A program made the translations under genes and the position numbers. This document shows positions 1 to 64,000 of a stretch of DNA of 64,000 nucleotides, piece after piece. The stretch's first letter is position 1; each line of letters opens with the position of its first letter. The notes beneath the pieces were generated by a model, which had not been told where the DNA came from, did no database searches, and saw only the letters and a program-made list of their open reading frames with translations. This DNA is from Fontisphaera persica (GTDB taxonomy: Bacteria > Verrucomicrobiota > Verrucomicrobiia > Limisphaerales > Fontisphaeraceae), in assembly GCF_024832785.1 (NCBI RefSeq), contig NZ_CP116615.1, positions 62,001-126,000 of the forward strand. The letters are read 5' to 3'.

Positions 1-327
1 CGGGTCAAACTGCCAGTTGCCATTGGGGTCATCAATGACATCGTAGAAATAAATCAGGCCCTGTTCTTTGACAAACTGCCGCAGCAGATTCACGTTGCGG
101 TTGGAGTTGGAGTCCGCGGTGAAAATGTAATGGTCGGGAATGATGACCACCTTGGTGCGGTCCCAAACTTTGGCGTCCGGGCCAAATTCACGCTTGAATA
201 CCCCAATCGTGCCCGGCCCGCACACATCGTGGGTCATGAGCACGTCCGCGTTTACCCAGACATTTTCCCCTGCCTGCACCCGGGCTTTGCCCGCGGCCCG
301 GGCCAACACTTTTTCCGTCAACGTCAT
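1..327 (-). CDS. leuC: 3-isopropylmalate/homoaconitate dehydratase large subunit, N-terminal part (cut by window edge)
   Basis: The first 109 codons of an aconitase-superfamily large subunit, reading out of the window at base 1. The N-terminus runs MTLTEKVLARAAGKARVQAG and continues with VMTHDVCGPGTIGVF-like, IIPDHYIFTADSNSNRNV and YFYDVIDDPNG-like segments, which are characteristic of LeuC/HacA isomerases of leucine or lysine biosynthesis. The [4Fe-4S] cysteines lie beyond the window. The ATG at 325-327 opens the conserved N-terminus directly, so the start is well supported. The gene is divergent from the epimerase gene at 517. LeuC and the homoaconitase-type paralogue cannot be separated from this fragment. 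Confidence 0.85.
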   Translation of the reverse strand, partial: MTLTEKVLARAAGKARVQAGENVWVNADVLMTHDVCGPGTIGVFKREFGPDAKVWDRTKVVIIPDHYIFTADSNSNRNVNLLRQFVKEQGLIYFYDVIDDPNGNWQFDP

Positions 328-516
328 AGCGCGGTAAATCTAACGTTGCCCGTGCCCCCGCGCAACAGCAATGACGCCTGCCCGACTGCGGCTGAGGGTG
401 GGGCGGATGTCTTTTTTCGTCCTTGTCGGCAGTTTCGGGGGGGGCGCACAGGCAGAGGGGGGAGAACAGCGGCCCGGCGGCTCGACAGGCGGCGGCCCGA
501 CAGTTATTCTCCGCCC

Positions 517-1470
517 ATGAACTTTCTGGTCACCGGCGGCGCGGGTTTTATTGGCTCTCATGTGTGCGAGGCGCTCCTGCAGCGAGGGCATGCCGTATGG
601 GCGCTGGACGACTTGAACGATTTTTACGCGCCCGCCCTGAAGCAGGCCAATTTACGGGCCTTGCAGGCGTTGGGCCGGGACTTTGAGTTTGTGCAGGGGG
701 ACATCACCGATGCGGAAACACTGGAGGAGGTATTCAGCTTTGCCCCCTTTGACCAGGTGATTCACCTGGCGGCGCGCGCCGGCGTACGGCCCAGCCTGCA
801 GCAACCCGCCCTGTACCTGCGGGTGAACGTGGAGGGCACGGCCCTGTTGTTGGAAGCGGCGCGGCGGCACAAGGTGCGCAAAATCATCATGGCCTCCTCT
901 TCCTCGGTGTACGGAATCAATGCCCGGGTGCCGTTCAGCGAGAGTGACCCCATCTTTACGCCCATCAGCCCTTACGCCGCCAGCAAGCTGGCGTGCGAAG
1001 CCCTGGGGCATGTGTATCATCATGTTTATGGGATGGATGTGGTGATGCTCCGGTTTTTCACGGTGTATGGTCCGCGCCAGCGGCCGGACCTTGCCATTCA
1101 CAAATTCGCGCGCCTGATGCGGGACGGCCAGCCCATCCCGGTCTATGGGGACGGCTCTACAGCCCGGGATTATACCTACATCACCGACACGGTCTCAGGT
1201 GTGCTGGCCTGCACGGAAAAAGAGTTTGGTTACGAAATCATCAACCTGGGCGAATCGCAGACCGTGACCCTCAACCGGCTGATTGAAGTTTTGGAGCAAG
1301 AAATGGGGGTGAAGGCGGTCATAGACTGGCAACCGCCGCAGGCCGGAGATGTGCCGATTACCTATGCCAACGTGGAAAAAGCCCAACGCCTTTTGGGTTA
1401 TGCGCCTCAGGTGAAAATCGAGGAGGGCATTCGCCGGTTTGTGGCGTGGTTTAAGACCACCCAAGGTTAA
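517..1470 (+). CDS. NAD-dependent epimerase, UDP-glucuronate 4-epimerase type
   Basis: A 317-residue extended short-chain dehydrogenase/reductase. The open frame extends upstream to base 130, but the family N-terminus is MNFLVTGGAGFIGSHVCEAL at 517, with the Rossmann motif GGAGFIGS at residues 7-14. The catalytic Ser/Tyr/Lys is visible as SSSSVYG and YAASK (about residues 125-158). FFTVYGPRQRPDLA and the late YGDGSTARDYTYI segment match UDP-glucuronate 4-epimerases, which convert UDP-GlcA to UDP-GalA for cell-surface polysaccharide. A UDP-glucose dehydrogenase that would make UDP-GlcA sits 3 kb away (4491-5780), which fits this role. Its stop codon overlaps that of the convergent flavoprotein gene by two bases. 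A different NDP-sugar epimerase or dehydratase specificity remains possible. Confidence 0.88.
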   Translation: MNFLVTGGAGFIGSHVCEALLQRGHAVWALDDLNDFYAPALKQANLRALQALGRDFEFVQGDITDAETLEEVFSFAPFDQVIHLAARAGVRPSLQQPALYLRVNVEGTALLLEAARRHKVRKIIMASSSSVYGINARVPFSESDPIFTPISPYAASKLACEALGHVYHHVYGMDVVMLRFFTVYGPRQRPDLAIHKFARLMRDGQPIPVYGDGSTARDYTYITDTVSGVLACTEKEFGYEIINLGESQTVTLNRLIEVLEQEMGVKAVIDWQPPQAGDVPITYANVEKAQRLLGYAPQVKIEEGIRRFVAWFKTTQG

Positions 1471-2174
1471 CCTGCCGTCAGGCCGGCCAGCCGCAGGACC
1501 ACTTGCGCCACCCGCGCGCCCGTCTTGCGGGCGGAATCCAATCCCACTTCGTCTGTGCTGATGTCGTCCTTGCTGGCCACAAGGGTGCCGCCCAGGTAGG
1601 CTGGCGAGTTGCCGCCCACGATGAACATGTTGAAGCTAATCATGGCGGCCTGAATTTGTTGAATGATCAGCTCCTGGCCACCGTTGCGATTGCCCGCCAC
1701 TGCCACTACCCCCACCGGTTTGTTGGCAAACACATTCTTGGGGTCACGCAGGGCATAGCAGCGCTCGATGAATGCCTTGCACAATGCACTCATGGTGCGG
1801 AAATAAGAGGGGGAGCCAATAATCAACCCGCCAAAAGCTGGATCGGTAAATTTGGCCATCAATGGATTGAAATCGTCGTTGATGGGCGTGGGTGAATGCC
1901 CATGGATGTTCAGCCCGCCCAAATCCAGCAGCTCAGTTTGGATGCGGGCGTCCACGGCCCGCGCAGCTTCCAGCGCCGCCTGCACGGCTTTGGCAGTGGT
2001 CATGCCTTTGCGTGGGCTGCAGGCTACACCGATAATCTTGAGCGGGGCGGCGCCGGCCTCGGCGGCTTTTGAGGAGCTGGTGCTTGCGGCCACCGCTGCC
2101 ATTCCGGCAGCGGCGATGAAATGGCGGCGGTTCAGGGTGGTGTTCATGCGTCGAGAGGGAGTGGATTCATTCAT
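1467..2174 (-). CDS. Tat-type NADPH-dependent FMN reductase-like flavoprotein
   Basis: About 235 residues. The N-terminus MNESTPSRRMNTTLNRRHF followed by a small hydrophobic alanine-rich stretch looks like a twin-arginine or lipobox-less export signal (RRHFIAAAG). The flavodoxin-like fold follows: IIGVACSPRKGMTTAKAVQAAL is the phosphate-binding loop region, DDFNPLMAKFTDPAFGGLIIGSPSYF is the flavin-contact segment, and KPVGVVAVAGNRNGGQE is the second flavin loop. This is the NADPH-dependent FMN reductase/iron-sulfur-flavoprotein family that reduces FMN, quinones or azo compounds. A redox protein exported in folded form is consistent with a Tat signal. Starts at 2174 or 2147 (nine codons apart) are both possible, and the frame is open further upstream to 2315 without family-like sequence. 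Confidence 0.72.
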   Translation of the reverse strand: MNESTPSRRMNTTLNRRHFIAAAGMAAVAASTSSSKAAEAGAAPLKIIGVACSPRKGMTTAKAVQAALEAARAVDARIQTELLDLGGLNIHGHSPTPINDDFNPLMAKFTDPAFGGLIIGSPSYFRTMSALCKAFIERCYALRDPKNVFANKPVGVVAVAGNRNGGQELIIQQIQAAMISFNMFIVGGNSPAYLGGTLVASKDDISTDEVGLDSARKTGARVAQVVLRLAGLTAG

Positions 2175-2489
2175 AGGCTCAGAGTTGGGCAAAATGTTTC
2201 CCTTGGCGAGCGCAAAAAACCACCGCCTGCTGGACATGGCGCGGAGGAAGGCTATGACTTTTCGCCAGCAAGTGTCTGGAATCTGGCGCATTGTCATGCT
2301 CGGGCAATGCCCCAAGGCCCAAGACCTAGGGGCGGTTTCTGCGAGAAAGCGAAAGGGGGATTACTGTAACCGTTGGGCCGGGCCGTTCGTCTAAAGCCAT
2401 GAATCCATGCAAATAGACCAGCATGGGGCGTTGCATTTCCCCTTGAGCGGCAAGGGGGAAGGCAGGCTGTCTTCACGTGCGCCCTGAAA
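2175..2489. promoter_or_regulatory. Divergent intergenic region with two imperfect hairpins
   Basis: This 315-base spacer between the minus-strand flavoprotein gene and the plus-strand PQQ propeller must hold both promoters. Near the propeller gene there are two stem-loops: CCATGC (2405-2410) pairing with GCATGG (2421-2426), and TTCCCCTTG (2437-2445) pairing with CAAGGGGGAA (2451-2460) with one bulged G. I could not assign convincing -35/-10 boxes. Frames open across the region on the plus strand look like extensions or shadows. Confidence 0.35.
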
Positions 2490-3845
2490 ATGACTCACCC
2501 AAACCCAAAACCCACGATGAGCATGAAAACTACGACCTCGCTCTTATGGAGCATCGCTGGTTGCGGCGGTTTGCTAATGGCCGCCATGGTACAAGCCCAA
2601 GATTGGCCTCAATGGCGCGGCCTTAATCGGGACGCAAGGGCTGCAGATTTCAAGGCTCCGGCCGCCTGGCCCAAAGAATTGAAAGCGGCCTGGAAAGTCA
2701 CCGTCGGTGAAGGAGTGGCCAATCCCTCGCTGGTGGGCAATCGTTTGTATGTTATTGCGCGTCAGGAGGGTAAAGAAGTCATGCGTTGCCTGGACGCGGC
2801 CACGGGCAAGGAGCTTTGGCAGGACAGTTACGAGACGCAAGGCGCCACCGGGCCGGCGGCCGGTTTCAGCGGCCCGCGGGCCACTCCGGCCGTGGCGGAG
2901 GGCAAGGTGGTGGCGCTGGGGGTGCGTGGGATATTATCCTGCTGGGATGCCAATACCGGCAAGTTGCTGTGGCGCAAGGAGGAATTTACCGGCTCTTTGC
3001 CGCGTTTCTTCACCTCGGCTTCCCCGTTGCTCGTGGATGGCTTGTGCGTGGTGCAATTGGGGGGTGGCAATCAGGGTGGGGTGCTGGCCTATGACTTGGG
3101 CACGGGGCAGGAGAAATGGCGCTGGACAGGCGACGGCGCGGCGTATGCCTCGCCGGTGTTGGCCACGGTGGACGGCGTCAAGCTGGTCATTGCCCAGACC
3201 GATACCAAGATGGTGGCGTTGACGCTGGCGGAGGGCAAGCTGGTGTGGGAGACGCCCTTTGCCGTGCAGGGGCGGGGCTATAATGCGGTCACGCCCATTG
3301 TGGATGGCGCCACGGTCATTTTTGGCGGGTCAGGCCGCGGCCTGACCGCGGTCAAATTGGCCAAAGAAGGCGACAAATTCACGGCCACCGAGCTGTGGAA
3401 AAGTCCGGACATCAATTTGCAGTTCAACACGCCGGTGCTGAAAAATGGCTGGTTATACGGCATTTCCGCCCGTAATGAACTTTTCTGCGCGAGCGCCAAG
3501 GATGGCAAAGTGGCCTGGAGTGTGCCGTTTGCGGGCGCTGCTCCGGCCGAGGCCGCGCCGCAGCCGGCTGCCGGTGGAGGCGGCGGCGGGCCGGGGGGTG
3601 GCCGGGGCGGGCGTGGCGGCGGGATGGGCGGTGGCGGGTATGGCTCCGTGGTGGACGGCGGCAGCGTGTTGCTGGCGCTGACGCCTGCGGCGGAATTGGT
3701 GGTGGCGGAGCCGAATGCCCAAGCCTTGAAAGAAGTGGCGCGCATCAAATTGGACGCCGCCCAGACCTACGCATATCCGGTGGCCTCGGGAGACCGGTTG
3801 TTTATCAAAGACCGGGATTCTCTGGCCTTGGTGACGATTAAATAA
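2490..3845 (+). CDS. Secreted PQQ-binding-like beta-propeller protein
   Basis: A 451-residue protein with a Sec signal peptide ending near VQA-QDWPQWRG. The DWPQWRG entry motif is typical of the large family of outer-membrane or periplasmic eight-bladed WD/PQQ-like propellers in Verrucomicrobia and Planctomycetes. Repeated blades carry the pattern DAATGKELWQ, DANTGKLLWR, DLGTGQEKWRW and TLAEGKLVWE. A low-complexity Gly/Arg-rich loop (about residues 362-392) interrupts the last blades. No catalytic motif of a quinoprotein dehydrogenase is obvious, so a structural or binding role is as likely as an enzyme. The start at 2490 is the first ATG; in-frame ATGs at 2517 and 2523 would give shorter signal peptides. 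Confidence 0.8.
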   Translation: MTHPNPKPTMSMKTTTSLLWSIAGCGGLLMAAMVQAQDWPQWRGLNRDARAADFKAPAAWPKELKAAWKVTVGEGVANPSLVGNRLYVIARQEGKEVMRCLDAATGKELWQDSYETQGATGPAAGFSGPRATPAVAEGKVVALGVRGILSCWDANTGKLLWRKEEFTGSLPRFFTSASPLLVDGLCVVQLGGGNQGGVLAYDLGTGQEKWRWTGDGAAYASPVLATVDGVKLVIAQTDTKMVALTLAEGKLVWETPFAVQGRGYNAVTPIVDGATVIFGGSGRGLTAVKLAKEGDKFTATELWKSPDINLQFNTPVLKNGWLYGISARNELFCASAKDGKVAWSVPFAGAAPAEAAPQPAAGGGGGGPGGGRGGRGGGMGGGGYGSVVDGGSVLLALTPAAELVVAEPNAQALKEVARIKLDAAQTYAYPVASGDRLFIKDRDSLALVTIK

Positions 3846-4080
3846 GGCGGGCGCGGGCCGGGTTGATCCTGATTGATGCCCTGCTTAGGGGTGGGGGGAG
3901 TGCGGCAATGTCTTCTTGCCCCGCGGTTGGCTTGGGAAACGGCTTGGGGCGGGTGGAGTTGTGAGTGACTCCATTTAACGTGCCCCCACGGCGTAGTTGT
4001 TGGCGTCTTGTTTTGGCGGCACGGCGTGGCTCTAGGTTCCCTGGCTCCATCCCATCAGCGCAAGTCGGGCGATTTTATTT

Positions 4081-4491
4081 TTATTCCGCCCACCATTCCG
4101 AATGAGCCTGTAGCTTGGCCAAAAGCCGGGCGTCGGCGGGGGGGAAGTGGTAGCGGGTCAGCTCTTCGCGGCTGACCCAGGCCACGGCGGCGCAGCCCAA
4201 GGGGTGCGGTTCACCGTGGAGGAGCCGGCAAAGGAAAAAGCGGAGGTGGACTTTTTTTTCGGGATAATCGTGGTCCACGCTTTCGACCAGTTCGCCCACC
4301 TGCACTTGCACGCCCAATTCCTCCTGCAATTCGCGGGCGAGGCAGGCCTCATAGCTTTCGCCCGGCTCGCGCTTGCCGCCGGGGAATTCCCACGCGCCGC
4401 CGAGGTGGTCGCCGCGGCGGCGTTGGGCAATCAGGAGCCGGCCGTGGCGAAAAATGAGGCCGGCGGCCACCTCGATGCGCTGTGCGGGCAT
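4081..4491 (-). CDS. mutT: Nudix hydrolase, MutT-like 8-oxo-dGTP diphosphatase
   Basis: A 136-residue protein with a complete Nudix box: GGKREPGE begins it and REL-EELGV ends it (about residues 38-60), giving the GX5EX7REUXEEXGU pattern that binds Mg2+ and hydrolyses nucleoside diphosphate derivatives. The LIAQRRRGDHLGGAWEFPGG stretch is very close to the MutT class that cleans the nucleotide pool of 8-oxo-dGTP. Its ATG shares one base with the stop of the upstream UDP-glucose dehydrogenase gene (TAATG), implying translational coupling. Substrate identity is inferred from similarity to MutT. Confidence 0.85.
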   Translation of the reverse strand: MPAQRIEVAAGLIFRHGRLLIAQRRRGDHLGGAWEFPGGKREPGESYEACLARELQEELGVQVQVGELVESVDHDYPEKKVHLRFFLCRLLHGEPHPLGCAAVAWVSREELTRYHFPPADARLLAKLQAHSEWWAE

Positions 4492-5780
4492 TATCGTCCC
4501 ACGCTTTTGTAGATGAAGCCGAGGCGTTCCATTTCGGCGGGGTCAAAGAGGTTGCGCCCGTCGAAGAGTATGGGATGGCTGAGGGTTTTGCGGGCGCGCT
4601 CGAGGTCGAGCTTTTTGAATTCCTCCCATTCGGTGGCGATGACCAGCGCATCGCAGCCCTCGGCGACGGCGTTCATGTCGTCCACGTATTCCACGTCGGG
4701 CAGGACGGCCCGTGCTTTGGGCATGGCCTTGGGGTCATGCACGCGCAACCGCGCCCCCTCTTTGAGCAGGCGCTGGCACAGCTCGATGGCGGGGGACATG
4801 CGGATGTCATCCGTGTTTTGTTTGAAAGCCAGCCCCAGCACGCCCAGCGTTTTGCCTTTGAGCACCCAGAGGGTGTCGGTGATTTTTTTAATGAAGCGGT
4901 CCATTTGGGCGGCGTTGATGCGCTGCACCTCGCGCAGCAGGTGGAAAGGGCAGCCCAAATCTTCCGAGATGCGAATGAAGGCGCTCAAGTCCTTGGGGAA
5001 ACAACTGCCGCCGAAGCCGATGCCGGCGTTGAGGAAGGCCCGGCCGATACGTTTATCCATGCCGATGCCGTTGGCAACTTCCTCCACGTTGGCGCCGGAG
5101 GCCTCGCAAATGGCGGCCACGGCGTTGATGTAGGAAATCTTGAGCGCGAGGAAGGAATTGGCGGCGTGTTTGATAAGCTCGGCGGAATTGATGTCCGTGA
5201 CGATGATGGGGGCGTTGAAAGGGGCGTATAGCTCCTTCATGGCGGCCACGGGACGCGGCGAGCGCACGCCGATGACGATGCGGTCTGGCTTGAGGAAATC
5301 CTCGACGGCAAACCCTTCGCGCAGGAATTCCGGGTTGCTGACGACATCAAACTCCACCCTGGCCTTGCAATAGCGTTTGATGGTTTCGGCGACTTTTTCG
5401 CCGGTTTTGACGGGGACGGTGCTTTTGTCCACCACGATTTTGTAGGAGGTCATGGCGGCGGCGATGTCGCGGGAGACGCCCTCCATGAAGCTCAAATCCA
5501 CCGAGCCATCCGGCAGCGGGGGAGTGGGCACTGCAATGAAGATGATGTCGGCGCGGTCCACGCCTTCCTTGGTGGAGGTGGTAAAGTCCAGGCGGCCGGC
5601 CGCCTTGTTGCGTTGCACCAGCTCTTCCAGTCCTGGCTCATAAATCGGCATTTGTCCTGCCTGGAGGGCGGCAATTTTGGCGGCATCGCAATCCACGCAA
5701 ACCACCTGATGGCCTACCTCCGCAAAACAGGTGCCGGTCACCAAACCTACGTAACCCGTTCCAATAATGCACAGGCGCAT
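4491..5780 (-). CDS. ugd: UDP-glucose 6-dehydrogenase
   Basis: 429 residues from the ATG at 5780. The open frame is longer, but MRLCIIGTGYVGLVTGTCF is the family start with the NAD-binding GXGXXG. The catalytic cysteine lies in FGGSCFPKDL (about residue 259), preceded by the substrate-binding FLNAGIGFGGS segment. The C-terminal UDP-binding domain has GLAFKQNTDDIRMSPAIEL. It oxidises UDP-glucose to UDP-glucuronate with 2 NAD+, feeding acidic exopolysaccharide or the epimerase at 517-1470. The gene precedes and overlaps the Nudix gene. Length and motifs are normal for the family. Confidence 0.95.
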   Translation of the reverse strand: MRLCIIGTGYVGLVTGTCFAEVGHQVVCVDCDAAKIAALQAGQMPIYEPGLEELVQRNKAAGRLDFTTSTKEGVDRADIIFIAVPTPPLPDGSVDLSFMEGVSRDIAAAMTSYKIVVDKSTVPVKTGEKVAETIKRYCKARVEFDVVSNPEFLREGFAVEDFLKPDRIVIGVRSPRPVAAMKELYAPFNAPIIVTDINSAELIKHAANSFLALKISYINAVAAICEASGANVEEVANGIGMDKRIGRAFLNAGIGFGGSCFPKDLSAFIRISEDLGCPFHLLREVQRINAAQMDRFIKKITDTLWVLKGKTLGVLGLAFKQNTDDIRMSPAIELCQRLLKEGARLRVHDPKAMPKARAVLPDVEYVDDMNAVAEGCDALVIATEWEEFKKLDLERARKTLSHPILFDGRNLFDPAEMERLGFIYKSVGR

Positions 5781-5864
5781 AGTGCGGCGTAGGCTAGCGA
5801 GGGGCGGCTTGCGGCTCAAGCACTTTCCCTTGAAGCCTGCGCGCATCGGCGGTATTTATCTGCC

Positions 5865-7091
5865 ATGCAGCCATGGCGAAGAGAGCGGGGGGCGTGTTCC
5901 CATTGCGGGCGCGCCGTGCTGGGCGTGGTGATTTTGGTCATTATTTTGCTGTCGCTGTTGCGTTCGATGGCGCAGCCGGCCAGCGCTGGCGCGAGTCTTT
6001 ACGCGCGATGGAAAAATGGGCCGCCGGCGGATGCCGGTTTCTTTCCGATTGCGGTATGGCTGCAGAATCCCAGCAAGGCCGAGCGCTACAAGGCGGCGGG
6101 TTTCAATGTGTATGTGGGGTTGTGGCGCGGCCCCACGGAGGCGCAACTGGCGGCGCTCAAGGCCGCGGGGATGAAGGTGATTTGCCATCAGAACGAGGTG
6201 GGGTTGAAGCATTTGGAGGACCCCACCATCATTGGTTGGATGCACGGGGACGAGCCGGACAACGCGCAATCGCTGGGGCAGGGCAAGGGCTATGGGCCGC
6301 CGATTCCGCCCGCCAAAATTGTGGAGGACTACCAGCGCCTGCGCGCGGCGGACCCCACGCGTCCGGTGTTGCTGAACCTGGGCCAGGGCGTGGCGTGGGA
6401 CCGCTGGCATGGGCGCGGGGTGCGCACCAATCACCCGGAAGATTATCCGGAATACATCAAGGGCTGTGACATTGTTTCCTTCGATATTTACCCTGTGGCC
6501 CACAGTCACCCTGACGTGCAAAACAATCTCTGGTATGTGGCGCGCGGCGTGGAGCGGTTGAAACAATGGAGTCGCCCGGAGCAGGTGGTCTGGAATTGCA
6601 TCGAGTGCACGCGCATCAGTTCCACCAACAAGGCCACCGCCGCGCAGGTGCGCGCCGAGGTTTGGATGTCGCTCATTCACGGATCACGCGGCCTGATTTA
6701 TTTTGTGCACGAATGGAATCCCCGGTTCAATGAATCGGCGCTGTTGGACGATGCCGAGCTGCTGCCGGCGGTCACGGAGATTAATCGCCAGATTCACGCG
6801 CTGGCGCCGGTGCTCCATCAGCCGCCCCTCCCGCAGGCGGTGCGCGTGACCACCGAGCCGGCGGAGGTGCCAGTGGCTGTGGCGGCCCACCGGCACGAGG
6901 GTGCCTTGTATATTTTTGCGGTGGCCATGCGCAACCAGCCTGTGAAAGCCGTCTTCACTCTGCAAGCGGCGGGCCGTGCCGCGCCTGTGGAAGTTCTGCA
7001 TGAAAACCGGCAGCTTCCTGTGACCAACGGCACTTTTACAGACACCTTTGCCGGGTACGGGGTGCATTTGTATCGCTTGCCCTTGCGGTGA
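5865..7091 (+). CDS. Membrane-anchored TIM-barrel glycosidase-like protein
   Basis: A 408-residue protein with a basic N-terminus and one strong transmembrane helix (about residues 18-35, AVLGVVILVIILLSLL), so it is probably an inner-membrane-anchored periplasmic protein. The rest reads like a beta-galactosidase/GH42-like TIM barrel: FFPIAVWLQNP, YKAAGFNVYVG, IIGWMHGDEPDN (a strand-4-type Glu), CDIVSFDIYPV, and VVWNCIECTRIS with a second Glu, followed by a small beta-sandwich (EVPVAVAAHRHEGALYIFAV). Two carboxylates on barrel strands fit a retaining glycoside hydrolase, but the family and substrate cannot be fixed from sequence alone. It is divergent from ugd, with 84 bases between the two start codons. 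Confidence 0.6.
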   Translation: MQPWRRERGACSHCGRAVLGVVILVIILLSLLRSMAQPASAGASLYARWKNGPPADAGFFPIAVWLQNPSKAERYKAAGFNVYVGLWRGPTEAQLAALKAAGMKVICHQNEVGLKHLEDPTIIGWMHGDEPDNAQSLGQGKGYGPPIPPAKIVEDYQRLRAADPTRPVLLNLGQGVAWDRWHGRGVRTNHPEDYPEYIKGCDIVSFDIYPVAHSHPDVQNNLWYVARGVERLKQWSRPEQVVWNCIECTRISSTNKATAAQVRAEVWMSLIHGSRGLIYFVHEWNPRFNESALLDDAELLPAVTEINRQIHALAPVLHQPPLPQAVRVTTEPAEVPVAVAAHRHEGALYIFAVAMRNQPVKAVFTLQAAGRAAPVEVLHENRQLPVTNGTFTDTFAGYGVHLYRLPLR

Positions 7092-7130
7092 GCAGCGCAA
7101 GCCCTGCCGGTCACAAAGGGGGCCGGAGTT

Positions 7131-9962
7131 TCACGTGCCGCAGGCGGCGAGCTGGAAGGCCAGTTGTTGGGCCACAGTGGGGGGAAGTGGCACGCGCTGA
7201 GCCAGTTTTTCCGTGGTGCGCGCATCCACTTGGAATTTTTCTCCCATGACGACGCTGAACCAGCGCTGGCGGTCCATGACGACGCGATACAGTTTTTCGT
7301 CCTGGGTTTCTGCGAGGAAAGGCAGATAGACCCGAATGGGCTGGCCGCACCGTTCGACTTTGGCTCCGATGCGGTCCACCCTGCCGGTGCGTTGTTCGAG
7401 GGTGCTTGGATTCCAGCAAAGGTCGTGGTGGATGACGTAACGGCAAAACCGGTGCAGGTCCACTCCTTCCGACATGACACTGCTGGCAATCAGGATTTCC
7501 GGAAAGAAAGGGCTGTTGAAGGCGAGCATGAGGGTCTGCCGGGTTTCAGGTCTTACCTTGCCATTAACGAGGCGCACGTTAGGAAGCAACTTCTCGGGAG
7601 GGGTGCCTTGTTGCTCATCGAGGCTGATGGTTTCCTGAACTTCACGGCCTGCAAGGTTGCCGGTTTGGATGCTATTGATGGCATTAAGATAACCCTCGCG
7701 TTCACTTTTGGCACAGCGCCGCTCCAGAAACTCAAAAAAACCCTCCAGCAAATCGCGCAGGCAGGCTCCGGAGCTGTCTTTGGTCGTAAAGGCCTGCTGC
7801 ACGGCAGCGGCGTCCGTTTTGCCGGGGGAGAGGGGAAAAAAGCGCACCAGAAAAGAAGGAGTGCGCAAAAAACGGCGGACGATTTCTTGCAGCGTAACTT
7901 TATAGCCCGCGAGGGCAGGATGCTCCTTCAGAATCCTGCTTAATTCCGCATCGCAGGCCTGGCGGAGAGGTGAGTTGGACTTGAAGAAACGCTGGCCAAG
8001 GAGTTCCAGCTTCATCATGGATTCTTGTGGTTTACACTGGAGTTTCTTGGCGGCCAGCGAGGTAATTTCTTCGGTCAACAAGTTGGAAATAACCTGGCGC
8101 AAGGCGCGTCCGGTGGCCAGGTAATGGCAGAAGACGACCACCTTTTCACCTTGGCGCCAGGCCTCCAGCACGCGCTGAGCGGTGGCTTTGACTTTGGGGT
8201 GAGTGGCCGAGTCGCGATGGTCCCGGAGAGGCAGGGTTTTGGTGAGTTGATCAAGATACCAACGAGCTACGGGGTCCACCTCCGCCGGGGAGGCAAGCGG
8301 CTCCTCATCGCCGTCCAGGCCTTCCCAGTGGGCGTGGCGGGTATGCAAAAAAGCTTCAAAACTGGAGGCCAACCCCTCCGCAAAAATGGGCCGTGACTCG
8401 GGCGTGCAGGCGGTGGCCCGGGCGGCCAGGAGGAAAGGCAGCAAGGCTTCGTTGGACACTTCAATGCCGGCTTCGGTATCCTCCGGGCAGTCATGGATAA
8501 TAGCTTTGCCGGGCAATAATTCCCGCCGTGGCAGCCCATTCCAGGTGCGTGACTTCAAGTGTCTAATGACCCACGGACGCAGGGATTGTTCAGCTTCGCG
8601 CATGCGCTCAAACGTGCGTCTAAAGCTTGCCAGGAGGTTTTCCACAACCGCTGGTTTATGGCTGGCAACCTGAATCTTTTCCCACCAAGCGACCACCTCG
8701 TGGAGGCCAAATTTTTCCTCGCCAATGACCAAATCCTCGGGGCGCAGATCCCCCCAGGTTTTGTCGAAATTGATGGCGGCAGCTTGTGCGGCATCGAGCT
8801 TTTGCCGCAGCTCGCGGAGCTGATGTTGAAAAGCTGCGCGGCTCATGGCGGGGCCATATGGAGGTTCCCAGGCAATGCCATCGAATCTCTCCAGGACTGA
8901 ACAAAGCTCATGATGGCCCAGTTGGAAGGGAGTGGCCGTGAGGAAAAGCATGCGCTCGAAAATGCCGCCCAGCACGCCGCGCCGGATCTCCTCGGCATCG
9001 AGTTCGGCATCTGGATTTTGGAACAGCCCGGCAAGCTGGGTGGAGGGATTCTTGAGATGGTGAGCCTCATCCAAAATCAGCAGCGGCAGCCGGAGTTGCA
9101 ATCGCTGCAGGCAGGCCCGCCACACTTGCTTGAGCGCATCGCCAAGAATGTGCCGGGCGCGCTCAATGCGTTCCTCGTAGTTGACCGAAAGACGCAGGGG
9201 GATGTTTTTCAATGCCTCATAAACGTGGGAAGTGTCGAAATCGTGGAGGACCTGAATGATTACCCTGGGCACAGGGTCATCATCCGTAAGGGGATTGGCA
9301 TCCCCTTCGGGGTCGATGCCATGTTCGTGCAAGACCGTAAGCCATTGTTCCGGAGGGTGGGATAGAAGGACTTGCCAAATATCGGCGGCTTTATTTTGCA
9401 CTCCTTGGAGGAACAATAGTCTGCCCAAGCAACGATATAGTCCCCGCTCCAGTTGCCTGCGTTGGTGGCGCCCCCGCAAGGCCCGTTGGATGACTGCCAG
9501 CTTAATCCAGGCATCAGCGCGGCCGTGGCCCAGACCCCGATGCATGGCCCCGTGGGTGAGAAATATGATGGAATGGCGGTGTTCTGGTGGATCATCCAGC
9601 AATTTAAGGAACTCCACGGCTGAATCTGCCGAGGCCGCCCGTACCTTGTGGCGAAGAGCGGCAGGCAAACACTCTTCCTGAAAAGTCCTGAAATCGGACG
9701 GCCACTTTTCCTTCAAGCTGGGCGGAACCATCACCACCACGGGCCGGCGTCTGGCATCCGACAGGGCCACTGAAGCAGCCACAGCCAGGGCCACGAAAGT
9801 TTTGCCCATGCCGACTTCATCGGCCAGCACCACGCCGGGCTGGTGGGCCAGCCGGTGAAGAATGGCCGCAGCGGTCTGTTGCTGTCGGCGGGCGTCGGTT
9901 TCCGTTATACGTCCCGGCACGTAAAGCCTGAGGTCCTTTGCCAAGGGATGCCAGGTGTTCAT
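7131..9962 (-). CDS. SNF2/RapA-like superfamily 2 helicase of a putative defence operon
   Basis: 943 residues. Walker A is ADEVGMGKTF (about residues 47-56). Walker B/motif II is LILDEAHHLKNP (near residue 297). Motif III is FLTATPFQLGHHEL (near 340). The C-terminal lobe has SSVMSEGVDLHRF and the motif VI string STLEQRTGRVDRIG (near 860), which is characteristic of Snf2/RapA-type translocases. About 450 residues separate the two lobes, a large insertion like that of DISARM DrmD or Dpd-type helicases. The start ATG overlaps the stop of the upstream PLD gene by four bases (ATGA), so the two are translationally coupled. Its expected role is ATP-driven translocation on nucleic acid with the PLD protein as the likely nuclease partner. 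No nuclease motif was seen in the helicase itself. Confidence 0.85.
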   Translation of the reverse strand: MNTWHPLAKDLRLYVPGRITETDARRQQQTAAAILHRLAHQPGVVLADEVGMGKTFVALAVAASVALSDARRRPVVVMVPPSLKEKWPSDFRTFQEECLPAALRHKVRAASADSAVEFLKLLDDPPEHRHSIIFLTHGAMHRGLGHGRADAWIKLAVIQRALRGRHQRRQLERGLYRCLGRLLFLQGVQNKAADIWQVLLSHPPEQWLTVLHEHGIDPEGDANPLTDDDPVPRVIIQVLHDFDTSHVYEALKNIPLRLSVNYEERIERARHILGDALKQVWRACLQRLQLRLPLLILDEAHHLKNPSTQLAGLFQNPDAELDAEEIRRGVLGGIFERMLFLTATPFQLGHHELCSVLERFDGIAWEPPYGPAMSRAAFQHQLRELRQKLDAAQAAAINFDKTWGDLRPEDLVIGEEKFGLHEVVAWWEKIQVASHKPAVVENLLASFRRTFERMREAEQSLRPWVIRHLKSRTWNGLPRRELLPGKAIIHDCPEDTEAGIEVSNEALLPFLLAARATACTPESRPIFAEGLASSFEAFLHTRHAHWEGLDGDEEPLASPAEVDPVARWYLDQLTKTLPLRDHRDSATHPKVKATAQRVLEAWRQGEKVVVFCHYLATGRALRQVISNLLTEEITSLAAKKLQCKPQESMMKLELLGQRFFKSNSPLRQACDAELSRILKEHPALAGYKVTLQEIVRRFLRTPSFLVRFFPLSPGKTDAAAVQQAFTTKDSSGACLRDLLEGFFEFLERRCAKSEREGYLNAINSIQTGNLAGREVQETISLDEQQGTPPEKLLPNVRLVNGKVRPETRQTLMLAFNSPFFPEILIASSVMSEGVDLHRFCRYVIHHDLCWNPSTLEQRTGRVDRIGAKVERCGQPIRVYLPFLAETQDEKLYRVVMDRQRWFSVVMGEKFQVDARTTEKLAQRVPLPPTVAQQLAFQLAACGT

Positions 9963-12046
9963 GGTGCATCCTCCGCCAGGGCGCGTTTGACGTAAGCCGC
10001 CAGCCTGGGGTGATCATTCAAAGCGGCCGCGTTGATCTGGGTGGAAATTTCCCGGATAATCTCCTGCAACGCCTCCCGGATACGTTCGGCCGGCAGGCAG
10101 CCGGGCGTTGTTTGAGGCTGAACGCGCTTGAGTTCAAGACACAACTCAGCCAGGAGGAAGCAGCGCTCCGGTTCGGAGCGTGCTTCCTGGCTGATGGCTT
10201 TGGCGAGAGCCAGGACGCCAATGGGGCCGTGCAGGCGCCAGGTGAGGGCCGCTTCCGAAGCCACCGGCATTTGCAATCGGCGACGCAGGGCCGTCAAGGC
10301 GTTGGAGACTCTTCGGGTGCGCTGCAAAAGAAAGGAGGACGTGTTGACCCGGCGGTGGGGGTCAAGGGCCGTTTCCGTGGTTATCGTGGAAGATTTTTGC
10401 GAGCGTCGCAACCAGCGATGGAGCACCTGATGCAGCGGCCTGGCGGAGCTTAAAATCTCCATCAGGACCTCCAGAGGCAGGTTGTTTAATTCAGGTGGAG
10501 GAGGTAATGCCGTGCTGGCAATGATATTCACCGGCCAGTATGCGCCATAATGGCAACCCTGCCAGGTTACGCGGAAATAGGAAGGGGGGCGTTCGCGGGG
10601 CCAGCGGAGGCGGAAAGTCAGGGGGTTTCCCTGGGCATTCCAGTGGCTGGCATCGGTAAAACGCTCCTGGTCATCTTCTGCAAATAATTTCCAGCCAGCG
10701 GGAGGAGTGTTGGTGAAAGCGAATTCAACATAAAGATGCTGTTGTTCATCCAAGCCGACATTGGCATGGCCAAAGGCGGGGGGCAGCAAATCAAATTCTG
10801 CCGGGGCGGTGTCTTCCTGCTCGTCCTCCTGCGGTTGAAAACGAAGGGTCCAGTCGTGGGGAAATTCCTCCACCGGCAGACAGGCGTGTTGCCATGCCCG
10901 GTCCGCGCGAGGGTTTTGTTGGTAATCCACCAGGTACGCGAGATTGGCCTCGAGATTACGGGTTTTATCGAGACCGTAACCTGGCGAGGTGAAATTGCTG
11001 GAGCCAATCATGTAGCACAACCATCGGTTGCTGCGCAGCCACAGGGATTTGGCATGAATAGGGCGTCCTTCTTCAGGAAAATCGTCGGGAGCCGGTTTCA
11101 ACCAGCCAAAACATATCTTAACGCGGTTTTTGTCGTCCGGCGGCACTTTGGCCAGGGCCGCCGGGGCGTGAACCAGCGCGGCCCGCTCTCCTGGAATTTC
11201 TTCTGCAGTCACATCATACTGCACGTAAACTTTGCCCCGCTGCTTTAAGAATTTCAGGAGAGTCTTGGCTGGCCGGTTGCACGCATGGGGCGGGTCAAAG
11301 AAGGGACTCAACACATAAGCCTCATCCGGGGGAGGATGGCCGGTCCAAAGTTTTCCTAGTTGTGTAAAAACATCATCCCGGTTGGGACCGGTTAGCACAG
11401 CATAAACACGGGGGATGCCCCACGAGCGGGGGTATTCCTTGATGCCCCATTCCCGGGTCATGGATTTGACTCGCTCAAGGAACACGCGCCAGCGGGACAC
11501 GGCCGGACTATCGCTACCGCCGGGTGGATTGGCGGTGGAAACAGCTTCGTCCAGAAATAGTAGGAAATCATCCAGCACGGGCAGGGGTATCTGACTTTCG
11601 GGATGGTAGTCGAGCACGCCAAAAATCTCATGATTACGACGATAGCCATCCTCGGTCAAATTGGCTGAGGCCACAATGAGGCGGGCATGGCGGCTCCAGA
11701 GCAGCAGGGACACCTTGGCGTGAAGAATGGCAGAGCCGGACAATCGGGCTGGCAGAAGGTCCCAGCGCAGGTTGCGGGTGCCTTTGGCATGGTGCTGGTC
11801 CACCAGGACGGCAGCGCAAAGGAGCTGAGCAATTTTTTCCTCGCGCTCTACCAGATAAGCTGCGCCATCCTCGCTGGCATTGCTCTCCAGGTGAACAAAA
11901 CGGGCCAGACATTCTTCCTCAAACAAGACGGGCGAGAAGGTGAAAGTGGTGGCAACACAGCCAATGGCATCGCCGGCCTCCTCCGGAGGCACCCAGGCAT
12001 CCAATATTTTGGCGCGGCCGGGCAGGGCTGGTCTGGGTTTGCTCAT
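9959..12046 (-). CDS. Phospholipase D-fold protein (putative nuclease) of the defence operon
   Basis: About 695 residues with two PLD half-sites. The first is HAKVSLLLWSRHARLIVASA followed by NLTEDGYRRN. The second is HAKSLWLRSN, with IGSSNFTSPGYG downstream. Each has HxK plus the S-x-N element; the aspartate of canonical HxKx4D is not kept. Such paired sites form one active centre in BfiI/NucC-unrelated PLD nucleases and in helicase-associated PLD proteins such as DrmC and DpdK. The C-terminal 200 residues are helical with no recognised domain. The start at 12046 lies two bases after the stop of the upstream gene; the frame also opens at 12082, which would overlap that gene by 34 bases. The stop overlaps the helicase ATG. 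Nuclease activity is inferred from the fold. Confidence 0.78.
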   Translation of the reverse strand: MSKPRPALPGRAKILDAWVPPEEAGDAIGCVATTFTFSPVLFEEECLARFVHLESNASEDGAAYLVEREEKIAQLLCAAVLVDQHHAKGTRNLRWDLLPARLSGSAILHAKVSLLLWSRHARLIVASANLTEDGYRRNHEIFGVLDYHPESQIPLPVLDDFLLFLDEAVSTANPPGGSDSPAVSRWRVFLERVKSMTREWGIKEYPRSWGIPRVYAVLTGPNRDDVFTQLGKLWTGHPPPDEAYVLSPFFDPPHACNRPAKTLLKFLKQRGKVYVQYDVTAEEIPGERAALVHAPAALAKVPPDDKNRVKICFGWLKPAPDDFPEEGRPIHAKSLWLRSNRWLCYMIGSSNFTSPGYGLDKTRNLEANLAYLVDYQQNPRADRAWQHACLPVEEFPHDWTLRFQPQEDEQEDTAPAEFDLLPPAFGHANVGLDEQQHLYVEFAFTNTPPAGWKLFAEDDQERFTDASHWNAQGNPLTFRLRWPRERPPSYFRVTWQGCHYGAYWPVNIIASTALPPPPELNNLPLEVLMEILSSARPLHQVLHRWLRRSQKSSTITTETALDPHRRVNTSSFLLQRTRRVSNALTALRRRLQMPVASEAALTWRLHGPIGVLALAKAISQEARSEPERCFLLAELCLELKRVQPQTTPGCLPAERIREALQEIIREISTQINAAALNDHPRLAAYVKRALAEDAP

Positions 12047-12048
12047 GG

Positions 12049-13416
12049 TTAAAGCAAATGAAGATCGTGAGCGAACTGCCACAGTGAGCGGGCCCGATAA
12101 TAATGAACGTATTCCTGGCTGTCCTGGGCATGTTCATCCGTCCGGTACTCCGGACGGATGATGAAAGTACCGTCGTCGAACCGTTCAAACCATGGATTTT
12201 TGCCATGGGGTGGCTTCAACCGCTGGGTTTGACGGTGATGCTCCATCAGGCGCTCGACCCATTCACTCACCGTGCTGGATTCGCCCAGCCTCCCAAAGGC
12301 ATCCCGGAACCGAGCTGCCTGGTCCACTGGCTCTAAAAGCGACATGACCTCAGTAAAAGACGCGGGCACTATGCGCGCGGCGCGCTGGACGGCTGGCAAA
12401 GCTGCGAGCGATTTGACCGAGACTTTTTTCGCGCCTTGGCGGGTAAGCTCGCACAGACAGTCTTGAAAGGCGTCCTGGCAGAGCCGGCAGAATGCCTCGT
12501 AAGCAAGAATGGCCTCCAGCAGTTGGCGCAGGCCCGGGCTGGCCCTTGATTTTAAAGCTTGATGCAGTTCTTTTTCTGAACCGGTTTTTTCCCAAATCTC
12601 CTGGCCGAAGGAGGAAATAAGAAACTCCAGGTACTCACCGCGAAATCCGTGGTCATCGCGCAGCAGCGCGTCGGATATAAAACGGGCTTCTTTCATCCCT
12701 GCGTCATAAGGCGAAAGATGCCGGGAGAAAAATTCCCAGCCGGCCCACGTGGGGCTGCGTGCGGTGGCCCCTTTTTTCAATCCGGCGTCCAAGGCCTCCT
12801 TAAGCTGGGCCAGGAAGGCTTGACCGGGTCCAGCTTCCGTTCCCACGAAGCCTTCCAGGTGTTGTTCTTTGCTCCAAACCAGCAAGAGTTCATAGCCCAC
12901 TTCCCCCAGGCGGTCCCCTTGGGCCACGCCGAGGGTCCGGGCAAGCTGGCGATAAACTCCGTGAAAACCAAAAATGCTCGGGGTTTTCAAATACCTTTTG
13001 GACGAAAGCGGCACCCCCTCGGAAATAGCTTTGGCCGCCTTCTGATTGCCCGGAATACCAATATGTTTCTCTTTATCCAGGGTGCGCACTAGGCCTTCCA
13101 CCACGTACCACTCAAAAACCAGCCAGGGCGGGCTGAGGCGGTCTGCCGCGAGTGCCTCTTCGTCATAATCCTGGCATACCACCAAGGAAACAGCCATGGC
13201 GGTAAGGAAGCGCGGATGACGCTGGCGCTCGCGCACCCCCGGAGCCAGGCGCACGGCCAAAGCATCGGCCAAGGCTTCCGTTCCCAGGGGGTCAATGCCG
13301 CCTTCGCCCATTTCAACTGGATCTTTTTCGGTCAAGAATGGCCCAATGACATCCTTTTCCATTTTCTGGCAAACAGCGCTATTTGGTGCTTTTTGCTGAT
13401 AGATGCTAAAAAGCAT
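12049..13416 (-). CDS. Uncharacterised first gene of the helicase/PLD operon
   Basis: Up to 455 residues, mostly helical, soluble, with no signal peptide and no known catalytic motif that I can see. The segment GGIDPLGTEALADALAVRLA followed by PGVRERQRHPRFLTAMAVS resembles the opening of proteins seen as companions of SNF2-helicase/PLD pairs (a DUF6361-like feel, low confidence). A cysteine-containing stretch YEAFCRLCQDAFQDCLCEL (about residues 300-320) might bind metal. The C-terminus is polar and basic. Candidate starts are 13416 (longest), 13362 (MEKDVIGP) and 13311 (MGEGGIDPLG). None has a clear ribosome-binding site, and the 13416 ATG sits inside an inverted repeat, which favours a downstream start. 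Its position first in a compact three-gene unit suggests a sensor or complex-assembly role (inference). Confidence 0.7.
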   Translation of the reverse strand: MLFSIYQQKAPNSAVCQKMEKDVIGPFLTEKDPVEMGEGGIDPLGTEALADALAVRLAPGVRERQRHPRFLTAMAVSLVVCQDYDEEALAADRLSPPWLVFEWYVVEGLVRTLDKEKHIGIPGNQKAAKAISEGVPLSSKRYLKTPSIFGFHGVYRQLARTLGVAQGDRLGEVGYELLLVWSKEQHLEGFVGTEAGPGQAFLAQLKEALDAGLKKGATARSPTWAGWEFFSRHLSPYDAGMKEARFISDALLRDDHGFRGEYLEFLISSFGQEIWEKTGSEKELHQALKSRASPGLRQLLEAILAYEAFCRLCQDAFQDCLCELTRQGAKKVSVKSLAALPAVQRAARIVPASFTEVMSLLEPVDQAARFRDAFGRLGESSTVSEWVERLMEHHRQTQRLKPPHGKNPWFERFDDGTFIIRPEYRTDEHAQDSQEYVHYYRARSLWQFAHDLHLL

Positions 13417-13417
13417 C
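13402..13417. promoter_or_regulatory. Perfect inverted repeat upstream of or at the start of the defence operon
   Basis: GATGCTAAAAAGCATC is a six-base perfect stem with a four-A centre, lying between the K+ channel stop (13450) and the first defence gene. It has no T-run, so it is not an intrinsic terminator on either strand. Its place at the head of the operon suits an operator for a small dimeric regulator, but no regulator gene is adjacent. A variant, ATGCTAAAAAATTAGCAT, occurs at 33451-33468 ahead of the moxR operon. Confidence 0.35.
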
Positions 13418-13449
13418 CATGTGTTACCGTTTGTTGTAAATCACAAAAA

Positions 13450-14208
13450 CTACTTCGGGGGTTGGTGGTGTTGAATGACAAGGCGAAGTGCATCAATTTT
13501 TTTCTCCATTTCCTGCAAGCGAGCGGTGAGTTCATCGGGTGAGGGAGGCGCGGATTCGTTGCTGCCCAGGAGGAGGGAGGCGATGAGGCCGCTGAGGCCG
13601 GCGAACATGCCGACGCCGCAAATCATGAGGAGGACGCCAACAAGGCGGCCCTCGGTGGTCACGGGGTATTTGTCGCCATAGCCGACGGTGGTGGCGGTGG
13701 TGACGCTCCACCAGAGGGCATCTTCGGCGGTTTGGATGTTACTCTGGGGCTGGCGCTCGCACACGAGGATGGCCACGGAGGAGAAGGTGATGAGGAGGAA
13801 GGCCATGAGGCCCAGGGAGGCGGCGCCGCCCTGTCGTTTGTTTTGAAAGATGAGCAGGAAGATGCGGTGCAGGGAGCGGATGCCACGCAGGAGGCGGATA
13901 ACACGCAGCACGCGGATGAGGCGGCCCCAGCGGAGGGCGTCCACGTTGGGGATGCAGGCCAGCAAGTCAATCCAGCCCCATTTCATGAAGTCGCGTTTGG
14001 ATTCTGCACGGTGCAGGCGGACGAGAAAGTCCACCAGCAGGACGCCGCAAACGATTGTGTCCATGGTCTGGATGACCTGGCTAACTTCGGGGGGCAGGGT
14101 GAGGAGGGTGTCGGCGGCGAGGGCAGCCAGGAGAACGAGGCTAAGGAGGAGGATGGCCAGTTGGAAGGGGCCGATTTGGGTGTCAATCTGGGTTTGTTTG
14201 TTTTGCAT
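13450..14208 (-). CDS. Voltage-gated potassium channel
   Basis: A 252-residue six-transmembrane channel. S1 is near residues 14-34. The S4 voltage sensor is RWGRLIRVLRVIRLLRGIR (about 95-115) with regularly spaced arginines. The pore helix leads to the selectivity filter TVGYGDKYPVT (about 180-190), followed by S6 (VGVLLMICGVGMFAGLSGLI). The C-terminus (last 35 residues, LTARLQEMEKKIDALRLVIQ) is a short coiled coil that would tetramerise. It conducts K+ across the inner membrane in response to voltage. It precedes the helicase/PLD operon on the same strand, 33 to 138 bases upstream depending on the start used, so read-through into that operon is possible. Confidence 0.9.
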   Translation of the reverse strand: MQNKQTQIDTQIGPFQLAILLLSLVLLAALAADTLLTLPPEVSQVIQTMDTIVCGVLLVDFLVRLHRAESKRDFMKWGWIDLLACIPNVDALRWGRLIRVLRVIRLLRGIRSLHRIFLLIFQNKRQGGAASLGLMAFLLITFSSVAILVCERQPQSNIQTAEDALWWSVTTATTVGYGDKYPVTTEGRLVGVLLMICGVGMFAGLSGLIASLLLGSNESAPPSPDELTARLQEMEKKIDALRLVIQHHQPPK

Positions 14209-14329
14209 GGGGGTGTTTTAGCAAAAGGGCAGGGGTTTTGCACGCGGGAGGCGATATTGGCTTCGTGGTGCCGGGGCGGCATGAGCACTCGTCTCGAGGT
14301 TCAGGGGGATAGGGAGGGGTTGATTACAT

Positions 14330-14360
14330 AAAAAAAGGCCCCTGCGGTGAGGCAGGGGCC
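14330..14360 (-). terminator. Rho-independent terminator after the Gfo/Idh/MocA gene
   Basis: On the minus strand, a nine-base GC-rich stem GGCCCCTGC/GCAGGGGCC (14337-14345 with 14352-14360, six-base loop) is followed by a run of T (A's at 14330-14336 on the plus strand). It lies 33 bases after the stop of the oxidoreductase gene and separates it from the K+ channel gene. This is the clearest intrinsic terminator in the window. Confidence 0.9.
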
Positions 14361-14393
14361 GGGAAGCCGTCGGCACAAGGCCGGGCGATGGGT

Positions 14394-15581
14394 TTAGATT
14401 TTCTTGGGCATTTTGACCCACGCGCCTTTCTTGGACGCGCTCTTGACAGCGGTCTCGATGAAGGCGAGGCCCATCCAGCCGTCTTCGATGTTGGCGTATT
14501 TGCTGCCGTCAATGGTGACTTTGCCGGTGGCTTTCCACTTGCGGATGTCGGCTTCGAAGCAGCGGTGTAGCCGGGCGAAGGCATCGTGGAAGGCCTCGGG
14601 GTGCCCCGGTGGGATGGTGACTTCGTCGAGCAATTCTTTGGGCACGTCCTTGAGGAAGCCGTCGTTGGGCACTACGCAGCCACGCCAGTAAACGCGGTCG
14701 GGCTGGCCCATGAGGCTGATGGTGAGGCTTTCGGGTTCTTCCTGGCGCCAACGGAGGGAGCCTTTGGTGCCGTTGATGCTGATGCCCAAATCGTTCTTGT
14801 GGCCGATGCAAATTTGGGAGGCCCGCACGAGGGCGCGCGCGCCATTGTTCAAACGGCAGTACGTGGTGAAGTGGTCGTCCAACTGGCGGCCGGGCACAAA
14901 AGTTTCGAGCTGGGCCGAGACTTCGGTGACCTCCAGGCCGGTGATGTAGCGGAGCTGCATGAGGGCGTGGGTGCCGATGTCACCGCCGCAGCCGGAGGCG
15001 CCGGCGAGCTTGGGATTGACGCGCCAGGAGGCCTGTTGCTGGCCGGTGTCTTCGAGCTTGGTGGCGAGCCAGCCTTGGATGTAGTAGCTGTCCACCCAGC
15101 GGATTTCGCCCAGCAAGCCGCTGCGCACAATCCAGCGGGCGAAGCGGCTGGTCCAGTGGCCCAGGTAGGTGTGTGCCACGCCAAAGGGCACGCCGGTCTT
15201 GCGCTGCATCTTGACCAGTTCAGTGGCCTGCTTGAGGTTGACGGTCAGGGGTTTTTCGCAGAAGACGGGGATGCCCGCCTTCATGGCCTTCATGGCGGGG
15301 TCAAAGTGGACGTGGTTGGGAGTGACGATGAGCACGTAGTCCAAGCGTTCGTCTTCGGGCAGCTTGGCCTGTTCGGCAATCATTTCATCGTAGGAGCCGT
15401 AACCTTTGATGGGGTAGGGCCATTTCTCGGCTTCTTCGAGCGCGATTTTGGGGTCCGGGAACAAGGCGCCGGCCACCACGCGGCGGGTGCCGTCCATGTG
15501 AATGGCCTTTTGATGGGGATGCACGATGAATGCGCCTTTGCCGCCGCCAATCAATCCGACTTTCAATGGTTTCTGTGACAT
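14394..15581 (-). CDS. Gfo/Idh/MocA-family oxidoreductase
   Basis: 395 residues from the ATG at 15581, which opens directly on MSQKPLKVGLIGGGKGAFIV. This is the NAD(P)-binding Rossmann domain with GGGKGAF. The conserved CEKPLTVNLKQA (about residues 101-112) is the hallmark EKP motif of the family, and the C-terminal alpha/beta domain carries SGCGGDIGTHALMQL with the usual DxxxH-like active-site element (about 210-220). Members oxidise or isomerise sugars, inositols or sugar acids with NAD(P). The frame is open 26 codons further upstream without family similarity. Substrate is unknown. No partner gene is adjacent; the gene stands alone with its own terminator. Confidence 0.88.
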   Translation of the reverse strand: MSQKPLKVGLIGGGKGAFIVHPHQKAIHMDGTRRVVAGALFPDPKIALEEAEKWPYPIKGYGSYDEMIAEQAKLPEDERLDYVLIVTPNHVHFDPAMKAMKAGIPVFCEKPLTVNLKQATELVKMQRKTGVPFGVAHTYLGHWTSRFARWIVRSGLLGEIRWVDSYYIQGWLATKLEDTGQQQASWRVNPKLAGASGCGGDIGTHALMQLRYITGLEVTEVSAQLETFVPGRQLDDHFTTYCRLNNGARALVRASQICIGHKNDLGISINGTKGSLRWRQEEPESLTISLMGQPDRVYWRGCVVPNDGFLKDVPKELLDEVTIPPGHPEAFHDAFARLHRCFEADIRKWKATGKVTIDGSKYANIEDGWMGLAFIETAVKSASKKGAWVKMPKKI

Positions 15582-16004
15582 AAGCAACTTGTGGTTTGTT
15601 CGTTTCTTTGTGTTCAGACCACTGAGCCCCGCCCGGGAAAACCCCCGGAACCACGGCAACCCAGCGCAGGACGTAATGATGTGACCCTAGAAAAACCACG
15701 CCACCGCTTCAAGGATTTTATTTGCAAGAGGTCGCCCCAAGAGGGCGACTGACAGGGGGGAAGAGGTGCCCCAAAAAGGCAGGAATTTGGGTTTGTCAAA
15801 AGGAGGAATTTGTGCATCATGGCATTCGGTGTCAAAAGCATAGGCACCAGCGAAACCCACAGTCATAATAAACCACGATTCCAATCCATTCGCCTGACCT
15901 CCAGAGAGTCACTTCTTGCAGGGGAGGGTGGCGGTTTTATGGGCAGCGTAGCGTGTTGGATGCAGGAAGAAGGGTTGGAGCGGGTGGTGGACTGAAAAAC
16001 TGCC
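15582..16004. other. Intergenic region upstream of the giant secreted-protein gene
   Basis: 423 bases between divergent genes. Contents are a perfect seven-base stem-loop GTCGCCC (15731-15737)/GGGCGAC (15743-15749) without a T-run; a strong Shine-Dalgarno AAGGAGG at 15800-15806 that precedes a 58-codon open frame (15819-15995, listed separately); and otherwise AT-richer sequence that probably contains the promoters. No tRNA or known riboswitch pattern was recognised. Confidence 0.4.
15819..15995 (+). CDS. Possible small leader ORF before the giant gene
   Basis: A 58-codon frame beginning MAFGVKSIGTSETHSHNKPR, preceded at 12 bases by AAGGAGG (15800-15806), one of the strongest ribosome-binding sites in the window. 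Its stop lies nine bases before the ATG of the 5,787-codon gene, a spacing that would allow translational coupling. The peptide resembles nothing I recognise and has a mixed composition without a signal peptide or membrane segment. It may be a genuine leader or upstream ORF, or a chance frame with a chance purine tract. Confidence 0.22.
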   Translation: MAFGVKSIGTSETHSHNKPRFQSIRLTSRESLLAGEGGGFMGSVACWMQEEGLERVVD

Positions 16005-19000
16005 ATGAAAACGCCAACGTTCTTTCGGTGTATCGGCCAGGCATGCACATGGATTTTGCCCTGCTGGCTTTTAGTTGGGAATCTATTGGGGGCCTGTCTG
16101 GCCTCTCCCGCGGGAGTGGTCAGTTGGTGGCCGGGCGAGGGGTGGGCCAACGATTTAATGGGGCGGCATCCGGGGGCGGTGCAGGATGGGGCCATGTATG
16201 ATGCCGGCAAGGTGGGCCGTGCGTTTTATTTTGATGGAGTGGATGATGTGGTGTCGCCCCGGACTTCGGCCTTAACCACGGTCAGCAACACCTTTACGCT
16301 TGAGTTTTGGGCGTACCCTACCAAAGGCCGGAACGCCACGGCTGAGGCCACCAGTGGTTTGCTGGGGCTTAGCGGCCAGCGTTATGCCGTGGCGCCGGAG
16401 AACATTAATTCGGCCAATGTGGTGGGGGCGGGGGTGTCGGTGGGGACCAACGGCATCAGCGTGTTTGAGCATGGGGTCAATTATTTGCCCTCGCTGCTGG
16501 TGTTTGAGACGAATATCACCGGCTGGGTGCATGTGGCCGTGGTGTATGAGAACAAACAGCCCCGGCTGTATCTCAACGGCGAGCTGGTGCGCACCGGCCT
16601 GACCAGCACGCGCACCACCGTGTTTCCTTCCAAGCTTCTCGGCGGTGTTTCGAGCTATGGGTATTATGGCGGCTGGTTGGACGAGGTGACGATTTATGAC
16701 CGGGCATTGTCGCAGGATGAGATAGCGGCCATTTACCAAGCGGATGCGGCGGGCAAGTGCCGGGCTGAGCCGGTGGCGGCACCGGGGGGCATGATGGCAT
16801 GGTGGACGGCGGACAATCACCCGTATGACGTAGCGGGGGTGTATCCGGGAGCTTTGAGCAATGGCGTGGGATATGCCAGTGGGGTTAATGACTTTGCTTT
16901 TGAATTTGATGGGCTGAATGATTTTGTGGTGGTGGGGTCGCTGGCCCTGGGGTTGGAGTTCAGCGTGGAGGGATGGCTCAAACCCGGCTCGTTGGCCAAT
17001 GACATGATGATTTTGTGCCGGGATGACCTGGGCACGGCGCGCAGTTATTATTTCATGGTGGAGGCTTCGGGGGCGTTGGTGGGGTCGGTGGCCGATACCA
17101 ATGGCCAGTTCACCCAATATCGCACGGTGGCAGGAGTGGTGAGCGCGGGCACATGGCAGCATGTGGGATGGGTTTACCAGGGGCAGGGCGGGGCAGGCCA
17201 GAAAATGAAATTTTACGTGAATGGCGCCGTGGTCACGGCCTTGCCGGTGGGTGATTATGATGTGGGAGGGGCGGCCGCACCGGTAGCCTTGGCGGCGCGC
17301 ATCGGGTCAGGCATGGGGGGGAGCCATTGTTTCCATGGGCTGATGGATGAACTGGCAGTGTACGGGCGGGCTTTGGGGGGGGCGGAAATGCAGGCGATAT
17401 ATGGGGCGGGTTTCATGAGTAAAACCAAGCCCAACCCTTACGATGTGCCCTTTGGAGCGGAATTATGGGTGCGGGGCAGTTCGGCCAGCGGCCATGTGAA
17501 TGTGCAAAGGGTGGGATTCAACAACGCGGGGACGGTGCGCCTGCAATCCACGGATAGTGCATACACCAGCGCGCTGACGGTGTCCCCGGGGGCCTTGACT
17601 AATACGCCTCTGGGAGTGTTGACGGTGAATCCAGGGTCTGGGGGGCAGCGGTTTCTTTATGGCGACCTGCTCAATCTGGGGACGGTGAACATCAATTATG
17701 GGACGACGTTCAGCAAGGCGGAGGGAGTGTATGAGAATCAGGGGACGTTCAACATAGCCAGCGGGCAGGAGTTGTCTTTGAGCGGGCAAAGTCAGTGGTT
17801 TCGGCAGGTGGATGGGGCGCTCAACATTCAGGGAGCCTTGACCTTGAACAACGTGAGTCTGAGTTATTTGGGGGGCACAGTGAGCGGGACGCCGCACTTG
17901 ATTAACAGCCGGCTGTTTTTGGGGCTGGGGGCCACCAACGCGGCGAGTTTCATTTTAACTGGCTCCGGCAGCACGTGGGTGGGGGATGTAAAGGCGGGGC
18001 AAAGTCTGTGGGTGCGGGGCAGTGGTGCTGGGGGGCACACCACCATTACGGTGACCAATGGATTTGCCAATGCGGGGACGCTGACGTTGCAGTCGGTGGA
18101 CGCCGGCTATGCGACGGTGTTGGTGGTGAGCGAGGGGGTGGTGACGAATGTGGCGGGAGGCACCATTCATATCAATCAGGGCAATGGAGGCAGCCGGACT
18201 TTTGCGGCAAACTTGCTCAATTTGGGGACGGTGAACATCAATTATGGGACGACGTTCAGCAAGGCGGAGGGAGTGTATGAGAATCAGGGGACCTTCAACA
18301 TTGCCAGCGGGCAGGAGTTGTCCTTGAGCGGGCAAAGTCAGTGGTTTCGGCAGGTGGATGGGGCGCTCAACATTCAGGGAGCCTTGACCTTGAACAACGT
18401 GAGTCTGAGTTATTTGGGGGGGACAGTGAATGGGACGCCGCATTTAATTAACAGCCGGCTGTTTTTGGGGCCGGGGGCCACCAACGCGGCGAGTTTCATT
18501 TTAACTGGCTCCGGCAGCACGTGGGTGGGGGATGTAAAGGCGGGGCAAAGTCTGTGGGTGCGGGGCAGTGGTGCTGGGGGGCACACCACCATTACGGTGA
18601 CCAATGGATTTGCCAATGCGGGGACGCTGACGTTGCAGTCGGTGGACGCCGGCTATACGACGGCGTTGGTGGTGAGCGAGGGGGTGGTGACGAATGTGGC
18701 GGGAGGCACCATTCATATCAATCAGGGCAATGGAGGCAGCCGGACTTTTGCGGCAAACTTGCTCAATTTGGGGACGGTGAACATCAACTATGGGACGACG
18801 TTCAGCAAGGCGGGCGGGTTATATGAGAACCAGGGGACCTTCAATATTGCCAGCGGGCACACGCTTTCGTTGAGCGGACAGAATCAGGTGTTCCGGCAGG
18901 CGGATGGGGTGTTGAATGTTCAAGGGGGGCTGGATTTGGACAGTGTGACCTTTGATTATGTTTCGGGCATCATTCAAGGGACACCCTATTTGGTGAATTC

Positions 19001-22000
19001 GAGGCTGTTTTTGGGGCCGGGGGCAGTGAATGCTGCCAGTTTCACGTTGACTGGCTCAGGCAGCACTTGGGTGGGGGACATTAAACCTGCGCAATCCATA
19101 TGGATTCAGGGCAGCAGCCGTGGCGGCGGGACCACGGTGGTGGTCACCAATGGTTTTGAAAATGCCGGTACGCTCACCCTGCAATCCATCAATGCCGGTT
19201 ACGTCAGCAGTCTAACGGTGAACAACGGGACGTTAATCAACCGGCCGTCCGGCATCATCGCTGTCAATGGGGGTAATGGCGGCCCCCGCACGATTTCGGC
19301 TAATCTTCAAAATGAAGGGCTGCTTTCGGTGAACACCGGCCTGACACTGAGCAAGGCCAATGGGGTGTATGAAAATCTGGGTTATGTGTTTATCAACAGC
19401 GGCGGCAGCGTCATCCTGAACGGGCAAAATCAAGTTTTCCGCCAGCGCGGGGGCAGCCTTACGAACCTTGGCACCATGGATCTGACGGGAGTTCAATTCG
19501 TGTACGAGGGAGGCAGCGTCTATGGTAATGCCATTACCATGGAGAACTGCCGCGTGGATTTTGGCAGTGGAGCCGTCGCTCCCATAAGCTTGACGCTGAT
19601 GGGATCGGGCAGCCGGTTTTACGGGAATCTTCAGGAAGGACAAATGGTTTGGGTGCAGGGCAATTACCGGGGCAATGCCACGACGCTGATTGCGCCGGAG
19701 GGATTTCGCAATGAGGGGACCATTCGCTTGCAATCTACGGGGGCGGGTTTTGAGTCAAGTTTATCCATCACCAACGGGGTGTTTACCAATGCGGCCAAAG
19801 GGGTGGTGGAGTTTAATGGCGGGAGCGGCGGCCCGCGCAATCTTTATGGCCATATTTTCAATGAGGGGTTGATGCAGGTCAATTATGGGGCCGCCTGGAC
19901 CCGGCCGGGGGCGACGATTGACAATTGGGGGAGGATTGAGATTGCCAACAATACCAGCCTGACCTTAAACGGCTCCGGGCAGGTCTTCAATCAGGAGGGC
20001 ACGGTGACCGGCACCGGGCGGCTCGTGATGAACGGAGGGGGGCAAACGCTGAATCAGAATGGCGGCGTGTTGTTGCTGGGGGGAGGGCTGGATTTGACCG
20101 GGGTTAATTTTAATTTCCTGCGAAACGGCACGAATGCACCAGCAGGGCCGGTGGTGATGGAGAACTGCCGTTTGTACCTGGGTCCCGAAGCTGCCAGTCC
20201 ATGGGAGTTTCAAATGTGCGGCAGTGGCAGCCGTTATTACGGGGATTTGAAGGCGGGCCAGCTTTTGTGGGTGCGGGGAAGTTACCGGGGCAGTGGCACG
20301 ACGGTGATTGCGCCGGAGGGATTTCGCAATGAAGGGACCATTCGCCTGCAATCGGCGGACGCAGGTTTTGAGTCGAGTTTGGCGGTGACCAATGGAGTGC
20401 TGACCAATGCGGCCACTGGCGTGGTGGAAATCAATGGCGGCAGCGGCGGGCCGCGTGTCCTTTCCGCGCACTTGTTGAATGAAGGGTTGATTGCCGTTAA
20501 CACCGGCCTGACGCTCAACAAGTCCGATGGAATTTATGAAAGTCGCGGGCGGTTTGTCATTGCCAGCAGTGGCAGCCTCACCATCAATGGCCTGAACCAG
20601 GTTTTCCGCCAGCGCGGCGGCGGCTTCACCAATTCAGGCAGCGTGGATTTAACGGGGATGCGCTTTATCTTTGAAGAGGGCGGCATCTCGGGCAATCCCC
20701 TTTATATGCAGGATTGCCGGTTGGAGGTTGGACCTGCGGCCAGCGGCCCGGCCAGTTTTACGCTTACTGGTTCCGGGAGCCGGCTATATGGGTATCTTAA
20801 AGCCGGGCAATTGATATGGGTGCAGGGCAATTATCGGGGAAATGCAACGACGGTGATTGCGCCGGAGGGATTTTACAATGAGGGGACCATTCGCTTGCAA
20901 TCTACGGGGGCGGGTTTTGAGTCAAGTTTGTCCGTTACCAATGGCGTGTTCACCAATGCGGCCAGCGGGGTGGTGGAAGTTAATGCGGGCAACGGCGGTC
21001 CGCGCAGCCTCTCGGCCAGCATCATCAATTTGGGCGAGCTGCGGGTCAATTACAGCTTGAACTGCAATAAAGCGGGGGCGGGTTTTCTCAATGAGGGCAG
21101 GATCACCGTGGCCAGTGGCCAGACGCTGACGATTGCCAGTCCTTTAACCCAGGTGGGTGGCTCGATCGTGCTCAATGGCGGCACGTTGGATCCGAATGAT
21201 AGTGTGCTGTTGAACGGCGGCGTGCTCATGGGCCAGGGCACCGTGGCCGCGCAGGTGACCAACTCTGCCGGCCGGGTGGCGCCGGGCGCCAGCGCGGGCA
21301 CGTTGACCCTCAATGGTCAGTATGTGCAGGAGGGGCTGGGGCATTTGGAAATGGAGCTGGGCGGCACGGTGGCGGGCACGGAATATGACCGGCTGGTGGT
21401 GAATGGCACGGCGCAATTGAACGGGCGGCTGGTGGTGACGTTGATTAACGGCTTTATCCCCACCAACGGTCAGACGTTCACTCTTTTAACTGCGTCTGCG
21501 CGGGCGGGCACTTTTAGTGAATTGCATTTGCCGCCTTTGCCGGAGGGGTTGACGTGGGAGGTTTTGTATGAGGCCACGTCGGTCAGCGTGCGCGTGGCCG
21601 AGGCATTGCCGGCGGGGGAGACCCGCATTTCAGGCACGGTGCGCAACAGTGTGGGATTGCCGCTCACCAATGTGGTGGTTACGGCTTACAACACCCAGAC
21701 CAGTTTTGCTGGCCTGCGGGGAGATTACTACGACAACAGGGACCTCACCGGCTACAAGTTCAGCCGGCTGGACGCGACGGTGGATTTCAGTTGGGGAGGT
21801 GGATCGCCAGACAGCCGCATTGATGGGGATACCTTTTCTGTGCGCTGGAGTGGCATGGTGACGCCGTTGTACACCGAGACCTACAACTTTTATACCTCGA
21901 CCGATGACGGAGTGCGGTTATGGGTGAATGGCCAGCTTGTCATTGATTACTGGGGGGATCAGGGGGTGACGGAGCGGGCCAGCGCCGGCATTGCGCTCAC

Positions 22001-25000
22001 CAGCGGTGTGCCATGTGAAATTGTAATGACCTACTATGAGAACGGCTATGTGGCGGCGGCCCGGCTTTCGTGGTCCAGCCCAAGCCAGCCGAAGGAGGTT
22101 ATTCCCAGCGCGCGACTGGCGCCTTCCAGCACCAATAATCTGGAGCAAACCAGCATTTATGCCCGGCTGGTGGAAACCACCACGGATGCGGAGGGGCGAT
22201 ATGATTTGCCGGTTTATCCGGGGCAGTGGGCGGTCAACGTGTTTGGTTTGCCCAGTCTGGGATATGCCGATACCACCAACCGTACGGTGGACATTGTCTC
22301 TTCGCCCACCAATGCCGTGGTGGACTTTGTGGCGCAGCCGTTCACGGGCGAGTATTACAACATCCTGGCGCAGGCCAATCCCCCGCAGGGCGGCCAGGTG
22401 ACGGGCGCGGGCACGTACCCCGGGGGCGGCACGGTGACGCTGACGGCAGTCCCCAACACCAACGCCATGCCTTATTATTTTGTGAGCTGGACCGAGGGCG
22501 GGGTGGTGGTAAGCACCAATCCGGTCTTCAGTTTTACCGTCTCACGCGACCGGCAGTTGCTGGCCAATTTCGCGCTGCCGCGGTACGCCATTAGTGTGAG
22601 CAACAATCCGGCGGGGGCGGGCACCGCCACGGGCGGCGGCACTTATACGCATGGCAACACGGTGACCTTGAGTGCCTCGCCAGCCTACGGCTATCGCTTC
22701 AGTCATTGGAGCGAAGGGGAGACCGTGTTAAGCAGCAACACTCCCTATAGTTTTTCCGCCACCCGGCCCATGACGATTACGGCCAACTATGCGGAGGCCC
22801 ATTTGGTGCACGTGGTCACCACGGCGACGAGTCCCGCCGGTTTGGCGGAAGTGCTGGGGGCGGGGGTGTACACCAACGGGGAGACGGCAACCATCAGCGC
22901 GCCGCTGACCATCACCAACCCGCCCAATCTGTACACGTTTGTGCGTTTCCGGCTCAATGGGGCGGTGTACGGCACGCAGGCCGAGTTTCAGAAGACGTTC
23001 AGTACCACCGACAACACCAACATGCATTTTGTGGCCGAGTACAGCTCGCGCCCGCTGGCGCCGCAAGTGGCCGCGGCTGTCGCCAACTTCAATAATCCGG
23101 TGCCGGCGACTTCCAACCTCGTGCTGACCATTCGTTTTGATCGCTCGATGAACACCGGCGTTGAGCCGCTGCTGGTATTCACGAATCTCAGCGGCAACGC
23201 GGCGCCGCAGGTGCCTGTCGGCGGCGCGTGGTCCACCACCTCGGTGGCCAATGACACGTACCGCACGCCTGCGTTTGTGGTGGATGCCTCGATGAATGGC
23301 ACCAACCGCCTGAATGTCAGCCTGGCGCGCGCCACCGACAACCAGGAGATGATACCGGTGGACGTGCTGGAGCTGGTGGTGGACGGGACACCGGCCGTCA
23401 TGACCAACATCACCGCGTACCCCAGCGCGATTGGGGCGGTGATTACGTGGCAAACCGATGAGCCGGCCACCCGGCAGGTGGAATATGGGCTGACCACCGC
23501 CTACGGCAACCTGAGCGCGTTGGGCGGGAATTATCTCACCAGCCATTCGGTGAGTTTGGGCGGATTGACGCCGGAGACGACGTATCACTTTCGGGTGCGT
23601 TCGCGCGACCGCGCCGGCAACGAGACTGTTTCTGAAGACTACACCTTCACCACGCTGGCCGCTCCGGACCTGGTGGTGACCAACCTTGCGCTGGCCCCCA
23701 CCAATGACCTGGCCTCCAGTGGCGAGCTGGCGATTTATTGGGAAGATTGGAACATTGGCGCGGGCCGCACGGAAACCTCATGGCAGGACCGTCTGGTCAT
23801 CAGCAATCTCAATAGCGGCGAGCGATTACTTGATGTGACCGTGCCCTACGACGCGGGCGCGCAGGGACACTTGACCAACGGCGCGTGGCGCGCCCGCCAG
23901 TATGTCTTCCGACTGCCGGACGGCCCGCGTGGAGCAGGGGCGATGGTGGTGCAGGTCATGGTGGACACCTACAACCAGGTGGTGGAAATCAATGGAGAGG
24001 GCACGGCTGAACAAAACAACCTGGCGCTGGCCACCAACGTGTCAGCCCTGGCACCTTATCCCGATTTGGTGGTCACCAATCTGGTCATTGAGCCGGCCGC
24101 CCCGCAAAGCGGGAGCACGGTGACCGTGGCGTGGGCGGCGGCCAACGTGGGCGACGCCGCCGTGACCCGCGCTTTTAGAGATCGCGTGGTGCTGCGCAAT
24201 CTGACCACGGGCGCCACGTATGTGGATACCACTTTGCTTTACGACCCGGCGACCGAGGGGGCCATCCCGCCGGGAGGGGCAAGGCCAAGGCAGCGCAGCT
24301 TCCGTCTGCCCGATGGCGTGGCCGGGGTGGGTGAACTGCGGGCGGAGGTGACGGTGGATGCGCAGAACGCGGTGTTTGAGTACATGGGAGGGTGGGATGC
24401 GGAAGCCAATAATGCGGCGGTGGCCACCAATACCGCCACGTTGGCGCCATACCCTGACCTGGCCGTGGCTGACATTCAGTCGCCGGCGACGGCGGCTATG
24501 GGGCAGTCGGTGGTATTGGTGTTGACTTTAACCAATCAAGGGCAGTCGGTGGCGGTGGGGCCGTGGAACAACACCCTTGCGCTGGCCACTGTGCCGGACG
24601 GTTCCGGGGCGCAGACGTTGGGGACTTTCAGCGTGACCAACCTGCTGGGCGCCGGCATGGCGTTGGTGGTGACGCAGCAGGTGCTGTTGCCGCCGGGGCT
24701 GCATGGGACGCGGTACTGGTTGGTCACGGCAGACAGCGGGGACCAAGTCTTTGAAATGGACAACGCCAACAACGCGCTGGTGTCCGGGACGCCGCTGCAA
24801 ATACAGACGGCGGATTTGGTGGTGGATGCGATTGCTGTGCCTGCCGGCGCCGTTTATGGCCAGCCATTTGAGGTGACTTGGACGGTGCGCAACGCGGGCA
24901 CCGCGCCTGCCAGTGGTTCGTGGCGGGATCGCCTTTATTACGCCACCACGCCGAGTCTGGCCTTTGCCCAGCCGCTGCTGGATCGCACGACCGATGACAT

Positions 25001-28000
25001 CAGCCCGCTGGCACCGGGCGCAACTTACGTGCGCCAGGCCAATGTGGTGATACCGTTTGGGGCCACGCTGGAGAACACGGTGGTGTTCCTGATGGTGGTG
25101 ACGGATTTCAACAACCGCCAGCCTGAAAGTCTGGACAATAATAATTCACGCATTGCCAGCGCGCTCACCGTCACGGCCCCGCCGCTGCCGGACCTGGCGG
25201 TGAGCGGAGTCCTGGCGCCGCAGGTGGGCGTGCCGGGGCAGCCGGTGGAATTGGTGTGGGCCGTCACCAACCAGGGCAGCGCGGCAGCTTCGGGGCCGTG
25301 GGTGGAGACGGTATATGTGTCGGCGGATGAGCAGATTGGCGGAGACTTGTCGGTGGCTTCTTTCACCTTTACCAACACGCTGGCGCCGGGAGGATTTTTG
25401 ACGCGCACGCAGGCGGTGGTGCTGCCGGGGAACACCTTCATCGGCAACCTCTATTTTGCCGTGTCGGTGGACAGCTCGCTGTTGGTGCGCGAAGTCACCG
25501 AGGGCAACAATACCGCGCTGGCACTCACCAATACTTACGTACCCGCTCGCCTGAGCCTCAGCGCACCCGTGACCAGCATTGCGGAAAACCACCCCAATCC
25601 TTACTTGCGCCTGACGGTCAGCCGCAACGGGCCGCTGACCAATGCCCTGACGGTGACCTTGTCCAATAGTCATCCCACGCGGCTGGCCGCGCCGCCAAAT
25701 GTGATAATCGCGGCGGGCCAGGCGGCCGCCGGAGTTGAGGTGATGGTAATCCCGGATGGGGTGGCCGGGCCGGATTTGGATGTTCACCTCATGGCCTCGG
25801 CTGCGGATTATTTGAGTGAGGACGTGATTATTCGGATATTGAATAGTGACCGCCGGCCGTTGTTGCTGCAGCCTGCGCTTACCACCGTCACGGAGGGGCA
25901 GGGCATCACTTTCACCGTAAGCCGTGAGGCGCTGGATGGGCTGCCCTTGCAGGTTAATTTGGAAAGCTCCGCCCCGGCGCAACTGGTGGTGCCGGCCAAT
26001 GTCGTTATTCCTTCCAATAGTTTGTCGTTGACGTTTGGGGCGCTGGCCACGGACGACCAAGACCTGGAACCGACCGCCAGTTACAACGTCACGGCTACTG
26101 CTGCCGGTTATTCCAATGCGGTGGCGCGGGTGGTGGTGCAGGATAATGATGTGCCGGCGGTGCAGTTGAACTTTGCGGCGCCCTCGGTGGGGGAGGGCGT
26201 GATTCACGCCACCACGCTGACGCTCACCCGCGCACCGGTGACGCCATTCCGGGTGAATGTGGAATTGCAGGTGAGCCTGCCCAATCAGGTCATCCTCCCG
26301 GCCACGGTGACTTTTCCGGCGAATGTGGCCACTTTGACCATCCCGCTCTCCACGGTGGACAATGCCTTTGCGGACGGCACGCGCCAGGTGGTGGTCACGG
26401 CGCATGTGCTGGATGCGGCCGGCAATCGCCTGGCCACGGGCGGGTTTGATACGTTGGAGATTACTGACGATGATGGCAGTGCCTTGCAACTCACCCTGGC
26501 GCGCAGTCTGGTGGCTGAGGGCCTCACGCCAGCCACCACGGGCACCGTGACCCGCAACACGGCCACCAACGAGCCGCTGGAAGTTACGCTGGTTTCCAGC
26601 CGCACGACGGAAGCCACGGTGCCGGCGTCGGTCTTCATACCCGCAGGCCAGCGCTCAGTTAGTTTCCCCATCAACACGTTGGAGGATGGCGTGAGCGACG
26701 GCAATCAAACGGTCATCCTCACGGCCACCGCCGCCGGTTTTGCGCCGGGACGCGCCGCCCTGGTGGTTTCGGACGTTAATTTACCGGATTTAACCGTGCC
26801 CGTGGTGGTGGTGCCCACCAACGGTTACACCGAAAACACCGTGTCCATCACCTTCCGGGTACAAAACCAGGGGATTGCCACAGCCACGGGAGCATTCTTG
26901 CAGCGGGTCTGGCTATCGCGCGATCCCTTGCCGGGCGGAGATGATATTCAGGTGGGTGAATTTCCGTTTTCGGGCCAGTTGCCGGTGGGCATGCACCTCG
27001 AGCAAACGCTCAGCATCATCCTGCCGCGCACCCCGGGCGACTATTACGTAATCGTGACGGCGGATGTGTCCTCCCAAATCACTGAAACGCTGGAGAACAA
27101 CAACACGGCCATCTCCGCCATCCCCATCCGGGTGGCGCCCGCCTACAACGCCGTGGTGCAAACCGAGGTAGAGACCGCGCTGGCGGGCACGGCCGTGCCG
27201 TTGTATGGCACGGCCACCAAAGCCCTTGGGGGCCCTGCGCCGTACGAAACGGTCAGCATCCATATTTACTTGCGCGACACCCGCCGCACGATTGCCGCAC
27301 TGACCGATGCCAACGGCCAGTTCACCGCGGTCTTTCAGCCGTTGCCTGGGGAAGCGGGCGTGTACCGCATTGGCGCGGCGCATCCGGCGGCCACGGACAT
27401 TCCAATTCAGGACGAGTTCAGCCTCCTGGGATTGCGCCTCAGTCCGGACTATGTGCACCACAAAGTGCTGGGGTTGGAGACAGTGACGGGAACCGTGCGC
27501 CTGGAAAATCTGGCGGACGTGGATTTGCACAACCTTTCCGCCCAGTTGCAGGACGTGCCGGCTGGCTTGAATGTGCAGGTGACAGTGACCAATACCTTGC
27601 CGGGTCTGGCGGCAGCCACGCTGGCTTACACTGTGCAATCGTTGGAGGATGCCGAGTCATACAATGCGTTCAGCGTGCGGATTAGCTCTCAGGAGGGCGT
27701 GAATCTCACCCTGCCGATGTACTTCCAGGTGGAGCCGCGCCGGCCGCGGCTGCAGGTGCAGCCCACGGCGCTGGTGGGGGGTATGGTGCGCGGGGAGCAG
27801 CGGGTGGTGCCTTTGGAAGTGGCCAACGTGGGCGGCGCGCCCACTGGGCCGTTGACGGTCATGATTCCCGAAACGCCGTGGCTGCGCGTGGTCTCCACCA
27901 ATCCCTTGCCCAATCTGGAGCCGGGCCAGACCAGCCGCGTGGAGCTGTTGCTGATGCCGGCGGCGGATTTGCCGCTGGCCGAATACCAGGGCAGCGTGGT

Positions 28001-31000
28001 GTTGGCGGCGGCCCTGGCGAATGCCAGTGTGCCCTTTAATTTCCGGTGCGTTTCCGATGCCGTGGGGAGCTTGCGCATCATTACGGTGGATGAAATGTCC
28101 TACCACGGGGAAAATCCGCGCAACCTGGCAGGGGCCCAGGTGGTCTTGCGCGACCCCTTCACCGGCGCGGTGGTGGCCAGCGGTGTGACCGACACCAACG
28201 GCTACTGGGACGTGCCCAATCTGCGCGAAGGCGCGTACAACCTGGAAGCCACCGCCGAACGGCACGACCGCACGCAGGCCACATTGGAGGTGAAGGCCGG
28301 GCAGATGAAGGAGCAGACCATCTTCCTGCGCGCACAACTGGTGCGTTACAACTGGACGGTGGAGGAAATAGAAATTGAGGATCGCACCCAGATCACGCTG
28401 GAAACGGTGTACGAGGCTTATGTGCCCACGCCGGTGGTGACCGTGGAGCCTGGTCTGATTGATTTGGCGCAAGTCACCGGCGACATGGCGCAGATTGATC
28501 TGAAGATCAGCAACAAGGGTCTCATCGCGGCGCGGGACGTGGTCATTAATTTCCCTGAGCATGAGCGCTGGATTATTACGCCACTGATCAGCGGCGCGGC
28601 CAGCATTCCCGCCAACAGCACGCTGACGGTGCCGGTCATCATCCAGCGTCGGCCGCCGGAAACCAATGGGCTGGTGGCGTCCAACCCGCGTGATTTGACG
28701 ATACGGATTGGCGATTGCACCTACACCGCCAGCGTCGAATGGCGGCTAATCTGCGGCCCCTTCAACATTGCCTATCCCGTGCCCATCCCGGTCATCAATG
28801 CCACGGGCAGATGCTTTGGGTTTGGTGGGGGTGGTGGTGGTGGCGGCGGCGGCGGTGGTGGGGGTGGTGGTGGCGGCGGTGGCGGTGGCGGCTTTAGCGG
28901 ATGGAGCGGTGGGGGCACGGTGGTCAGCCCGCCCGGGCAGCCACAGCTTACCATTTACACCCCGCCACCCAGCGTGACGCCCAGCAATAAGTGTTCTTGT
29001 GTCAAGCAGGACTATCAGGAGGAGTGCTTAAATTATGAGGCGGGTTTGAAAGCGGAGATTGCCGGGGCCTTGACCAAGGCCATTAACGCGGCGCTGGCCA
29101 CCACGCCGTTGAGCGTCAAGAACATCGAGGTCAATTTCAACGTCAACGGCCAGCTTTGCACGTGCTGCGAAGATGACCTGAAAGGCTTGAAGGCTTCCGT
29201 GGGGGGGAATGCAAGCGTCACGGCCACGCTGGTTATCGGCTACAATCCTGAGGCGAGTGGGGAGGTTAATATCCCCGGCCTGGGCCTGTCCAGTTATGAG
29301 GCGTCCTTCCTGGCAGGGGCCGAGATTACGCTTTCCGGCTCAGTGAGCGGCTCGTTTGGCACGGAGTGTCACATGCGCAATCCCAAGCTCTGTCTGGGCG
29401 GCACCGTCAGCGCATCTGGCGTGGCTGGCCTGCGCGGACAGGTGGAGCTGACACATGAACGCAACGGGCGCACCTATAAAGGCGGTGGTACAGCTTTTGC
29501 CGGCGTGACGGTGGGGGTCAATGCCTCCATTCAAGGCTGCACGCCGGGTGGCGGGATTGAGGTGAAGGTGTGTGTTGAGCCGGTGGTAATCAAGGTCAAT
29601 GTGGAAGGCAGCATTGAAGTGGATGGTTTGTCTTACTCCACCTCCACCGGCTACGAGCGGCAGTTGTTGCCGGGCGGCTGCTATCCGCCGCAAGAGGATG
29701 GCGTGGTGCGGTTGCAACTGGCGGACTTTGGCATAGCGGCGCAGCCCAGCGCCGGCGAAATGGCGCAACTATTGGGGTTCAGCCACGCCGAGGGCATGGT
29801 GCGCGATTTGACTGGCCGCAACGCCGCCGTGCCGGCCAATGCGCCGGCCAGCCATCTGGCGGCCGCGTTGCAGTCCGCGCGTTCCTCCAGCGGCACGGCC
29901 TCACTGCTCACGGCGCCTTTCCGCCGTTCCCATATCACGTATGACTGGGCGCCGCCGCGGCCTGCCGAGCCGCCCGCCGGCAGTCTGGCCCGCGCGGCCC
30001 TGCCGCCCGCTCCGCTGCAAAACGGGGTGTGCGCGCAGGTGCGCCTGCAAATTGACCAGGAGGCGGTCATGACGCGGAAGGCCATCGGGGCGACGCTGGA
30101 CATCTTCAATGATTCCAACGTGGATTCGCTGGAGAATCTCAATGTCACCATCAGCATTCTTGACCCCAATGGCAATCTGGCCAATGACAAGTTTGTCATT
30201 CTACCGCCGGAACTGACCAACATCGAGCCGGTTAGCGGCAATACCAACACGAATGAGTTTACCATCATCCGCGATTTGTGGCGGATGCCGCCCGCTGCGA
30301 CCGGACGCGCGCGGTGGGTCATTCTGCCGCGGGACGAGGCGGCGCCCGAAACGCCCCTGGTGTATTCGGTGGGCGGCATCATGACCTACAGCGCGGGCGG
30401 CGTGCCCGGCACCGCCATCCTGTTGCCGTCGCCGGTGAGGGTGTATCCCAATCCGAAACTCATTCTGAAATATTTTCACCAGCGCGACGTGATGAGTGAT
30501 GATCCGTTCACGCCCGAGGTTGAGCCGGCCGAGCCGTTCACGCTGGCGGTGATGGTGCAGAATGTTGGGAAGGGCACGGCCAGGAAATTCAGCATCACCT
30601 CCGCGCAACCGAAGATTATCGAGAATGAAAAGGGGCTGCAAATTGACTTCAGCATCATCGCGACCGAAGTGGCGGGACAATCGCTCTCGCCGTCCCTGAC
30701 GGCGGTCTTTGGCGACATTGGCCCGGATCAGATCGTCATCGGCCGGTGGCTGATGAAGGCCTCGCTGTTGGGATTCTTTGTGGATTACCGGGCCACCTTT
30801 GAGCATGAAAACTCACTGGGGGGCCGCGAGACCTCGTTGATTGACAGCGTGGAAATCCACGAAATGATACGCCAGGTGCAGGCGGCAGGCGCGTTTGAGG
30901 ATGGCAAGCCAGACTTTCTGGTAAATGATGTCAAGGATGACCTGACCTTGCCGGATGTCATTTATCTCAGCGATGGCTCCACCAGCACGGTGGCGGCCGT

Positions 31001-33368
31001 GACTTCCGGGGTGGTGGACCAGGCGCCGGGGCCTGGGAGTTGGGTGGTCACCTTGACGGCGCTGATGCCGGGCGGGTGGGCTTATTTGCGCATCCCGGAC
31101 CCGGCCGATGGGCAATATCTGCTGACGCGCGTGGAACGCCAGGACGGCGCGGTCATTCCGCTCGACACCAACGTCTGGGTGTCACGCTACACCTTTACCA
31201 AACCGGGGGTCCGGCCCACGCGGGAGAATGTGCTGCATTTGCTCGATTACAACTCCAGCGGTGTGTATTACCTGCACTATACCCCGCCGCCGGTGCCGGA
31301 CACCAACCCGCCCATTAGCCGGGTGGCGGCGCTGCCGCCAGCCAGCTACCCGCAAATCCCCGTCAGTTGGTCCGGCGCGGATGCGGAGGGCGATATCAGT
31401 TACTACGACGTGTATGTTTCCGTGAACGATGGCCCGTTTGTGCCCTGGCTGCAAAGAACCCGCCAAAGCGGAGCCGTGTATGCAGGGGCTACCGGCCAAC
31501 GGTATGCCTTTTATTGTGTGGCCACGGATGCCGCAGGCAATACCGAGCCGGCTCCCCTTACGCCGCAGGCCGTAACGACTGTTTCGCTGGTGAACACCCC
31601 GCCCAGCCTGGCAGCGCTGCCGCAGGTGACGGTGGAGGAGGGCGAAACGTTGCAGGTGACGGCGGCGGCCACGGATGCCGATATGCCCGGCCAGCAACTG
31701 GTGTACGGCCTGGGCGCCGGCACACCGCCGGGGGTGAGCATCCATCCCCAAACGGGCCTGCTCACATGGCTGACCGGAGAGTCGCACGGCGGCACCACCA
31801 ACCGGGTGGTGGTCGTGGTGACAGACAATGGTGTTCCCGCCATGTCCACGACCCAATCATTCATGGTGGTGGTGCGGGAGGTGAATCAGCCGCCGGTGGT
31901 GCCGGCGTTGATTGACCGCCGGGTGGACGCCGGCCAGATCATCGGTTTCCACGTGGGGGCAACGGACGCGGACATCCCCGCTCAGACGTTGACCTACACT
32001 TTGGAAAATGCGCCAGCGGGCGCCACGATTCATCCGACTACTGGTTTGTTCCAGTGGACGCCCACGCTGGCGCAGTCGCCCAGCACCAACGCCATCACGG
32101 TGCGGGTCACGGATAACGGCTCGCCCAACCTTGCGGCCACGAGCGTTTTCACCGTGATTGTCAATCGGCCCAATCAACCACCGAGCTTGACCGTGCCTCC
32201 CGATCAGGTGATTGCGGAAGGCAGTCTGCTGCTGGTCAGCGCCTCGGCAAGTGATACCGATGTGCCCGCACAGCAGCTCAGCTTCAGTTTGATTGATGCT
32301 CCCGCGGGCGCGAGCATTCATCCGGTCAGTGGCATCCTTTCCTGGACCCCCACCGAGGAGCAGGGGCCGGCCACAAATCAAATCATCGTGCGGGTGACCG
32401 ATAATGGCGTGCCGCCCCAGAGCGTTACGCAGAGCTTCAGGGTGGTGGTGAATGAGGTGAATGCGGCTCCCGTGTGGCCTGTCCTGCCCGTGTTTGCCGC
32501 GGCTCCACGCCGCCCATGGACTAATGCCGTGGCGGCGGCGGACCCGGACGTGCCCGCCAATCAGCTTGCTTACCGCTTGGCAGCGGAAGCGCCTGACACG
32601 GCCCTCATTAACGCCACCAATGGCATGTTGATATTCACGCCCACGTCACAGCATGCCGGGCGCACCAACTGGATTGGCGTGGTAGCGACCGACAACGGCC
32701 AGCCGGCGTTGAGCGCGACCACGCGGGTGGGGGTGCTGGTGAGCGATTTGGTGGATGTTTTTCTGGGACAGACCATTCTGCCAGCGGGTCAAAGCGGCAG
32801 CGTGCCAGTGTCCATGTTCTCGAGCGCGCCACTGACCAACCTGATGTTCACCCTGCGGTTGCCCAATAGGGCGCTGACCAACCTGGCGCTCTCGGCTGTC
32901 CATCCGGCGGTCACCCATGCCTCTGTGGAATTCCTGGGCGGGGACCAGTGGCGGTTGCGCTTGAGCCTCAACAACCCCGGACTGGCGGGGACGCAGGAGC
33001 TGGCAAGCCTCCAACTCACCGCCTTGCCGCAGGCGCAGTCGGGCATTGTGCCGTTAACGGCGGAAGCGCCGGTGGCGCAAACCGTGGAAGGGAACGAGGT
33101 GGCATATCTGTGGACCGAAAATGGCCGGGTGGTGGTGCTGGCAAACGAGCCGTTATTGGAGGCTTCCGCCGCGCAGGGCCGACTGCGGCTGTTGTTGTTT
33201 GACGCGCCGGGCATGACGTTGCAAATACAAACTGCGCCGCGGTTGGAGCCGCCGCCGCTGTGGCAGGATTGGCTGCGTCTTACCGTGACCAACTACCAGA
33301 CGGAAATTCTGGATTTAATGACGAATACCAGCCTGTACTATCGCGCCTACCGTACTAACGGACCATAG
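16005..33368 (+). CDS. Giant secreted multidomain repeat protein (5,787 aa; LamG, PA14, CARDB, Calx-beta, Ig-like)
   Basis: Signal peptide 1-33 (cleavage near ACLA-SPAG). In order (approximate residues): two LamG-like concanavalin folds (36-252, 262-472); seven copies of a 182-residue beta-rich repeat (482-1692); a beta-strand tail (1692-1869); a carboxypeptidase-regulatory-like fold interrupted by a PA14 domain (1872-2112, PA14 at 1904-2036); InlB B-repeat-like modules (2116-2346); an Ig-like fold and fibronectin III (2352-2554); five CARDB domains (2556-3181); four Calx-beta-like repeats (3182-3591); a sixth CARDB (3592-3714); NEW3-like and carboxypeptidase-regulatory folds (3716-4112); a 23-Gly run (4274-4296); a Cys-rich segment (4327-4562); an FN3-like fold (5102-5192); four cadherin/He_PIG-like repeats (5196-5579); a cohesin-like fold (5582-5716); and a C-terminal YYRAY module. 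All are binding or adhesion folds with no catalytic motif, so an adhesin, S-layer or matrix protein is likely. No sorting signal or autotransporter barrel was seen. Confidence 0.85.
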   Translation: MKTPTFFRCIGQACTWILPCWLLVGNLLGACLASPAGVVSWWPGEGWANDLMGRHPGAVQDGAMYDAGKVGRAFYFDGVDDVVSPRTSALTTVSNTFTLEFWAYPTKGRNATAEATSGLLGLSGQRYAVAPENINSANVVGAGVSVGTNGISVFEHGVNYLPSLLVFETNITGWVHVAVVYENKQPRLYLNGELVRTGLTSTRTTVFPSKLLGGVSSYGYYGGWLDEVTIYDRALSQDEIAAIYQADAAGKCRAEPVAAPGGMMAWWTADNHPYDVAGVYPGALSNGVGYASGVNDFAFEFDGLNDFVVVGSLALGLEFSVEGWLKPGSLANDMMILCRDDLGTARSYYFMVEASGALVGSVADTNGQFTQYRTVAGVVSAGTWQHVGWVYQGQGGAGQKMKFYVNGAVVTALPVGDYDVGGAAAPVALAARIGSGMGGSHCFHGLMDELAVYGRALGGAEMQAIYGAGFMSKTKPNPYDVPFGAELWVRGSSASGHVNVQRVGFNNAGTVRLQSTDSAYTSALTVSPGALTNTPLGVLTVNPGSGGQRFLYGDLLNLGTVNINYGTTFSKAEGVYENQGTFNIASGQELSLSGQSQWFRQVDGALNIQGALTLNNVSLSYLGGTVSGTPHLINSRLFLGLGATNAASFILTGSGSTWVGDVKAGQSLWVRGSGAGGHTTITVTNGFANAGTLTLQSVDAGYATVLVVSEGVVTNVAGGTIHINQGNGGSRTFAANLLNLGTVNINYGTTFSKAEGVYENQGTFNIASGQELSLSGQSQWFRQVDGALNIQGALTLNNVSLSYLGGTVNGTPHLINSRLFLGPGATNAASFILTGSGSTWVGDVKAGQSLWVRGSGAGGHTTITVTNGFANAGTLTLQSVDAGYTTALVVSEGVVTNVAGGTIHINQGNGGSRTFAANLLNLGTVNINYGTTFSKAGGLYENQGTFNIASGHTLSLSGQNQVFRQADGVLNVQGGLDLDSVTFDYVSGIIQGTPYLVNSRLFLGPGAVNAASFTLTGSGSTWVGDIKPAQSIWIQGSSRGGGTTVVVTNGFENAGTLTLQSINAGYVSSLTVNNGTLINRPSGIIAVNGGNGGPRTISANLQNEGLLSVNTGLTLSKANGVYENLGYVFINSGGSVILNGQNQVFRQRGGSLTNLGTMDLTGVQFVYEGGSVYGNAITMENCRVDFGSGAVAPISLTLMGSGSRFYGNLQEGQMVWVQGNYRGNATTLIAPEGFRNEGTIRLQSTGAGFESSLSITNGVFTNAAKGVVEFNGGSGGPRNLYGHIFNEGLMQVNYGAAWTRPGATIDNWGRIEIANNTSLTLNGSGQVFNQEGTVTGTGRLVMNGGGQTLNQNGGVLLLGGGLDLTGVNFNFLRNGTNAPAGPVVMENCRLYLGPEAASPWEFQMCGSGSRYYGDLKAGQLLWVRGSYRGSGTTVIAPEGFRNEGTIRLQSADAGFESSLAVTNGVLTNAATGVVEINGGSGGPRVLSAHLLNEGLIAVNTGLTLNKSDGIYESRGRFVIASSGSLTINGLNQVFRQRGGGFTNSGSVDLTGMRFIFEEGGISGNPLYMQDCRLEVGPAASGPASFTLTGSGSRLYGYLKAGQLIWVQGNYRGNATTVIAPEGFYNEGTIRLQSTGAGFESSLSVTNGVFTNAASGVVEVNAGNGGPRSLSASIINLGELRVNYSLNCNKAGAGFLNEGRITVASGQTLTIASPLTQVGGSIVLNGGTLDPNDSVLLNGGVLMGQGTVAAQVTNSAGRVAPGASAGTLTLNGQYVQEGLGHLEMELGGTVAGTEYDRLVVNGTAQLNGRLVVTLINGFIPTNGQTFTLLTASARAGTFSELHLPPLPEGLTWEVLYEATSVSVRVAEALPAGETRISGTVRNSVGLPLTNVVVTAYNTQTSFAGLRGDYYDNRDLTGYKFSRLDATVDFSWGGGSPDSRIDGDTFSVRWSGMVTPLYTETYNFYTSTDDGVRLWVNGQLVIDYWGDQGVTERASAGIALTSGVPCEIVMTYYENGYVAAARLSWSSPSQPKEVIPSARLAPSSTNNLEQTSIYARLVETTTDAEGRYDLPVYPGQWAVNVFGLPSLGYADTTNRTVDIVSSPTNAVVDFVAQPFTGEYYNILAQANPPQGGQVTGAGTYPGGGTVTLTAVPNTNAMPYYFVSWTEGGVVVSTNPVFSFTVSRDRQLLANFALPRYAISVSNNPAGAGTATGGGTYTHGNTVTLSASPAYGYRFSHWSEGETVLSSNTPYSFSATRPMTITANYAEAHLVHVVTTATSPAGLAEVLGAGVYTNGETATISAPLTITNPPNLYTFVRFRLNGAVYGTQAEFQKTFSTTDNTNMHFVAEYSSRPLAPQVAAAVANFNNPVPATSNLVLTIRFDRSMNTGVEPLLVFTNLSGNAAPQVPVGGAWSTTSVANDTYRTPAFVVDASMNGTNRLNVSLARATDNQEMIPVDVLELVVDGTPAVMTNITAYPSAIGAVITWQTDEPATRQVEYGLTTAYGNLSALGGNYLTSHSVSLGGLTPETTYHFRVRSRDRAGNETVSEDYTFTTLAAPDLVVTNLALAPTNDLASSGELAIYWEDWNIGAGRTETSWQDRLVISNLNSGERLLDVTVPYDAGAQGHLTNGAWRARQYVFRLPDGPRGAGAMVVQVMVDTYNQVVEINGEGTAEQNNLALATNVSALAPYPDLVVTNLVIEPAAPQSGSTVTVAWAAANVGDAAVTRAFRDRVVLRNLTTGATYVDTTLLYDPATEGAIPPGGARPRQRSFRLPDGVAGVGELRAEVTVDAQNAVFEYMGGWDAEANNAAVATNTATLAPYPDLAVADIQSPATAAMGQSVVLVLTLTNQGQSVAVGPWNNTLALATVPDGSGAQTLGTFSVTNLLGAGMALVVTQQVLLPPGLHGTRYWLVTADSGDQVFEMDNANNALVSGTPLQIQTADLVVDAIAVPAGAVYGQPFEVTWTVRNAGTAPASGSWRDRLYYATTPSLAFAQPLLDRTTDDISPLAPGATYVRQANVVIPFGATLENTVVFLMVVTDFNNRQPESLDNNNSRIASALTVTAPPLPDLAVSGVLAPQVGVPGQPVELVWAVTNQGSAAASGPWVETVYVSADEQIGGDLSVASFTFTNTLAPGGFLTRTQAVVLPGNTFIGNLYFAVSVDSSLLVREVTEGNNTALALTNTYVPARLSLSAPVTSIAENHPNPYLRLTVSRNGPLTNALTVTLSNSHPTRLAAPPNVIIAAGQAAAGVEVMVIPDGVAGPDLDVHLMASAADYLSEDVIIRILNSDRRPLLLQPALTTVTEGQGITFTVSREALDGLPLQVNLESSAPAQLVVPANVVIPSNSLSLTFGALATDDQDLEPTASYNVTATAAGYSNAVARVVVQDNDVPAVQLNFAAPSVGEGVIHATTLTLTRAPVTPFRVNVELQVSLPNQVILPATVTFPANVATLTIPLSTVDNAFADGTRQVVVTAHVLDAAGNRLATGGFDTLEITDDDGSALQLTLARSLVAEGLTPATTGTVTRNTATNEPLEVTLVSSRTTEATVPASVFIPAGQRSVSFPINTLEDGVSDGNQTVILTATAAGFAPGRAALVVSDVNLPDLTVPVVVVPTNGYTENTVSITFRVQNQGIATATGAFLQRVWLSRDPLPGGDDIQVGEFPFSGQLPVGMHLEQTLSIILPRTPGDYYVIVTADVSSQITETLENNNTAISAIPIRVAPAYNAVVQTEVETALAGTAVPLYGTATKALGGPAPYETVSIHIYLRDTRRTIAALTDANGQFTAVFQPLPGEAGVYRIGAAHPAATDIPIQDEFSLLGLRLSPDYVHHKVLGLETVTGTVRLENLADVDLHNLSAQLQDVPAGLNVQVTVTNTLPGLAAATLAYTVQSLEDAESYNAFSVRISSQEGVNLTLPMYFQVEPRRPRLQVQPTALVGGMVRGEQRVVPLEVANVGGAPTGPLTVMIPETPWLRVVSTNPLPNLEPGQTSRVELLLMPAADLPLAEYQGSVVLAAALANASVPFNFRCVSDAVGSLRIITVDEMSYHGENPRNLAGAQVVLRDPFTGAVVASGVTDTNGYWDVPNLREGAYNLEATAERHDRTQATLEVKAGQMKEQTIFLRAQLVRYNWTVEEIEIEDRTQITLETVYEAYVPTPVVTVEPGLIDLAQVTGDMAQIDLKISNKGLIAARDVVINFPEHERWIITPLISGAASIPANSTLTVPVIIQRRPPETNGLVASNPRDLTIRIGDCTYTASVEWRLICGPFNIAYPVPIPVINATGRCFGFGGGGGGGGGGGGGGGGGGGGGGGFSGWSGGGTVVSPPGQPQLTIYTPPPSVTPSNKCSCVKQDYQEECLNYEAGLKAEIAGALTKAINAALATTPLSVKNIEVNFNVNGQLCTCCEDDLKGLKASVGGNASVTATLVIGYNPEASGEVNIPGLGLSSYEASFLAGAEITLSGSVSGSFGTECHMRNPKLCLGGTVSASGVAGLRGQVELTHERNGRTYKGGGTAFAGVTVGVNASIQGCTPGGGIEVKVCVEPVVIKVNVEGSIEVDGLSYSTSTGYERQLLPGGCYPPQEDGVVRLQLADFGIAAQPSAGEMAQLLGFSHAEGMVRDLTGRNAAVPANAPASHLAAALQSARSSSGTASLLTAPFRRSHITYDWAPPRPAEPPAGSLARAALPPAPLQNGVCAQVRLQIDQEAVMTRKAIGATLDIFNDSNVDSLENLNVTISILDPNGNLANDKFVILPPELTNIEPVSGNTNTNEFTIIRDLWRMPPAATGRARWVILPRDEAAPETPLVYSVGGIMTYSAGGVPGTAILLPSPVRVYPNPKLILKYFHQRDVMSDDPFTPEVEPAEPFTLAVMVQNVGKGTARKFSITSAQPKIIENEKGLQIDFSIIATEVAGQSLSPSLTAVFGDIGPDQIVIGRWLMKASLLGFFVDYRATFEHENSLGGRETSLIDSVEIHEMIRQVQAAGAFEDGKPDFLVNDVKDDLTLPDVIYLSDGSTSTVAAVTSGVVDQAPGPGSWVVTLTALMPGGWAYLRIPDPADGQYLLTRVERQDGAVIPLDTNVWVSRYTFTKPGVRPTRENVLHLLDYNSSGVYYLHYTPPPVPDTNPPISRVAALPPASYPQIPVSWSGADAEGDISYYDVYVSVNDGPFVPWLQRTRQSGAVYAGATGQRYAFYCVATDAAGNTEPAPLTPQAVTTVSLVNTPPSLAALPQVTVEEGETLQVTAAATDADMPGQQLVYGLGAGTPPGVSIHPQTGLLTWLTGESHGGTTNRVVVVVTDNGVPAMSTTQSFMVVVREVNQPPVVPALIDRRVDAGQIIGFHVGATDADIPAQTLTYTLENAPAGATIHPTTGLFQWTPTLAQSPSTNAITVRVTDNGSPNLAATSVFTVIVNRPNQPPSLTVPPDQVIAEGSLLLVSASASDTDVPAQQLSFSLIDAPAGASIHPVSGILSWTPTEEQGPATNQIIVRVTDNGVPPQSVTQSFRVVVNEVNAAPVWPVLPVFAAAPRRPWTNAVAAADPDVPANQLAYRLAAEAPDTALINATNGMLIFTPTSQHAGRTNWIGVVATDNGQPALSATTRVGVLVSDLVDVFLGQTILPAGQSGSVPVSMFSSAPLTNLMFTLRLPNRALTNLALSAVHPAVTHASVEFLGGDQWRLRLSLNNPGLAGTQELASLQLTALPQAQSGIVPLTAEAPVAQTVEGNEVAYLWTENGRVVVLANEPLLEASAAQGRLRLLLFDAPGMTLQIQTAPRLEPPPLWQDWLRLTVTNYQTEILDLMTNTSLYYRAYRTNGP
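17448..21050 (+). repeat. Seven tandem 546-bp repeats inside the giant gene
   Basis: The anchor W-V-R/Q-G-S/N and the following GFxNAGTLxLQS recur with starts near 17448, 17991, 18537, 19083, 19629, 20247 and 20793. Spacing is 546 bases except the first (543) and the fifth-to-sixth step (618, that is 24 extra codons). Copies at 17676-18215, 18222-18761 and onward are almost identical at DNA level, including synonymous sites, while the later copies have diverged. Such arrays expand and contract by recombination and are prone to assembly collapse. Confidence 0.9.
28824..28892 (+). repeat. GGN codon run encoding 23 consecutive glycines
   Basis: A 69-base stretch of GGT/GGC/GGG codons within the giant gene, flanked by CFGFG and FSGWSGGG. 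Third positions vary (T, C, G), so it is not a simple trinucleotide slippage product, although part of it is. It separates the CARDB/NEW3 part of the protein from the Cys-rich segment and probably acts as a flexible linker. Confidence 0.85.
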
Positions 33369-33450
33369 GCCCCAGGCGCGGGGGACGGGCAGGCCAGGCG
33401 GCCCCGCCGCGTCAGGCCGACTTTTCGAGGGAAGAAAGGCAGGTGTCTTA

Positions 33451-33468
33451 ATGCTAAAAAATTAGCAT
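33451..33468. promoter_or_regulatory. Perfect inverted repeat between the giant gene and moxR
   Basis: ATGCTAA-AAAA-TTAGCAT is a seven-base stem with a four-A loop, 83 bases after the stop of the giant gene and about 37 bases before the first ATG of the moxR frame. It is AT-rich and has no T-run, so an operator is more likely than a terminator. It shares ATGCTAAAAA with the repeat at 13402-13417. Confidence 0.3.
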
Positions 33469-33504
33469 GTCGTCTCATCCGCTGCTGCCCGGCGGCTTTG
33501 GGGA

Positions 33505-34665
33505 ATGGCTCAAAGGCAGGCCCTTTGGTCTCGCGCCGTGGCGGGAGCCAGCCACGCCATCCCATCCCCCTCGCCGTTTTGGGCAGGGCGGTGGTTTTGG
33601 CATTTTTCAATCGGCCTGTTTCATGTTACCTTAACCCGGCGATTGGTAAATATCTTGAGCACACAACCTGCATCCGCGGCATGGGGGGCGGCCACGCGCA
33701 CCGCCACCAGTGATTCCCCGCGCGCCCGACCTGGGACGCACACTGAAACGGTCCGCCAACTGGTCCAGAGTGTCAGCCAGGCTTTTTTGGGGAAGGAGGA
33801 GGTGGTGAGCCGCGCCGTGCTGACCTTGATTGCCGGTGGGCATGTGTTGATTGAGGATGTGCCGGGCGTGGGCAAAACGCTGCTGGCCAAAGCGCTGGCC
33901 CGCTCGCTGGCTGCTGAGTTCAAGCGCATCCAGTTCACGGCGGATTTGCTGCCTTCGGACATTACCGGGGTGACCGTATTTGCGCCGGAGCGGCACGAGT
34001 TCACGTTTCGGCGCGGGCCGGTATTCACCAACATTCTGCTGGGCGACGAAATCAACCGGGCCACGCCGCGCACACAAAGCAGCCTGTTGGAGGCGATGGA
34101 GGAGGGGCATGTGACGGTGGACGGGGTGCTTTACCCGCTGCAGACTCCCTTCTTTGTTATCGCCACGCAAAATCCCATTGAACTGGAGGGCACTTATCCG
34201 CTGCCGTTTGCGCAGATGGACCGCTTCATGGCGCGGCTGAGCATTGGTTACCTGGAGCGTGCCGCCGAGGTGCGCATGTTGCGGGAACAGCAAACCTTTG
34301 AGCCGCTGGAGCGCGTGACGCCCGTGTTGGATTGTTATGGGCTGACGGTCATTCAAGCGGCGGTGCGCGAGGTGCGGGTGGAGGAATCCCTGGCGGGTTA
34401 CATCGTGGACATCGTCAATGCCACCCGCCAGCACGAGGCTTTGGAACACGGGGCCAGTCCGCGCGGCAGCCTGGACATGCAGGCGTACAGCCAGGCCCTT
34501 GCCCTGCTGGCGGGGCGCAATTATGTGTTGCCCGATGATGTGAAGGAGGCGGCGCGGGTGGTGCTGCCCCACCGGTTGATTGTGCGCAAAGGCACCCGGG
34601 CCGTGCCGCTGGGCGCTCCGGCGGTGGTGGAGCGGATTCTGGAGGCTGTGCCCGTCCCGGTCTAG
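33505..34665 (+). CDS. MoxR-family AAA+ ATPase
   Basis: Up to 386 residues; the conserved protein begins near residue 80 (VRQLVQSVSQAFLGKEEVV). Walker A is EDVPGVGKT (about 116-124), Walker B is LLGDEINRA (near 178), sensor 1 is FFVIATQNPIE, and the lid carries LPFAQMDRFM. This is the AAA_3 MoxR ATPase that acts as a chaperone for assembly or maturation of partner proteins, almost always encoded next to a DUF58 protein and a transglutaminase as here. The first 80 residues, from the ATG at 33505, do not look like the family. A TTG at 33655 is a possible true start, and no convincing ribosome-binding site decides between them. The stop lies one base before the DUF58 start. Confidence 0.88.
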   Translation: MAQRQALWSRAVAGASHAIPSPSPFWAGRWFWHFSIGLFHVTLTRRLVNILSTQPASAAWGAATRTATSDSPRARPGTHTETVRQLVQSVSQAFLGKEEVVSRAVLTLIAGGHVLIEDVPGVGKTLLAKALARSLAAEFKRIQFTADLLPSDITGVTVFAPERHEFTFRRGPVFTNILLGDEINRATPRTQSSLLEAMEEGHVTVDGVLYPLQTPFFVIATQNPIELEGTYPLPFAQMDRFMARLSIGYLERAAEVRMLREQQTFEPLERVTPVLDCYGLTVIQAAVREVRVEESLAGYIVDIVNATRQHEALEHGASPRGSLDMQAYSQALALLAGRNYVLPDDVKEAARVVLPHRLIVRKGTRAVPLGAPAVVERILEAVPVPV

Positions 34666-34666
34666 G

Positions 34667-35812
34667 ATGGCGGGCGGCAGCGAAGTCCTCAACATGCGGT
34701 TGACTTCCACAGGTGCGCTCATGGGGTTGGCCGCGCTGGCCTTTGCGCTGGCGGCCATGACCTCGCAGTCCGGGCTGCTGGTGTTGTTGTCCGGGCTGGT
34801 GCTGGGGTGCCTGGCGGTCAACGCGCTGCGCGCGTGGCAGACTTTGCGGCACTTGCAGTTGGTGGCGCCGCCGGTCAGTCACGCGGAGGAAAAACGGGTG
34901 CCCACCGAGCCGTGGGTGGTCCACCACACCGGCCGGTACCCGGTTTCCTTGATTCAGGCGGTTCATCCCGCAGGCATGTTGTTTGAGGTGGCCTCGCTGG
35001 CAGCGGGTGAGAAACGGCATGTCGTCCCCCAATTTTCCCTGGCGCGCCGCGGGGTCTATCATTGGAAAGAGGTCCAACTGCAAACGGCGCATCCCTTCGG
35101 CCTGGTCCGTGCCCGCCGGCGTTTGTCCCTTGCCGGTGAATTGGTGGTTTTCCCCGCGCTTTATCCGGCGGAGTCTCCGGTGGCGGCCGGCTACGATGCC
35201 ATGGTGGGCGGCAAGCATCGCGGATCACGCCGCATTGCCAGCGGGACGCATTTTGCCGGCGTGCGTCCCCTGCAGGCCGGCGATGCCTTCAAGCAAATTC
35301 ACTGGCCTTCCAGCGCCAAAGGGCTGGGGCTGATGGTCAAGACGTATGAGGAAGAACTGGCGGGCCGCATTGCGGTGTTGGTGGACCCCGGCCATTCCGG
35401 CAGCCGGGAGGCGGCCGATGCCTGCGTGCGCGCGGCGGGTTCGCTGTTGTTTGCGGCCCTGGACGAGGGGCATCATGCCGAATGGATTGCATTGGGCACG
35501 GAGCAGGTGGAATTGGTGCCGCCTTTTTCCGATGGGCATGAGCTGCTGGACGCCCTGGCGCGTTTGCCGTTGACCCCTGGCGGATTGACGCCGCTTCATT
35601 TGCAGGAGGCTGCCGCCAAAATCTCGCCGCGCAGCGCGCTGGTGCTGGTGGTTACCACGGTCAATGAGGCCGTCGTGCACGCTGTGAACGAGTGGGTGGA
35701 GCGGCGCCGGGTGGTGACCGTGTGCGTGCCAGCCCCCGCCCGGCAATGGCCGCCCCTGCCCGGCGCTTTGGTGTGGGAGTATGGCGAAGATTGTCTGACC
35801 CCGGCCGCATGA
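34667..35812 (+). CDS. DUF58 domain-containing membrane protein
   Basis: 381 residues from the ATG one base after the moxR stop; MRLTSTGALMG at 34694 is an alternative start. Two hydrophobic segments near the N-terminus (about residues 15-50) anchor it. The DUF58 core with the signature GTHFAGVRPLQAGDAFKQIH followed by WPSSAK is near residues 190-215, then a von Willebrand factor A-like fold begins at AVLVDPGHSG. DUF58 proteins are partners of MoxR ATPases. The four-base ATGA overlap with the transglutaminase gene shows coupled translation. Exact substrate of this module is unknown; envelope stress and maturation of secreted proteins are proposed for relatives. Confidence 0.85.
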   Translation: MAGGSEVLNMRLTSTGALMGLAALAFALAAMTSQSGLLVLLSGLVLGCLAVNALRAWQTLRHLQLVAPPVSHAEEKRVPTEPWVVHHTGRYPVSLIQAVHPAGMLFEVASLAAGEKRHVVPQFSLARRGVYHWKEVQLQTAHPFGLVRARRRLSLAGELVVFPALYPAESPVAAGYDAMVGGKHRGSRRIASGTHFAGVRPLQAGDAFKQIHWPSSAKGLGLMVKTYEEELAGRIAVLVDPGHSGSREAADACVRAAGSLLFAALDEGHHAEWIALGTEQVELVPPFSDGHELLDALARLPLTPGGLTPLHLQEAAAKISPRSALVLVVTTVNEAVVHAVNEWVERRRVVTVCVPAPARQWPPLPGALVWEYGEDCLTPAA

Positions 35813-37773
35813 AATCCGCGCGCAACCAGCTCGTATTGCTTGGGCTGCTCTGCATGGGCCTGACGTGGAACGATTGGGTCATGCCCGGTTTGTATGCGCT
35901 GCTTTGGGGCTTCTGTCTCCGGGCGGGGCGGCGTCCTATTCACCTCGGGCCGGCGGGGGAGGCGCTGTTGCTGGTGGGCGGGGCTTTTGTGGGGCACACG
36001 GTGGCGCGCTGGCTGGGATATAGCGCCCATTTTGCCATTGGGCATGGCCTCGCTTTTCTTCAGCTTGGACGGCTGCTGCGCCCGCTCAATCGGCGGGAGC
36101 AATGGTTTTCGCTGTTAATTGCGCTGTTTCACCTGGCGGTGGCGTGCACCTTTCTTTTCGATTACCGTTTCCTGGCCGTGGTGGCGGCGGCCGTGTGGTG
36201 TGTGCCGCGGGCCCTGGCGGAGCTGGCGGCGGAGGGGGGCCTGGCTCCGTCTTATTCCCGCCCGCCGGCGCGTCTGCTGGGCCGTGATGCCGTGCTGATT
36301 GCGCTGGTGATGGTGGGGTTGTTTCTCCTTTTTCCCCGTGGATGGATGAGTGGCGGGATGCGCTGGCGGATTGGCCGCGCGGGCGATGAGACCACCTTGT
36401 TGGACACCGTGATGGACCCTGCGAGCCGGGCGGGCGGCGGCGGACAGCGGATATTATTTCAAATCCGGGGCGAGCAATTGGGATATTTGCGCTGTTACAC
36501 CCTGGCACATTTTGACGGCCAGCGCTGGCGGATTTCCACGGAGGATTATCGCTGGCGGTTGATTGAGGCCGGCGGACCCGAGGACCTGCCAGCCAGTGCG
36601 CTCGAGCGCCAGTTGCGCATTAAAAATCCGGCATTTCTGGGGCGCGTGCTGCCGGTGGACGGCCATGTGCTCCGCCTGCAGGGCACGTTTTTCCACCGGG
36701 CTTACGAGACGCGGCAGGGCATGGTGGAAACGGATGTGGTCTTTACTCGACAAAACAATTTTTGCACGTACTGGATACGGCGGCCGGCGCCGTGGCGGGC
36801 GTTGCGTCCGGCGGACAGGACCGCCTTGCTGTGGCATCCGCCGCCTTCGCCCCGCCTGCGCGAGTGGCTGGATGCCGTGCTGGCGGGCGAGACGAATGCG
36901 TACCAACAGGCGCGGTTGTTGGAGAAACACCTGGAGACCCATTACACCTATGATTTGGGCGCGCCGGAGTTAAATCGCTTGAATGCGTTGGAGGATTTTT
37001 TATTTCAACAGCGGCGCGGGCATTGTGAGCGGTTTGCCGCGGCCCTGGCCCAGTTGCTGCGGGTCCAGGGCATCCCCAGCCGGGTGGTGATTGGATACCT
37101 GCCGCGCACACGGAATCCTCTTTCCGGCTGGTATGACATCCGCCTGCGCGACGCGCATGCCTGGACGGAGGCCTGGTTTCCCGAGCGCGGTTGGGAGCGT
37201 TTTGATGCCACCCCAGCGTCCACACTGCCGCCACCCTCGGCATGGAGCGACTGGCTCGAAGCGCTGGACTTTGCTTGGTATGCCCATGTGGTGAATTTTG
37301 ACCGGGCCAGCCAGAATGCCCTGGTGGACACCCTGGCGCAGGCCTGGCAAACGGCCTACGCGACTGTGCAGACGTGGCTTCGCCGCAGTGGCGGCTGGCT
37401 CTGGGGTGGGGTGGCGCTGGCGGTGGGAAGCCTGTTGTGCCTGCGCTTCTGGCAGCGCCGGAGCTGGCGGGGCTGGCGGCGGGCGGCGGCCCAAGACGCT
37501 GAATGCGCCCGTGCCCTGGCGGGCCATTACTACGGGCGCATGTTGCGGTTGCTGGCCCGGCGGGGACTGCGCCGGCAGCCGCATCAAACTCCTCTGGAAT
37601 TTCTGGAGACCCTGGCGGGCGCCCGGTTGCCGGATTATGCCGAGGCGGTCCGCATCACCCAAACTTTTTGCCTGACCCATTACGGTGGCCAGCCTATGAT
37701 GCCCGAAACTCAGCGGGAATTGGACGATGCGCTCAAGCGCATGGAGGCCACACAATATGCGGCAAAAATGTGA
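35809..37773 (+). CDS. TgpA-like transmembrane transglutaminase
   Basis: 654 residues from the ATG at 35809, which overlaps the DUF58 stop. The N-terminal third has several membrane helices (about residues 5-180). The periplasmic transglutaminase core has Cys in RRGHCERFAAALAQLLR (about 406), His in DAHAWTEAWFPERGW (about 450) and Asp in ERFDATPAS (about 466). A further transmembrane helix near 530-550 is followed by a cytosolic DUF4129-like helical tail (YYGRMLRLLARRGLRRQPHQ). This is the TgpA/DUF3488 architecture. It ends a moxR-DUF58-transglutaminase cassette, in which it would act on periplasmic proteins or peptides. The last 17 bases overlap the next gene. Confidence 0.88.
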   Translation: MKSARNQLVLLGLLCMGLTWNDWVMPGLYALLWGFCLRAGRRPIHLGPAGEALLLVGGAFVGHTVARWLGYSAHFAIGHGLAFLQLGRLLRPLNRREQWFSLLIALFHLAVACTFLFDYRFLAVVAAAVWCVPRALAELAAEGGLAPSYSRPPARLLGRDAVLIALVMVGLFLLFPRGWMSGGMRWRIGRAGDETTLLDTVMDPASRAGGGGQRILFQIRGEQLGYLRCYTLAHFDGQRWRISTEDYRWRLIEAGGPEDLPASALERQLRIKNPAFLGRVLPVDGHVLRLQGTFFHRAYETRQGMVETDVVFTRQNNFCTYWIRRPAPWRALRPADRTALLWHPPPSPRLREWLDAVLAGETNAYQQARLLEKHLETHYTYDLGAPELNRLNALEDFLFQQRRGHCERFAAALAQLLRVQGIPSRVVIGYLPRTRNPLSGWYDIRLRDAHAWTEAWFPERGWERFDATPASTLPPPSAWSDWLEALDFAWYAHVVNFDRASQNALVDTLAQAWQTAYATVQTWLRRSGGWLWGGVALAVGSLLCLRFWQRRSWRGWRRAAAQDAECARALAGHYYGRMLRLLARRGLRRQPHQTPLEFLETLAGARLPDYAEAVRITQTFCLTHYGGQPMMPETQRELDDALKRMEATQYAAKM

Positions 37774-38755
37774 AGGCGAGCGAGCACCCGCAAGGGCTGC
37801 GCTCAGGAAGCTGGTCTTGGGATGGAGTTTGGCGCTGTGGATGCAGCCGGCGGCGGGGCAGGTGGCGCTGCCGTCGGCCAAACCGGTGCCTGCCTTGCAG
37901 GCGCTGCCGCTGCCGTTGGAGCAAATCAGTTTTGAATTTCAAGGCCGCGAGCTGACCCGCTACTATTACGCCCAGCATGTGCCACGCCCCTTTCTGTATC
38001 CCGTCAACGGTCCTGCGGGCCGCTCGCTGACGCGCATGGGGCATCCGCGGGACCCGCAATCGCACAAGCATCACAACTCGGTCTGGGTGTCGCATCAAAA
38101 TGTGAATGGCGCGAATTTTTGGGAAGATGTCGCCACCAATCAGATTGTGCACCTGGCCGTGGAACGCCTGGAGGACGGCGCCGAAACGGCGTATGCCGTC
38201 GTAAGGAATGAATGGCGCTCCGGCGGCCTGCCGCTGCTTAGCGAGCGCCGCCGGATTACCGTGCAACTTCTGGGCCGTGGTGAATGGTTGTTGGTGTTGG
38301 ACCTGCGCTTCGAGCCGGTCAAAAATCCCGTCACCCTGGGGCAGACAGCCTTCGGCTTTGTAGGCGTGCGCATGGCCAAAACCCTGGGCGTGCGCGATGG
38401 CGGCGGCCTGATGCGTAATTCCGCCGGCGGGGTAAATGAAGCCGGGTGTTTTCGTAAACCGGCGCGGTGGGTGGATTATTCCGGCGCCGTCACGGACACG
38501 GCCCGGGAGGGAATCACCTTGATGGACCATCCGTCCAACTTCAGCCATCCCACGCCTTTTCATGTGCGCGATGACGGCTGGATGGGCGCCGCAGCCACCT
38601 TCGGCGGAGAGCGGGTGATTACCTCTGAAACCCCGCTGGAGCTGCGATACGGTCTGTATATCCACGCGGGCATCCCCGAGGCGGCGGAGATTGACAAAGT
38701 GTACGAGAGGTTTGTGAAAATGCCACGGCCGGATTGGCGCGAAAAGGGACGTTGA
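37757..38755 (+). CDS. DUF6807 (PmoA-like) secreted protein
   Basis: 332 residues from an ATG inside the end of the transglutaminase gene. There is a signal peptide (LRKLVLGWSLALWMQPAAGQ). The mature part reads RYYYAQHVPRPFLYPVNGPAG, then RMGHPRDPQSHKHHNSVWVS with a histidine cluster near residue 105, then GGLMRNSAGGVNEAG-like and a C-terminal ELRYGLYIHAG. These are hallmarks of the DUF6807/methane-oxygenase-PmoA Pfam family, common in Verrucomicrobia and Planctomycetes and unrelated to particulate methane monooxygenase. A sugar- or lyase-related role has been suggested for the family; I know no established activity. Overlap with the preceding gene puts it in the same transcript. Confidence 0.75.
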   Translation: MRQKCEGERAPARAALRKLVLGWSLALWMQPAAGQVALPSAKPVPALQALPLPLEQISFEFQGRELTRYYYAQHVPRPFLYPVNGPAGRSLTRMGHPRDPQSHKHHNSVWVSHQNVNGANFWEDVATNQIVHLAVERLEDGAETAYAVVRNEWRSGGLPLLSERRRITVQLLGRGEWLLVLDLRFEPVKNPVTLGQTAFGFVGVRMAKTLGVRDGGGLMRNSAGGVNEAGCFRKPARWVDYSGAVTDTAREGITLMDHPSNFSHPTPFHVRDDGWMGAAATFGGERVITSETPLELRYGLYIHAGIPEAAEIDKVYERFVKMPRPDWREKGR

Positions 38756-38781
38756 GTGGGGGAGCGGAGAGGAGGAGGCGC

Positions 38782-40605
38782 ATGGCGGGCATGGGTATGA
38801 CAGCAGAAAAAACCCTGATGGCACGGGAATTTCCGCGCCGTCTTCTCCTGGCTGCGGCGGGTTGCTCGGTGGCGTTGCTGCTGGCGGCCCTGTGGAATCT
38901 CAACCGGGAGGCGCGTTTGAATCGGGAGCTGGCCGAGAGCCTGCAGGGTGAGACGGCGCTGGTGGCGGACCTGCAGCACTTGAATCATGAGCTGAGCCAA
39001 ATGGCCTGTTTTGCGGTTTTACGCGGCAGCGCAGCTGCGGTGGAAGCTTACAATGGGCGTGAAAACGAGGCGGCCCAGCGCCTGGCGGAGGTTTCCCGGC
39101 GGATGCCCTGGCTGTACCGGCAAATTCCTGTCCGCCGGCTGACCACGGTGGAGAAGCAGGCCATGGAATTGGCCCGCCAGGGCGCGGTGGAGACGGCTCA
39201 GCGGTTGCTGGCCGGCGACGAGTATCAACACCAGTTGCAGGCGTATAATCTGGCGTGGCACCGGCTGCGGGATACCTTGGCCGCCCACCACCAACAACAA
39301 TGGCAGCATCGCCTGCAGCAGAGCAACCAGACGATTTTGCTCCTGGCCGCCGGCATGGCGGTGCTGACGGTATTCTGGTGGCTGGTGTTTCGCGATTTGC
39401 GCCAATTTGTTGCCCTGGCCTCCCAGCGTGAGGCGGCCTTGCGTGAAAGTGAGGAGCTGAACCGCACGCTGCTGGCCAGCCTGCCGCAGCGCGTGTTTTA
39501 CAAAGACCGCCAGCTTGTTTTTCGCGGGGTCAATGCCGCCTTTGCGGCGGATTTGGGCAAGAAGCCCGAGGAAGTGGTGGGGCGCAATGACTTCGACTTT
39601 TTCCCGCGGGATTTGGCGGAGAAATATCGGGCGGATGACATGCGGGTGATGCAGGAGCGCAAACCGGCGACCCTGGAGGAGCGCAATGTGGCGATGGGCC
39701 GCGAGCGCATTGTGGAGGTGGTCAAGGCGCCGGTGATTGACGCCACGGGCCAGGTGATTGGCCTGGTGGGACTGTTCACGGACATCACCGACCGCAAGCT
39801 GGCCGAGGCCCGCCTGCATGAATACGCCCGCCGCCTGGCCCAAAACAACCGGGAGTTGCAGGAGTTTGCGTATGTGGCCTCGCACGATTTGCAGGAGCCG
39901 CTGCGCAAGGTCCGGGCCTTTGGCGACCGCCTCCAAGCCAAGTGTGGCGACGCGTTGACTCCCGAGGGCAGGGATTATCTGGCCCGCATGCAGAATGCCG
40001 CGGTGCGGATGCAGATGCTCATCGAGGCGCTGCTGGCCTATTCGCGGATTACCACCAAGGCCAGGCCGTTTGAAATGGTGAAACTCGCGGATATTGCCCG
40101 CGAGGTGCTGGGGGACTTGGAAATTCGCATCGAGCAAACCAATGCCCGCATCACCGTGGGCGAACTGCCGGAAATCCAGGCGGATCCCATGCAAATGCGG
40201 CAGTTGTTGCAGAACCTGCTGGGGAATGCCCTGAAGTTTCACCGCCCCGGCGTGCCGCCGGAAGTGCAGGTGACCGCCAAAGTGTTCACCGCCGCCGAAG
40301 GTGCGGCGCACGGGGTTTCGGCTGCCTTGCTGGCCGATTATCCGCCGGAGACCTCCCTATGCCAGATTTGCGTGCAGGACAATGGCATTGGGTTTGATGA
40401 CAAATATGCCGAACGCATTTTTGGCGTGTTTCAGCGTTTGCACGGGCGCGGCGACTACGAAGGGGCGGGCGTGGGGTTGGCCATTTGCCGCAAAATTGCC
40501 GAGCGTCATGGCGGTGAAATCACCGCCCGGGGGCGGGTGGGAGAGGGCGCGTGGTTTTGGGTGACCTTGCCGGTGCGTCATGCCGTGGACATTCAGAAAC
40601 AGTAA
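38782..40605 (+). CDS. PAS-domain sensor histidine kinase
   Basis: 607 residues; the ATG at 38782 is chosen because GGAGAGGAGGAGG at 38766-38779 is an excellent ribosome-binding site, better than the longer frame from 38734. Order: TM1 (about 18-36), a periplasmic four-helix-bundle-like sensor (40-190), TM2 (198-218), a PAS domain (235-350, with VVGRNDFDFFP and GLVGLFTDITDRK), HisKA with the phospho-acceptor His in VASHDLQEPLRK (about 376), and HATPase_c with N (LLGNALKFH), G1 (DNGIGFD) and G2 (GAGVGLAI) boxes. It autophosphorylates on His in response to an unknown periplasmic signal. No response regulator is adjacent, so the partner is elsewhere. The 3' end is overlapped by the tail of the disrupted permease gene on the other strand. 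Confidence 0.92.
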   Translation: MAGMGMTAEKTLMAREFPRRLLLAAAGCSVALLLAALWNLNREARLNRELAESLQGETALVADLQHLNHELSQMACFAVLRGSAAAVEAYNGRENEAAQRLAEVSRRMPWLYRQIPVRRLTTVEKQAMELARQGAVETAQRLLAGDEYQHQLQAYNLAWHRLRDTLAAHHQQQWQHRLQQSNQTILLLAAGMAVLTVFWWLVFRDLRQFVALASQREAALRESEELNRTLLASLPQRVFYKDRQLVFRGVNAAFAADLGKKPEEVVGRNDFDFFPRDLAEKYRADDMRVMQERKPATLEERNVAMGRERIVEVVKAPVIDATGQVIGLVGLFTDITDRKLAEARLHEYARRLAQNNRELQEFAYVASHDLQEPLRKVRAFGDRLQAKCGDALTPEGRDYLARMQNAAVRMQMLIEALLAYSRITTKARPFEMVKLADIAREVLGDLEIRIEQTNARITVGELPEIQADPMQMRQLLQNLLGNALKFHRPGVPPEVQVTAKVFTAAEGAAHGVSAALLADYPPETSLCQICVQDNGIGFDDKYAERIFGVFQRLHGRGDYEGAGVGLAICRKIAERHGGEITARGRVGEGAWFWVTLPVRHAVDIQKQ

Positions 40606-42434
40606 TACTTAAAGGCAGAACGCGGCGATGGTTTCCCTTCGGCGGCAACTTGGGCTGTTGGCGCGAAGCGCCGCCTCCCAGATTGCATACGCTCAATGGG
40701 TGGAGGATGTGCAGTTTTGGGGGATGGCTTGGCAGCTTTTGCAGCAGCGAAAACAGATCCATCCACCAAGGCAGGGGTGCTTCGCCATGACGATGTTGCA
40801 GGGCGAGGGTGCGGAAATTTTGCCTTACCTGCTGGCGGCCATGCAGTCCCAGCACGATGCTGGCAGGTAAGCTAAAGAAAAATAATAAGGAATAAAGCAA
40901 TTCCACTCGTGGTAGTGGTTGCTGGTGGAGGTAAGCGATCCAGAGCAGGGCCAGGTATAAAAACGACGCTAGAGTCCAAGGCACCCCTAATATCAAAATG
41001 ATCGCGTGCAAACCGCCATTTAACTGACGGCGGCTGCACAGTCCCTGCCACAGCCCGACCCACCCCAATGCCCAGCAATCCAGCAAGCCCATGAACAACA
41101 ATCCGCCAAAAAGCAACCCAAAGTGCCACCGCTGCGAGGGAAGGGATTCTCTCCAGTCCCCGGCGGTGTCGCTAAAATAAAACATGAACAGCACCAGCGC
41201 CACCAGCGCCAACAAGGGCTTGGCAAACAGAACCCGCAAGGCCTGCCAGTGACTGGCGAGATAATGGGAGGTCTGCAATGGCGTGCCGAGGAGGGGCTCC
41301 ATTTCTTCCAGACGGGCTCGCGGGCCAGTCCTTGCGCGCTTTCAATAGCCAGCGTAATTTTGAATAACGCCAGGGCCATCCATGCCATCCAAGCAAAGTC
41401 GAGACTCGAATCTGGACCTTCCAACCAGAGCGCTATGGCAAAAACACGGCGAAAATGCTCACGGTGGCCCAAATGACAATATTCTTGTACCACGGGCGGA
41501 CAATTATCCAAACCAGGGGGCCTGGGCAAACCAGCGTTGGTGAACACGCTGGCGATACTGTGCCGGGCCAAACAACAACCAATGCCGCAACCGGGTCCCC
41601 AGCGAAGATGGGCGGGCTGGCCGTTCCTGCCACAGACGGCTGGTAAAAAACAAGCTGAAATAATAAAGAAGGCCGTCAGGCCCATTTGCGTCAGCACCAC
41701 CATTTCCCATGTGGGTTTAAAAGGAAAAGCGCCCCGAAACGCTATGAGGCCAGGGTAGGCGAATCCCATCGCGACCAAGGGACTGCACATCATTAACAAC
41801 TCGCCGGCCTGGAGCAGCAAGAGTGCGGCTGTGGGGGATCGTATGGATTGGTAGCGATGCCCTGCAATAAGAGTCCGCCAAGGCAAAGAAATACAAGCAG
41901 GAACAAGGCCAGACCGGTGGCTACACGGCCATTGCGGAAGAGAGACGAAGCAAAGAGACCTGCGGCCAAAGACAGCAGCATGGTGCACAACAAGGTGGCG
42001 GCCATTTGCCACACTTGTCGAAAGGTGATGCCGCCCATTAAGACTGGCAGCATCAGGAGCGGGAGGGTGGCCACCAAACCGCTCAAGGCCACGATGGAAT
42101 GGGAGACGAGTTTGCCCAGCACAATGTCGAAACTGCGCAGATCAGTTAAGAACAACAACCCCAGCGTATGCTCCCGTTTTTCCTTGCTCAGGCAGTCGGA
42201 GGTTAGGACAAAGCCGCTGAGCAGGGCGTAAAAGAAGGTGATCCAGGCCGTGGTGTGAAAGATGTACATGCCCTGTTCGTGCTGATCCAACCTCGCCCCC
42301 TCACTTCTAAAAATAAGAAAGACTACGCAGAGCACCGCCACGGGGACCAGCAAGCGCCGAGAATAAGTGGCTGGCCGCCGGCTGAACACCAGCAGTTCAC
42401 GGCGTTCGATGGGAAACCAGACCATCGCCTTCAT
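40520..42434 (-). pseudogene. ABC-2-type transporter permease, frameshifted at five homopolymers
   Basis: A multi-spanning permease (about 640 residues when repaired) starting MKAMVWFPIERRELLVFSRR. Recognisable pieces lie in three frames: ATYSRRLLVPVAVLCVVFLI to LLLQGIATNPYDP; TAALLLLQAGELLMMCSPLV onward; LWQERPARPSSLGTRLRHW; IIVRPWYKNIVIWATVSIFA; ALWLEGPDSSLDFAWMAWMA; then MEPLLGTPLQTSHYLASHWQ. Frame changes fall at 41833-41837 (G5), 41645-41650 (A6), 41510-41512 (A3), 41440-41444 (A5) and 41314-41316 (G3). Adding one base to each run restores a continuous protein. It is either decaying or the window carries sequencing deletions here. No ATPase subunit is adjacent. The 3' tail overlaps the kinase gene by 86 bases and may itself be out of frame. 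Confidence 0.8.
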
Positions 42435-42497
42435 AAAACGGCGGGCCTCCGGCCGCTCAGGCGCGGAGGGGTGGCGGCTGGGGCGCACTCGCCGGCC

Positions 42498-43268
42498 TCA
42501 AGGCCGCGCGATGCCCCTTTCGCTGGCACGCACAAACGCCACCAAATGCGCTATTTCCGGCAAAGGCGGCAACTCTTTTTCAATTTTCTCCAGCGCATTG
42601 GAGACCGTCAATCCTTCCCGGCACAAAATCTTGTAGGCCTTTTTGAGGGCGCTTTGGGCTTCCTCGGATACGCCGTTGCGCTCCATGCCCACCTTGTTGA
42701 TGGTGCGCGCCACGGCGGGGTTGCCGTCGGCCAGCATGTAGGGCGGGATGTCCTGCACCACCTTCGAGCAGCCGCCAATGATGGCCATGCGGCCGATGCG
42801 ACAGAACTGGTGCACCGCAGCCAGGCCGCCGATGACGGCATGGTCCTCGACGGTTACGTGTCCGGCCAGCGTGGCCACGTTGCTCATGATGATGTGATTG
42901 CCCAAAGTGACGTTGTGGGCAATGTGGCAGTAGGCGAGAATGTGATTGTGAGAGCCGATGACGGTGGTCTCGCCGTCGCCGGTGGCGCTATGGACGGTGA
43001 CGTACTCGCGGAAGGTGTTGTGGTCGCCGATGCGGGTGTAGGTGGCGCCGCCCTTCCATTTGAGGTCTTGGGTTTTTAATCCCAGCGAGGCGAAGGGAAA
43101 GATTTCGTTGTTGCGTCCCAGGGTAATCCGGCCATCCAGCACCACGTGGCTGTGCAGGTAGCAACCGTCGCCCAGTTCCACGTGTTCGCCGATGATGCAA
43201 TAAGGTCCAATGTGGCAGTCAGCGCCAATTTTGGCTTTGGGATGAATAATGGCGGTGGGATGAATCAT
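42498..43268 (-). CDS. lpxA: Acyl-[ACP]-UDP-N-acetylglucosamine O-acyltransferase
   Basis: 256 residues from the ATG opening MIHPTAIIHPKAKIG. This is a left-handed beta-helix of hexapeptide repeats (I-G-x-x-x-x pattern over residues 5-185). It carries the LpxA signature NTFREYVTVHSATGDGETTV, the catalytic His region GSHNHILAYCHIAHNV (about residue 125), and a helical C-terminal domain (VGMERNGVSEEAQSALKKAY). It transfers a 3-hydroxyacyl chain to UDP-GlcNAc, the first step of lipid A synthesis. It lies downstream of the lpxC-fabZ fusion on the same strand, with 120 bases between them. The frame is open 20 codons upstream but unlike the family. Confidence 0.95.
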   Translation of the reverse strand: MIHPTAIIHPKAKIGADCHIGPYCIIGEHVELGDGCYLHSHVVLDGRITLGRNNEIFPFASLGLKTQDLKWKGGATYTRIGDHNTFREYVTVHSATGDGETTVIGSHNHILAYCHIAHNVTLGNHIIMSNVATLAGHVTVEDHAVIGGLAAVHQFCRIGRMAIIGGCSKVVQDIPPYMLADGNPAVARTINKVGMERNGVSEEAQSALKKAYKILCREGLTVSNALEKIEKELPPLPEIAHLVAFVRASERGIARP

Positions 43269-43388
43269 GGTAAAAGCAATGCCCGTAAAAAGCTGCGTGG
43301 CCGCGGGGGGCAGGCTTTCCCCGGGCACGCTGATGTGAAGGCATGGTTCATGCAGTTGTTGCGGATAGGCGGCGGAATGCCCTGGGGT

Positions 43389-44786
43389 TTATTTGTTGTC
43401 CACCAACATGAAGGTGACTTCGGCCTCGCTCACGACGTCGCCGTCCACCAGGCAGGTGCCTTTGGCCTTGCCGATTTTGCCGCGCATTTTCAGCACTTCC
43501 ACGTCAATGGTGAGGACATCGCCGGGGCGCACTGGTTTGCGCCATTTGACATTCTCGGCGGACATGAAATAGGCGAGTTTGCCGATGTTTTCGGCCTGGC
43601 GCATCATCAGGATGCCGGCCACCTGGGCCATGGCCTCCAGTTGCAACACGCCCGGCATGATGGGGTGCCCGGGGAAATGGCCTTCAAAATAGAACTCGCC
43701 GATGCTCACATTTTTCACGCCCACGACGCGGTTGCCTTCGATTTTGATGACCTTGTCCACCATCAAAAACGGGTGCCGGTGCGGGAGGATTTGCATCACC
43801 TGCATCACATCCAGGGTGGCGCCATCCTTGACCAAATCGGGGGAAGGCCCGGCCTTTTCTGCCGGCGCCTCCTTTTCCTTGCGCGCGGCGGGGGCGGGTT
43901 TTTCCTTTTCCGCCTCGGGCGGCGGGGGGGTGAACGTCTGCACGGCCTGCAAGGGCTTGCGCATCTGGGCCAGGATGGCCTTGCCCAGCTCGTTATTGGC
44001 GGCGTGGCTGGGCTTGACGGCGACGATGTGCGCCAGCAAGGGGCGGCCCAGCAGGGCCAGGTCACCCACAATATCCAGCATTTTGTGCCGCACAAATTCG
44101 TTAGTGTAGCGCAGCGGCTCATTGGTCAGCACGGCGTCGTCCCGGATGATGACCGCATTTTCGAGGCTGCCGCCCTTGATTAATCCGTTTTTGAACAGCA
44201 GCTCAATTTCCTCGAAGAAACAAAAGGTGCGGGCGTGGGCCAGTTCCTTTTCCCAGGTTTCCGGGGTGATTTCCACGCTGTAATACTGGGTGAAGCGCCC
44301 GTGTTTATCGGCGCTGGTGCAGGTGATTTTGAAGGTGTCGTGGGGAAAGGCCGCCATGAAGGTGTCCCCCAGTTGCAACTCGATGGGCGCTGCCAGGCGG
44401 TAAGGATCGCGCTGCTCGGGTTGGGGCGCGAGGCCGGCCTCATGAATCATCCGCACGTACTCGCGCGCGCTGCCATCGGCAATCGGCGGCTCGTTGGCGT
44501 CCAGTTCTACAATGGCATTGTCCACGCCGCAGCCGGCAAAGGCGGCCAGCACATGCTCCACCGTGTGCACCTTGGCATTGCCCTTGGCAAGGGTGGTGGA
44601 GCGCAGGGTATCGCTCACCTGCTCGAGGCGGGCCTCAATTTCCGGCCGGCCTTCCAAATCCACCCGCCGGAAGCGAATGCCGGTGTTGCCGGGAGCGGGC
44701 AAAAAGGTCATGTTCACCCGGTTGCCGCTGTGGAGGCCGATGCCGGAGAACGACGCGGATTTTTTTAGCGTTTGTTGTTGCGCCAT
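43389..44786 (-). CDS. lpxC/fabZ: LpxC-FabZ fusion: UDP-3-O-acyl-GlcNAc deacetylase / 3-hydroxyacyl-ACP dehydratase
   Basis: 465 residues from the ATG at 44786 (MAQQQTLKKSASFSGIGLHS). LpxC domain (1-290): zinc ligands in VHTVEHVLAAF and RHKMLDIVGDLAL, plus the catalytic His near HIVAVKPSHAANNEL. A Pro/Glu/Lys/Ala-rich linker follows (about 300-335). The FabZ hotdog domain (335-465) has ILPHRHPFLMVDKV and FEGHFPGHPIMPGV with the active-site His and the Glu in LQLEAMAQ. The first activity commits to lipid A; the second supplies unsaturated acyl-ACP. Such bifunctional proteins are known in Bacteroidetes and some other Gram-negatives, and this linkage couples lipid A and phospholipid acyl supply. 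Both active sites appear intact. Confidence 0.95.
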   Translation of the reverse strand: MAQQQTLKKSASFSGIGLHSGNRVNMTFLPAPGNTGIRFRRVDLEGRPEIEARLEQVSDTLRSTTLAKGNAKVHTVEHVLAAFAGCGVDNAIVELDANEPPIADGSAREYVRMIHEAGLAPQPEQRDPYRLAAPIELQLGDTFMAAFPHDTFKITCTSADKHGRFTQYYSVEITPETWEKELAHARTFCFFEEIELLFKNGLIKGGSLENAVIIRDDAVLTNEPLRYTNEFVRHKMLDIVGDLALLGRPLLAHIVAVKPSHAANNELGKAILAQMRKPLQAVQTFTPPPPEAEKEKPAPAARKEKEAPAEKAGPSPDLVKDGATLDVMQVMQILPHRHPFLMVDKVIKIEGNRVVGVKNVSIGEFYFEGHFPGHPIMPGVLQLEAMAQVAGILMMRQAENIGKLAYFMSAENVKWRKPVRPGDVLTIDVEVLKMRGKIGKAKGTCLVDGDVVSEAEVTFMLVDNK

Positions 44787-44920
44787 GCACGGGCAGTTAA
44801 CAAAAACCGGGCGTGCTTGGCAAGGATGCCGTTTGGCGGCCCGGGACCCAGACCGCATGCACTCCACCGTTGCGCGGGGGGCGTTCCTCCACTAAGCTTG
44901 AGGCGGACGGAGCAGGCGGC

Positions 44921-45487
44921 ATGATGCTGGTCATAGACAATTACGATTCGTTCACGTTCAACCTGGTGCAATACCTGGGGGAAATGAAGGTGCCGATGCG
45001 CATTGTGCGCAATGACCAGATTACCCTGGACGAGGTCGCAGAATTAAAGCCCGAGCGCATCCTGATTTCCCCCGGCCCCTGCTCGCCGCGGGAGGCCGGC
45101 CTGTCCAACGACATCATCCGCACGTTTGGGCCGAAAATACCGTTGTTTGGAGTGTGCCTGGGGCACCAGTGCATTGGCCACACCTTTGGGGCGCGGGTTA
45201 TTGTGAATTACCGGATGATGCACGGCAAGGTGTCACCCATTCATCACAATGGGCGCGATTTATTTGAGGGCATGCCCAATCCCTTCCGCGCCACGCGCTA
45301 CCATTCACTGGTGATTGAGCGGTCCTCGCTGCCGGATTGTCTGGAAATCACGGCGGAGTCGGACGAGGGCGAAATTATGGGGGTGCGGCATAAGGAATAT
45401 CCCATCTGGGGGGTGCAGTTTCATCCCGAAAGCATTCTCACCGAGGAGGGCCGCCGGCTGGTGGGCAATTTTTTGAAGCTGGGCTGA
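44921..45487 (+). CDS. pabA/trpG: Glutamine amidotransferase of aminodeoxychorismate/anthranilate synthase
   Basis: 188 residues beginning [20 protein letters not shown]; the purine stretch GGAGCAGGCGG just upstream supports 44921. It is a class I GATase with the nucleophilic cysteine in [10 protein letters not shown] (about residue 79) and His/Glu in [13 protein letters not shown] (about 168-170). It supplies ammonia from glutamine to PabB or TrpE. There is no chorismate-binding subunit beside it, so assignment to folate or tryptophan synthesis is open; it may serve both. It is divergent from lpxC-fabZ and convergent with the recombinase gene. Confidence 0.92.
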
Positions 45488-45503
45488 GGCGGGGGATTGC
45501 CGC

Positions 45504-46427
45504 TCAGGCGCGCGGGTGGAAGCGGCGGTGAATCTCCCGCAGTTTGCTGGCGGCGACGTGCGTATAAACCTCGGTGGTGGCGATGTGGGCGTGGCCCAAT
45601 AATTCCTGAATGACACGCAAATCCGCGCCATGTTCCAGCAGGTGAGTGGCAAAACTGTGGCGCAGCATGTGGGGCGTGATGCGCCGCTGAATGCCCGCCC
45701 GGCGCACGCATTGCCGGATGCGCCACCACAGGGTGATGGGGGAAAAGGCGGTCCCGCGCTGGGTCAGAAACACCTGGCCGGGGGATTTGGGGGTGACCAG
45801 CTCCGGGCGCCCGCGGTGGAGGTAGTTTTGCAGGGCAGCGATGGCCATCTCGCCTACTGGCACCACCCGCTCTTTGTTGCCCTTGCCGATGACGTTGATA
45901 AAACCGGCCTCCAAATGGAGCTGCTCGAGGCGGAGGGCGCATAATTCGGCGCGACGCAGGCCGCAGGCATAGGCCAGTTCCAGAATGGCGTGGTCACACA
46001 GGGCGCGGGGACTGGCCGGCTCCGCCGGCGCTTTCAGCAGACGCTCAATTTCCGCATCCGACAAGGCCTTGGGCAGCCGTTGCCAGCGGCGGGGCAGCGA
46101 CAGGGATTCAGTGATGTTGGCGGGCAGGTGTTTTTCCTGCTCGGCCCAGCGATAAAAGGCGCGCAGGGCGGCAATGGCCAGGTACACACTTTCCGGCGCC
46201 AGCCGGCGCGGCGAGTCTTTGGGTTCGGTATGGAGGGGCCGGGAGCGCTCGTGCTCCAGATAACGCATCAAGTCGGGCAGCTTGACCTGACGCCAGTCAC
46301 CCAGGCCCTCCTTTTCGGCCCAGTTGACGAAAGCGCCCAGGAGTGCGGCATAGGTGCGCTGGGTATGCTCGGCCATGCCGCGCTCCAAGCGCAGGTGCAT
46401 GAGAAAATCTTCAACCAGCGCTTGCAT
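45504..46427 (-). CDS. Tyrosine recombinase, XerD/XerC type
   Basis: 307 residues. The N-terminal SAM-like core-binding domain (1-100) starts MQALVEDFLMHLRLERGMAE. The catalytic domain has Arg in YACGLRRAELCAL (about 158), Lys in VIGKGNKERVVPV, His-x-x-Arg in HMLRHSFATHLLEHG (about 253-256), His in LLGHAHIATTEVYTHV and the Tyr nucleophile within that last string (about 288). Its length and clean motifs match Xer recombinases that resolve chromosome dimers. There is no neighbouring transposon or integron structure, and housekeeping genes flank it (pabA, purC). Whether it is XerC or XerD cannot be decided here. Confidence 0.9.
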   Translation of the reverse strand: MQALVEDFLMHLRLERGMAEHTQRTYAALLGAFVNWAEKEGLGDWRQVKLPDLMRYLEHERSRPLHTEPKDSPRRLAPESVYLAIAALRAFYRWAEQEKHLPANITESLSLPRRWQRLPKALSDAEIERLLKAPAEPASPRALCDHAILELAYACGLRRAELCALRLEQLHLEAGFINVIGKGNKERVVPVGEMAIAALQNYLHRGRPELVTPKSPGQVFLTQRGTAFSPITLWWRIRQCVRRAGIQRRITPHMLRHSFATHLLEHGADLRVIQELLGHAHIATTEVYTHVAASKLREIHRRFHPRA

Positions 46428-46461
46428 GGCGGCGGGGACCCTGGCGGGCAGGGCAGGGATT

Positions 46462-47352
46462 TTAGAGCTCGCGGCCCGTCAGGCGGCGGTAGGCTTCCAG
46501 GTATTTGGCCTGGGTTTTCTCGACCACCTCGGGCGGCAACATGGGGCCGGGCGGGGTTTTGTCCCAGTCGAGGGTTTCGAGGTAGTCCCGGACGAATTGC
46601 TTGTCAAAGCTGGGCTGGCCGCGGCCCGGTTGATACTGGTCCGCCGGCCAGAAGCGGGAGGAATCCGGGGTGAGCACTTCATCAATCAAGATTAGCTGGC
46701 CTTCGTACAGGCCAAACTCAAACTTGGTGTCGGCAATAATGATGCCCCGCTGGCGGGCGTAGGCGCGGGCGTGGGTGTAAATCTTCAGGCTCAGGTCCCG
46801 TACTTTTTCAGCGATTTCACGGCCCACGATTTGAGCGGCCTGCTCGAAAGAAATGTTTTCGTCATGGCCGGTTTCGGCCTTGGTGGCGGGGGTGAAAATC
46901 GGTTCGGGCAGCTCGCTTGATTCCTGCAGTCCCGCCGGGAGAGGGATGCCGCAGACGGTGCGCGAAGCCTTGTACTCCTTCCAGCCGGAGCCGGCCAGAT
47001 AGCCGCGCACGACGCATTCAATGGCCAGCGGTTTGGCCTTTTTGACAATCATGCTGCGCCGCTCCAACTGGGGCGCATAAGCGGCCAGCGAGGTCGGCAG
47101 CGGGTCGCCCGCGCGCAACACCCGGTGGTTGGGCACCAGCGACTCGGTCTGGTCAAACCAGAAATGCGACAATTGGGTGAGTACTTCGCCCTTGCGGGGG
47201 ATGCCGTTGGGCATGATGACATCGAAGGCGGAGATGCGGTCGGTGGCCACGAAAAGCAGGTGTTCACCCAGGTCAAACACCTCGCGTACTTTGCCGCTTT
47301 TCAGTTTTTTGACACCGGGCAGGTCAATGGTCAGCAATGGTTGAATAGCCAT
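46462..47352 (-). CDS. purC: Phosphoribosylaminoimidazole-succinocarboxamide synthase
   Basis: 296 residues starting [20 protein letters not shown], the long (yeast ADE1-like) form. Signatures are [36 protein letters not shown], the ATP/substrate segment [16 protein letters not shown] and [11 protein letters not shown], and the C-terminal [17 protein letters not shown]. It joins aspartate to CAIR in purine synthesis using ATP. It ends 34 bases before the recombinase start on the same strand, so the two may be cotranscribed. Nothing unusual was seen. Confidence 0.95.
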
Positions 47353-47412
47353 GCGCCGAATATGCTAATGCACGAAAAAAGTGCAACAGCGAAAAACAGC
47401 GGCAGCCATTTT

Positions 47413-49341
47413 TTAGCGGCCGTAATCGCCGCGGGGAAGGCGTCCCGCCCGGGAGACATCCACTGCGCCAATGCCCAGGGCATGGGCGGGGGATTGCGGG
47501 TAAAAGCGGGCGTTGGGCTGCCAGAGGTTCTGGAGCAGGGGGCGGTTGGTGGAGACGCCCGGGGGCGGCTGGGTGGCGGTTTGCCGCGCGGTGTACTGTT
47601 CGAGGGTCACCCATTCGTAGCGGCCGCTCTCGGCGAAAAACAAGTTGTTGCTCCACGTGGTCACGGCTTGCATACCCTCCACGCGGATTTTGCCGGTGGC
47701 GTATAGCACATTGCGCTCGAGGGTGAAGCCGGTGGAGCGGGGAAAAGTGATTTTGGCATCACCCAGGACCATGAAGAGGTTTTGGCGGATGGTGTTGTTG
47801 GTGGCCATGTGATTATGTGAGGGCCAATGGACGCGAATGGCGACGTTCGACTCCACCACGCAACCGGAGCTGCGTTCATCCAGGTAGTAGGCGGAGGCGC
47901 CATAGCCGCCGGTGTCCACAATGTCCCGCGCCAGATTGCCGCGCAGCACGCAGTTGGAGGCCGCAAACATGTAAATGGCTGCGCCATCGTGCAGCACTTT
48001 CATGCAATCATAAATCAGGTTGTTTTCCACCAGGTTGGAGAGGCCGCCGTAATTGATGGCGGAGTAGGAGCAGTCATGCACTTCGTTATGGGCGACGCGG
48101 TTCTGGCGTCCGCCGCGGTAGATGCCAATGGCGCTGGGATAGGCGCGGCCAATGCCGTGGATATGATTGTTGAGGATGACTGAGCGTTCGCCGCCCACAT
48201 ACACCCCGCCGGCGCCGCAGTCGGTAATCTCGCAATTTTCCACGCGCACCTCGCGCGTGAGGCCGCCGCTCTTGATGGCGTGGCCGGCCACGCCGGCAAT
48301 TTTCAAGCTGTCCATGGTGCATTGCTCCACGTGTTGCAGTTGAATGGCGCCGGGGAAGGCTTCCGCCGCAAAGCCACCGGAAATCAGCGGCACCGTGGTG
48401 GCGCTGAGCGCCAGGCGCCGCAATACCACGCCGCGGACTGGTTTATCCCGTTCACCCCGCAGGCTGATGATGGTGGTTTGGGTGGGGGCCACCACCTCCA
48501 GTTGGGCCATGGTTTCGCCTGGTTTGGGCCAATAGACCACCCGGTGGCGCGCGCGGTCATGGTACCAGTTGCCCGGGGTCAGCATGCCTTGCTCGATGTT
48601 CCACAACACGTATTTTTGCACGCCAAACGCCCCGGGCGGATGGCCGGTTTTCGGGGACAATTTCAAAATGCGGTTGGTGGGGTCATGCGCGGCAATGCCC
48701 ACGCAGGATTCATCCCACATGTGATAGACGGTGATTTCCGCGTTGCCTGTTTCCAGCCAGTTGCCGACGTCTCCCTTGCGGTATTGGAGGGTGGTCAGTT
48801 CTTCTTCGGTGGGCGGGCGTTGCCAGCCGCCGCCGGTGGTGGACATCCAAGGCACTTTGAAAACGCTTTCATGCGGCAACGCACCGGTGGAGGGATAGCG
48901 CGCCCGGGGCCGGGCTTCGCCATTGACCAGCAGAAGCCGGATTTCCCAAGGTCGGCCGCTGGGTGAGGGCGGCAGCGGTGCGGCCTGGAACTTGCCGTCC
49001 GGCTGCCAATTGGTGAGCCGGATGCCGCCGTAGAGCAGGGGAGGAGTTTGGCCGGCGCCTTCCACCACCAACCCGGCATCCTGCGGACCCAGCGTGACGG
49101 CCACGTTGTAGTAGAGGCCGCTGTGCACCAAAATCCGGTGTGGGCCGGGCATCTGCCGTGCGGCCGCCACGGCCTCCGGCAGGCTGCCCAAGGGGCGTTC
49201 GGCGCTGCCGTCTCCTGCTCGTGCGCCGGCGGCCACGTGCCAATCTCGCGCGGGCAAGCCAGGGGCAAGAAGCATCGCTGCCAGGCCAAGCGGGAATGCC
49301 CGGCGCGCACCCAGGGAATGAAAGAGGGCATGGATATGCAT
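47413..49341 (-). CDS. Secreted right-handed parallel beta-helix protein
   Basis: 642 residues with an N-terminal signal peptide (AFPLGLAAMLLAPGLPA, cleavage near residue 31). The start RDWHVAAGARAGDGSAERPL followed by GSLPEAVAAAR is the common entry of pectate-lyase-like and glycosidase beta-helices. Residues 300-560 hold repeated short turns with N-N and asymmetric spacing (VENCEITDCGAGGVYVGG, LNNHIHGIG, HNEVHDCSYSAINYGG, ENNLIYDCMKV), typical of the right-handed coil. This fold degrades polysaccharide in relatives, for example pectate or alginate lyases, but no specific catalytic Lys/Arg/Asp set could be assigned. It stands alone, 60 bases upstream of purC on the same strand. Confidence 0.78.
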   Translation of the reverse strand: MHIHALFHSLGARRAFPLGLAAMLLAPGLPARDWHVAAGARAGDGSAERPLGSLPEAVAAARQMPGPHRILVHSGLYYNVAVTLGPQDAGLVVEGAGQTPPLLYGGIRLTNWQPDGKFQAAPLPPSPSGRPWEIRLLLVNGEARPRARYPSTGALPHESVFKVPWMSTTGGGWQRPPTEEELTTLQYRKGDVGNWLETGNAEITVYHMWDESCVGIAAHDPTNRILKLSPKTGHPPGAFGVQKYVLWNIEQGMLTPGNWYHDRARHRVVYWPKPGETMAQLEVVAPTQTTIISLRGERDKPVRGVVLRRLALSATTVPLISGGFAAEAFPGAIQLQHVEQCTMDSLKIAGVAGHAIKSGGLTREVRVENCEITDCGAGGVYVGGERSVILNNHIHGIGRAYPSAIGIYRGGRQNRVAHNEVHDCSYSAINYGGLSNLVENNLIYDCMKVLHDGAAIYMFAASNCVLRGNLARDIVDTGGYGASAYYLDERSSGCVVESNVAIRVHWPSHNHMATNNTIRQNLFMVLGDAKITFPRSTGFTLERNVLYATGKIRVEGMQAVTTWSNNLFFAESGRYEWVTLEQYTARQTATQPPPGVSTNRPLLQNLWQPNARFYPQSPAHALGIGAVDVSRAGRLPRGDYGR

Positions 49342-49425
49342 GGGGATGAATATGGAGGAAAATTGGGGGCAGGAAAAGTTGGAGTTCTCAAAAACGGGTG
49401 AGATTTTTATGACGAGCCGACCATA

Positions 49426-50196
49426 TCATTTTAACGGCCGGGGTTTTCCGCCGGGTAAAAATTCGCGCAGGGGGCATTGGTCGCAGCGCGGGGTTTGCGC
49501 CAGACAATAATGTTTCCCCACCATGACCAGTTGGGCGTGGTAGTCCTGCCACAAATCCAGGCGCTCCTTTTCCGGCCCATGACTCAGCGCATTTTCACAG
49601 AGGGCCTTGAGGGATTCGTACTCTTCGGCCGTTTGCGTTTTGCCGTGGTGCCGGTGGGGGCGGGGAGGCTGCCACCAGGCGTGGCGGATAAAAATGCGCT
49701 TGGTGTAGGCGTCCACCACAAAGCTGAGATGGCTGCCGGCATAAAGCAGCATGCTGTCGGCGGTTTCGCGGCCGATGCCGTAAATGGACAACAGCCGGGC
49801 GCGCACCGTGGCGGTGCTGCCAGCAAACAGGCGGGTTAAATCGCCACCATAATCGCGGACGAGCACCTCCAAAAACGCCCGCAACCGTTTGGTTTTGAGG
49901 TTGAAGTAACCAGCGGGGCGAATGAACTGCGCCAGGCGGTCCGGGGGCAGGGCCAACAATGATGACGGCTCCAGTGGTACGGCTTGTTTGAGATTGGCCA
50001 TGGCGCGCTCCACGTTGGACCAGGCGGTGTTTTGCGTCAGGATGGCTCCCACGCAAACCTCAAAGGGTGTTTCCCCCGGCCACCAGTGTTGGTGCCCGAA
50101 GTGGGCGCGCATCCGCGCATAAGCTTGTCGCAAGGCCGCGTCGGGGTGGGCCTTGCCGGGGAGGGTGGCGGCAGGTTGAGGTTCGTTGTTGCGCAC
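49426..50196 (-). CDS. Endonuclease III-related DNA glycosylase (MagIII-like)
   Basis: 256 residues, HhH-GPD fold. Early helix: CVGAILTQNTAWSNVERAM. Hairpin: SIYGIGRETADSMLLYAG (about residues 140-157), where the catalytic Lys of endonuclease III (GRKTA) is Glu. The general-acid Asp is kept in FVVDAYTKRI. The C-terminal cluster reads CLAQTPRCDQCPLREF, keeping three cysteines with C-x6-C-x2-C spacing but not the fourth. The GIGxETAD form with no Lys matches Helicobacter MagIII-type 3-methyladenine glycosylases, which are monofunctional without AP lyase activity. It excises alkylated or damaged bases. A [4Fe-4S] centre may be missing or have another ligand. It is divergent from the phytase-like gene. 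Confidence 0.8.
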   Translation of the reverse strand: MRNNEPQPAATLPGKAHPDAALRQAYARMRAHFGHQHWWPGETPFEVCVGAILTQNTAWSNVERAMANLKQAVPLEPSSLLALPPDRLAQFIRPAGYFNLKTKRLRAFLEVLVRDYGGDLTRLFAGSTATVRARLLSIYGIGRETADSMLLYAGSHLSFVVDAYTKRIFIRHAWWQPPRPHRHHGKTQTAEEYESLKALCENALSHGPEKERLDLWQDYHAQLVMVGKHYCLAQTPRCDQCPLREFLPGGKPRPLK

Positions 50197-50481
50197 GCGC
50201 GGACGCTAACAAGCTGGGCGGGCGGGGTCAATGGTGCGGCCGCCTGGTGAAACGGGCGGACATGACGCCCGGAATGGGGACGCGCGCGCATTGGATTTGC
50301 CAACTGGATGTTGCAATTGGCGCGCTATTGCAAGGCCGCTTCCTGATACCGCTTTTCTCGTTATCACCTTCCTGTGACGCATTTGCCAATCCGTTGCCAT
50401 GCACTTGAGAGAGTTTCGGCGCGTGGCGGATGAGCGGAAGCGTCCAGTCATCTGCCTTGCCCGAACATCCATAACCAAAGC

Positions 50482-53400
50482 GTGAAAATGACTATGAAAC
50501 GCAGACTCATTCCCTGGCTCATGACATGGCTGGTGCTGGCGGCCCTGCCTTGCGCGGCACAGTTCACTGGTTTCACCAACCTCGGCCTGGTAGCCGTAGG
50601 CAGAGTACCAGGCGATGCGTTTGACGTGCGCGGCGCCGGACTGGACTCGCTGGGCGGCTTTGGTTCCGCCACCCATTTTGATTGGGGTTCGCTGGTGCAG
50701 GAAGGCCGGACGTTGCGCGGCACGTTGTATGCGCTGCCGGACCGTGGATTTGGCGATGGCACGCAGAACTACCTGACCCGCATTCTAACGTTCAGCCTGA
50801 GCATTACGCCCTACGAGGGGCCTGGCCCGGCGCCGCAGGACCAGATCTCCCTGGTGAACACGGGGCTGATTTTTTTAAGGTACGAAGGCACCAACCATTA
50901 CACCGGCTTTGATGCCAACGACACCAATGTGATTACTCACCCCCAATCCGCGCCAAACAGCCTGGGGCAGGGGCGCCGCAGTCTGGATGGCGAAGGTCTG
51001 GTGCGACTGCCGGATGGGCGCTTCTACATCAGCGATGAATATGGGCCGTTCATCTATCGGTTTTCGGCGGAGGGCCAATACGAGATGCATTTTCAGATTC
51101 CACCTTCCTTGTTGCCAAAGGTGGGGCCGACGTTTCCGCGCACCAACTTTTTCACGGCGGTGACGGCGCCCACCAGCGGGCGGCGTAACAACCGCGGGCT
51201 GGAGGGATTGAGCATGACGCCGGACGGCAAACGTTTGTTTGCCATATTGCAAAGCCCCACCATTCAAGATGCCGGCGGCGGCACGGGCGGGCGCAACACG
51301 CGGGTGGTGGTGTTTGATGCTGAAGAGGGCTCGCCCACCTACGGACAGGCTTTGGCGATGTACATCTATACCCTCACGCTCAATGGCAGCGCCCAGACCA
51401 ACCGGCATACGCCGGTCAGCGAAATCCTGGCGTTGAACCACAAAGAGTTTCTGGTGCTGGAACGCGACCAAATCGGCCAGGGATTGACCGGCACCAATGT
51501 TTTGACAGTGCCGACGTACAAGCGGGTGGTGCTGGCCTCGTTGGAGGGCGCCACCAATATCATTGATTCGCCCTACAACCTCGAGCTGGGCGCGCCCGGG
51601 CAGTTGTCCCTGCCGGCCAGCGGGTTGCCTTCCACCATCAAGCCGGTGGCGCGCATGGATTTGGTGGATTTGCTGGACGAGCAGCAATTGGGAAAATTTG
51701 GACTGAACGCGCGGGCGCCGCATGACACCAATACGATTCCAGAAAAAATCGAAAGCCTGACGCTGGTGCCCCTGTTGGAAGGCCAGCGCCCGGACGACTA
51801 TCTGTTGCTTATCATCAGTGACAATGACTTCAAGGCGCCGGTGGTCTATCACAATGGCGAGGTGGTGGGGACCAATGAAGTGGGCATGGACACCCTGGCG
51901 CTGGCTTATCGGGTCACGCTGCCCACCTACGGGGCTGGCGCGCCGCCCAATCTGGCGCCGGGGGTGGTGTTGGCAGGCCCCACCAATGCGGTGCTGGCCG
52001 GGCCGGTGGCCTTCAAGCTCACCGCCAACGCTTATGACCAGGATGGCAAAATCATGCGTGTCGAGTTTTATCGAGGATTGGAAAAGGTGGCGGAAGATAC
52101 TGCTTATCCTTTTGAGCTGGCAGTGAACTTGACCAATAACGGCATTTTTGCCGTGACGGCAGTGGCGTATGACCATAGCGGAGCCGCCGCCACCTCGGGG
52201 GTTTATCAGGTGGAAATGGTGACGAGTAACCTGCCCCCGCTGGTGGCGTTGCGCACCACGCCTTCGGTGGTTCCCACCAACGCGCCGGTGAACTTCACCT
52301 TGGTGGCTGATGTCCAGGATGTGGACGGGTGGATTTCTCGCGTGGTGTTTTACCGCAATGGCACCGCCGTGCGCACCAACACCGCGGCGCCCTATCAGAC
52401 CAGCTATACCAATCATGCCCTGGGTGATTTCATTTATTGGGCGGTGGTCACCGATAACCTGGGTCTGAACACCACTTCCGCGCCGGTTTATATTACCGCG
52501 CGCAAAAACACCGCCTCCCCGCCGCTGACCGTGCAAATTCTGCATGGCAGCGATTTCGAGGCGAGTTTGAATGCCATTTTTGACGCGCCCGCCTTCAGCG
52601 CCGTGCTCAACGGGCTTAAGGCGCAGTATCCCACCAACACGCTGATTGTGTCGTCTGGGGACAACTACATTCCCGGTCCCTTCTTCAACGCTGCCGGGGA
52701 TCCGGCTGCAGGCTTCAACGGGGTGGCCGGCCGGGGTGACATCGTCATGTTCAACGCGATGGGCTTCCAGGCTTCGGCATTTGGCAATCACGAGTTTGAT
52801 GCCGGCACGCCGCAGGTGCGAAGCCTGATTCTGCGTGATGCGGCCGTGAATTACGCGGGGACCCTCTTCCCTTATCTCAGCGCCAATTTGAACTTTGCCA
52901 CCGACAGCAGCATGGCCAGTCTGGTGGCGGCCGATGGGCAGCTCAACACGGCGCTCAGCAACCGGGTGGCGCGGTCTTGTGTGGTCATGGTGGGCGGGCA
53001 ACTCATCGGCCTGGTGGGGGTGACCACGCCGGACCTGCGGGCGATATCCTCGCCGGGCAACATTCAGGTGGACACCAACCTGGTGGGGGCGGTGCAGGGG
53101 GCGGTGGACGCGCTGTTGCCGCTGGGGGTGAACAAGGTCATTGTGCTGGCCCACCTGCAGCAATACGCCAATGAATTTGCGCTGGCTCAACAACTGCGCG
53201 ATGTGGACGTGGTCATTGCCGGCGGCTCCCACGCGGTCTTTGCCAAACCTGAAGACCGGTTGCGGCCGGGGGACGTGGCGGCCACCAATTACCCCGTGTG
53301 GTTTAACAGCACGCTGGGCCAGCCGGTGGCGGTGGTGAACGCCGGGGCCAACTACCGTTATGTGGGACGCTTCATTGTGCGATTCAATGAGGAGGGCGTC

Positions 53401-54579
53401 ATTACGAGTTATGACCCGGCCAGCGGGGTGTATGCCACGGACGAACAGGGCATCGCCGCCACGGGCAATATGCCGCCGCATCCCACTGTATTAAATGTGG
53501 CGACCAATCTGGGAGCAATCATCAATGCCAAGGACGGTTTGTTCTTCGGACGCACGCTTGTCTATTTGAATGGCTTGCGGCAGTTTGTGCGGACGGAGGA
53601 GTCCAACCTGGGCAATTTGACCGCCGACGCCAACCTGTGGCGGGGGCGCATGGCGGATCCCACGGTTTCGATCTCGCTTAAAAACGGCGGCGGTATTCGG
53701 GATTCGATTGGGGCCGTGGTCGGCTATGGCGGCGGGGCGTTCTATGGCCCGCCTTTGGCCAATCCGACTGTGGGCAAGCCGGCCGGGGCGATTTCGCAGC
53801 TCGATATTGAGAATGCGCTGCGGTTCAACAATGGCCTGAGCTTGTTGACGCTGACGGCGCAACAATTGCGCGATACCATCGAGTGGTCCGTCGCCGCCAC
53901 GGCGCCGGGCGCCACCCCGGGCCAGTTCCCGCAGGTCAGCGGCCTGTGGTTCAGCTATCAGCCCACCAACCCACCCATGACTTATACGCGCTCGGGCACG
54001 TTGATTACGGGCATCGCGCAGCCCGGCTCGCGCGTGCAAACCTTGGTGGCCCGGCGCGCCGACGGCACGCTGGATTTGGTGGTGGAGCAGGGGCAGTTGG
54101 TCGGGGATACCAACCGCACTTTCCGGATGGTCACGCTGGGCTTTCTGGCGGATGGCGGTGATTCGTACTATCCCCTGACGCAGGCCGCGGACCGGGTGGA
54201 TTTGGCGCCGGCCAGCGGCAACACCTTTTTCACTGATGGCAGTGAACAATGGGCGCTGGCCGGTTATTTGACCAACATTCAGGTCTATGCCGCCGCGGAT
54301 GTGGCGGGGGCCTGGGACCTGCGCATCCAAAACCTGGCACTCCGGAATGATACGGTCACCCACCCGCAAATCGTGGGGCTGACCCGCGGTCCCAGCGGTC
54401 CCATGGTGCGCGTGATGGCCCTGCCTGGATTCCACTATCGGGTGCAATACTCGACAGATTTGCGGCAATGGTTTGACCTGGGCCAGGCTGCGGAAGCAGG
54501 CGGAGGGCATTGGGAATACCAGGATGCGGCTGCTGTCACAGAGCGGCGCTTCTACAGGGTCTTGCGGGTACAACCTTGA
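50482..54579 (+). CDS. Secreted phytase-type esterase / 5'-nucleotidase-like fusion protein
   Basis: About 1,365 residues; the first codon is GTG at 50482, with ATG alternatives at 50488 and 50494. Signal peptide to about residue 26 (LAALPCAAQ). Esterase-like phytase domain 27-485 (GAGLDSLGGFGSATHFDW, DGEGLVRLPDGRFYISDEYG). Two Ig-like modules (490-675). Metallophosphatase domain from about 684 (VQILHGSDFEASLNAIF, SSGDNYIPGPF, AFGNHEFDAGTP, AHLQQYANE), then a 5'-nucleotidase C-terminal domain (990-1235; NGGGIRDSIG, NNGLSLLTLTAQQLRD), and a C-terminal YRVQYSTDLRQW..FYRVLRV module. The usual ND-x-H of 5'-nucleotidases reads SDFE, as in a recognised variant group. It probably releases phosphate from extracellular organic phosphates. 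Confidence 0.82.
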   Translation: MKMTMKRRLIPWLMTWLVLAALPCAAQFTGFTNLGLVAVGRVPGDAFDVRGAGLDSLGGFGSATHFDWGSLVQEGRTLRGTLYALPDRGFGDGTQNYLTRILTFSLSITPYEGPGPAPQDQISLVNTGLIFLRYEGTNHYTGFDANDTNVITHPQSAPNSLGQGRRSLDGEGLVRLPDGRFYISDEYGPFIYRFSAEGQYEMHFQIPPSLLPKVGPTFPRTNFFTAVTAPTSGRRNNRGLEGLSMTPDGKRLFAILQSPTIQDAGGGTGGRNTRVVVFDAEEGSPTYGQALAMYIYTLTLNGSAQTNRHTPVSEILALNHKEFLVLERDQIGQGLTGTNVLTVPTYKRVVLASLEGATNIIDSPYNLELGAPGQLSLPASGLPSTIKPVARMDLVDLLDEQQLGKFGLNARAPHDTNTIPEKIESLTLVPLLEGQRPDDYLLLIISDNDFKAPVVYHNGEVVGTNEVGMDTLALAYRVTLPTYGAGAPPNLAPGVVLAGPTNAVLAGPVAFKLTANAYDQDGKIMRVEFYRGLEKVAEDTAYPFELAVNLTNNGIFAVTAVAYDHSGAAATSGVYQVEMVTSNLPPLVALRTTPSVVPTNAPVNFTLVADVQDVDGWISRVVFYRNGTAVRTNTAAPYQTSYTNHALGDFIYWAVVTDNLGLNTTSAPVYITARKNTASPPLTVQILHGSDFEASLNAIFDAPAFSAVLNGLKAQYPTNTLIVSSGDNYIPGPFFNAAGDPAAGFNGVAGRGDIVMFNAMGFQASAFGNHEFDAGTPQVRSLILRDAAVNYAGTLFPYLSANLNFATDSSMASLVAADGQLNTALSNRVARSCVVMVGGQLIGLVGVTTPDLRAISSPGNIQVDTNLVGAVQGAVDALLPLGVNKVIVLAHLQQYANEFALAQQLRDVDVVIAGGSHAVFAKPEDRLRPGDVAATNYPVWFNSTLGQPVAVVNAGANYRYVGRFIVRFNEEGVITSYDPASGVYATDEQGIAATGNMPPHPTVLNVATNLGAIINAKDGLFFGRTLVYLNGLRQFVRTEESNLGNLTADANLWRGRMADPTVSISLKNGGGIRDSIGAVVGYGGGAFYGPPLANPTVGKPAGAISQLDIENALRFNNGLSLLTLTAQQLRDTIEWSVAATAPGATPGQFPQVSGLWFSYQPTNPPMTYTRSGTLITGIAQPGSRVQTLVARRADGTLDLVVEQGQLVGDTNRTFRMVTLGFLADGGDSYYPLTQAADRVDLAPASGNTFFTDGSEQWALAGYLTNIQVYAAADVAGAWDLRIQNLALRNDTVTHPQIVGLTRGPSGPMVRVMALPGFHYRVQYSTDLRQWFDLGQAAEAGGGHWEYQDAAAVTERRFYRVLRVQP

Positions 54580-54721
54580 GGTGGAGGGCGTGCCGGGGGG
54601 GCTGGGGCGAGGCAAGCCACGGGGTCAGGTGGTGAAGTGAAGGGGTGACGGGTGCACGGTAGGGCCGGGCGCGGGAGCCTGCCGTGCGCCTGACATTTTA
54701 ATACCGGCCAGCGGGCTGGCC

Positions 54722-56470
54722 TTAATGACCGGCGGTAACGACGAGGGTTTGCTCGAGCGTGGAAATGCCGGCGCGGACTTTGTCCAAGGCCACCTGGCGG
54801 AGGCTGCGCATGCCTTGTTCCATGGCGACCTTGGCAATTTCCATGGAGCTGGCGCGTTTAATGATGAGTTTGCGGATTTCGTCCGTCACCGTCATGATTT
54901 CGATGATGGCGCAGCGGCCGGCGTAACCGGTGTTTTTACACCGGTCGCAACCGCGCCCGCGGAACAAATCCACCCCCGCAAAGAAGTCCGGTGCAATGCC
55001 CAAGTCCTGGAACATGCGCGGCGGGTATTCCACCTTTTCCTTGCAGACGTTGCAGATGCGCCGCATGAGGCGCTGGGCGCAGGAAAGGATGACCGCCGAA
55101 GAAATCAAGAAGGGCGCGATGCCCATGTCATCCAGACGCGCGATGGCGCCCGGGGCGTCGTTGCAGTGCATGGTGCTGAGGACCTGGTGGCCGGTGAGGG
55201 CGGCTTCCACGGCAATTTCAGCGGTTTCCTCGTCGCGGATTTCGCCAATCATCACGATATCCGGGTCCTGGCGCAGGATGGAGCGCAGCGCCGCGGCGAA
55301 GGTCAGGCCGATTTCCTTCTTCACCGGCACCTGGTTGATGCCGGGGATTTGAAATTCCACGGGGTCTTCCACCGTCACGATGTTGTAATCGGGATTGTTC
55401 AGCTCATTGAGGCAGGAATAGAGTGTGGTGGTTTTGCCGGAGCCGGTGGGGCCGGTGACCAGGATCAAGCCGTGGGGCGCGTCCACCGCGGCTTTGAGCC
55501 GCCGGTAGCTGTCCTCGTCCAGCCCGAGTTTGTCCATGCTGGCGGAGAGGTTGGACTTGTCGAGCACGCGGAGCACGCACTTTTCGCCGTGCACGGTGGG
55601 AAGGAAGGAGACGCGCAGGTCAATGTCCCGGCCGCCCACCTTGACGCGCATGCGGCCGTCCTGGGGCAGGCGGCGCTCGGCGATGTCAAGGTTGCTCATG
55701 ATTTTGATGCGCGAGGTGAGCGGAATCTGCATCGCCTTGGCGATGGGCGGCTGCTCGATGAGCGCGCCATCAATCCGATAGCGCAGCTTCACCATTTTCT
55801 CGAAAGGCTCGATGTGAATGTCGCTGACGCGGTCTTTGATGGCCTGCACTAGAATGATGTTGGCCAGCTTGATGACCGGGGCTTCGCTGCCTGATTCGGC
55901 CATCTGGTCCAGCGAGATTTCCTCCTGGGTTTCCTTGGCGACTTCGAGGCTCTCGGCGTCTTCGGTAACTTCCGCCTCGGCGGCTTCGGCGGTTTGGGAG
56001 ACAATTTCGGCCAGGGTGGCGCCCTTGCCGGACTCGATGGCCGCGATTTTGTCCAGAATGGCCTTCTCCGGCGCAATCAGCGGGGCCACCTCCATTTTGG
56101 TGACGCGCTTGACATCGTCCTTGGCCAGCACATTGAGCGGGTCGGCCATGGCCAGGTAGAGCTTGTTGCCCAGGCGGGAAACCGGCACCACCTTGTGGTT
56201 GCGGGCCATGTCCACCGGCACCAGGTCGGCCACGTCCCTTTCGATGCCTACGCGCGCCAGATTCACCGGCGGGGTGTTCAACACGCGTCCCATGCAGACG
56301 ACGAGGTCCTGGTCGGTGACCAGTTTTTCGTCAATGACGAGGTTCAGGAAGCGTTTGCCCTCTTTCTTCTGTTTGGCCAGCAGCTCGTCCACCTGCGCGC
56401 TGGTCAGCAGGCCATCTTCAATCATGGCATCTGCGATGCGTTCGCCAAAGGGCTTGTTGACCGGAGGCAT
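54722..56470 (-). CDS. pilB: Type II secretion/type IV pilus assembly ATPase (GspE/PilB family)
   Basis: 582 residues. N-terminal MshEN-type domain (1-150) starting PFGERIADAMIEDGLLTSAQ, an acidic linker (165-195), then the RecA-like secretion ATPase: PVIKLANIILVQAIKDRVSD, Walker A GPTGSGKTTTLYS (about 339-351), Asp box VTVEDPVEFQIPG, Walker B DPDIVMIGEIRDEETAEIA, His box TGHQVLSTMHCNDAPG, and a tetracysteine zinc site (CNVC...CDRC, about 470-510). It powers pilin or pseudopilin assembly. It follows a TPR-MshEN gene with a 15-base gap on the same strand. No pilC/pilM-type genes are in the window, so PilB versus GspE is by resemblance to PilB. Confidence 0.92.
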   Translation of the reverse strand: MPPVNKPFGERIADAMIEDGLLTSAQVDELLAKQKKEGKRFLNLVIDEKLVTDQDLVVCMGRVLNTPPVNLARVGIERDVADLVPVDMARNHKVVPVSRLGNKLYLAMADPLNVLAKDDVKRVTKMEVAPLIAPEKAILDKIAAIESGKGATLAEIVSQTAEAAEAEVTEDAESLEVAKETQEEISLDQMAESGSEAPVIKLANIILVQAIKDRVSDIHIEPFEKMVKLRYRIDGALIEQPPIAKAMQIPLTSRIKIMSNLDIAERRLPQDGRMRVKVGGRDIDLRVSFLPTVHGEKCVLRVLDKSNLSASMDKLGLDEDSYRRLKAAVDAPHGLILVTGPTGSGKTTTLYSCLNELNNPDYNIVTVEDPVEFQIPGINQVPVKKEIGLTFAAALRSILRQDPDIVMIGEIRDEETAEIAVEAALTGHQVLSTMHCNDAPGAIARLDDMGIAPFLISSAVILSCAQRLMRRICNVCKEKVEYPPRMFQDLGIAPDFFAGVDLFRGRGCDRCKNTGYAGRCAIIEIMTVTDEIRKLIIKRASSMEIAKVAMEQGMRSLRQVALDKVRAGISTLEQTLVVTAGH

Positions 56471-56485
56471 AGGCGGTTTGCGAGG

Positions 56486-57310
56486 TTATTTGAAAATCTT
56501 CTTGATGACGCGGATGAGTTCCTGGGGTGGGGAAATGTACCAGATGATGCGGTCTTTGTCCTTGCTGGCCTCGGTGATTTCCTTGGCCGCCTGTTTGTTG
56601 AAGGGATTACAGGTGGCCACCATCAGCGATTTGCTCATGCGGTCAATGGGCAGCACGCACCAGCGCTGGCAGGTGTCGCGCGGGAATTTACGGGCCAGCT
56701 CCACGTCCACGTCATAGCGGTCCAGGGGCAGAAAGGCCACGCCGGATTTGTCACAGAGAAGGCGCATGGATTTGTCCAGCGGGAGGATATTTTTGTCGTG
56801 GAGCACCTGAAGGAAAGGGTCCACGATTTTGCCGGGGGCGGGCGGGGGAGTGACCCAGCAAAGTTCGAAGTCGCCCGCCGTGATGTGCTTGCCTTCCACA
56901 AAGAGCTTGTGCATCAGGTCCCGGCCATCGTCCACCTTGACCTCAGCCCCTGGTCTGGCCGTTGCGGAGGGGCGGGCGGCTTCGGCCTCCAGCGGCATCG
57001 GGCTGGCGGTCATGCTGGCGGCCTTGTTTTCGATTTCGGCCAGCGCTCGGCGCACGTCCGGGTCATCCGGGTATTGCTGGAGGATGGTCTCGTATTCGAG
57101 AATCGCGGAAGAGAGCTGGCCCAGTTGCATGTAGGCCTCGGCAATGCGCTTGGCGGTGTTGACCGCCTCTTTGGCCCGGCCCAGTTTGGAATACGCCTCT
57201 TTCAGGATTTCCAGAGACTGGTAATCATGCGGCTGGGACTGCGTGATGACCTCGAACATTTCGATGGTCTGCAGCAGTTGGGTCTCTTCGCTGGGTGTCA
57301 ATCCATTCAT
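56486..57310 (-). CDS. TPR protein with MshEN (GspE N-terminal) domain
   Basis: 274 residues from the ATG at 57310 (MNGLTPSEETQLLQTIEMFE); the longer open frame above it has no similarity. Tetratricopeptide-like helices (about 20-95: YQSLEILKEAYSKLGRAKEA, QLGQLSSAILEYETILQQYP) are followed by a disordered linker (95-125) and an MshEN/T2SSE-N fold (125-274) whose motif RWCVLPIDRMSKSLMVATCN parallels HKVVPVSRLGNKLYLAMADP in the adjacent ATPase. It has no ATPase domain. By position it is likely a regulator or scaffold for the PilB-like ATPase, possibly binding c-di-GMP through MshEN (inference; ligand residues not checked). Confidence 0.75.
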   Translation of the reverse strand: MNGLTPSEETQLLQTIEMFEVITQSQPHDYQSLEILKEAYSKLGRAKEAVNTAKRIAEAYMQLGQLSSAILEYETILQQYPDDPDVRRALAEIENKAASMTASPMPLEAEAARPSATARPGAEVKVDDGRDLMHKLFVEGKHITAGDFELCWVTPPPAPGKIVDPFLQVLHDKNILPLDKSMRLLCDKSGVAFLPLDRYDVDVELARKFPRDTCQRWCVLPIDRMSKSLMVATCNPFNKQAAKEITEASKDKDRIIWYISPPQELIRVIKKIFK

Positions 57311-57481
57311 GACCACTGGCACATGCCCACGCCGGCGCAGAACGGTTGCTTGCCACCGTCCTGCGCCATCCTCGGCGTGCTTGACACCCAGCAATCTAAC
57401 GGTTTAAGGCCGGATGCGCAACTGTTTTGCCGGATTCCTTTTTTCTCCACCCTCCCTGCGGGGATGAGTTAGATTGGGGAC

Positions 57482-58078
57482 ATGTGGAAAACGCGCTTCA
57501 TCATCGCGGGATTGGTGCTGGTGATTCTATCCATGTTCTTATTGGTGGCGGGATTGCTGATGGTCCGCTGGTACCAGCAGGGACAGCGCCCTGTGCCGCG
57601 CAACACCGCTGTTTTCCTGCGCAACATTCAGACCCTGAACCATTTGGTGACCGTGGAGCAACGCCTGGAAAAAGTGGTGGTGCTGGAGGATCCGCCCACG
57701 GGCAAACTGGCCTTGCTGGCCGGTGACAATCGGGTGATTTTGGTGGCGCATGGGGTGGTCAAAGCAGGGGTGGATTTATCGCAGATTACCGAAAAAGACA
57801 TGAAATGGCGCGGTACCAATCTGATTTTGCGTCTGCCTTCCAGTCAAATTACGGACGTTTATCTGGATGAACAACGCACACAATTGATTGAGCATAAAAC
57901 CGGTTTTCTCCGGAGATTCGACGCACAACTGCCGGAGTTGGCCCGCCAGCAAGCTCTGCATGACATGCGCCGCGCGGCCCGGGAATACGGCATATTAGCA
58001 GAGGCTGATCAACGTGCCCGGGCAAGCCTTCAGAAATTCCTCGAGCCCATGGGCATTTCGGTTCAGTTTGGGGAATGA
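57482..58078 (+). CDS. DUF4230 family membrane-anchored protein
   Basis: 198 residues with one N-terminal transmembrane helix (about 6-28). The soluble part begins VFLRNIQTLNHLVTVEQRLE followed by KVVVLEDPP, then GVVKAGVDLSQITEKDMKWR and LILRLPSSQITDVYLDEQRT. This IQ-x-LNxLxT-x-E opening and the DLS/D-x-x-M-x-W pattern are the DUF4230 family. A basic helical tail follows (ARQQALHDMRRAAREYG). Function is unknown for the family. The ATG at 57482 is immediately before the membrane helix. It is divergent from the TPR gene and is followed on the same strand by a secreted unknown. Confidence 0.75.
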   Translation: MWKTRFIIAGLVLVILSMFLLVAGLLMVRWYQQGQRPVPRNTAVFLRNIQTLNHLVTVEQRLEKVVVLEDPPTGKLALLAGDNRVILVAHGVVKAGVDLSQITEKDMKWRGTNLILRLPSSQITDVYLDEQRTQLIEHKTGFLRRFDAQLPELARQQALHDMRRAAREYGILAEADQRARASLQKFLEPMGISVQFGE

Positions 58079-58195
58079 TTCAGGTTTGGGAAAGGGGGGC
58101 GGCCCCCTGGACGGTGGCTGAGCTCGGGGGCAGGCATCACCTTGAGTTACATGGTGGATTGCGTCCTGGGCGTTGGGCCGTTACATTGGGGCGAT

Positions 58196-59668
58196 ATGGC
58201 GTTCATTTGCCGCATTGCTTTGGCCTTCTGCCTCCTGGGGTGGGTAGTGGGGTCTGTCCGGGGGCAGGCGGCTGCTGCCATTCCGGGCACTCTGCAGGGC
58301 GACCAGGATTTATTGGAATTTCTCAGTGGCGATGTATTGCGGGGGCGCCTCCTTGGCATGGACACCAACGGCCTGCGATGGCAGCACGCCTCCCATGAAC
58401 CAGTTTTAACCATCAAACCTCAGGGGGTGTACAAAGTGCGTCTCGCCCGGACCCAGCCTCTCCCCGTCCACCGTTCTGATGCCATGGTGCGGCTGGTCAA
58501 TGGCGATGAAATCCGTGGTGAATTGCGCGAGATGGATGAGCGCATGGTGGTGTTGCGCACGTGGTACGCAGGGGACCTGCGGCTGCAACGGCAGGGGCTG
58601 GCTTCGCTGCAAACCGGGCTTTCCCGTTACCAGGTCCTATATGAAGGCCCCGACGGTCTGGAAGGCTGGACCAATCAAAGCGGGGTGCGCACCGATTTTA
58701 TCAATGGTGGCTGGGCAGCGGCCTTCACCAGCCCGCAAGCCCGTTTCATGGTCAACGGCTGGCACTATTACAATGGCGCGTTTTATGGGATTAACGCCGG
58801 ATTCCTGGGGCGCCAGCTTGATTTGCCGCCGGTATCGTGCATTGAATTCGACCTTGCCTGGCAGGGCTCTTTTTATTTGACGGTCTGGTTTTACACCGAC
58901 CGCATTGGGTCTCCTGACGGCAACGCCTACATGCTGCAGGTTTCGCCCCGCAACGTGCAGCTTGCCCGGGCCACCCGCACCGGCAACAACATGCCTTTGG
59001 GTACGACCGAACTGCCTGAGGGTATCCGGAGCGTCCGCCTGGCCATCCGGACCGATGTTCCCAATAAAACCATCGCCGTTTATGCCAATGACGTGCTCCT
59101 GCGCCAGTGGCTCGATATTTCCAGCCTGGATGGCTTGGGGCGTGGTCTGGGATTTCACCTGGGCGGCATGGCCCAACAGGTGCGCCTCAGCAACCTGCGG
59201 GTGACGACCTGGGACGGCCAGATTGACCGTCTGCCGGAGGTGCTGCCGGCTGCCGGGCAGGAAGTCATCCGCCTGCTCAACAAGGACCGCATCGCCGGCC
59301 GGGTGAAGGGACTGCGTGAGGGCGTGCTTCTGGTCCAGGCTGATTTTGGAGAATTGCCTCTGCCGCTGGAACGGGTGGCCGGGATTGATTTTGCCGCGCC
59401 GGTGGTCTCAAACCTGCCCCCAGCCCAAGCCGAGGCCAGCCTGGTAAGGGCTTTTCTGCACGGAGGGGGGCGTTTGACGATGCGCGTGGAAGGTTGGGCA
59501 GAGCGCCAATTGACGGCCTCCGGGCCATATTTTGACCGGACGACGTTTCAATCCGCCATGTTTCAGAGTCTGCAATTCAATTTGGAACGAAACCGCGTGG
59601 ACATGGACTTTTTTGATGCACCGCCCCGATTCCCGCTTTCTCCGGAGATATTATTGGATGGTTATTAA
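58196..59668 (+). CDS. Secreted protein of unknown function with two LSGDVLRG-like repeats
   Basis: 490 residues from the ATG at 58196, which precedes a clean signal peptide (MAFICRIALAFCLLGWVVGS, cleavage near RGQA). A TTG at 58142 opens the frame earlier. The N-terminal part carries LEFLSGDVLRGRLLGMDTNG and later MVRLVNGDEIRGELREMDER and VIRLLNKDRIAGRVKGLREG. These are three copies of a short beta-hairpin pattern (hydrophobic, N/G-D-x-I/L-x-G-x) that recurs in verrucomicrobial secreted proteins. The middle (about 160-370) looks like a jelly-roll/LamG-type sandwich (FINGGWAAAFTSPQARFMVN, FDLAWQGSFYLTVWFYTD, LGFHLGGMAQQVRLSNLRVT). No enzyme motif was found. Function unknown, probably carbohydrate or surface binding. 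Confidence 0.65.
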   Translation: MAFICRIALAFCLLGWVVGSVRGQAAAAIPGTLQGDQDLLEFLSGDVLRGRLLGMDTNGLRWQHASHEPVLTIKPQGVYKVRLARTQPLPVHRSDAMVRLVNGDEIRGELREMDERMVVLRTWYAGDLRLQRQGLASLQTGLSRYQVLYEGPDGLEGWTNQSGVRTDFINGGWAAAFTSPQARFMVNGWHYYNGAFYGINAGFLGRQLDLPPVSCIEFDLAWQGSFYLTVWFYTDRIGSPDGNAYMLQVSPRNVQLARATRTGNNMPLGTTELPEGIRSVRLAIRTDVPNKTIAVYANDVLLRQWLDISSLDGLGRGLGFHLGGMAQQVRLSNLRVTTWDGQIDRLPEVLPAAGQEVIRLLNKDRIAGRVKGLREGVLLVQADFGELPLPLERVAGIDFAAPVVSNLPPAQAEASLVRAFLHGGGRLTMRVEGWAERQLTASGPYFDRTTFQSAMFQSLQFNLERNRVDMDFFDAPPRFPLSPEILLDGY

Positions 59669-60157
59669 GTGCGCTCGCTGATGGGGCCATGGGGTTTTCC
59701 AAGGGTTTCCCCAACGGCACAGGTGATGAATTGGGGCGCCTGCATCAGGGCAAAAAAAACCCCGCCCTGGCCGTGTGTAACAGTTCCTTTGAACTGCTCA
59801 AGAACAAGTGGAACCCGATCGCGGCCATTCGACTACCAGTTCACGGGTGAAAGGCTTGTCGGCAGGCAGCGAAATAGAGGCTCCTTTTTGAGGATTTTAC
59901 GGTTCAAGGACTTTGTTCCTAATCACGCACCGGGCAGGGAAATTTATCAAAAATTTCCAGCCTCATTCAGGCTGTCAAAGAGCACTCAGCAAGACCCTGT
60001 TTGCCCGTTCCTGCTGACACTTTTAGCATCGGCTTTTCGCGCGAAAATCTCAAGCTCAAAAAGCAATTTTTTTTGGGGTTTTTGGGTGAAAAATAGGTGT
60101 CCGCAAATCGAAAAAGCTTGATTTTTTCGAAGGACCGTGATGGGGGGCGGGAATGGG
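59669..60157. other. Inverted-repeat-rich non-coding region
   Basis: 489 bases between convergent genes, AT-richer than the surroundings. Inverted repeats are CAGGGC/GCCCTG (59746-59769), CAGTTC-CTTT-GAACTG (59781-59796), GGAAATTT-ATCAA-AAATTTCC (59938-59958, the last base shared with the next), CAGCCT-CATTC-AGGCTG (59958-59974) and the palindrome TTTTCGCGCGAAAA (60033-60046). A 53-codon frame (59689-59850) is possible but weak. No CRISPR repeat, tRNA or IS end was recognised. Confidence 0.45.
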
Positions 60158-61948
60158 TTATGGCGCCTTTTGGCCGAGGCAATACAACTGGTTTCGGCCC
60201 CGAAGGTAGATGCGGCCCTCCATCAAGGCCGGCGTGGCGAAGACCAAATCAGAGAGTTTGTTCCGGCCCAGCTCTTGAAACTTTGGCCCGGCGGCGGCCA
60301 GGATGGTCACGCCGTTTTCGCCAAAGAGATAGAGTTTTCCGGCGGCGAGGGCAGGCGAGGCTTTGAATTCCATTTCCAATTCGTGCTCGTACTGCCTTTT
60401 GCCGGTGGCCAGCTCGTACACGGTCAGGATGCCGGAGCTGGTGAGCAGATAGACGTATTTGCCGTCGCTGAGCGGGCTGCAAATGTCAGGTATGCCATCG
60501 AGTTGCTTCCACAGAACGTGGGTTTTGGTGACATCGCCGGTGCCATCAGGTTTGGTGGCCACCAATTCTTCATTGGCCGTGATGACCAGTCCGCCGGCGA
60601 CAATGGGGGAGGGCGTGACTTCGCCGTGGCATACCTGCGCCCGCCACACTTCGGCGCCGGTGTCGGGGTCATACGTCATCAGCCACGGGTTGCCGGTGGC
60701 CACCAGCAGCGTGCGGTTGCCCGCAGAGGCCACCACGGGGGTGGACCAGCTTGCGCCCACTGGCCGCGGGGCGGTTTTCCAGACTTCCGCTCCGGTGGCG
60801 GTATTAAAGGCGTAGATGACCGACTTGCCCGCTTCTTCGTCAGCCTGGTCCCATTGCACAATCAACAGGTTTTTGTAGAGTTCCAACGAGGCGGAGTGGC
60901 CGTATTGATTATCCGGTTTGCCCAGGCTTTTTTGCCACACCGGTTGTCCTTGGAAATCGAAGGCGGCCAAATCGCCGGTTTCGAAAATGGCAAAGACCCG
61001 CCGGCCATCGGTGGCGCAAGTCGAGGTGGCATAGAAACGGCCTTCCTCGTCTTCCGGCGGCAGGCGTTTGCCGGGCTTGCCCACCGGACGTTGCCAGAGG
61101 AGCTTGCCGGTGTCTGCGTCCACGCAAAAAACTTCCCGCTGGCCGGAGTTTCCACCGGTCATGAACACGCGATTGCTCCAAACCACCGGCGAATTGGGAC
61201 TGCCATAGGGCAGGGGCGTTTTCCACAGGATGCCTTCGCTACTTTCGCCGTCCCAGCGCACTGGCACATTGGTATAGGGGGAAACGCCAGCCCCTTCCGG
61301 CCCCCGGAAACGCGGCCAGTGGCGGGCCATTTCTTCGCGGCTGGGAAACGAGGCATCCACGGCGGGAGCAGGAGAAATTTGTGCCTTGGCAGGCGCCGCC
61401 TGTTTCGCCAATACGACATCCAAGTCGCTGTGCGCGGATTTAACCGCCCAGACGGCGAGGCCCGCTCCCAGCACGGCGACGGCCGTGACCGCCAGCCGGG
61501 AGAGGCGGGCGTCGCGCTCAAATAAATCTGGCCGCACCACATATTTGCCCGGTCGCGGGAGGCGGCGGCGCCAGGTGGCAAAATGCAGCGCCGGCAGGAG
61601 CACCAGCACGCCCCCCAGCAGCAGCCACCCACTGCGCTGGACGCGGGCAAGATGGCGAAAATAAGCGGCGCGCAGCTCCAAGTCCAGCTCCCGGATTTGT
61701 TGCTTGAGATTTTCATCTGTGGGTTTTTGGACCAGGGCCGCCTTGAGAGCCACCAGGCGGGGGTGGTCCACGGGATTCACCTGGCGACTTTGGAAATAAC
61801 TGAAAATCAGCGCCACGGCGAGGACGGCGCAGTAAATGCCTGCCACCCATGCCGTTCGCCGCGCGGGTTCTTTCCAAGGATGCTCATCGCCGGGCGCCGG
61901 GGTTTTGGCGGGCAACGGCGGGAGTTTGGGGGCAGGTTGGTCAGGCAT
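60158..61948 (-). CDS. Membrane-anchored PQQ-binding-like beta-propeller protein
   Basis: 596 residues. N-terminal cytosolic tail, then TM1 (about 34-52, WVAGIYCAVLAVALIFSYF), TM2 (105-123, WLLLGGVLVLLPALHF) and TM3 (150-168), with a predicted periplasmic propeller from about 205: HWPRFRGPEGAGVSPYTNVP and blades DADTGKLLWQRP, DFQGQPVWQKSL, NTATGAEVWKTAP, DPDTGAEVWRAQ and ELATGKRQYEHE. It is the same WPxxRG propeller type as the gene at 2490 but tethered. It overlaps the upstream iron-sulfur protein gene by eight bases and so belongs to the ferredoxin operon. The propeller might receive or donate electrons if it binds PQQ, but cofactor ligands were not identified. Confidence 0.82.
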   Translation of the reverse strand: MPDQPAPKLPPLPAKTPAPGDEHPWKEPARRTAWVAGIYCAVLAVALIFSYFQSRQVNPVDHPRLVALKAALVQKPTDENLKQQIRELDLELRAAYFRHLARVQRSGWLLLGGVLVLLPALHFATWRRRLPRPGKYVVRPDLFERDARLSRLAVTAVAVLGAGLAVWAVKSAHSDLDVVLAKQAAPAKAQISPAPAVDASFPSREEMARHWPRFRGPEGAGVSPYTNVPVRWDGESSEGILWKTPLPYGSPNSPVVWSNRVFMTGGNSGQREVFCVDADTGKLLWQRPVGKPGKRLPPEDEEGRFYATSTCATDGRRVFAIFETGDLAAFDFQGQPVWQKSLGKPDNQYGHSASLELYKNLLIVQWDQADEEAGKSVIYAFNTATGAEVWKTAPRPVGASWSTPVVASAGNRTLLVATGNPWLMTYDPDTGAEVWRAQVCHGEVTPSPIVAGGLVITANEELVATKPDGTGDVTKTHVLWKQLDGIPDICSPLSDGKYVYLLTSSGILTVYELATGKRQYEHELEMEFKASPALAAGKLYLFGENGVTILAAAGPKFQELGRNKLSDLVFATPALMEGRIYLRGRNQLYCLGQKAP

Positions 61949-63320
61949 TTTTAGTCACAGATGCGCCCGCCGGGGCGGCGCTCAAGGGGATGGTTTTGGC
62001 CCGCTGCTCGCGTTTGATGCGGGCTTGTTCATTGGGGCAATGCGTATAACACCGGGCACAGGCCACACACTGGCCCGGGTCTGGTTCAAAGGAGCACCGG
62101 CGGCGGTCAAATTGCACCAAGCTCAATAATTTGACGCCCAAAACCAAGCCTGCCAATGCGCCCCAGAGCATGCCGCCCACGGTGAAACGTTGCCGGATGC
62201 GCAGGGCCTGAGCGTACAATTCTTCCGCCGGTTTGCCGGAATCGTGAAACACTTTGCTGGCATCAGTCATTTGCCAGGCCTTGCCGGTGGCTTCGGCGGC
62301 TACTTGCTCCGCCAGGGCCACGGTGGGGTTCAATTTGGAGAATGGCACGGCCAATTGCCGCCCCAGCCAGCCACCGCCCAGGACGAGCAGCACTGCCAGG
62401 CCGCCAAAGACCAGCCGCCGCTGCCAAAGTTGTTGCGGGGTGGGCGTGGGCAGGAGGCCGGTAGGCTCCCGGATGGCTCCGTAGGGGCAGGCTACATCGC
62501 ACAACTGGCAGTGCACGCAGTCGTCCGGCAGCAAGGTGACGTTGTGCCGGGACACCCGGCTGCACAAACTGAGCAGCGCGCCGTAGGGACAGAGGAAGCG
62601 GCAGTAGGGCCGGCCAATCATGGTGCCCAATAACAGAAACACCCCGCCCAGCGCCACCATGGCGAAAGCTCCGCTCCGGCGGTACAACGAAACAAAGGGG
62701 TCGTATTGACAGAACAAAAAGGCGCTGCCGGTGGCGGCAAAGAGGATGCCCGCGCCCAGATAAATAAAGGGAATGACGCTCAGGCCATGCTCCAGCCATG
62801 GGGGCAGGGTCCTGGGCTTGACCACTACCAATTCCTGGATGGCGCCCAGGGGACAGACGGCCGCGCAAAACACCCGCCCGAAAAACAGGGCAAACACCAG
62901 CGGCAGCAGGAAAAACGCCAGGACCGACCAGGGCAGGGTGTAGTGGGAGTTGAACAAAGCCAGGGCGACATCCTGGGTTGAACCCACGCTGCAGATGCAG
63001 CCCTTGCGATAAAAGCCGAAATAGGCTACCGAAAAGACGGTAAGCCAGAACACGTGCTTGCGGGAGCGCAGTTTTAATACGAAATACGCCGCCAGGGCCA
63101 GGGCCGCCAGCAACACGGCCACATCCACATACTGCATCAAGTCCGCCCGCGGCGGCGGCGCGGTGGTGGGGGGGAAGGTGTAACCTGATTCAAAATCCGG
63201 CGGGGGGAAACGTTCCACGGCCCAGAGCAGGCCACCCGCCAACAAGACAGCCGCTCCCGTTGCCAGGGCCAGCCGCCAGATTCCTGATATTGCCCCGTGC
63301 CTTGCCACCCTTGACCTCAT
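61941..63320 (-). CDS. NapH/NosR-like polytopic membrane [4Fe-4S] protein
   Basis: 459 residues with about five or six membrane helices. Residue positions are approximate. A CIC motif in FYRKGCICSVGSTQDV (near 107) precedes the paired C-x3-CP motifs FCAAVCPLGAIQE (near 155) and YCRFLCPYGALLS (near 243), which are hallmarks of the NapH/NosR/CcoG group. Two ferredoxin sites follow: DDCVHCQLCDVACPYGAI (near 270) and, after another membrane helix, QCVACARCYTHCPN (near 430). Such proteins pass electrons from the quinone pool or flavin to periplasmic partners. It overlaps the Tat ferredoxin gene by four bases and the propeller gene by eight. It has no FMN-binding domain like NosR. Confidence 0.88.
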   Translation of the reverse strand: MRSRVARHGAISGIWRLALATGAAVLLAGGLLWAVERFPPPDFESGYTFPPTTAPPPRADLMQYVDVAVLLAALALAAYFVLKLRSRKHVFWLTVFSVAYFGFYRKGCICSVGSTQDVALALFNSHYTLPWSVLAFFLLPLVFALFFGRVFCAAVCPLGAIQELVVVKPRTLPPWLEHGLSVIPFIYLGAGILFAATGSAFLFCQYDPFVSLYRRSGAFAMVALGGVFLLLGTMIGRPYCRFLCPYGALLSLCSRVSRHNVTLLPDDCVHCQLCDVACPYGAIREPTGLLPTPTPQQLWQRRLVFGGLAVLLVLGGGWLGRQLAVPFSKLNPTVALAEQVAAEATGKAWQMTDASKVFHDSGKPAEELYAQALRIRQRFTVGGMLWGALAGLVLGVKLLSLVQFDRRRCSFEPDPGQCVACARCYTHCPNEQARIKREQRAKTIPLSAAPAGASVTKNA

Positions 63321-63910
63321 GCGTGATGTTCCCTGGATTTAAATTTGTAAGGCTGGTCGGCGGGCACGCGGGAGATGGCCTGCGCGGGACAAACTACCGC
63401 AATCGAGCACTCATTGCAGTTCACGCAACGGTCATGACGGATTTGCAGGTGGAAGGAACCATTGCCAAAAAGCGTGCAGCCTTTGACGCATTTGGCGCAA
63501 CCGATGCACAGCTCTTCCTCGATGGAATACTCGAAATACGGGTCTTCCAGCGCGCGGCGTTTGATGGCGCCGGTGGGGCAGAGCTGGTTTTCCGCCGCGG
63601 TGTTGAGGGCATTAGGCTCCGGCTCGAAGTACCCCGTGCACAGCTTGCAGTAGCCGCACATGGGATAGATTTGCACGCATTTGACGGCGGAGGGTTGCAG
63701 GACGCAGGCGGTGGCGCAGAGACCGCACCAGGAGCATTTATACGGGTCAATCTGCCAGACGGTGTGGGAGGCGCCGGTCTTCAAAGCGATGCCCCCCACC
63801 AGCACTCCCAAGCCGGCCATGGCTGCCGTGCGGGCGGTTTCCCGCAAAAATTGACGCCGGGCTACGCCTGGGGGCGGAGAAGCAGGTGACGTTTTGGCGG
63901 GACAGCTCAT
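63317..63910 (-). CDS. Tat-exported multi-cluster [4Fe-4S] ferredoxin
   Basis: 197 residues. The N-terminus has ARRQFLRETARTAAMAGLGV, a twin-arginine signal with hydrophobic core (about 18-45), so the folded protein is exported or membrane-anchored in the periplasm. Four cysteine groups follow: CSWCGLCATACVLQPSAVKC, CGYCKLCTGYF, CIGCAKCVKGCTLFG and CVNCNECSIAVVCP. Together they supply about four [4Fe-4S] clusters, as in NapG/NrfC-type electron carriers. It overlaps the downstream polytopic iron-sulfur gene by four bases (ATGA). A partial upstream gene ends six bases before its ATG, with AGAAGG as a weak ribosome-binding site. Confidence 0.9.
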   Translation of the reverse strand: MSCPAKTSPASPPPGVARRQFLRETARTAAMAGLGVLVGGIALKTGASHTVWQIDPYKCSWCGLCATACVLQPSAVKCVQIYPMCGYCKLCTGYFEPEPNALNTAAENQLCPTGAIKRRALEDPYFEYSIEEELCIGCAKCVKGCTLFGNGSFHLQIRHDRCVNCNECSIAVVCPAQAISRVPADQPYKFKSREHHA

Positions 63911-63916
63911 ACCTTC

Positions 63917-64000
63917 TTACGTTGTGGCTGCCGGTTTTTTGGGGACCATGATGCGCAAGGTGTTGCTTGCCTGGTCCAGCACCAGCACGCGGCCCTGGCG
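63917..64000 (-). CDS. C-terminal tail of an upstream operon gene (cut by window edge)
   Basis: 27 codons and a stop, reading RQGRVLVLDQASNTLRIMVP and then KKPAATT. It runs out of the window and is too short to assign. The GRVLVLDQASNTL stretch could be a beta-propeller blade or beta-barrel edge. It lies six bases upstream of the Tat ferredoxin gene, so it is part of the same transcript. Confidence 0.6.
   Translation of the reverse strand, partial: RQGRVLVLDQASNTLRIMVPKKPAATT

What the first reader, a model, noticed from the sequence alone, without database searches (positions are those of the whole stretch)
7131..13416. Compact three-gene helicase / PLD / unknown operon resembling an anti-phage system
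Seen: three minus-strand genes with 2-base and 4-base junctions. The first encodes an uncharacterised protein of about 450 aa, the second a PLD-fold protein with two HxK...SxN half-sites, and the third a 943-aa SNF2/RapA-like helicase with intact Walker A, DEAH and LEQRTGRVDRIG motifs and a long inter-lobe insertion. Established: helicase plus PLD nuclease pairs occur in DISARM (DrmD/DrmC), Dpd (DpdE/DpdK), Mokosh, and from memory in three-gene systems such as Azaca. Inference: this is a self-contained defence module. No methylase, no DrmA/DrmB and no DUF1998 protein is present, so it is not canonical DISARM. If it is Azaca-like, the first gene would be the least characterised part.
Basis: partly seen in the sequence, partly recalled or inferred. 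Interest (0 to 1): 0.75.

Follow-up and report, generated by a model that had tools for sequence, protein, structure and literature searches.

The report
Mobile three-gene helicase–nuclease defence cassette
A small mobile block of three genes (an all-helical protein of unknown fold, a probable DNA-cutting enzyme and a DNA motor) that many unrelated bacteria carry as one fixed unit, most probably to destroy invading DNA; it is a new relative of a little-studied known phage-defence system called Azaca.

Summary
In detail: three minus-strand genes, A (12049-13362), B (9959-12046) and C (7131-9962), joined by a 2-nt gap and a 4-nt overlap. Gene A matches no Pfam, NCBIfam or PADLOC model at an accepted score. 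Homologues gave 71 loci in at least 11 named phyla. A is followed by B in 71 of 71, and C follows in 62; eight contigs end before C, one long contig lacks it. The three proteins are co-inherited (distance correlations 0.96-0.97).

The locus is variable: a same-genus genome has collinear flanks with 324 bp where the window has 6,970 bp, and no A or B match. Catalytic residues are invariant: two HxK…N…E half-sites in 60 of 60 B proteins; Walker A, DEAH and QRxGRxDR in 52 of 52 C proteins. B has a Tdp1-like two-half PLD fold; A is all-helical without PDB match.

Architecture equals Azaca and PADLOC's PDC-M27. Gene A is homologous to PDC-M27A-like proteins (HHalign 96-99%), only marginally to ZacA/DUF6361. 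Verdict: a new lineage of an Azaca/PDC-M27 superfamily, most likely an ATP-driven DNA-cleaving defence complex without its own methylase. Defence is inferred, not shown.

The parts
12049..13362 (-). gene A: 437-aa all-helical protein, family without an accepted hit in the libraries scanned; proposed recognition/adaptor subunit (ORF opens at 13416)
   Evidence: no accepted family hit; homologues; alignment; AF2 pLDDT 93.9
13282..13293 (-). gene A N-terminal DPLG motif (residues 24-27; D 68, P 68, L 59, G 69 of 69)
   Evidence: aligns to D-[E/P]-LG of ZacA/DUF6361 and PDC-M27A-like proteins
12190..12237 (-). gene A C-terminal H376-x3-Q380-x2-K383-...-GK-x2-W391; helix plus beta-hairpin, possibly a winged helix
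   Evidence: (H, Q, W 69 of 69; K383 and K388 68 of 69, G387 66 of 69), secondary structure; the winged-helix idea rests on weak VIA rows, Z 3.5-4.6,
9959..12046 (-). gene B: 695-aa two-half PLD (HKN-type) phosphodiesterase with extra C-terminal beta and helical regions
11627..11722 (-). gene B half-site 1: H109-K111-N129-E140
   Evidence: 60 of 60, spacing 2/18/11 in all 60
10949..11056 (-). gene B half-site 2: H331-K333-N351-E366
   Evidence: 60 of 60
7131..9962 (-). gene C: 943-aa SNF2/RapA-like SF2 ATPase with long stretches in lobe 1 and lobe 2
9798..9821 (-). gene C Walker A region DEVGMGKT (residues 48-55)
   Evidence: G51, G53, K54, T55 52 of 52
9060..9071 (-). gene C DEAH box (residues 298-301)
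   Evidence: 52 of 52
7371..7394 (-). gene C motif VI QRTGRVDR (residues 857-864)
   Evidence: Q, R, G, R, D, R 52 of 52
7074..14043 (.). stretch that has no blastn match in the collinear locus of a same-genus genome (holds A-B-C and most of the neighbouring K+ channel gene, of which small remnants are found there by protein search)
   Evidence: window 4090-7073 and 14044-15722 align to L116 with 324 bp between; for the remnants

Best explanation
A mobile, self-contained three-subunit anti-invader system of an Azaca/PDC-M27 superfamily. Proposed action: C is a dsDNA-translocating SNF2-type motor. B is a phosphodiesterase whose two HxK...N...E half-sites form one composite PLD active site that cuts DNA through a phosphohistidine intermediate (established knowledge for the PLD superfamily; not shown here). 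A is an all-helical recognition/adaptor subunit that tells the complex what to engage and couples motor to nuclease. With no methylase in the unit, self/non-self must come from a feature of the invading DNA (modified bases, ends, replication or recombination intermediates) and not from host methylation by the unit itself. The closest characterised mechanism is SauUSI, where target recognition switches on an SF2 ATPase that translocates and a PLD nuclease shreds the DNA, but here split over three proteins. Shown: the conserved unit, co-inheritance, a variable locus, intact catalytic residues, the predicted PLD fold. Inferred: complex formation, DNA as substrate, defence, and the recognition role of A.
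For: A-B-C order in every locus where it could be seen but one; closely coupled junctions; co-inheritance of the three proteins, Mantel r 0.960-0.973 against a highest permuted value of 0.197. Patchy: gene A in 4 of 387 phylum genomes including its own, one of them only a fragment; locus without the cassette in a same-genus genome; cassette GC3 0.62-0.66 against 0.71-0.82 in 12 of 13 other window ORFs, the thirteenth at 0.61; the window copy groups with Acidobacteriota and Planctomycetota copies. Catalytic residues invariant. PLD fold with Tdp1-like HKN sites. The only PDB sequence hit of the B profile at E<=1 is SauUSI 7CLG, E 0.0015. Same architecture as Azaca and PDC-M27A-like loci, with A homologous to the latter. 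DISARM DrmD/DrmMI-cluster relatives within six ORFs in 10 of 71 loci (81, names from 103).
Against: No activity data. Only a minority of loci have recognised defence neighbours, and no background rate was measured; the window copy itself lies between a K+ channel gene and a gene without an accepted Pfam hit, not in an evident defence island. No copy was found in viral contigs (two short patterns only), phage or plasmid records, so the vehicle is unknown. Nothing shows that A binds DNA.
Confidence: 0.68

Rival explanations
1. Same parts, but a Hachiman-like genome-integrity sensor: C surveys DNA and holds B inactive with the help of A; phage-induced damage or unusual DNA releases B, which degrades all DNA and kills or stops the infected cell (abortive infection).
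For: Hachiman is a helicase-nuclease complex in which the helicase senses DNA damage and frees the nuclease (start of the abstract in the listings; one methods passage). The absence of any modification gene in the unit fits. SNF2 motors suit surveillance.
Against: By recollection Hachiman has neither a PLD nuclease nor a third protein; nothing in the sequence tells this from restriction-like action.
Confidence: 0.2
2. A DNA-repair or DNA-protein-crosslink processing module: B acts like Tdp1 on 3' adducts, with C as remodeller, helping to mend phage or topoisomerase damage and not to destroy DNA.
For: Best structural matches of B are Tdp1 (Z 22.6, 326 residues), with the same H-K-N spacing in half-site 1.
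Against: A phospholipase D (7e0m, Z 22.4) ties with Tdp1, and vaccinia F13 (21.3) and PLD4 (20.6) follow within 2 Z units, so the match is to the fold, not the function; presence in 4 of 387 phylum genomes and absence in the same genus are not the pattern of repair genes; fixed pairing with an SNF2 motor and gene A matches Azaca.
Confidence: 0.07
3. A mobile-element or plasmid-competition function (anti-plasmid or anti-conjugation) and not an anti-phage one.
For: SauUSI is described as a barrier to horizontal gene transfer (abstract); the cassette itself comes and goes.
Against: None direct.
Confidence: 0.15

Closest known systems
PDC-M27 (PADLOC candidate system, PDC-M27A/B/C)
   Same: Three genes in the order A-PLD-SNF2 (two loci found with the PDC-M27A model); helicase C best PADLOC hit is PDC-M27C (125 bits); gene A family homologous over its length to those PDC-M27A-like proteins (HHalign 96.5% with two; 98-99% with three); 19 of 69 gene A homologues hit PDC-M27A with E up to 10, best 3e-5.
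   Different: The window's gene A itself is not hit at E<=10; B scores only 21.7 bits to PDC-M27B. No paper with the name was found (0 papers).
Azaca (ZacA-ZacB-ZacC)
   Same: Same order: DUF6361 - PLD - helicase (annotated on Cronobacter and Haliscomenobacter plasmids; DUF6361 in all three full ZacA-model proteins scanned). B hits ZacB (46 bits), C hits ZacC (94 bits). A and ZacA share an N-terminal D-x-LG...I...L-x-PG...R motif (HHalign 37-43%, P about 3e-4; reversed controls P 0.1 or higher).
   Different: 0 of 69 gene A homologues match Pfam DUF6361 at E<=0.1; ZacA model hits 6 of 69 with E up to 10, best 0.0095.
SauUSI (type IV restriction enzyme, PDB 7CLG)
   Same: PLD nuclease plus SF2 translocase; only PDB sequence match of the B profile at E<=1; HxK site, ATP-dependent cleavage (passages).
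   Different: One polypeptide with an SRA target-recognition domain and one HxK per chain (a dimer makes the site), with H(X)K(X)4E; here three proteins, both half-sites in one chain, no SRA domain in the Pfam scan.
DISARM (DrmD helicase, DrmC PLD)
   Same: SNF2 helicase and PLD protein; C hits DrmD (99 bits PADLOC, 121 bits NCBIfam).
   Different: Far below the 610-bit DrmD cut-off; DrmC match 22.9 against 133; no DrmA, DrmB or methylase among the genes scanned. DISARM relatives are instead neighbours in some loci.
Tyrosyl-DNA phosphodiesterase (Tdp1)
   Same: Two-half PLD fold in one chain; H-K-N active site; at the place of the Asp of classical HKD sites B has no Asp in half 1 (0 of 60) and Asp in 1 of 60 in half 2; K-to-N distance 18 in half 1 as in K265-N283.
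   Different: 11-14% identity, no known functional link; B residues 410-695 lie outside the match.

Membership tests
Azaca | three adjacent genes in the order ZacA-type, PLD, helicase | tested here: met
   for this family; for Azaca loci
Azaca | first protein belongs to ZacA / Pfam DUF6361 | tested here: not met
   0 of 69 DUF6361 at E<=0.1; ZacA 6 of 69 with E up to 10, best 0.0095, window protein none; only a local profile similarity
Azaca | PLD and helicase are ZacB and ZacC | tested here: inconclusive
   ZacB 46 bits over part of the protein; ZacC 94 bits but PDC-M27C and DrmD score higher
PDC-M27 | first protein is PDC-M27A | tested here: inconclusive
   window protein no hit; 19 of 69 homologues hit, best 3e-5 (39); profile comparison 96-99% with PDC-M27A-like proteins (62, 79)
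PDC-M27 | helicase is PDC-M27C | tested here: inconclusive
   best PADLOC hit, 125 bits, three stretches, the best only 84 residues long
DISARM | DrmD/DrmC reach curated cut-offs; DrmA, DrmB and a methylase present | tested here: not met
   121 of 610 bits and 22.9 of 133 bits; of the flanking genes, Pfam gives a K+ channel for 13450-14208, no hit above cut-off for 5865-7091 and a Gfo/Idh oxidoreductase for 14394-15659; other window ORFs were not scanned
Dpd | helicase is DpdE with the other Dpd genes | tested here: not met
   85 bits against a 500-bit cut-off
Mokosh | Mokosh-type helicase and nuclease genes | tested here: inconclusive
   no Mokosh model among the hits shown (best 25 of 44 for C); not looked for further
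SauUSI-type (type IV) restriction enzymes | PLD nuclease, SF2 ATPase and SRA recognition domain in one chain | tested here: not met
   separate genes; no SRA domain in the Pfam scan
any anti-phage system | measured protection against phage | not testable with these tools
   needs bench work

The most novel reading that the evidence does not exclude
A widespread but unnamed type of ATP-dependent, methylase-free DNA-destruction complex, in which an all-helical protein with no counterpart found among solved structures is the specificity subunit, reading invading DNA through a conserved H-Q-K-GK-W winged-helix-like end. Azaca, PDC-M27 and this lineage would then be one superfamily of three-subunit restriction-like machines with diverged recognition subunits.
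Probability: 0.3. Interest if true: 0.72.

Novelty: new variant of a known kind. Interest (0 to 1): 0.52.

Why it matters
It adds a distinct lineage to a defence superfamily for which I found no reported mechanism (searches, in an open-access library), and joins two separately catalogued systems (Azaca and the candidate PDC-M27) to it, firmly for PDC-M27 and tentatively for Azaca, through their least understood subunit. Many of its carriers are Planctomycetota, Verrucomicrobiota and Acidobacteriota, and the libraries scanned do not name its first gene. Invariant residues in all three proteins make the mechanism directly testable.

Tried and rejected
Pfam, NCBIfam and PADLOC on gene A: no accepted hit for the window protein (best Pfam row DUF3565, E 0.28). 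Weak Pfam matches of its homologues (TarS_linker, NepR and others) are scattered over one to four of 69 members and were set aside as chance. PDB sequence search with the gene A profile: best E 0.076, myosin, rejected. Fold searches of the gene A model: best Foldseek E 0.4 (PDB) and 0.54 (viral), TM about 0.1; VIA-align best Z 5.2, within the range that the tool calls common for helical models. Several unrelated VIA rows there are, by my recollection of those proteins, winged-helix domains (MukF, O-methyltransferases, an RNA polymerase III subunit, APC2), Z 3.5-4.6; kept only as a hint.

The K+ channel gene upstream (13450-14208) was considered as a fourth part and dropped: remnants stay with the backbone in the same-genus genome, it has relatives in other genomes of the order, and it is not among the neighbour clusters of three or more loci.

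Repair function: rejected as main reading because of the patchy distribution.

Immediate neighbours of the cassette (117 of 119 proteins; two over 1,200 aa left out): mixed. Four match DrmD models and four GajB models at E<=1e-10 (one protein may match several models; only 25 of 143 matching families were listed), but sulfatases, transporters and oxidoreductases also occur. No background set was scanned (farther genes were listed but not searched), so I claim no enrichment. The eight proteins were picked, mostly because they recur, and are no random sample.

Viral contigs (two short patterns), phages and plasmids gave no gene A relative; a partial PLD relative on a Methylocystis plasmid (65, 76) led to one more PDC-M27A-like protein, assigned by me from position and alignment. 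One search searched G387 and G388 without a positive control in the same call; the same query did match other genomes, and one search carried its own control. Paper searches: 'Azaca/ZacA/ZacB' (31) was swamped by unrelated words; 'DUF6361' (60) and 'PDC-M27' (100) gave none; 'Azaca/ZacC' (121) and one search gave listings, of which I opened passages only.
Full report
WHAT IS THERE. The window is bases 62001-126000 of a 4.73-Mb single-contig genome. Its phylum is not named by the tools; a same-phylum genome (G168) is the record titled 'Lentisphaerae bacterium' (L068), which suggests Verrucomicrobiota in the GTDB sense (my inference). Three minus-strand genes lie between a plus-strand gene ending at 7091 and a K+ channel gene at 13450-14208. 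They are A (12049-13362, 437 aa from the ATG supported by homology; the ORF opens at 13416), B (9959-12046, 695 aa) and C (7131-9962, 943 aa). A and B are 2 nt apart; B and C overlap by 4 nt.

FAMILIES. C carries SNF2/Helicase_C domains. Its best PADLOC models include PDC-M27C (125 bits), DrmD (99) and ZacC (94); its NCBIfam matches (DrmD 121 of 610 bits, DpdE 85 of 500, RapA 78 of 576) are far below cut-off. B is a weak PLDc_2 match (25.6 bits, cut-off 27), with ZacB (46 bits) best in PADLOC. A has no accepted hit (best Pfam row E 0.28; none in PADLOC at E<=10 or NCBIfam at E<=1).

DISTRIBUTION. Gene A was found in 4 of 387 genomes of the phylum, its own included; one of the four is only an N-terminal fragment, next to a reverse-transcriptase-like and a transposase-like ORF (named by my reading). 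A scan of one genome for each of 84,980 species with two short peptide patterns gave 71 loci; this undercounts. L020 and L068 are the same DNA as the unnamed-genome loci L005 and L007, so the set besides the window is 71 loci (69 plus L005 and L007); two of these, L012 and L013, are 99.97% identical over 6,188 bp although binned to different families, so they may be one locus. With profile searches (counts in 118), A is followed by B on the same strand in 71 of 71. C follows in 62. Eight contigs end before C could be seen (L027, L034, L035, L053, L054, L056, L061, L065; one search counts 63 with C because of a helicase fragment elsewhere on L065). L024 has no C match within the 8 kb held downstream on a long contig. 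Several loci show split reading frames (L012, L013, L029, L030, L033, L039, L042, L063, L080), which may be decay or draft-assembly error; in L063 a transposase ORF (IS1380-like by my reading) sits inside C.

CO-INHERITANCE AND TRANSFER. In 49 rows with all three proteins near full length (48 loci and the window), pairwise distance matrices correlate at 0.973 (A-B), 0.960 (A-C) and 0.969 (B-C); the highest of 999 permutations was 0.197. A FastTree tree places the window with an Acidobacteriota and a Planctomycetota copy (99*), then a Verrucomicrobiota copy. Eleven named phyla need 16 label changes (least possible 10), fewer than shuffled labels (mean 22.0): phylum signal exists, but transfer between phyla is likely. 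The tool warns that bins and paralogues can mimic transfer, and one Pirellulaceae genome (PLA7) holds two divergent copies (L038, L076).

VARIABLE LOCUS IN THE WINDOW'S OWN GENUS. In same-genus genome G387, window 4090-7073 and 14044-15722 align at 83.7% and 85.9% to L116 5439-8422 and 8747-10390, with 324 bp between them against 6,970 bp in the window. G387 and same-family G388 have no match to A or B (own genome as positive control); C was not searched there. The K+ channel remains in G387 as small remnants, so the cassette lies between the backbone gene at 5865-7091 and the K+ channel. Gain in the window's line or loss in G387's cannot be told apart. Cassette GC3 is 0.62-0.66; 12 of 13 other window ORFs checked (taken as genes, not all verified) are 0.71-0.82, the thirteenth (50875-53481) 0.61. 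The G165 copy (L005) lies between a MoxR/DUF58/vWA-type gene run and a large membrane-type gene (named by my reading of the translations).

CATALYTIC PARTS. B: H109, K111, N129, E140 and H331, K333, N351, E366 are invariant in 60 of 60; spacing in the first half is identical in all 60. The Asp of classical HxKx4D sites is absent in half 1 (0 of 60) and present in 1 of 60 in half 2, where Glu is commonest (18 of 60). The AF2 model (pLDDT 90.6) matches Tdp1 best (Foldseek E 2e-10; VIA Z 22.6, 3.7 A, 326 residues, model 4-409), with other two-half PLD enzymes close behind, one of them tied. Tdp1's active site is H263/K265/N283 and H493/K495/N516 (passage of PMC5750209); K-to-N is 18 residues in the first half of both (21 in Tdp1's second half against 18 here in 58 of 60). 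BfiI has, by recollection, a similar site. B residues 410-695 were not covered by these matches. The only PDB sequence hit of the B profile at E<=1 is 7clg_A, E 0.0015. The SauUSI paper gives 7CLG as its accession and describes a PLD nuclease, SF2 translocase, helical coupler and SRA domain, with target recognition activating translocation and shredding of the DNA (PMC7913695, abstract and passages). C: Walker A (G, G, K, T), DEAH, TAT and QRxGRxDR are invariant in 52 of 52, with long stretches in both lobes.

GENE A. AF2 pLDDT 93.9; nearly all helix, with a hairpin at 392-402. No match with E<=0.001 in the PDB or viral library and none of clear Z. Invariant in 69 of 69 include D14, G27, R46, R51, E84, Y124, F131-G132-F133, Y137, E289, H376, Q380, W391, R423 and F430. 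The C-terminal helix plus hairpin with H-Q-K-GK-W could be a winged-helix reader of DNA; this is a guess from weak structural rows.

RELATION TO AZACA AND PDC-M27. Of 69 gene A homologues, 19 hit PADLOC PDC-M27A (best 3e-5) and 6 hit ZacA (best 0.0095), counting E up to 10; the window protein hits neither. Searching 194 genomes with each model gave 2 PDC-M27A-like genomes and 4 ZacA genomes, one of them a weak fragment. The three full ZacA proteins match Pfam DUF6361; the two PDC-M27A-like ones do not. DUF6361-PLD-helicase is the annotated order on Cronobacter and Haliscomenobacter plasmids. Profile comparison: gene A against two PDC-M27A-like proteins 96.5%, against three 98.3% local and 99.4% global. 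Against ZacA/DUF6361 proteins it is 38.9% with three and, with twelve, 37-43% local (P about 3e-4) and 15-54% global, while reversed controls give P 0.1 or higher. So A is homologous to PDC-M27A-like proteins, and the tie to ZacA is probable but not proven, resting on the N-terminal D-x-LG...I...L-x-PG...R motif. I read the three as one superfamily with the window in a lineage of its own, nearer PDC-M27.

NEIGHBOURS. Among 505 neighbouring ORFs of the 71 loci clustered by BLAST (single linkage), the largest clusters span 7, 6 and 6 loci. Scanned members name them DrmD-like helicases (L064, 3.7e-199) and DrmMI-like methylases (L039, L058, L072, each below 1e-200), and, from sequence and the Pfam tally, DUF2779 proteins. 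L072 also has a type IV restriction enzyme, 2.7e-263. DrmD- or DrmMI-cluster members occur in 10 of 71 loci (L033, L039, L042, L058, L061, L063, L064, L065, L072, L080). No background was measured.

MECHANISM. Taken together: a motor, a nuclease-type enzyme with one composite active site, and a conserved third protein, kept together, in a locus that comes and goes, and without a modification enzyme. I think A directs and C drives B onto invading DNA, which is cut, as in SauUSI but with the functions on separate chains. A Hachiman-like suicide sensor is the main rival. Steps shown are conservation, linkage, variability, predicted fold and active-site residues; everything about activity is inferred.

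NOVELTY. Architecture and two of three parts are of a known kind; the first gene's family has no accepted model in Pfam (2025 models), NCBIfam (June 2026) or PADLOC (2023) as scanned here. Papers: Azaca appears only in tables or method lists in what I saw (passages of PMC10952713, PMC12926258, PMC12278908); no paper on DUF6361 or PDC-M27 in the open library searched. PMC12839542 (passages) treats BREX-related helicase-HKD systems; the passages I saw do not describe this one. DefenseFinder models could not be run.

Noticed in passing
L063:15155-16722: A transposase ORF of 490 aa (IS1380-like by my reading) lies inside the helicase gene of this cassette copy.
   Followed up: partly
L012:4668-10855 and L013:9986-16173: Two bins assigned to different Planctomycetota families hold the cassette at 99.97% identity, each with gene B read as two adjacent ORFs in one frame: a binning error or a very recent transfer.
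   Followed up: partly
L008:9651-12625: An N-terminal gene A fragment next to a reverse-transcriptase-like ORF and a transposase-like ORF, with a 1432-aa methylase-like ORF nearby (names by reading): a decayed or reshuffled defence locus.
   Followed up: no
L024:13290-21293: A and B present but no helicase C match on a long Planctomycetia contig; the only exception to the three-gene rule that was seen.
   Followed up: partly
L022, L041, L044, L048, L049, L057 (flanks): A cluster of DUF2779-type proteins (function unknown) recurs beside the cassette in 6 loci (Pfam DUF2779 in 4 of 117 immediate neighbours) and may be an accessory or another defence gene.
   Followed up: no
L038 and L076: One Pirellulaceae genome (PLA7) holds two divergent copies of the cassette from different branches of the tree.
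   Followed up: no
window 16005-33368: A single 5787-aa ORF with long internal repeats and a signal-like start; a giant surface-type protein by reading, not studied.
   Followed up: no
L092:3000-13313 and L103:3613-7076: PDC-M27A-like units in other settings: one (A-B-C) followed by a DUF1016-like ORF at 12141-13313 (named from memory), one (A-B) on a Methylocystis plasmid downstream of a 7-cyano-7-deazaguanine synthase gene, with any helicase not visible because the record ends.
   Followed up: partly
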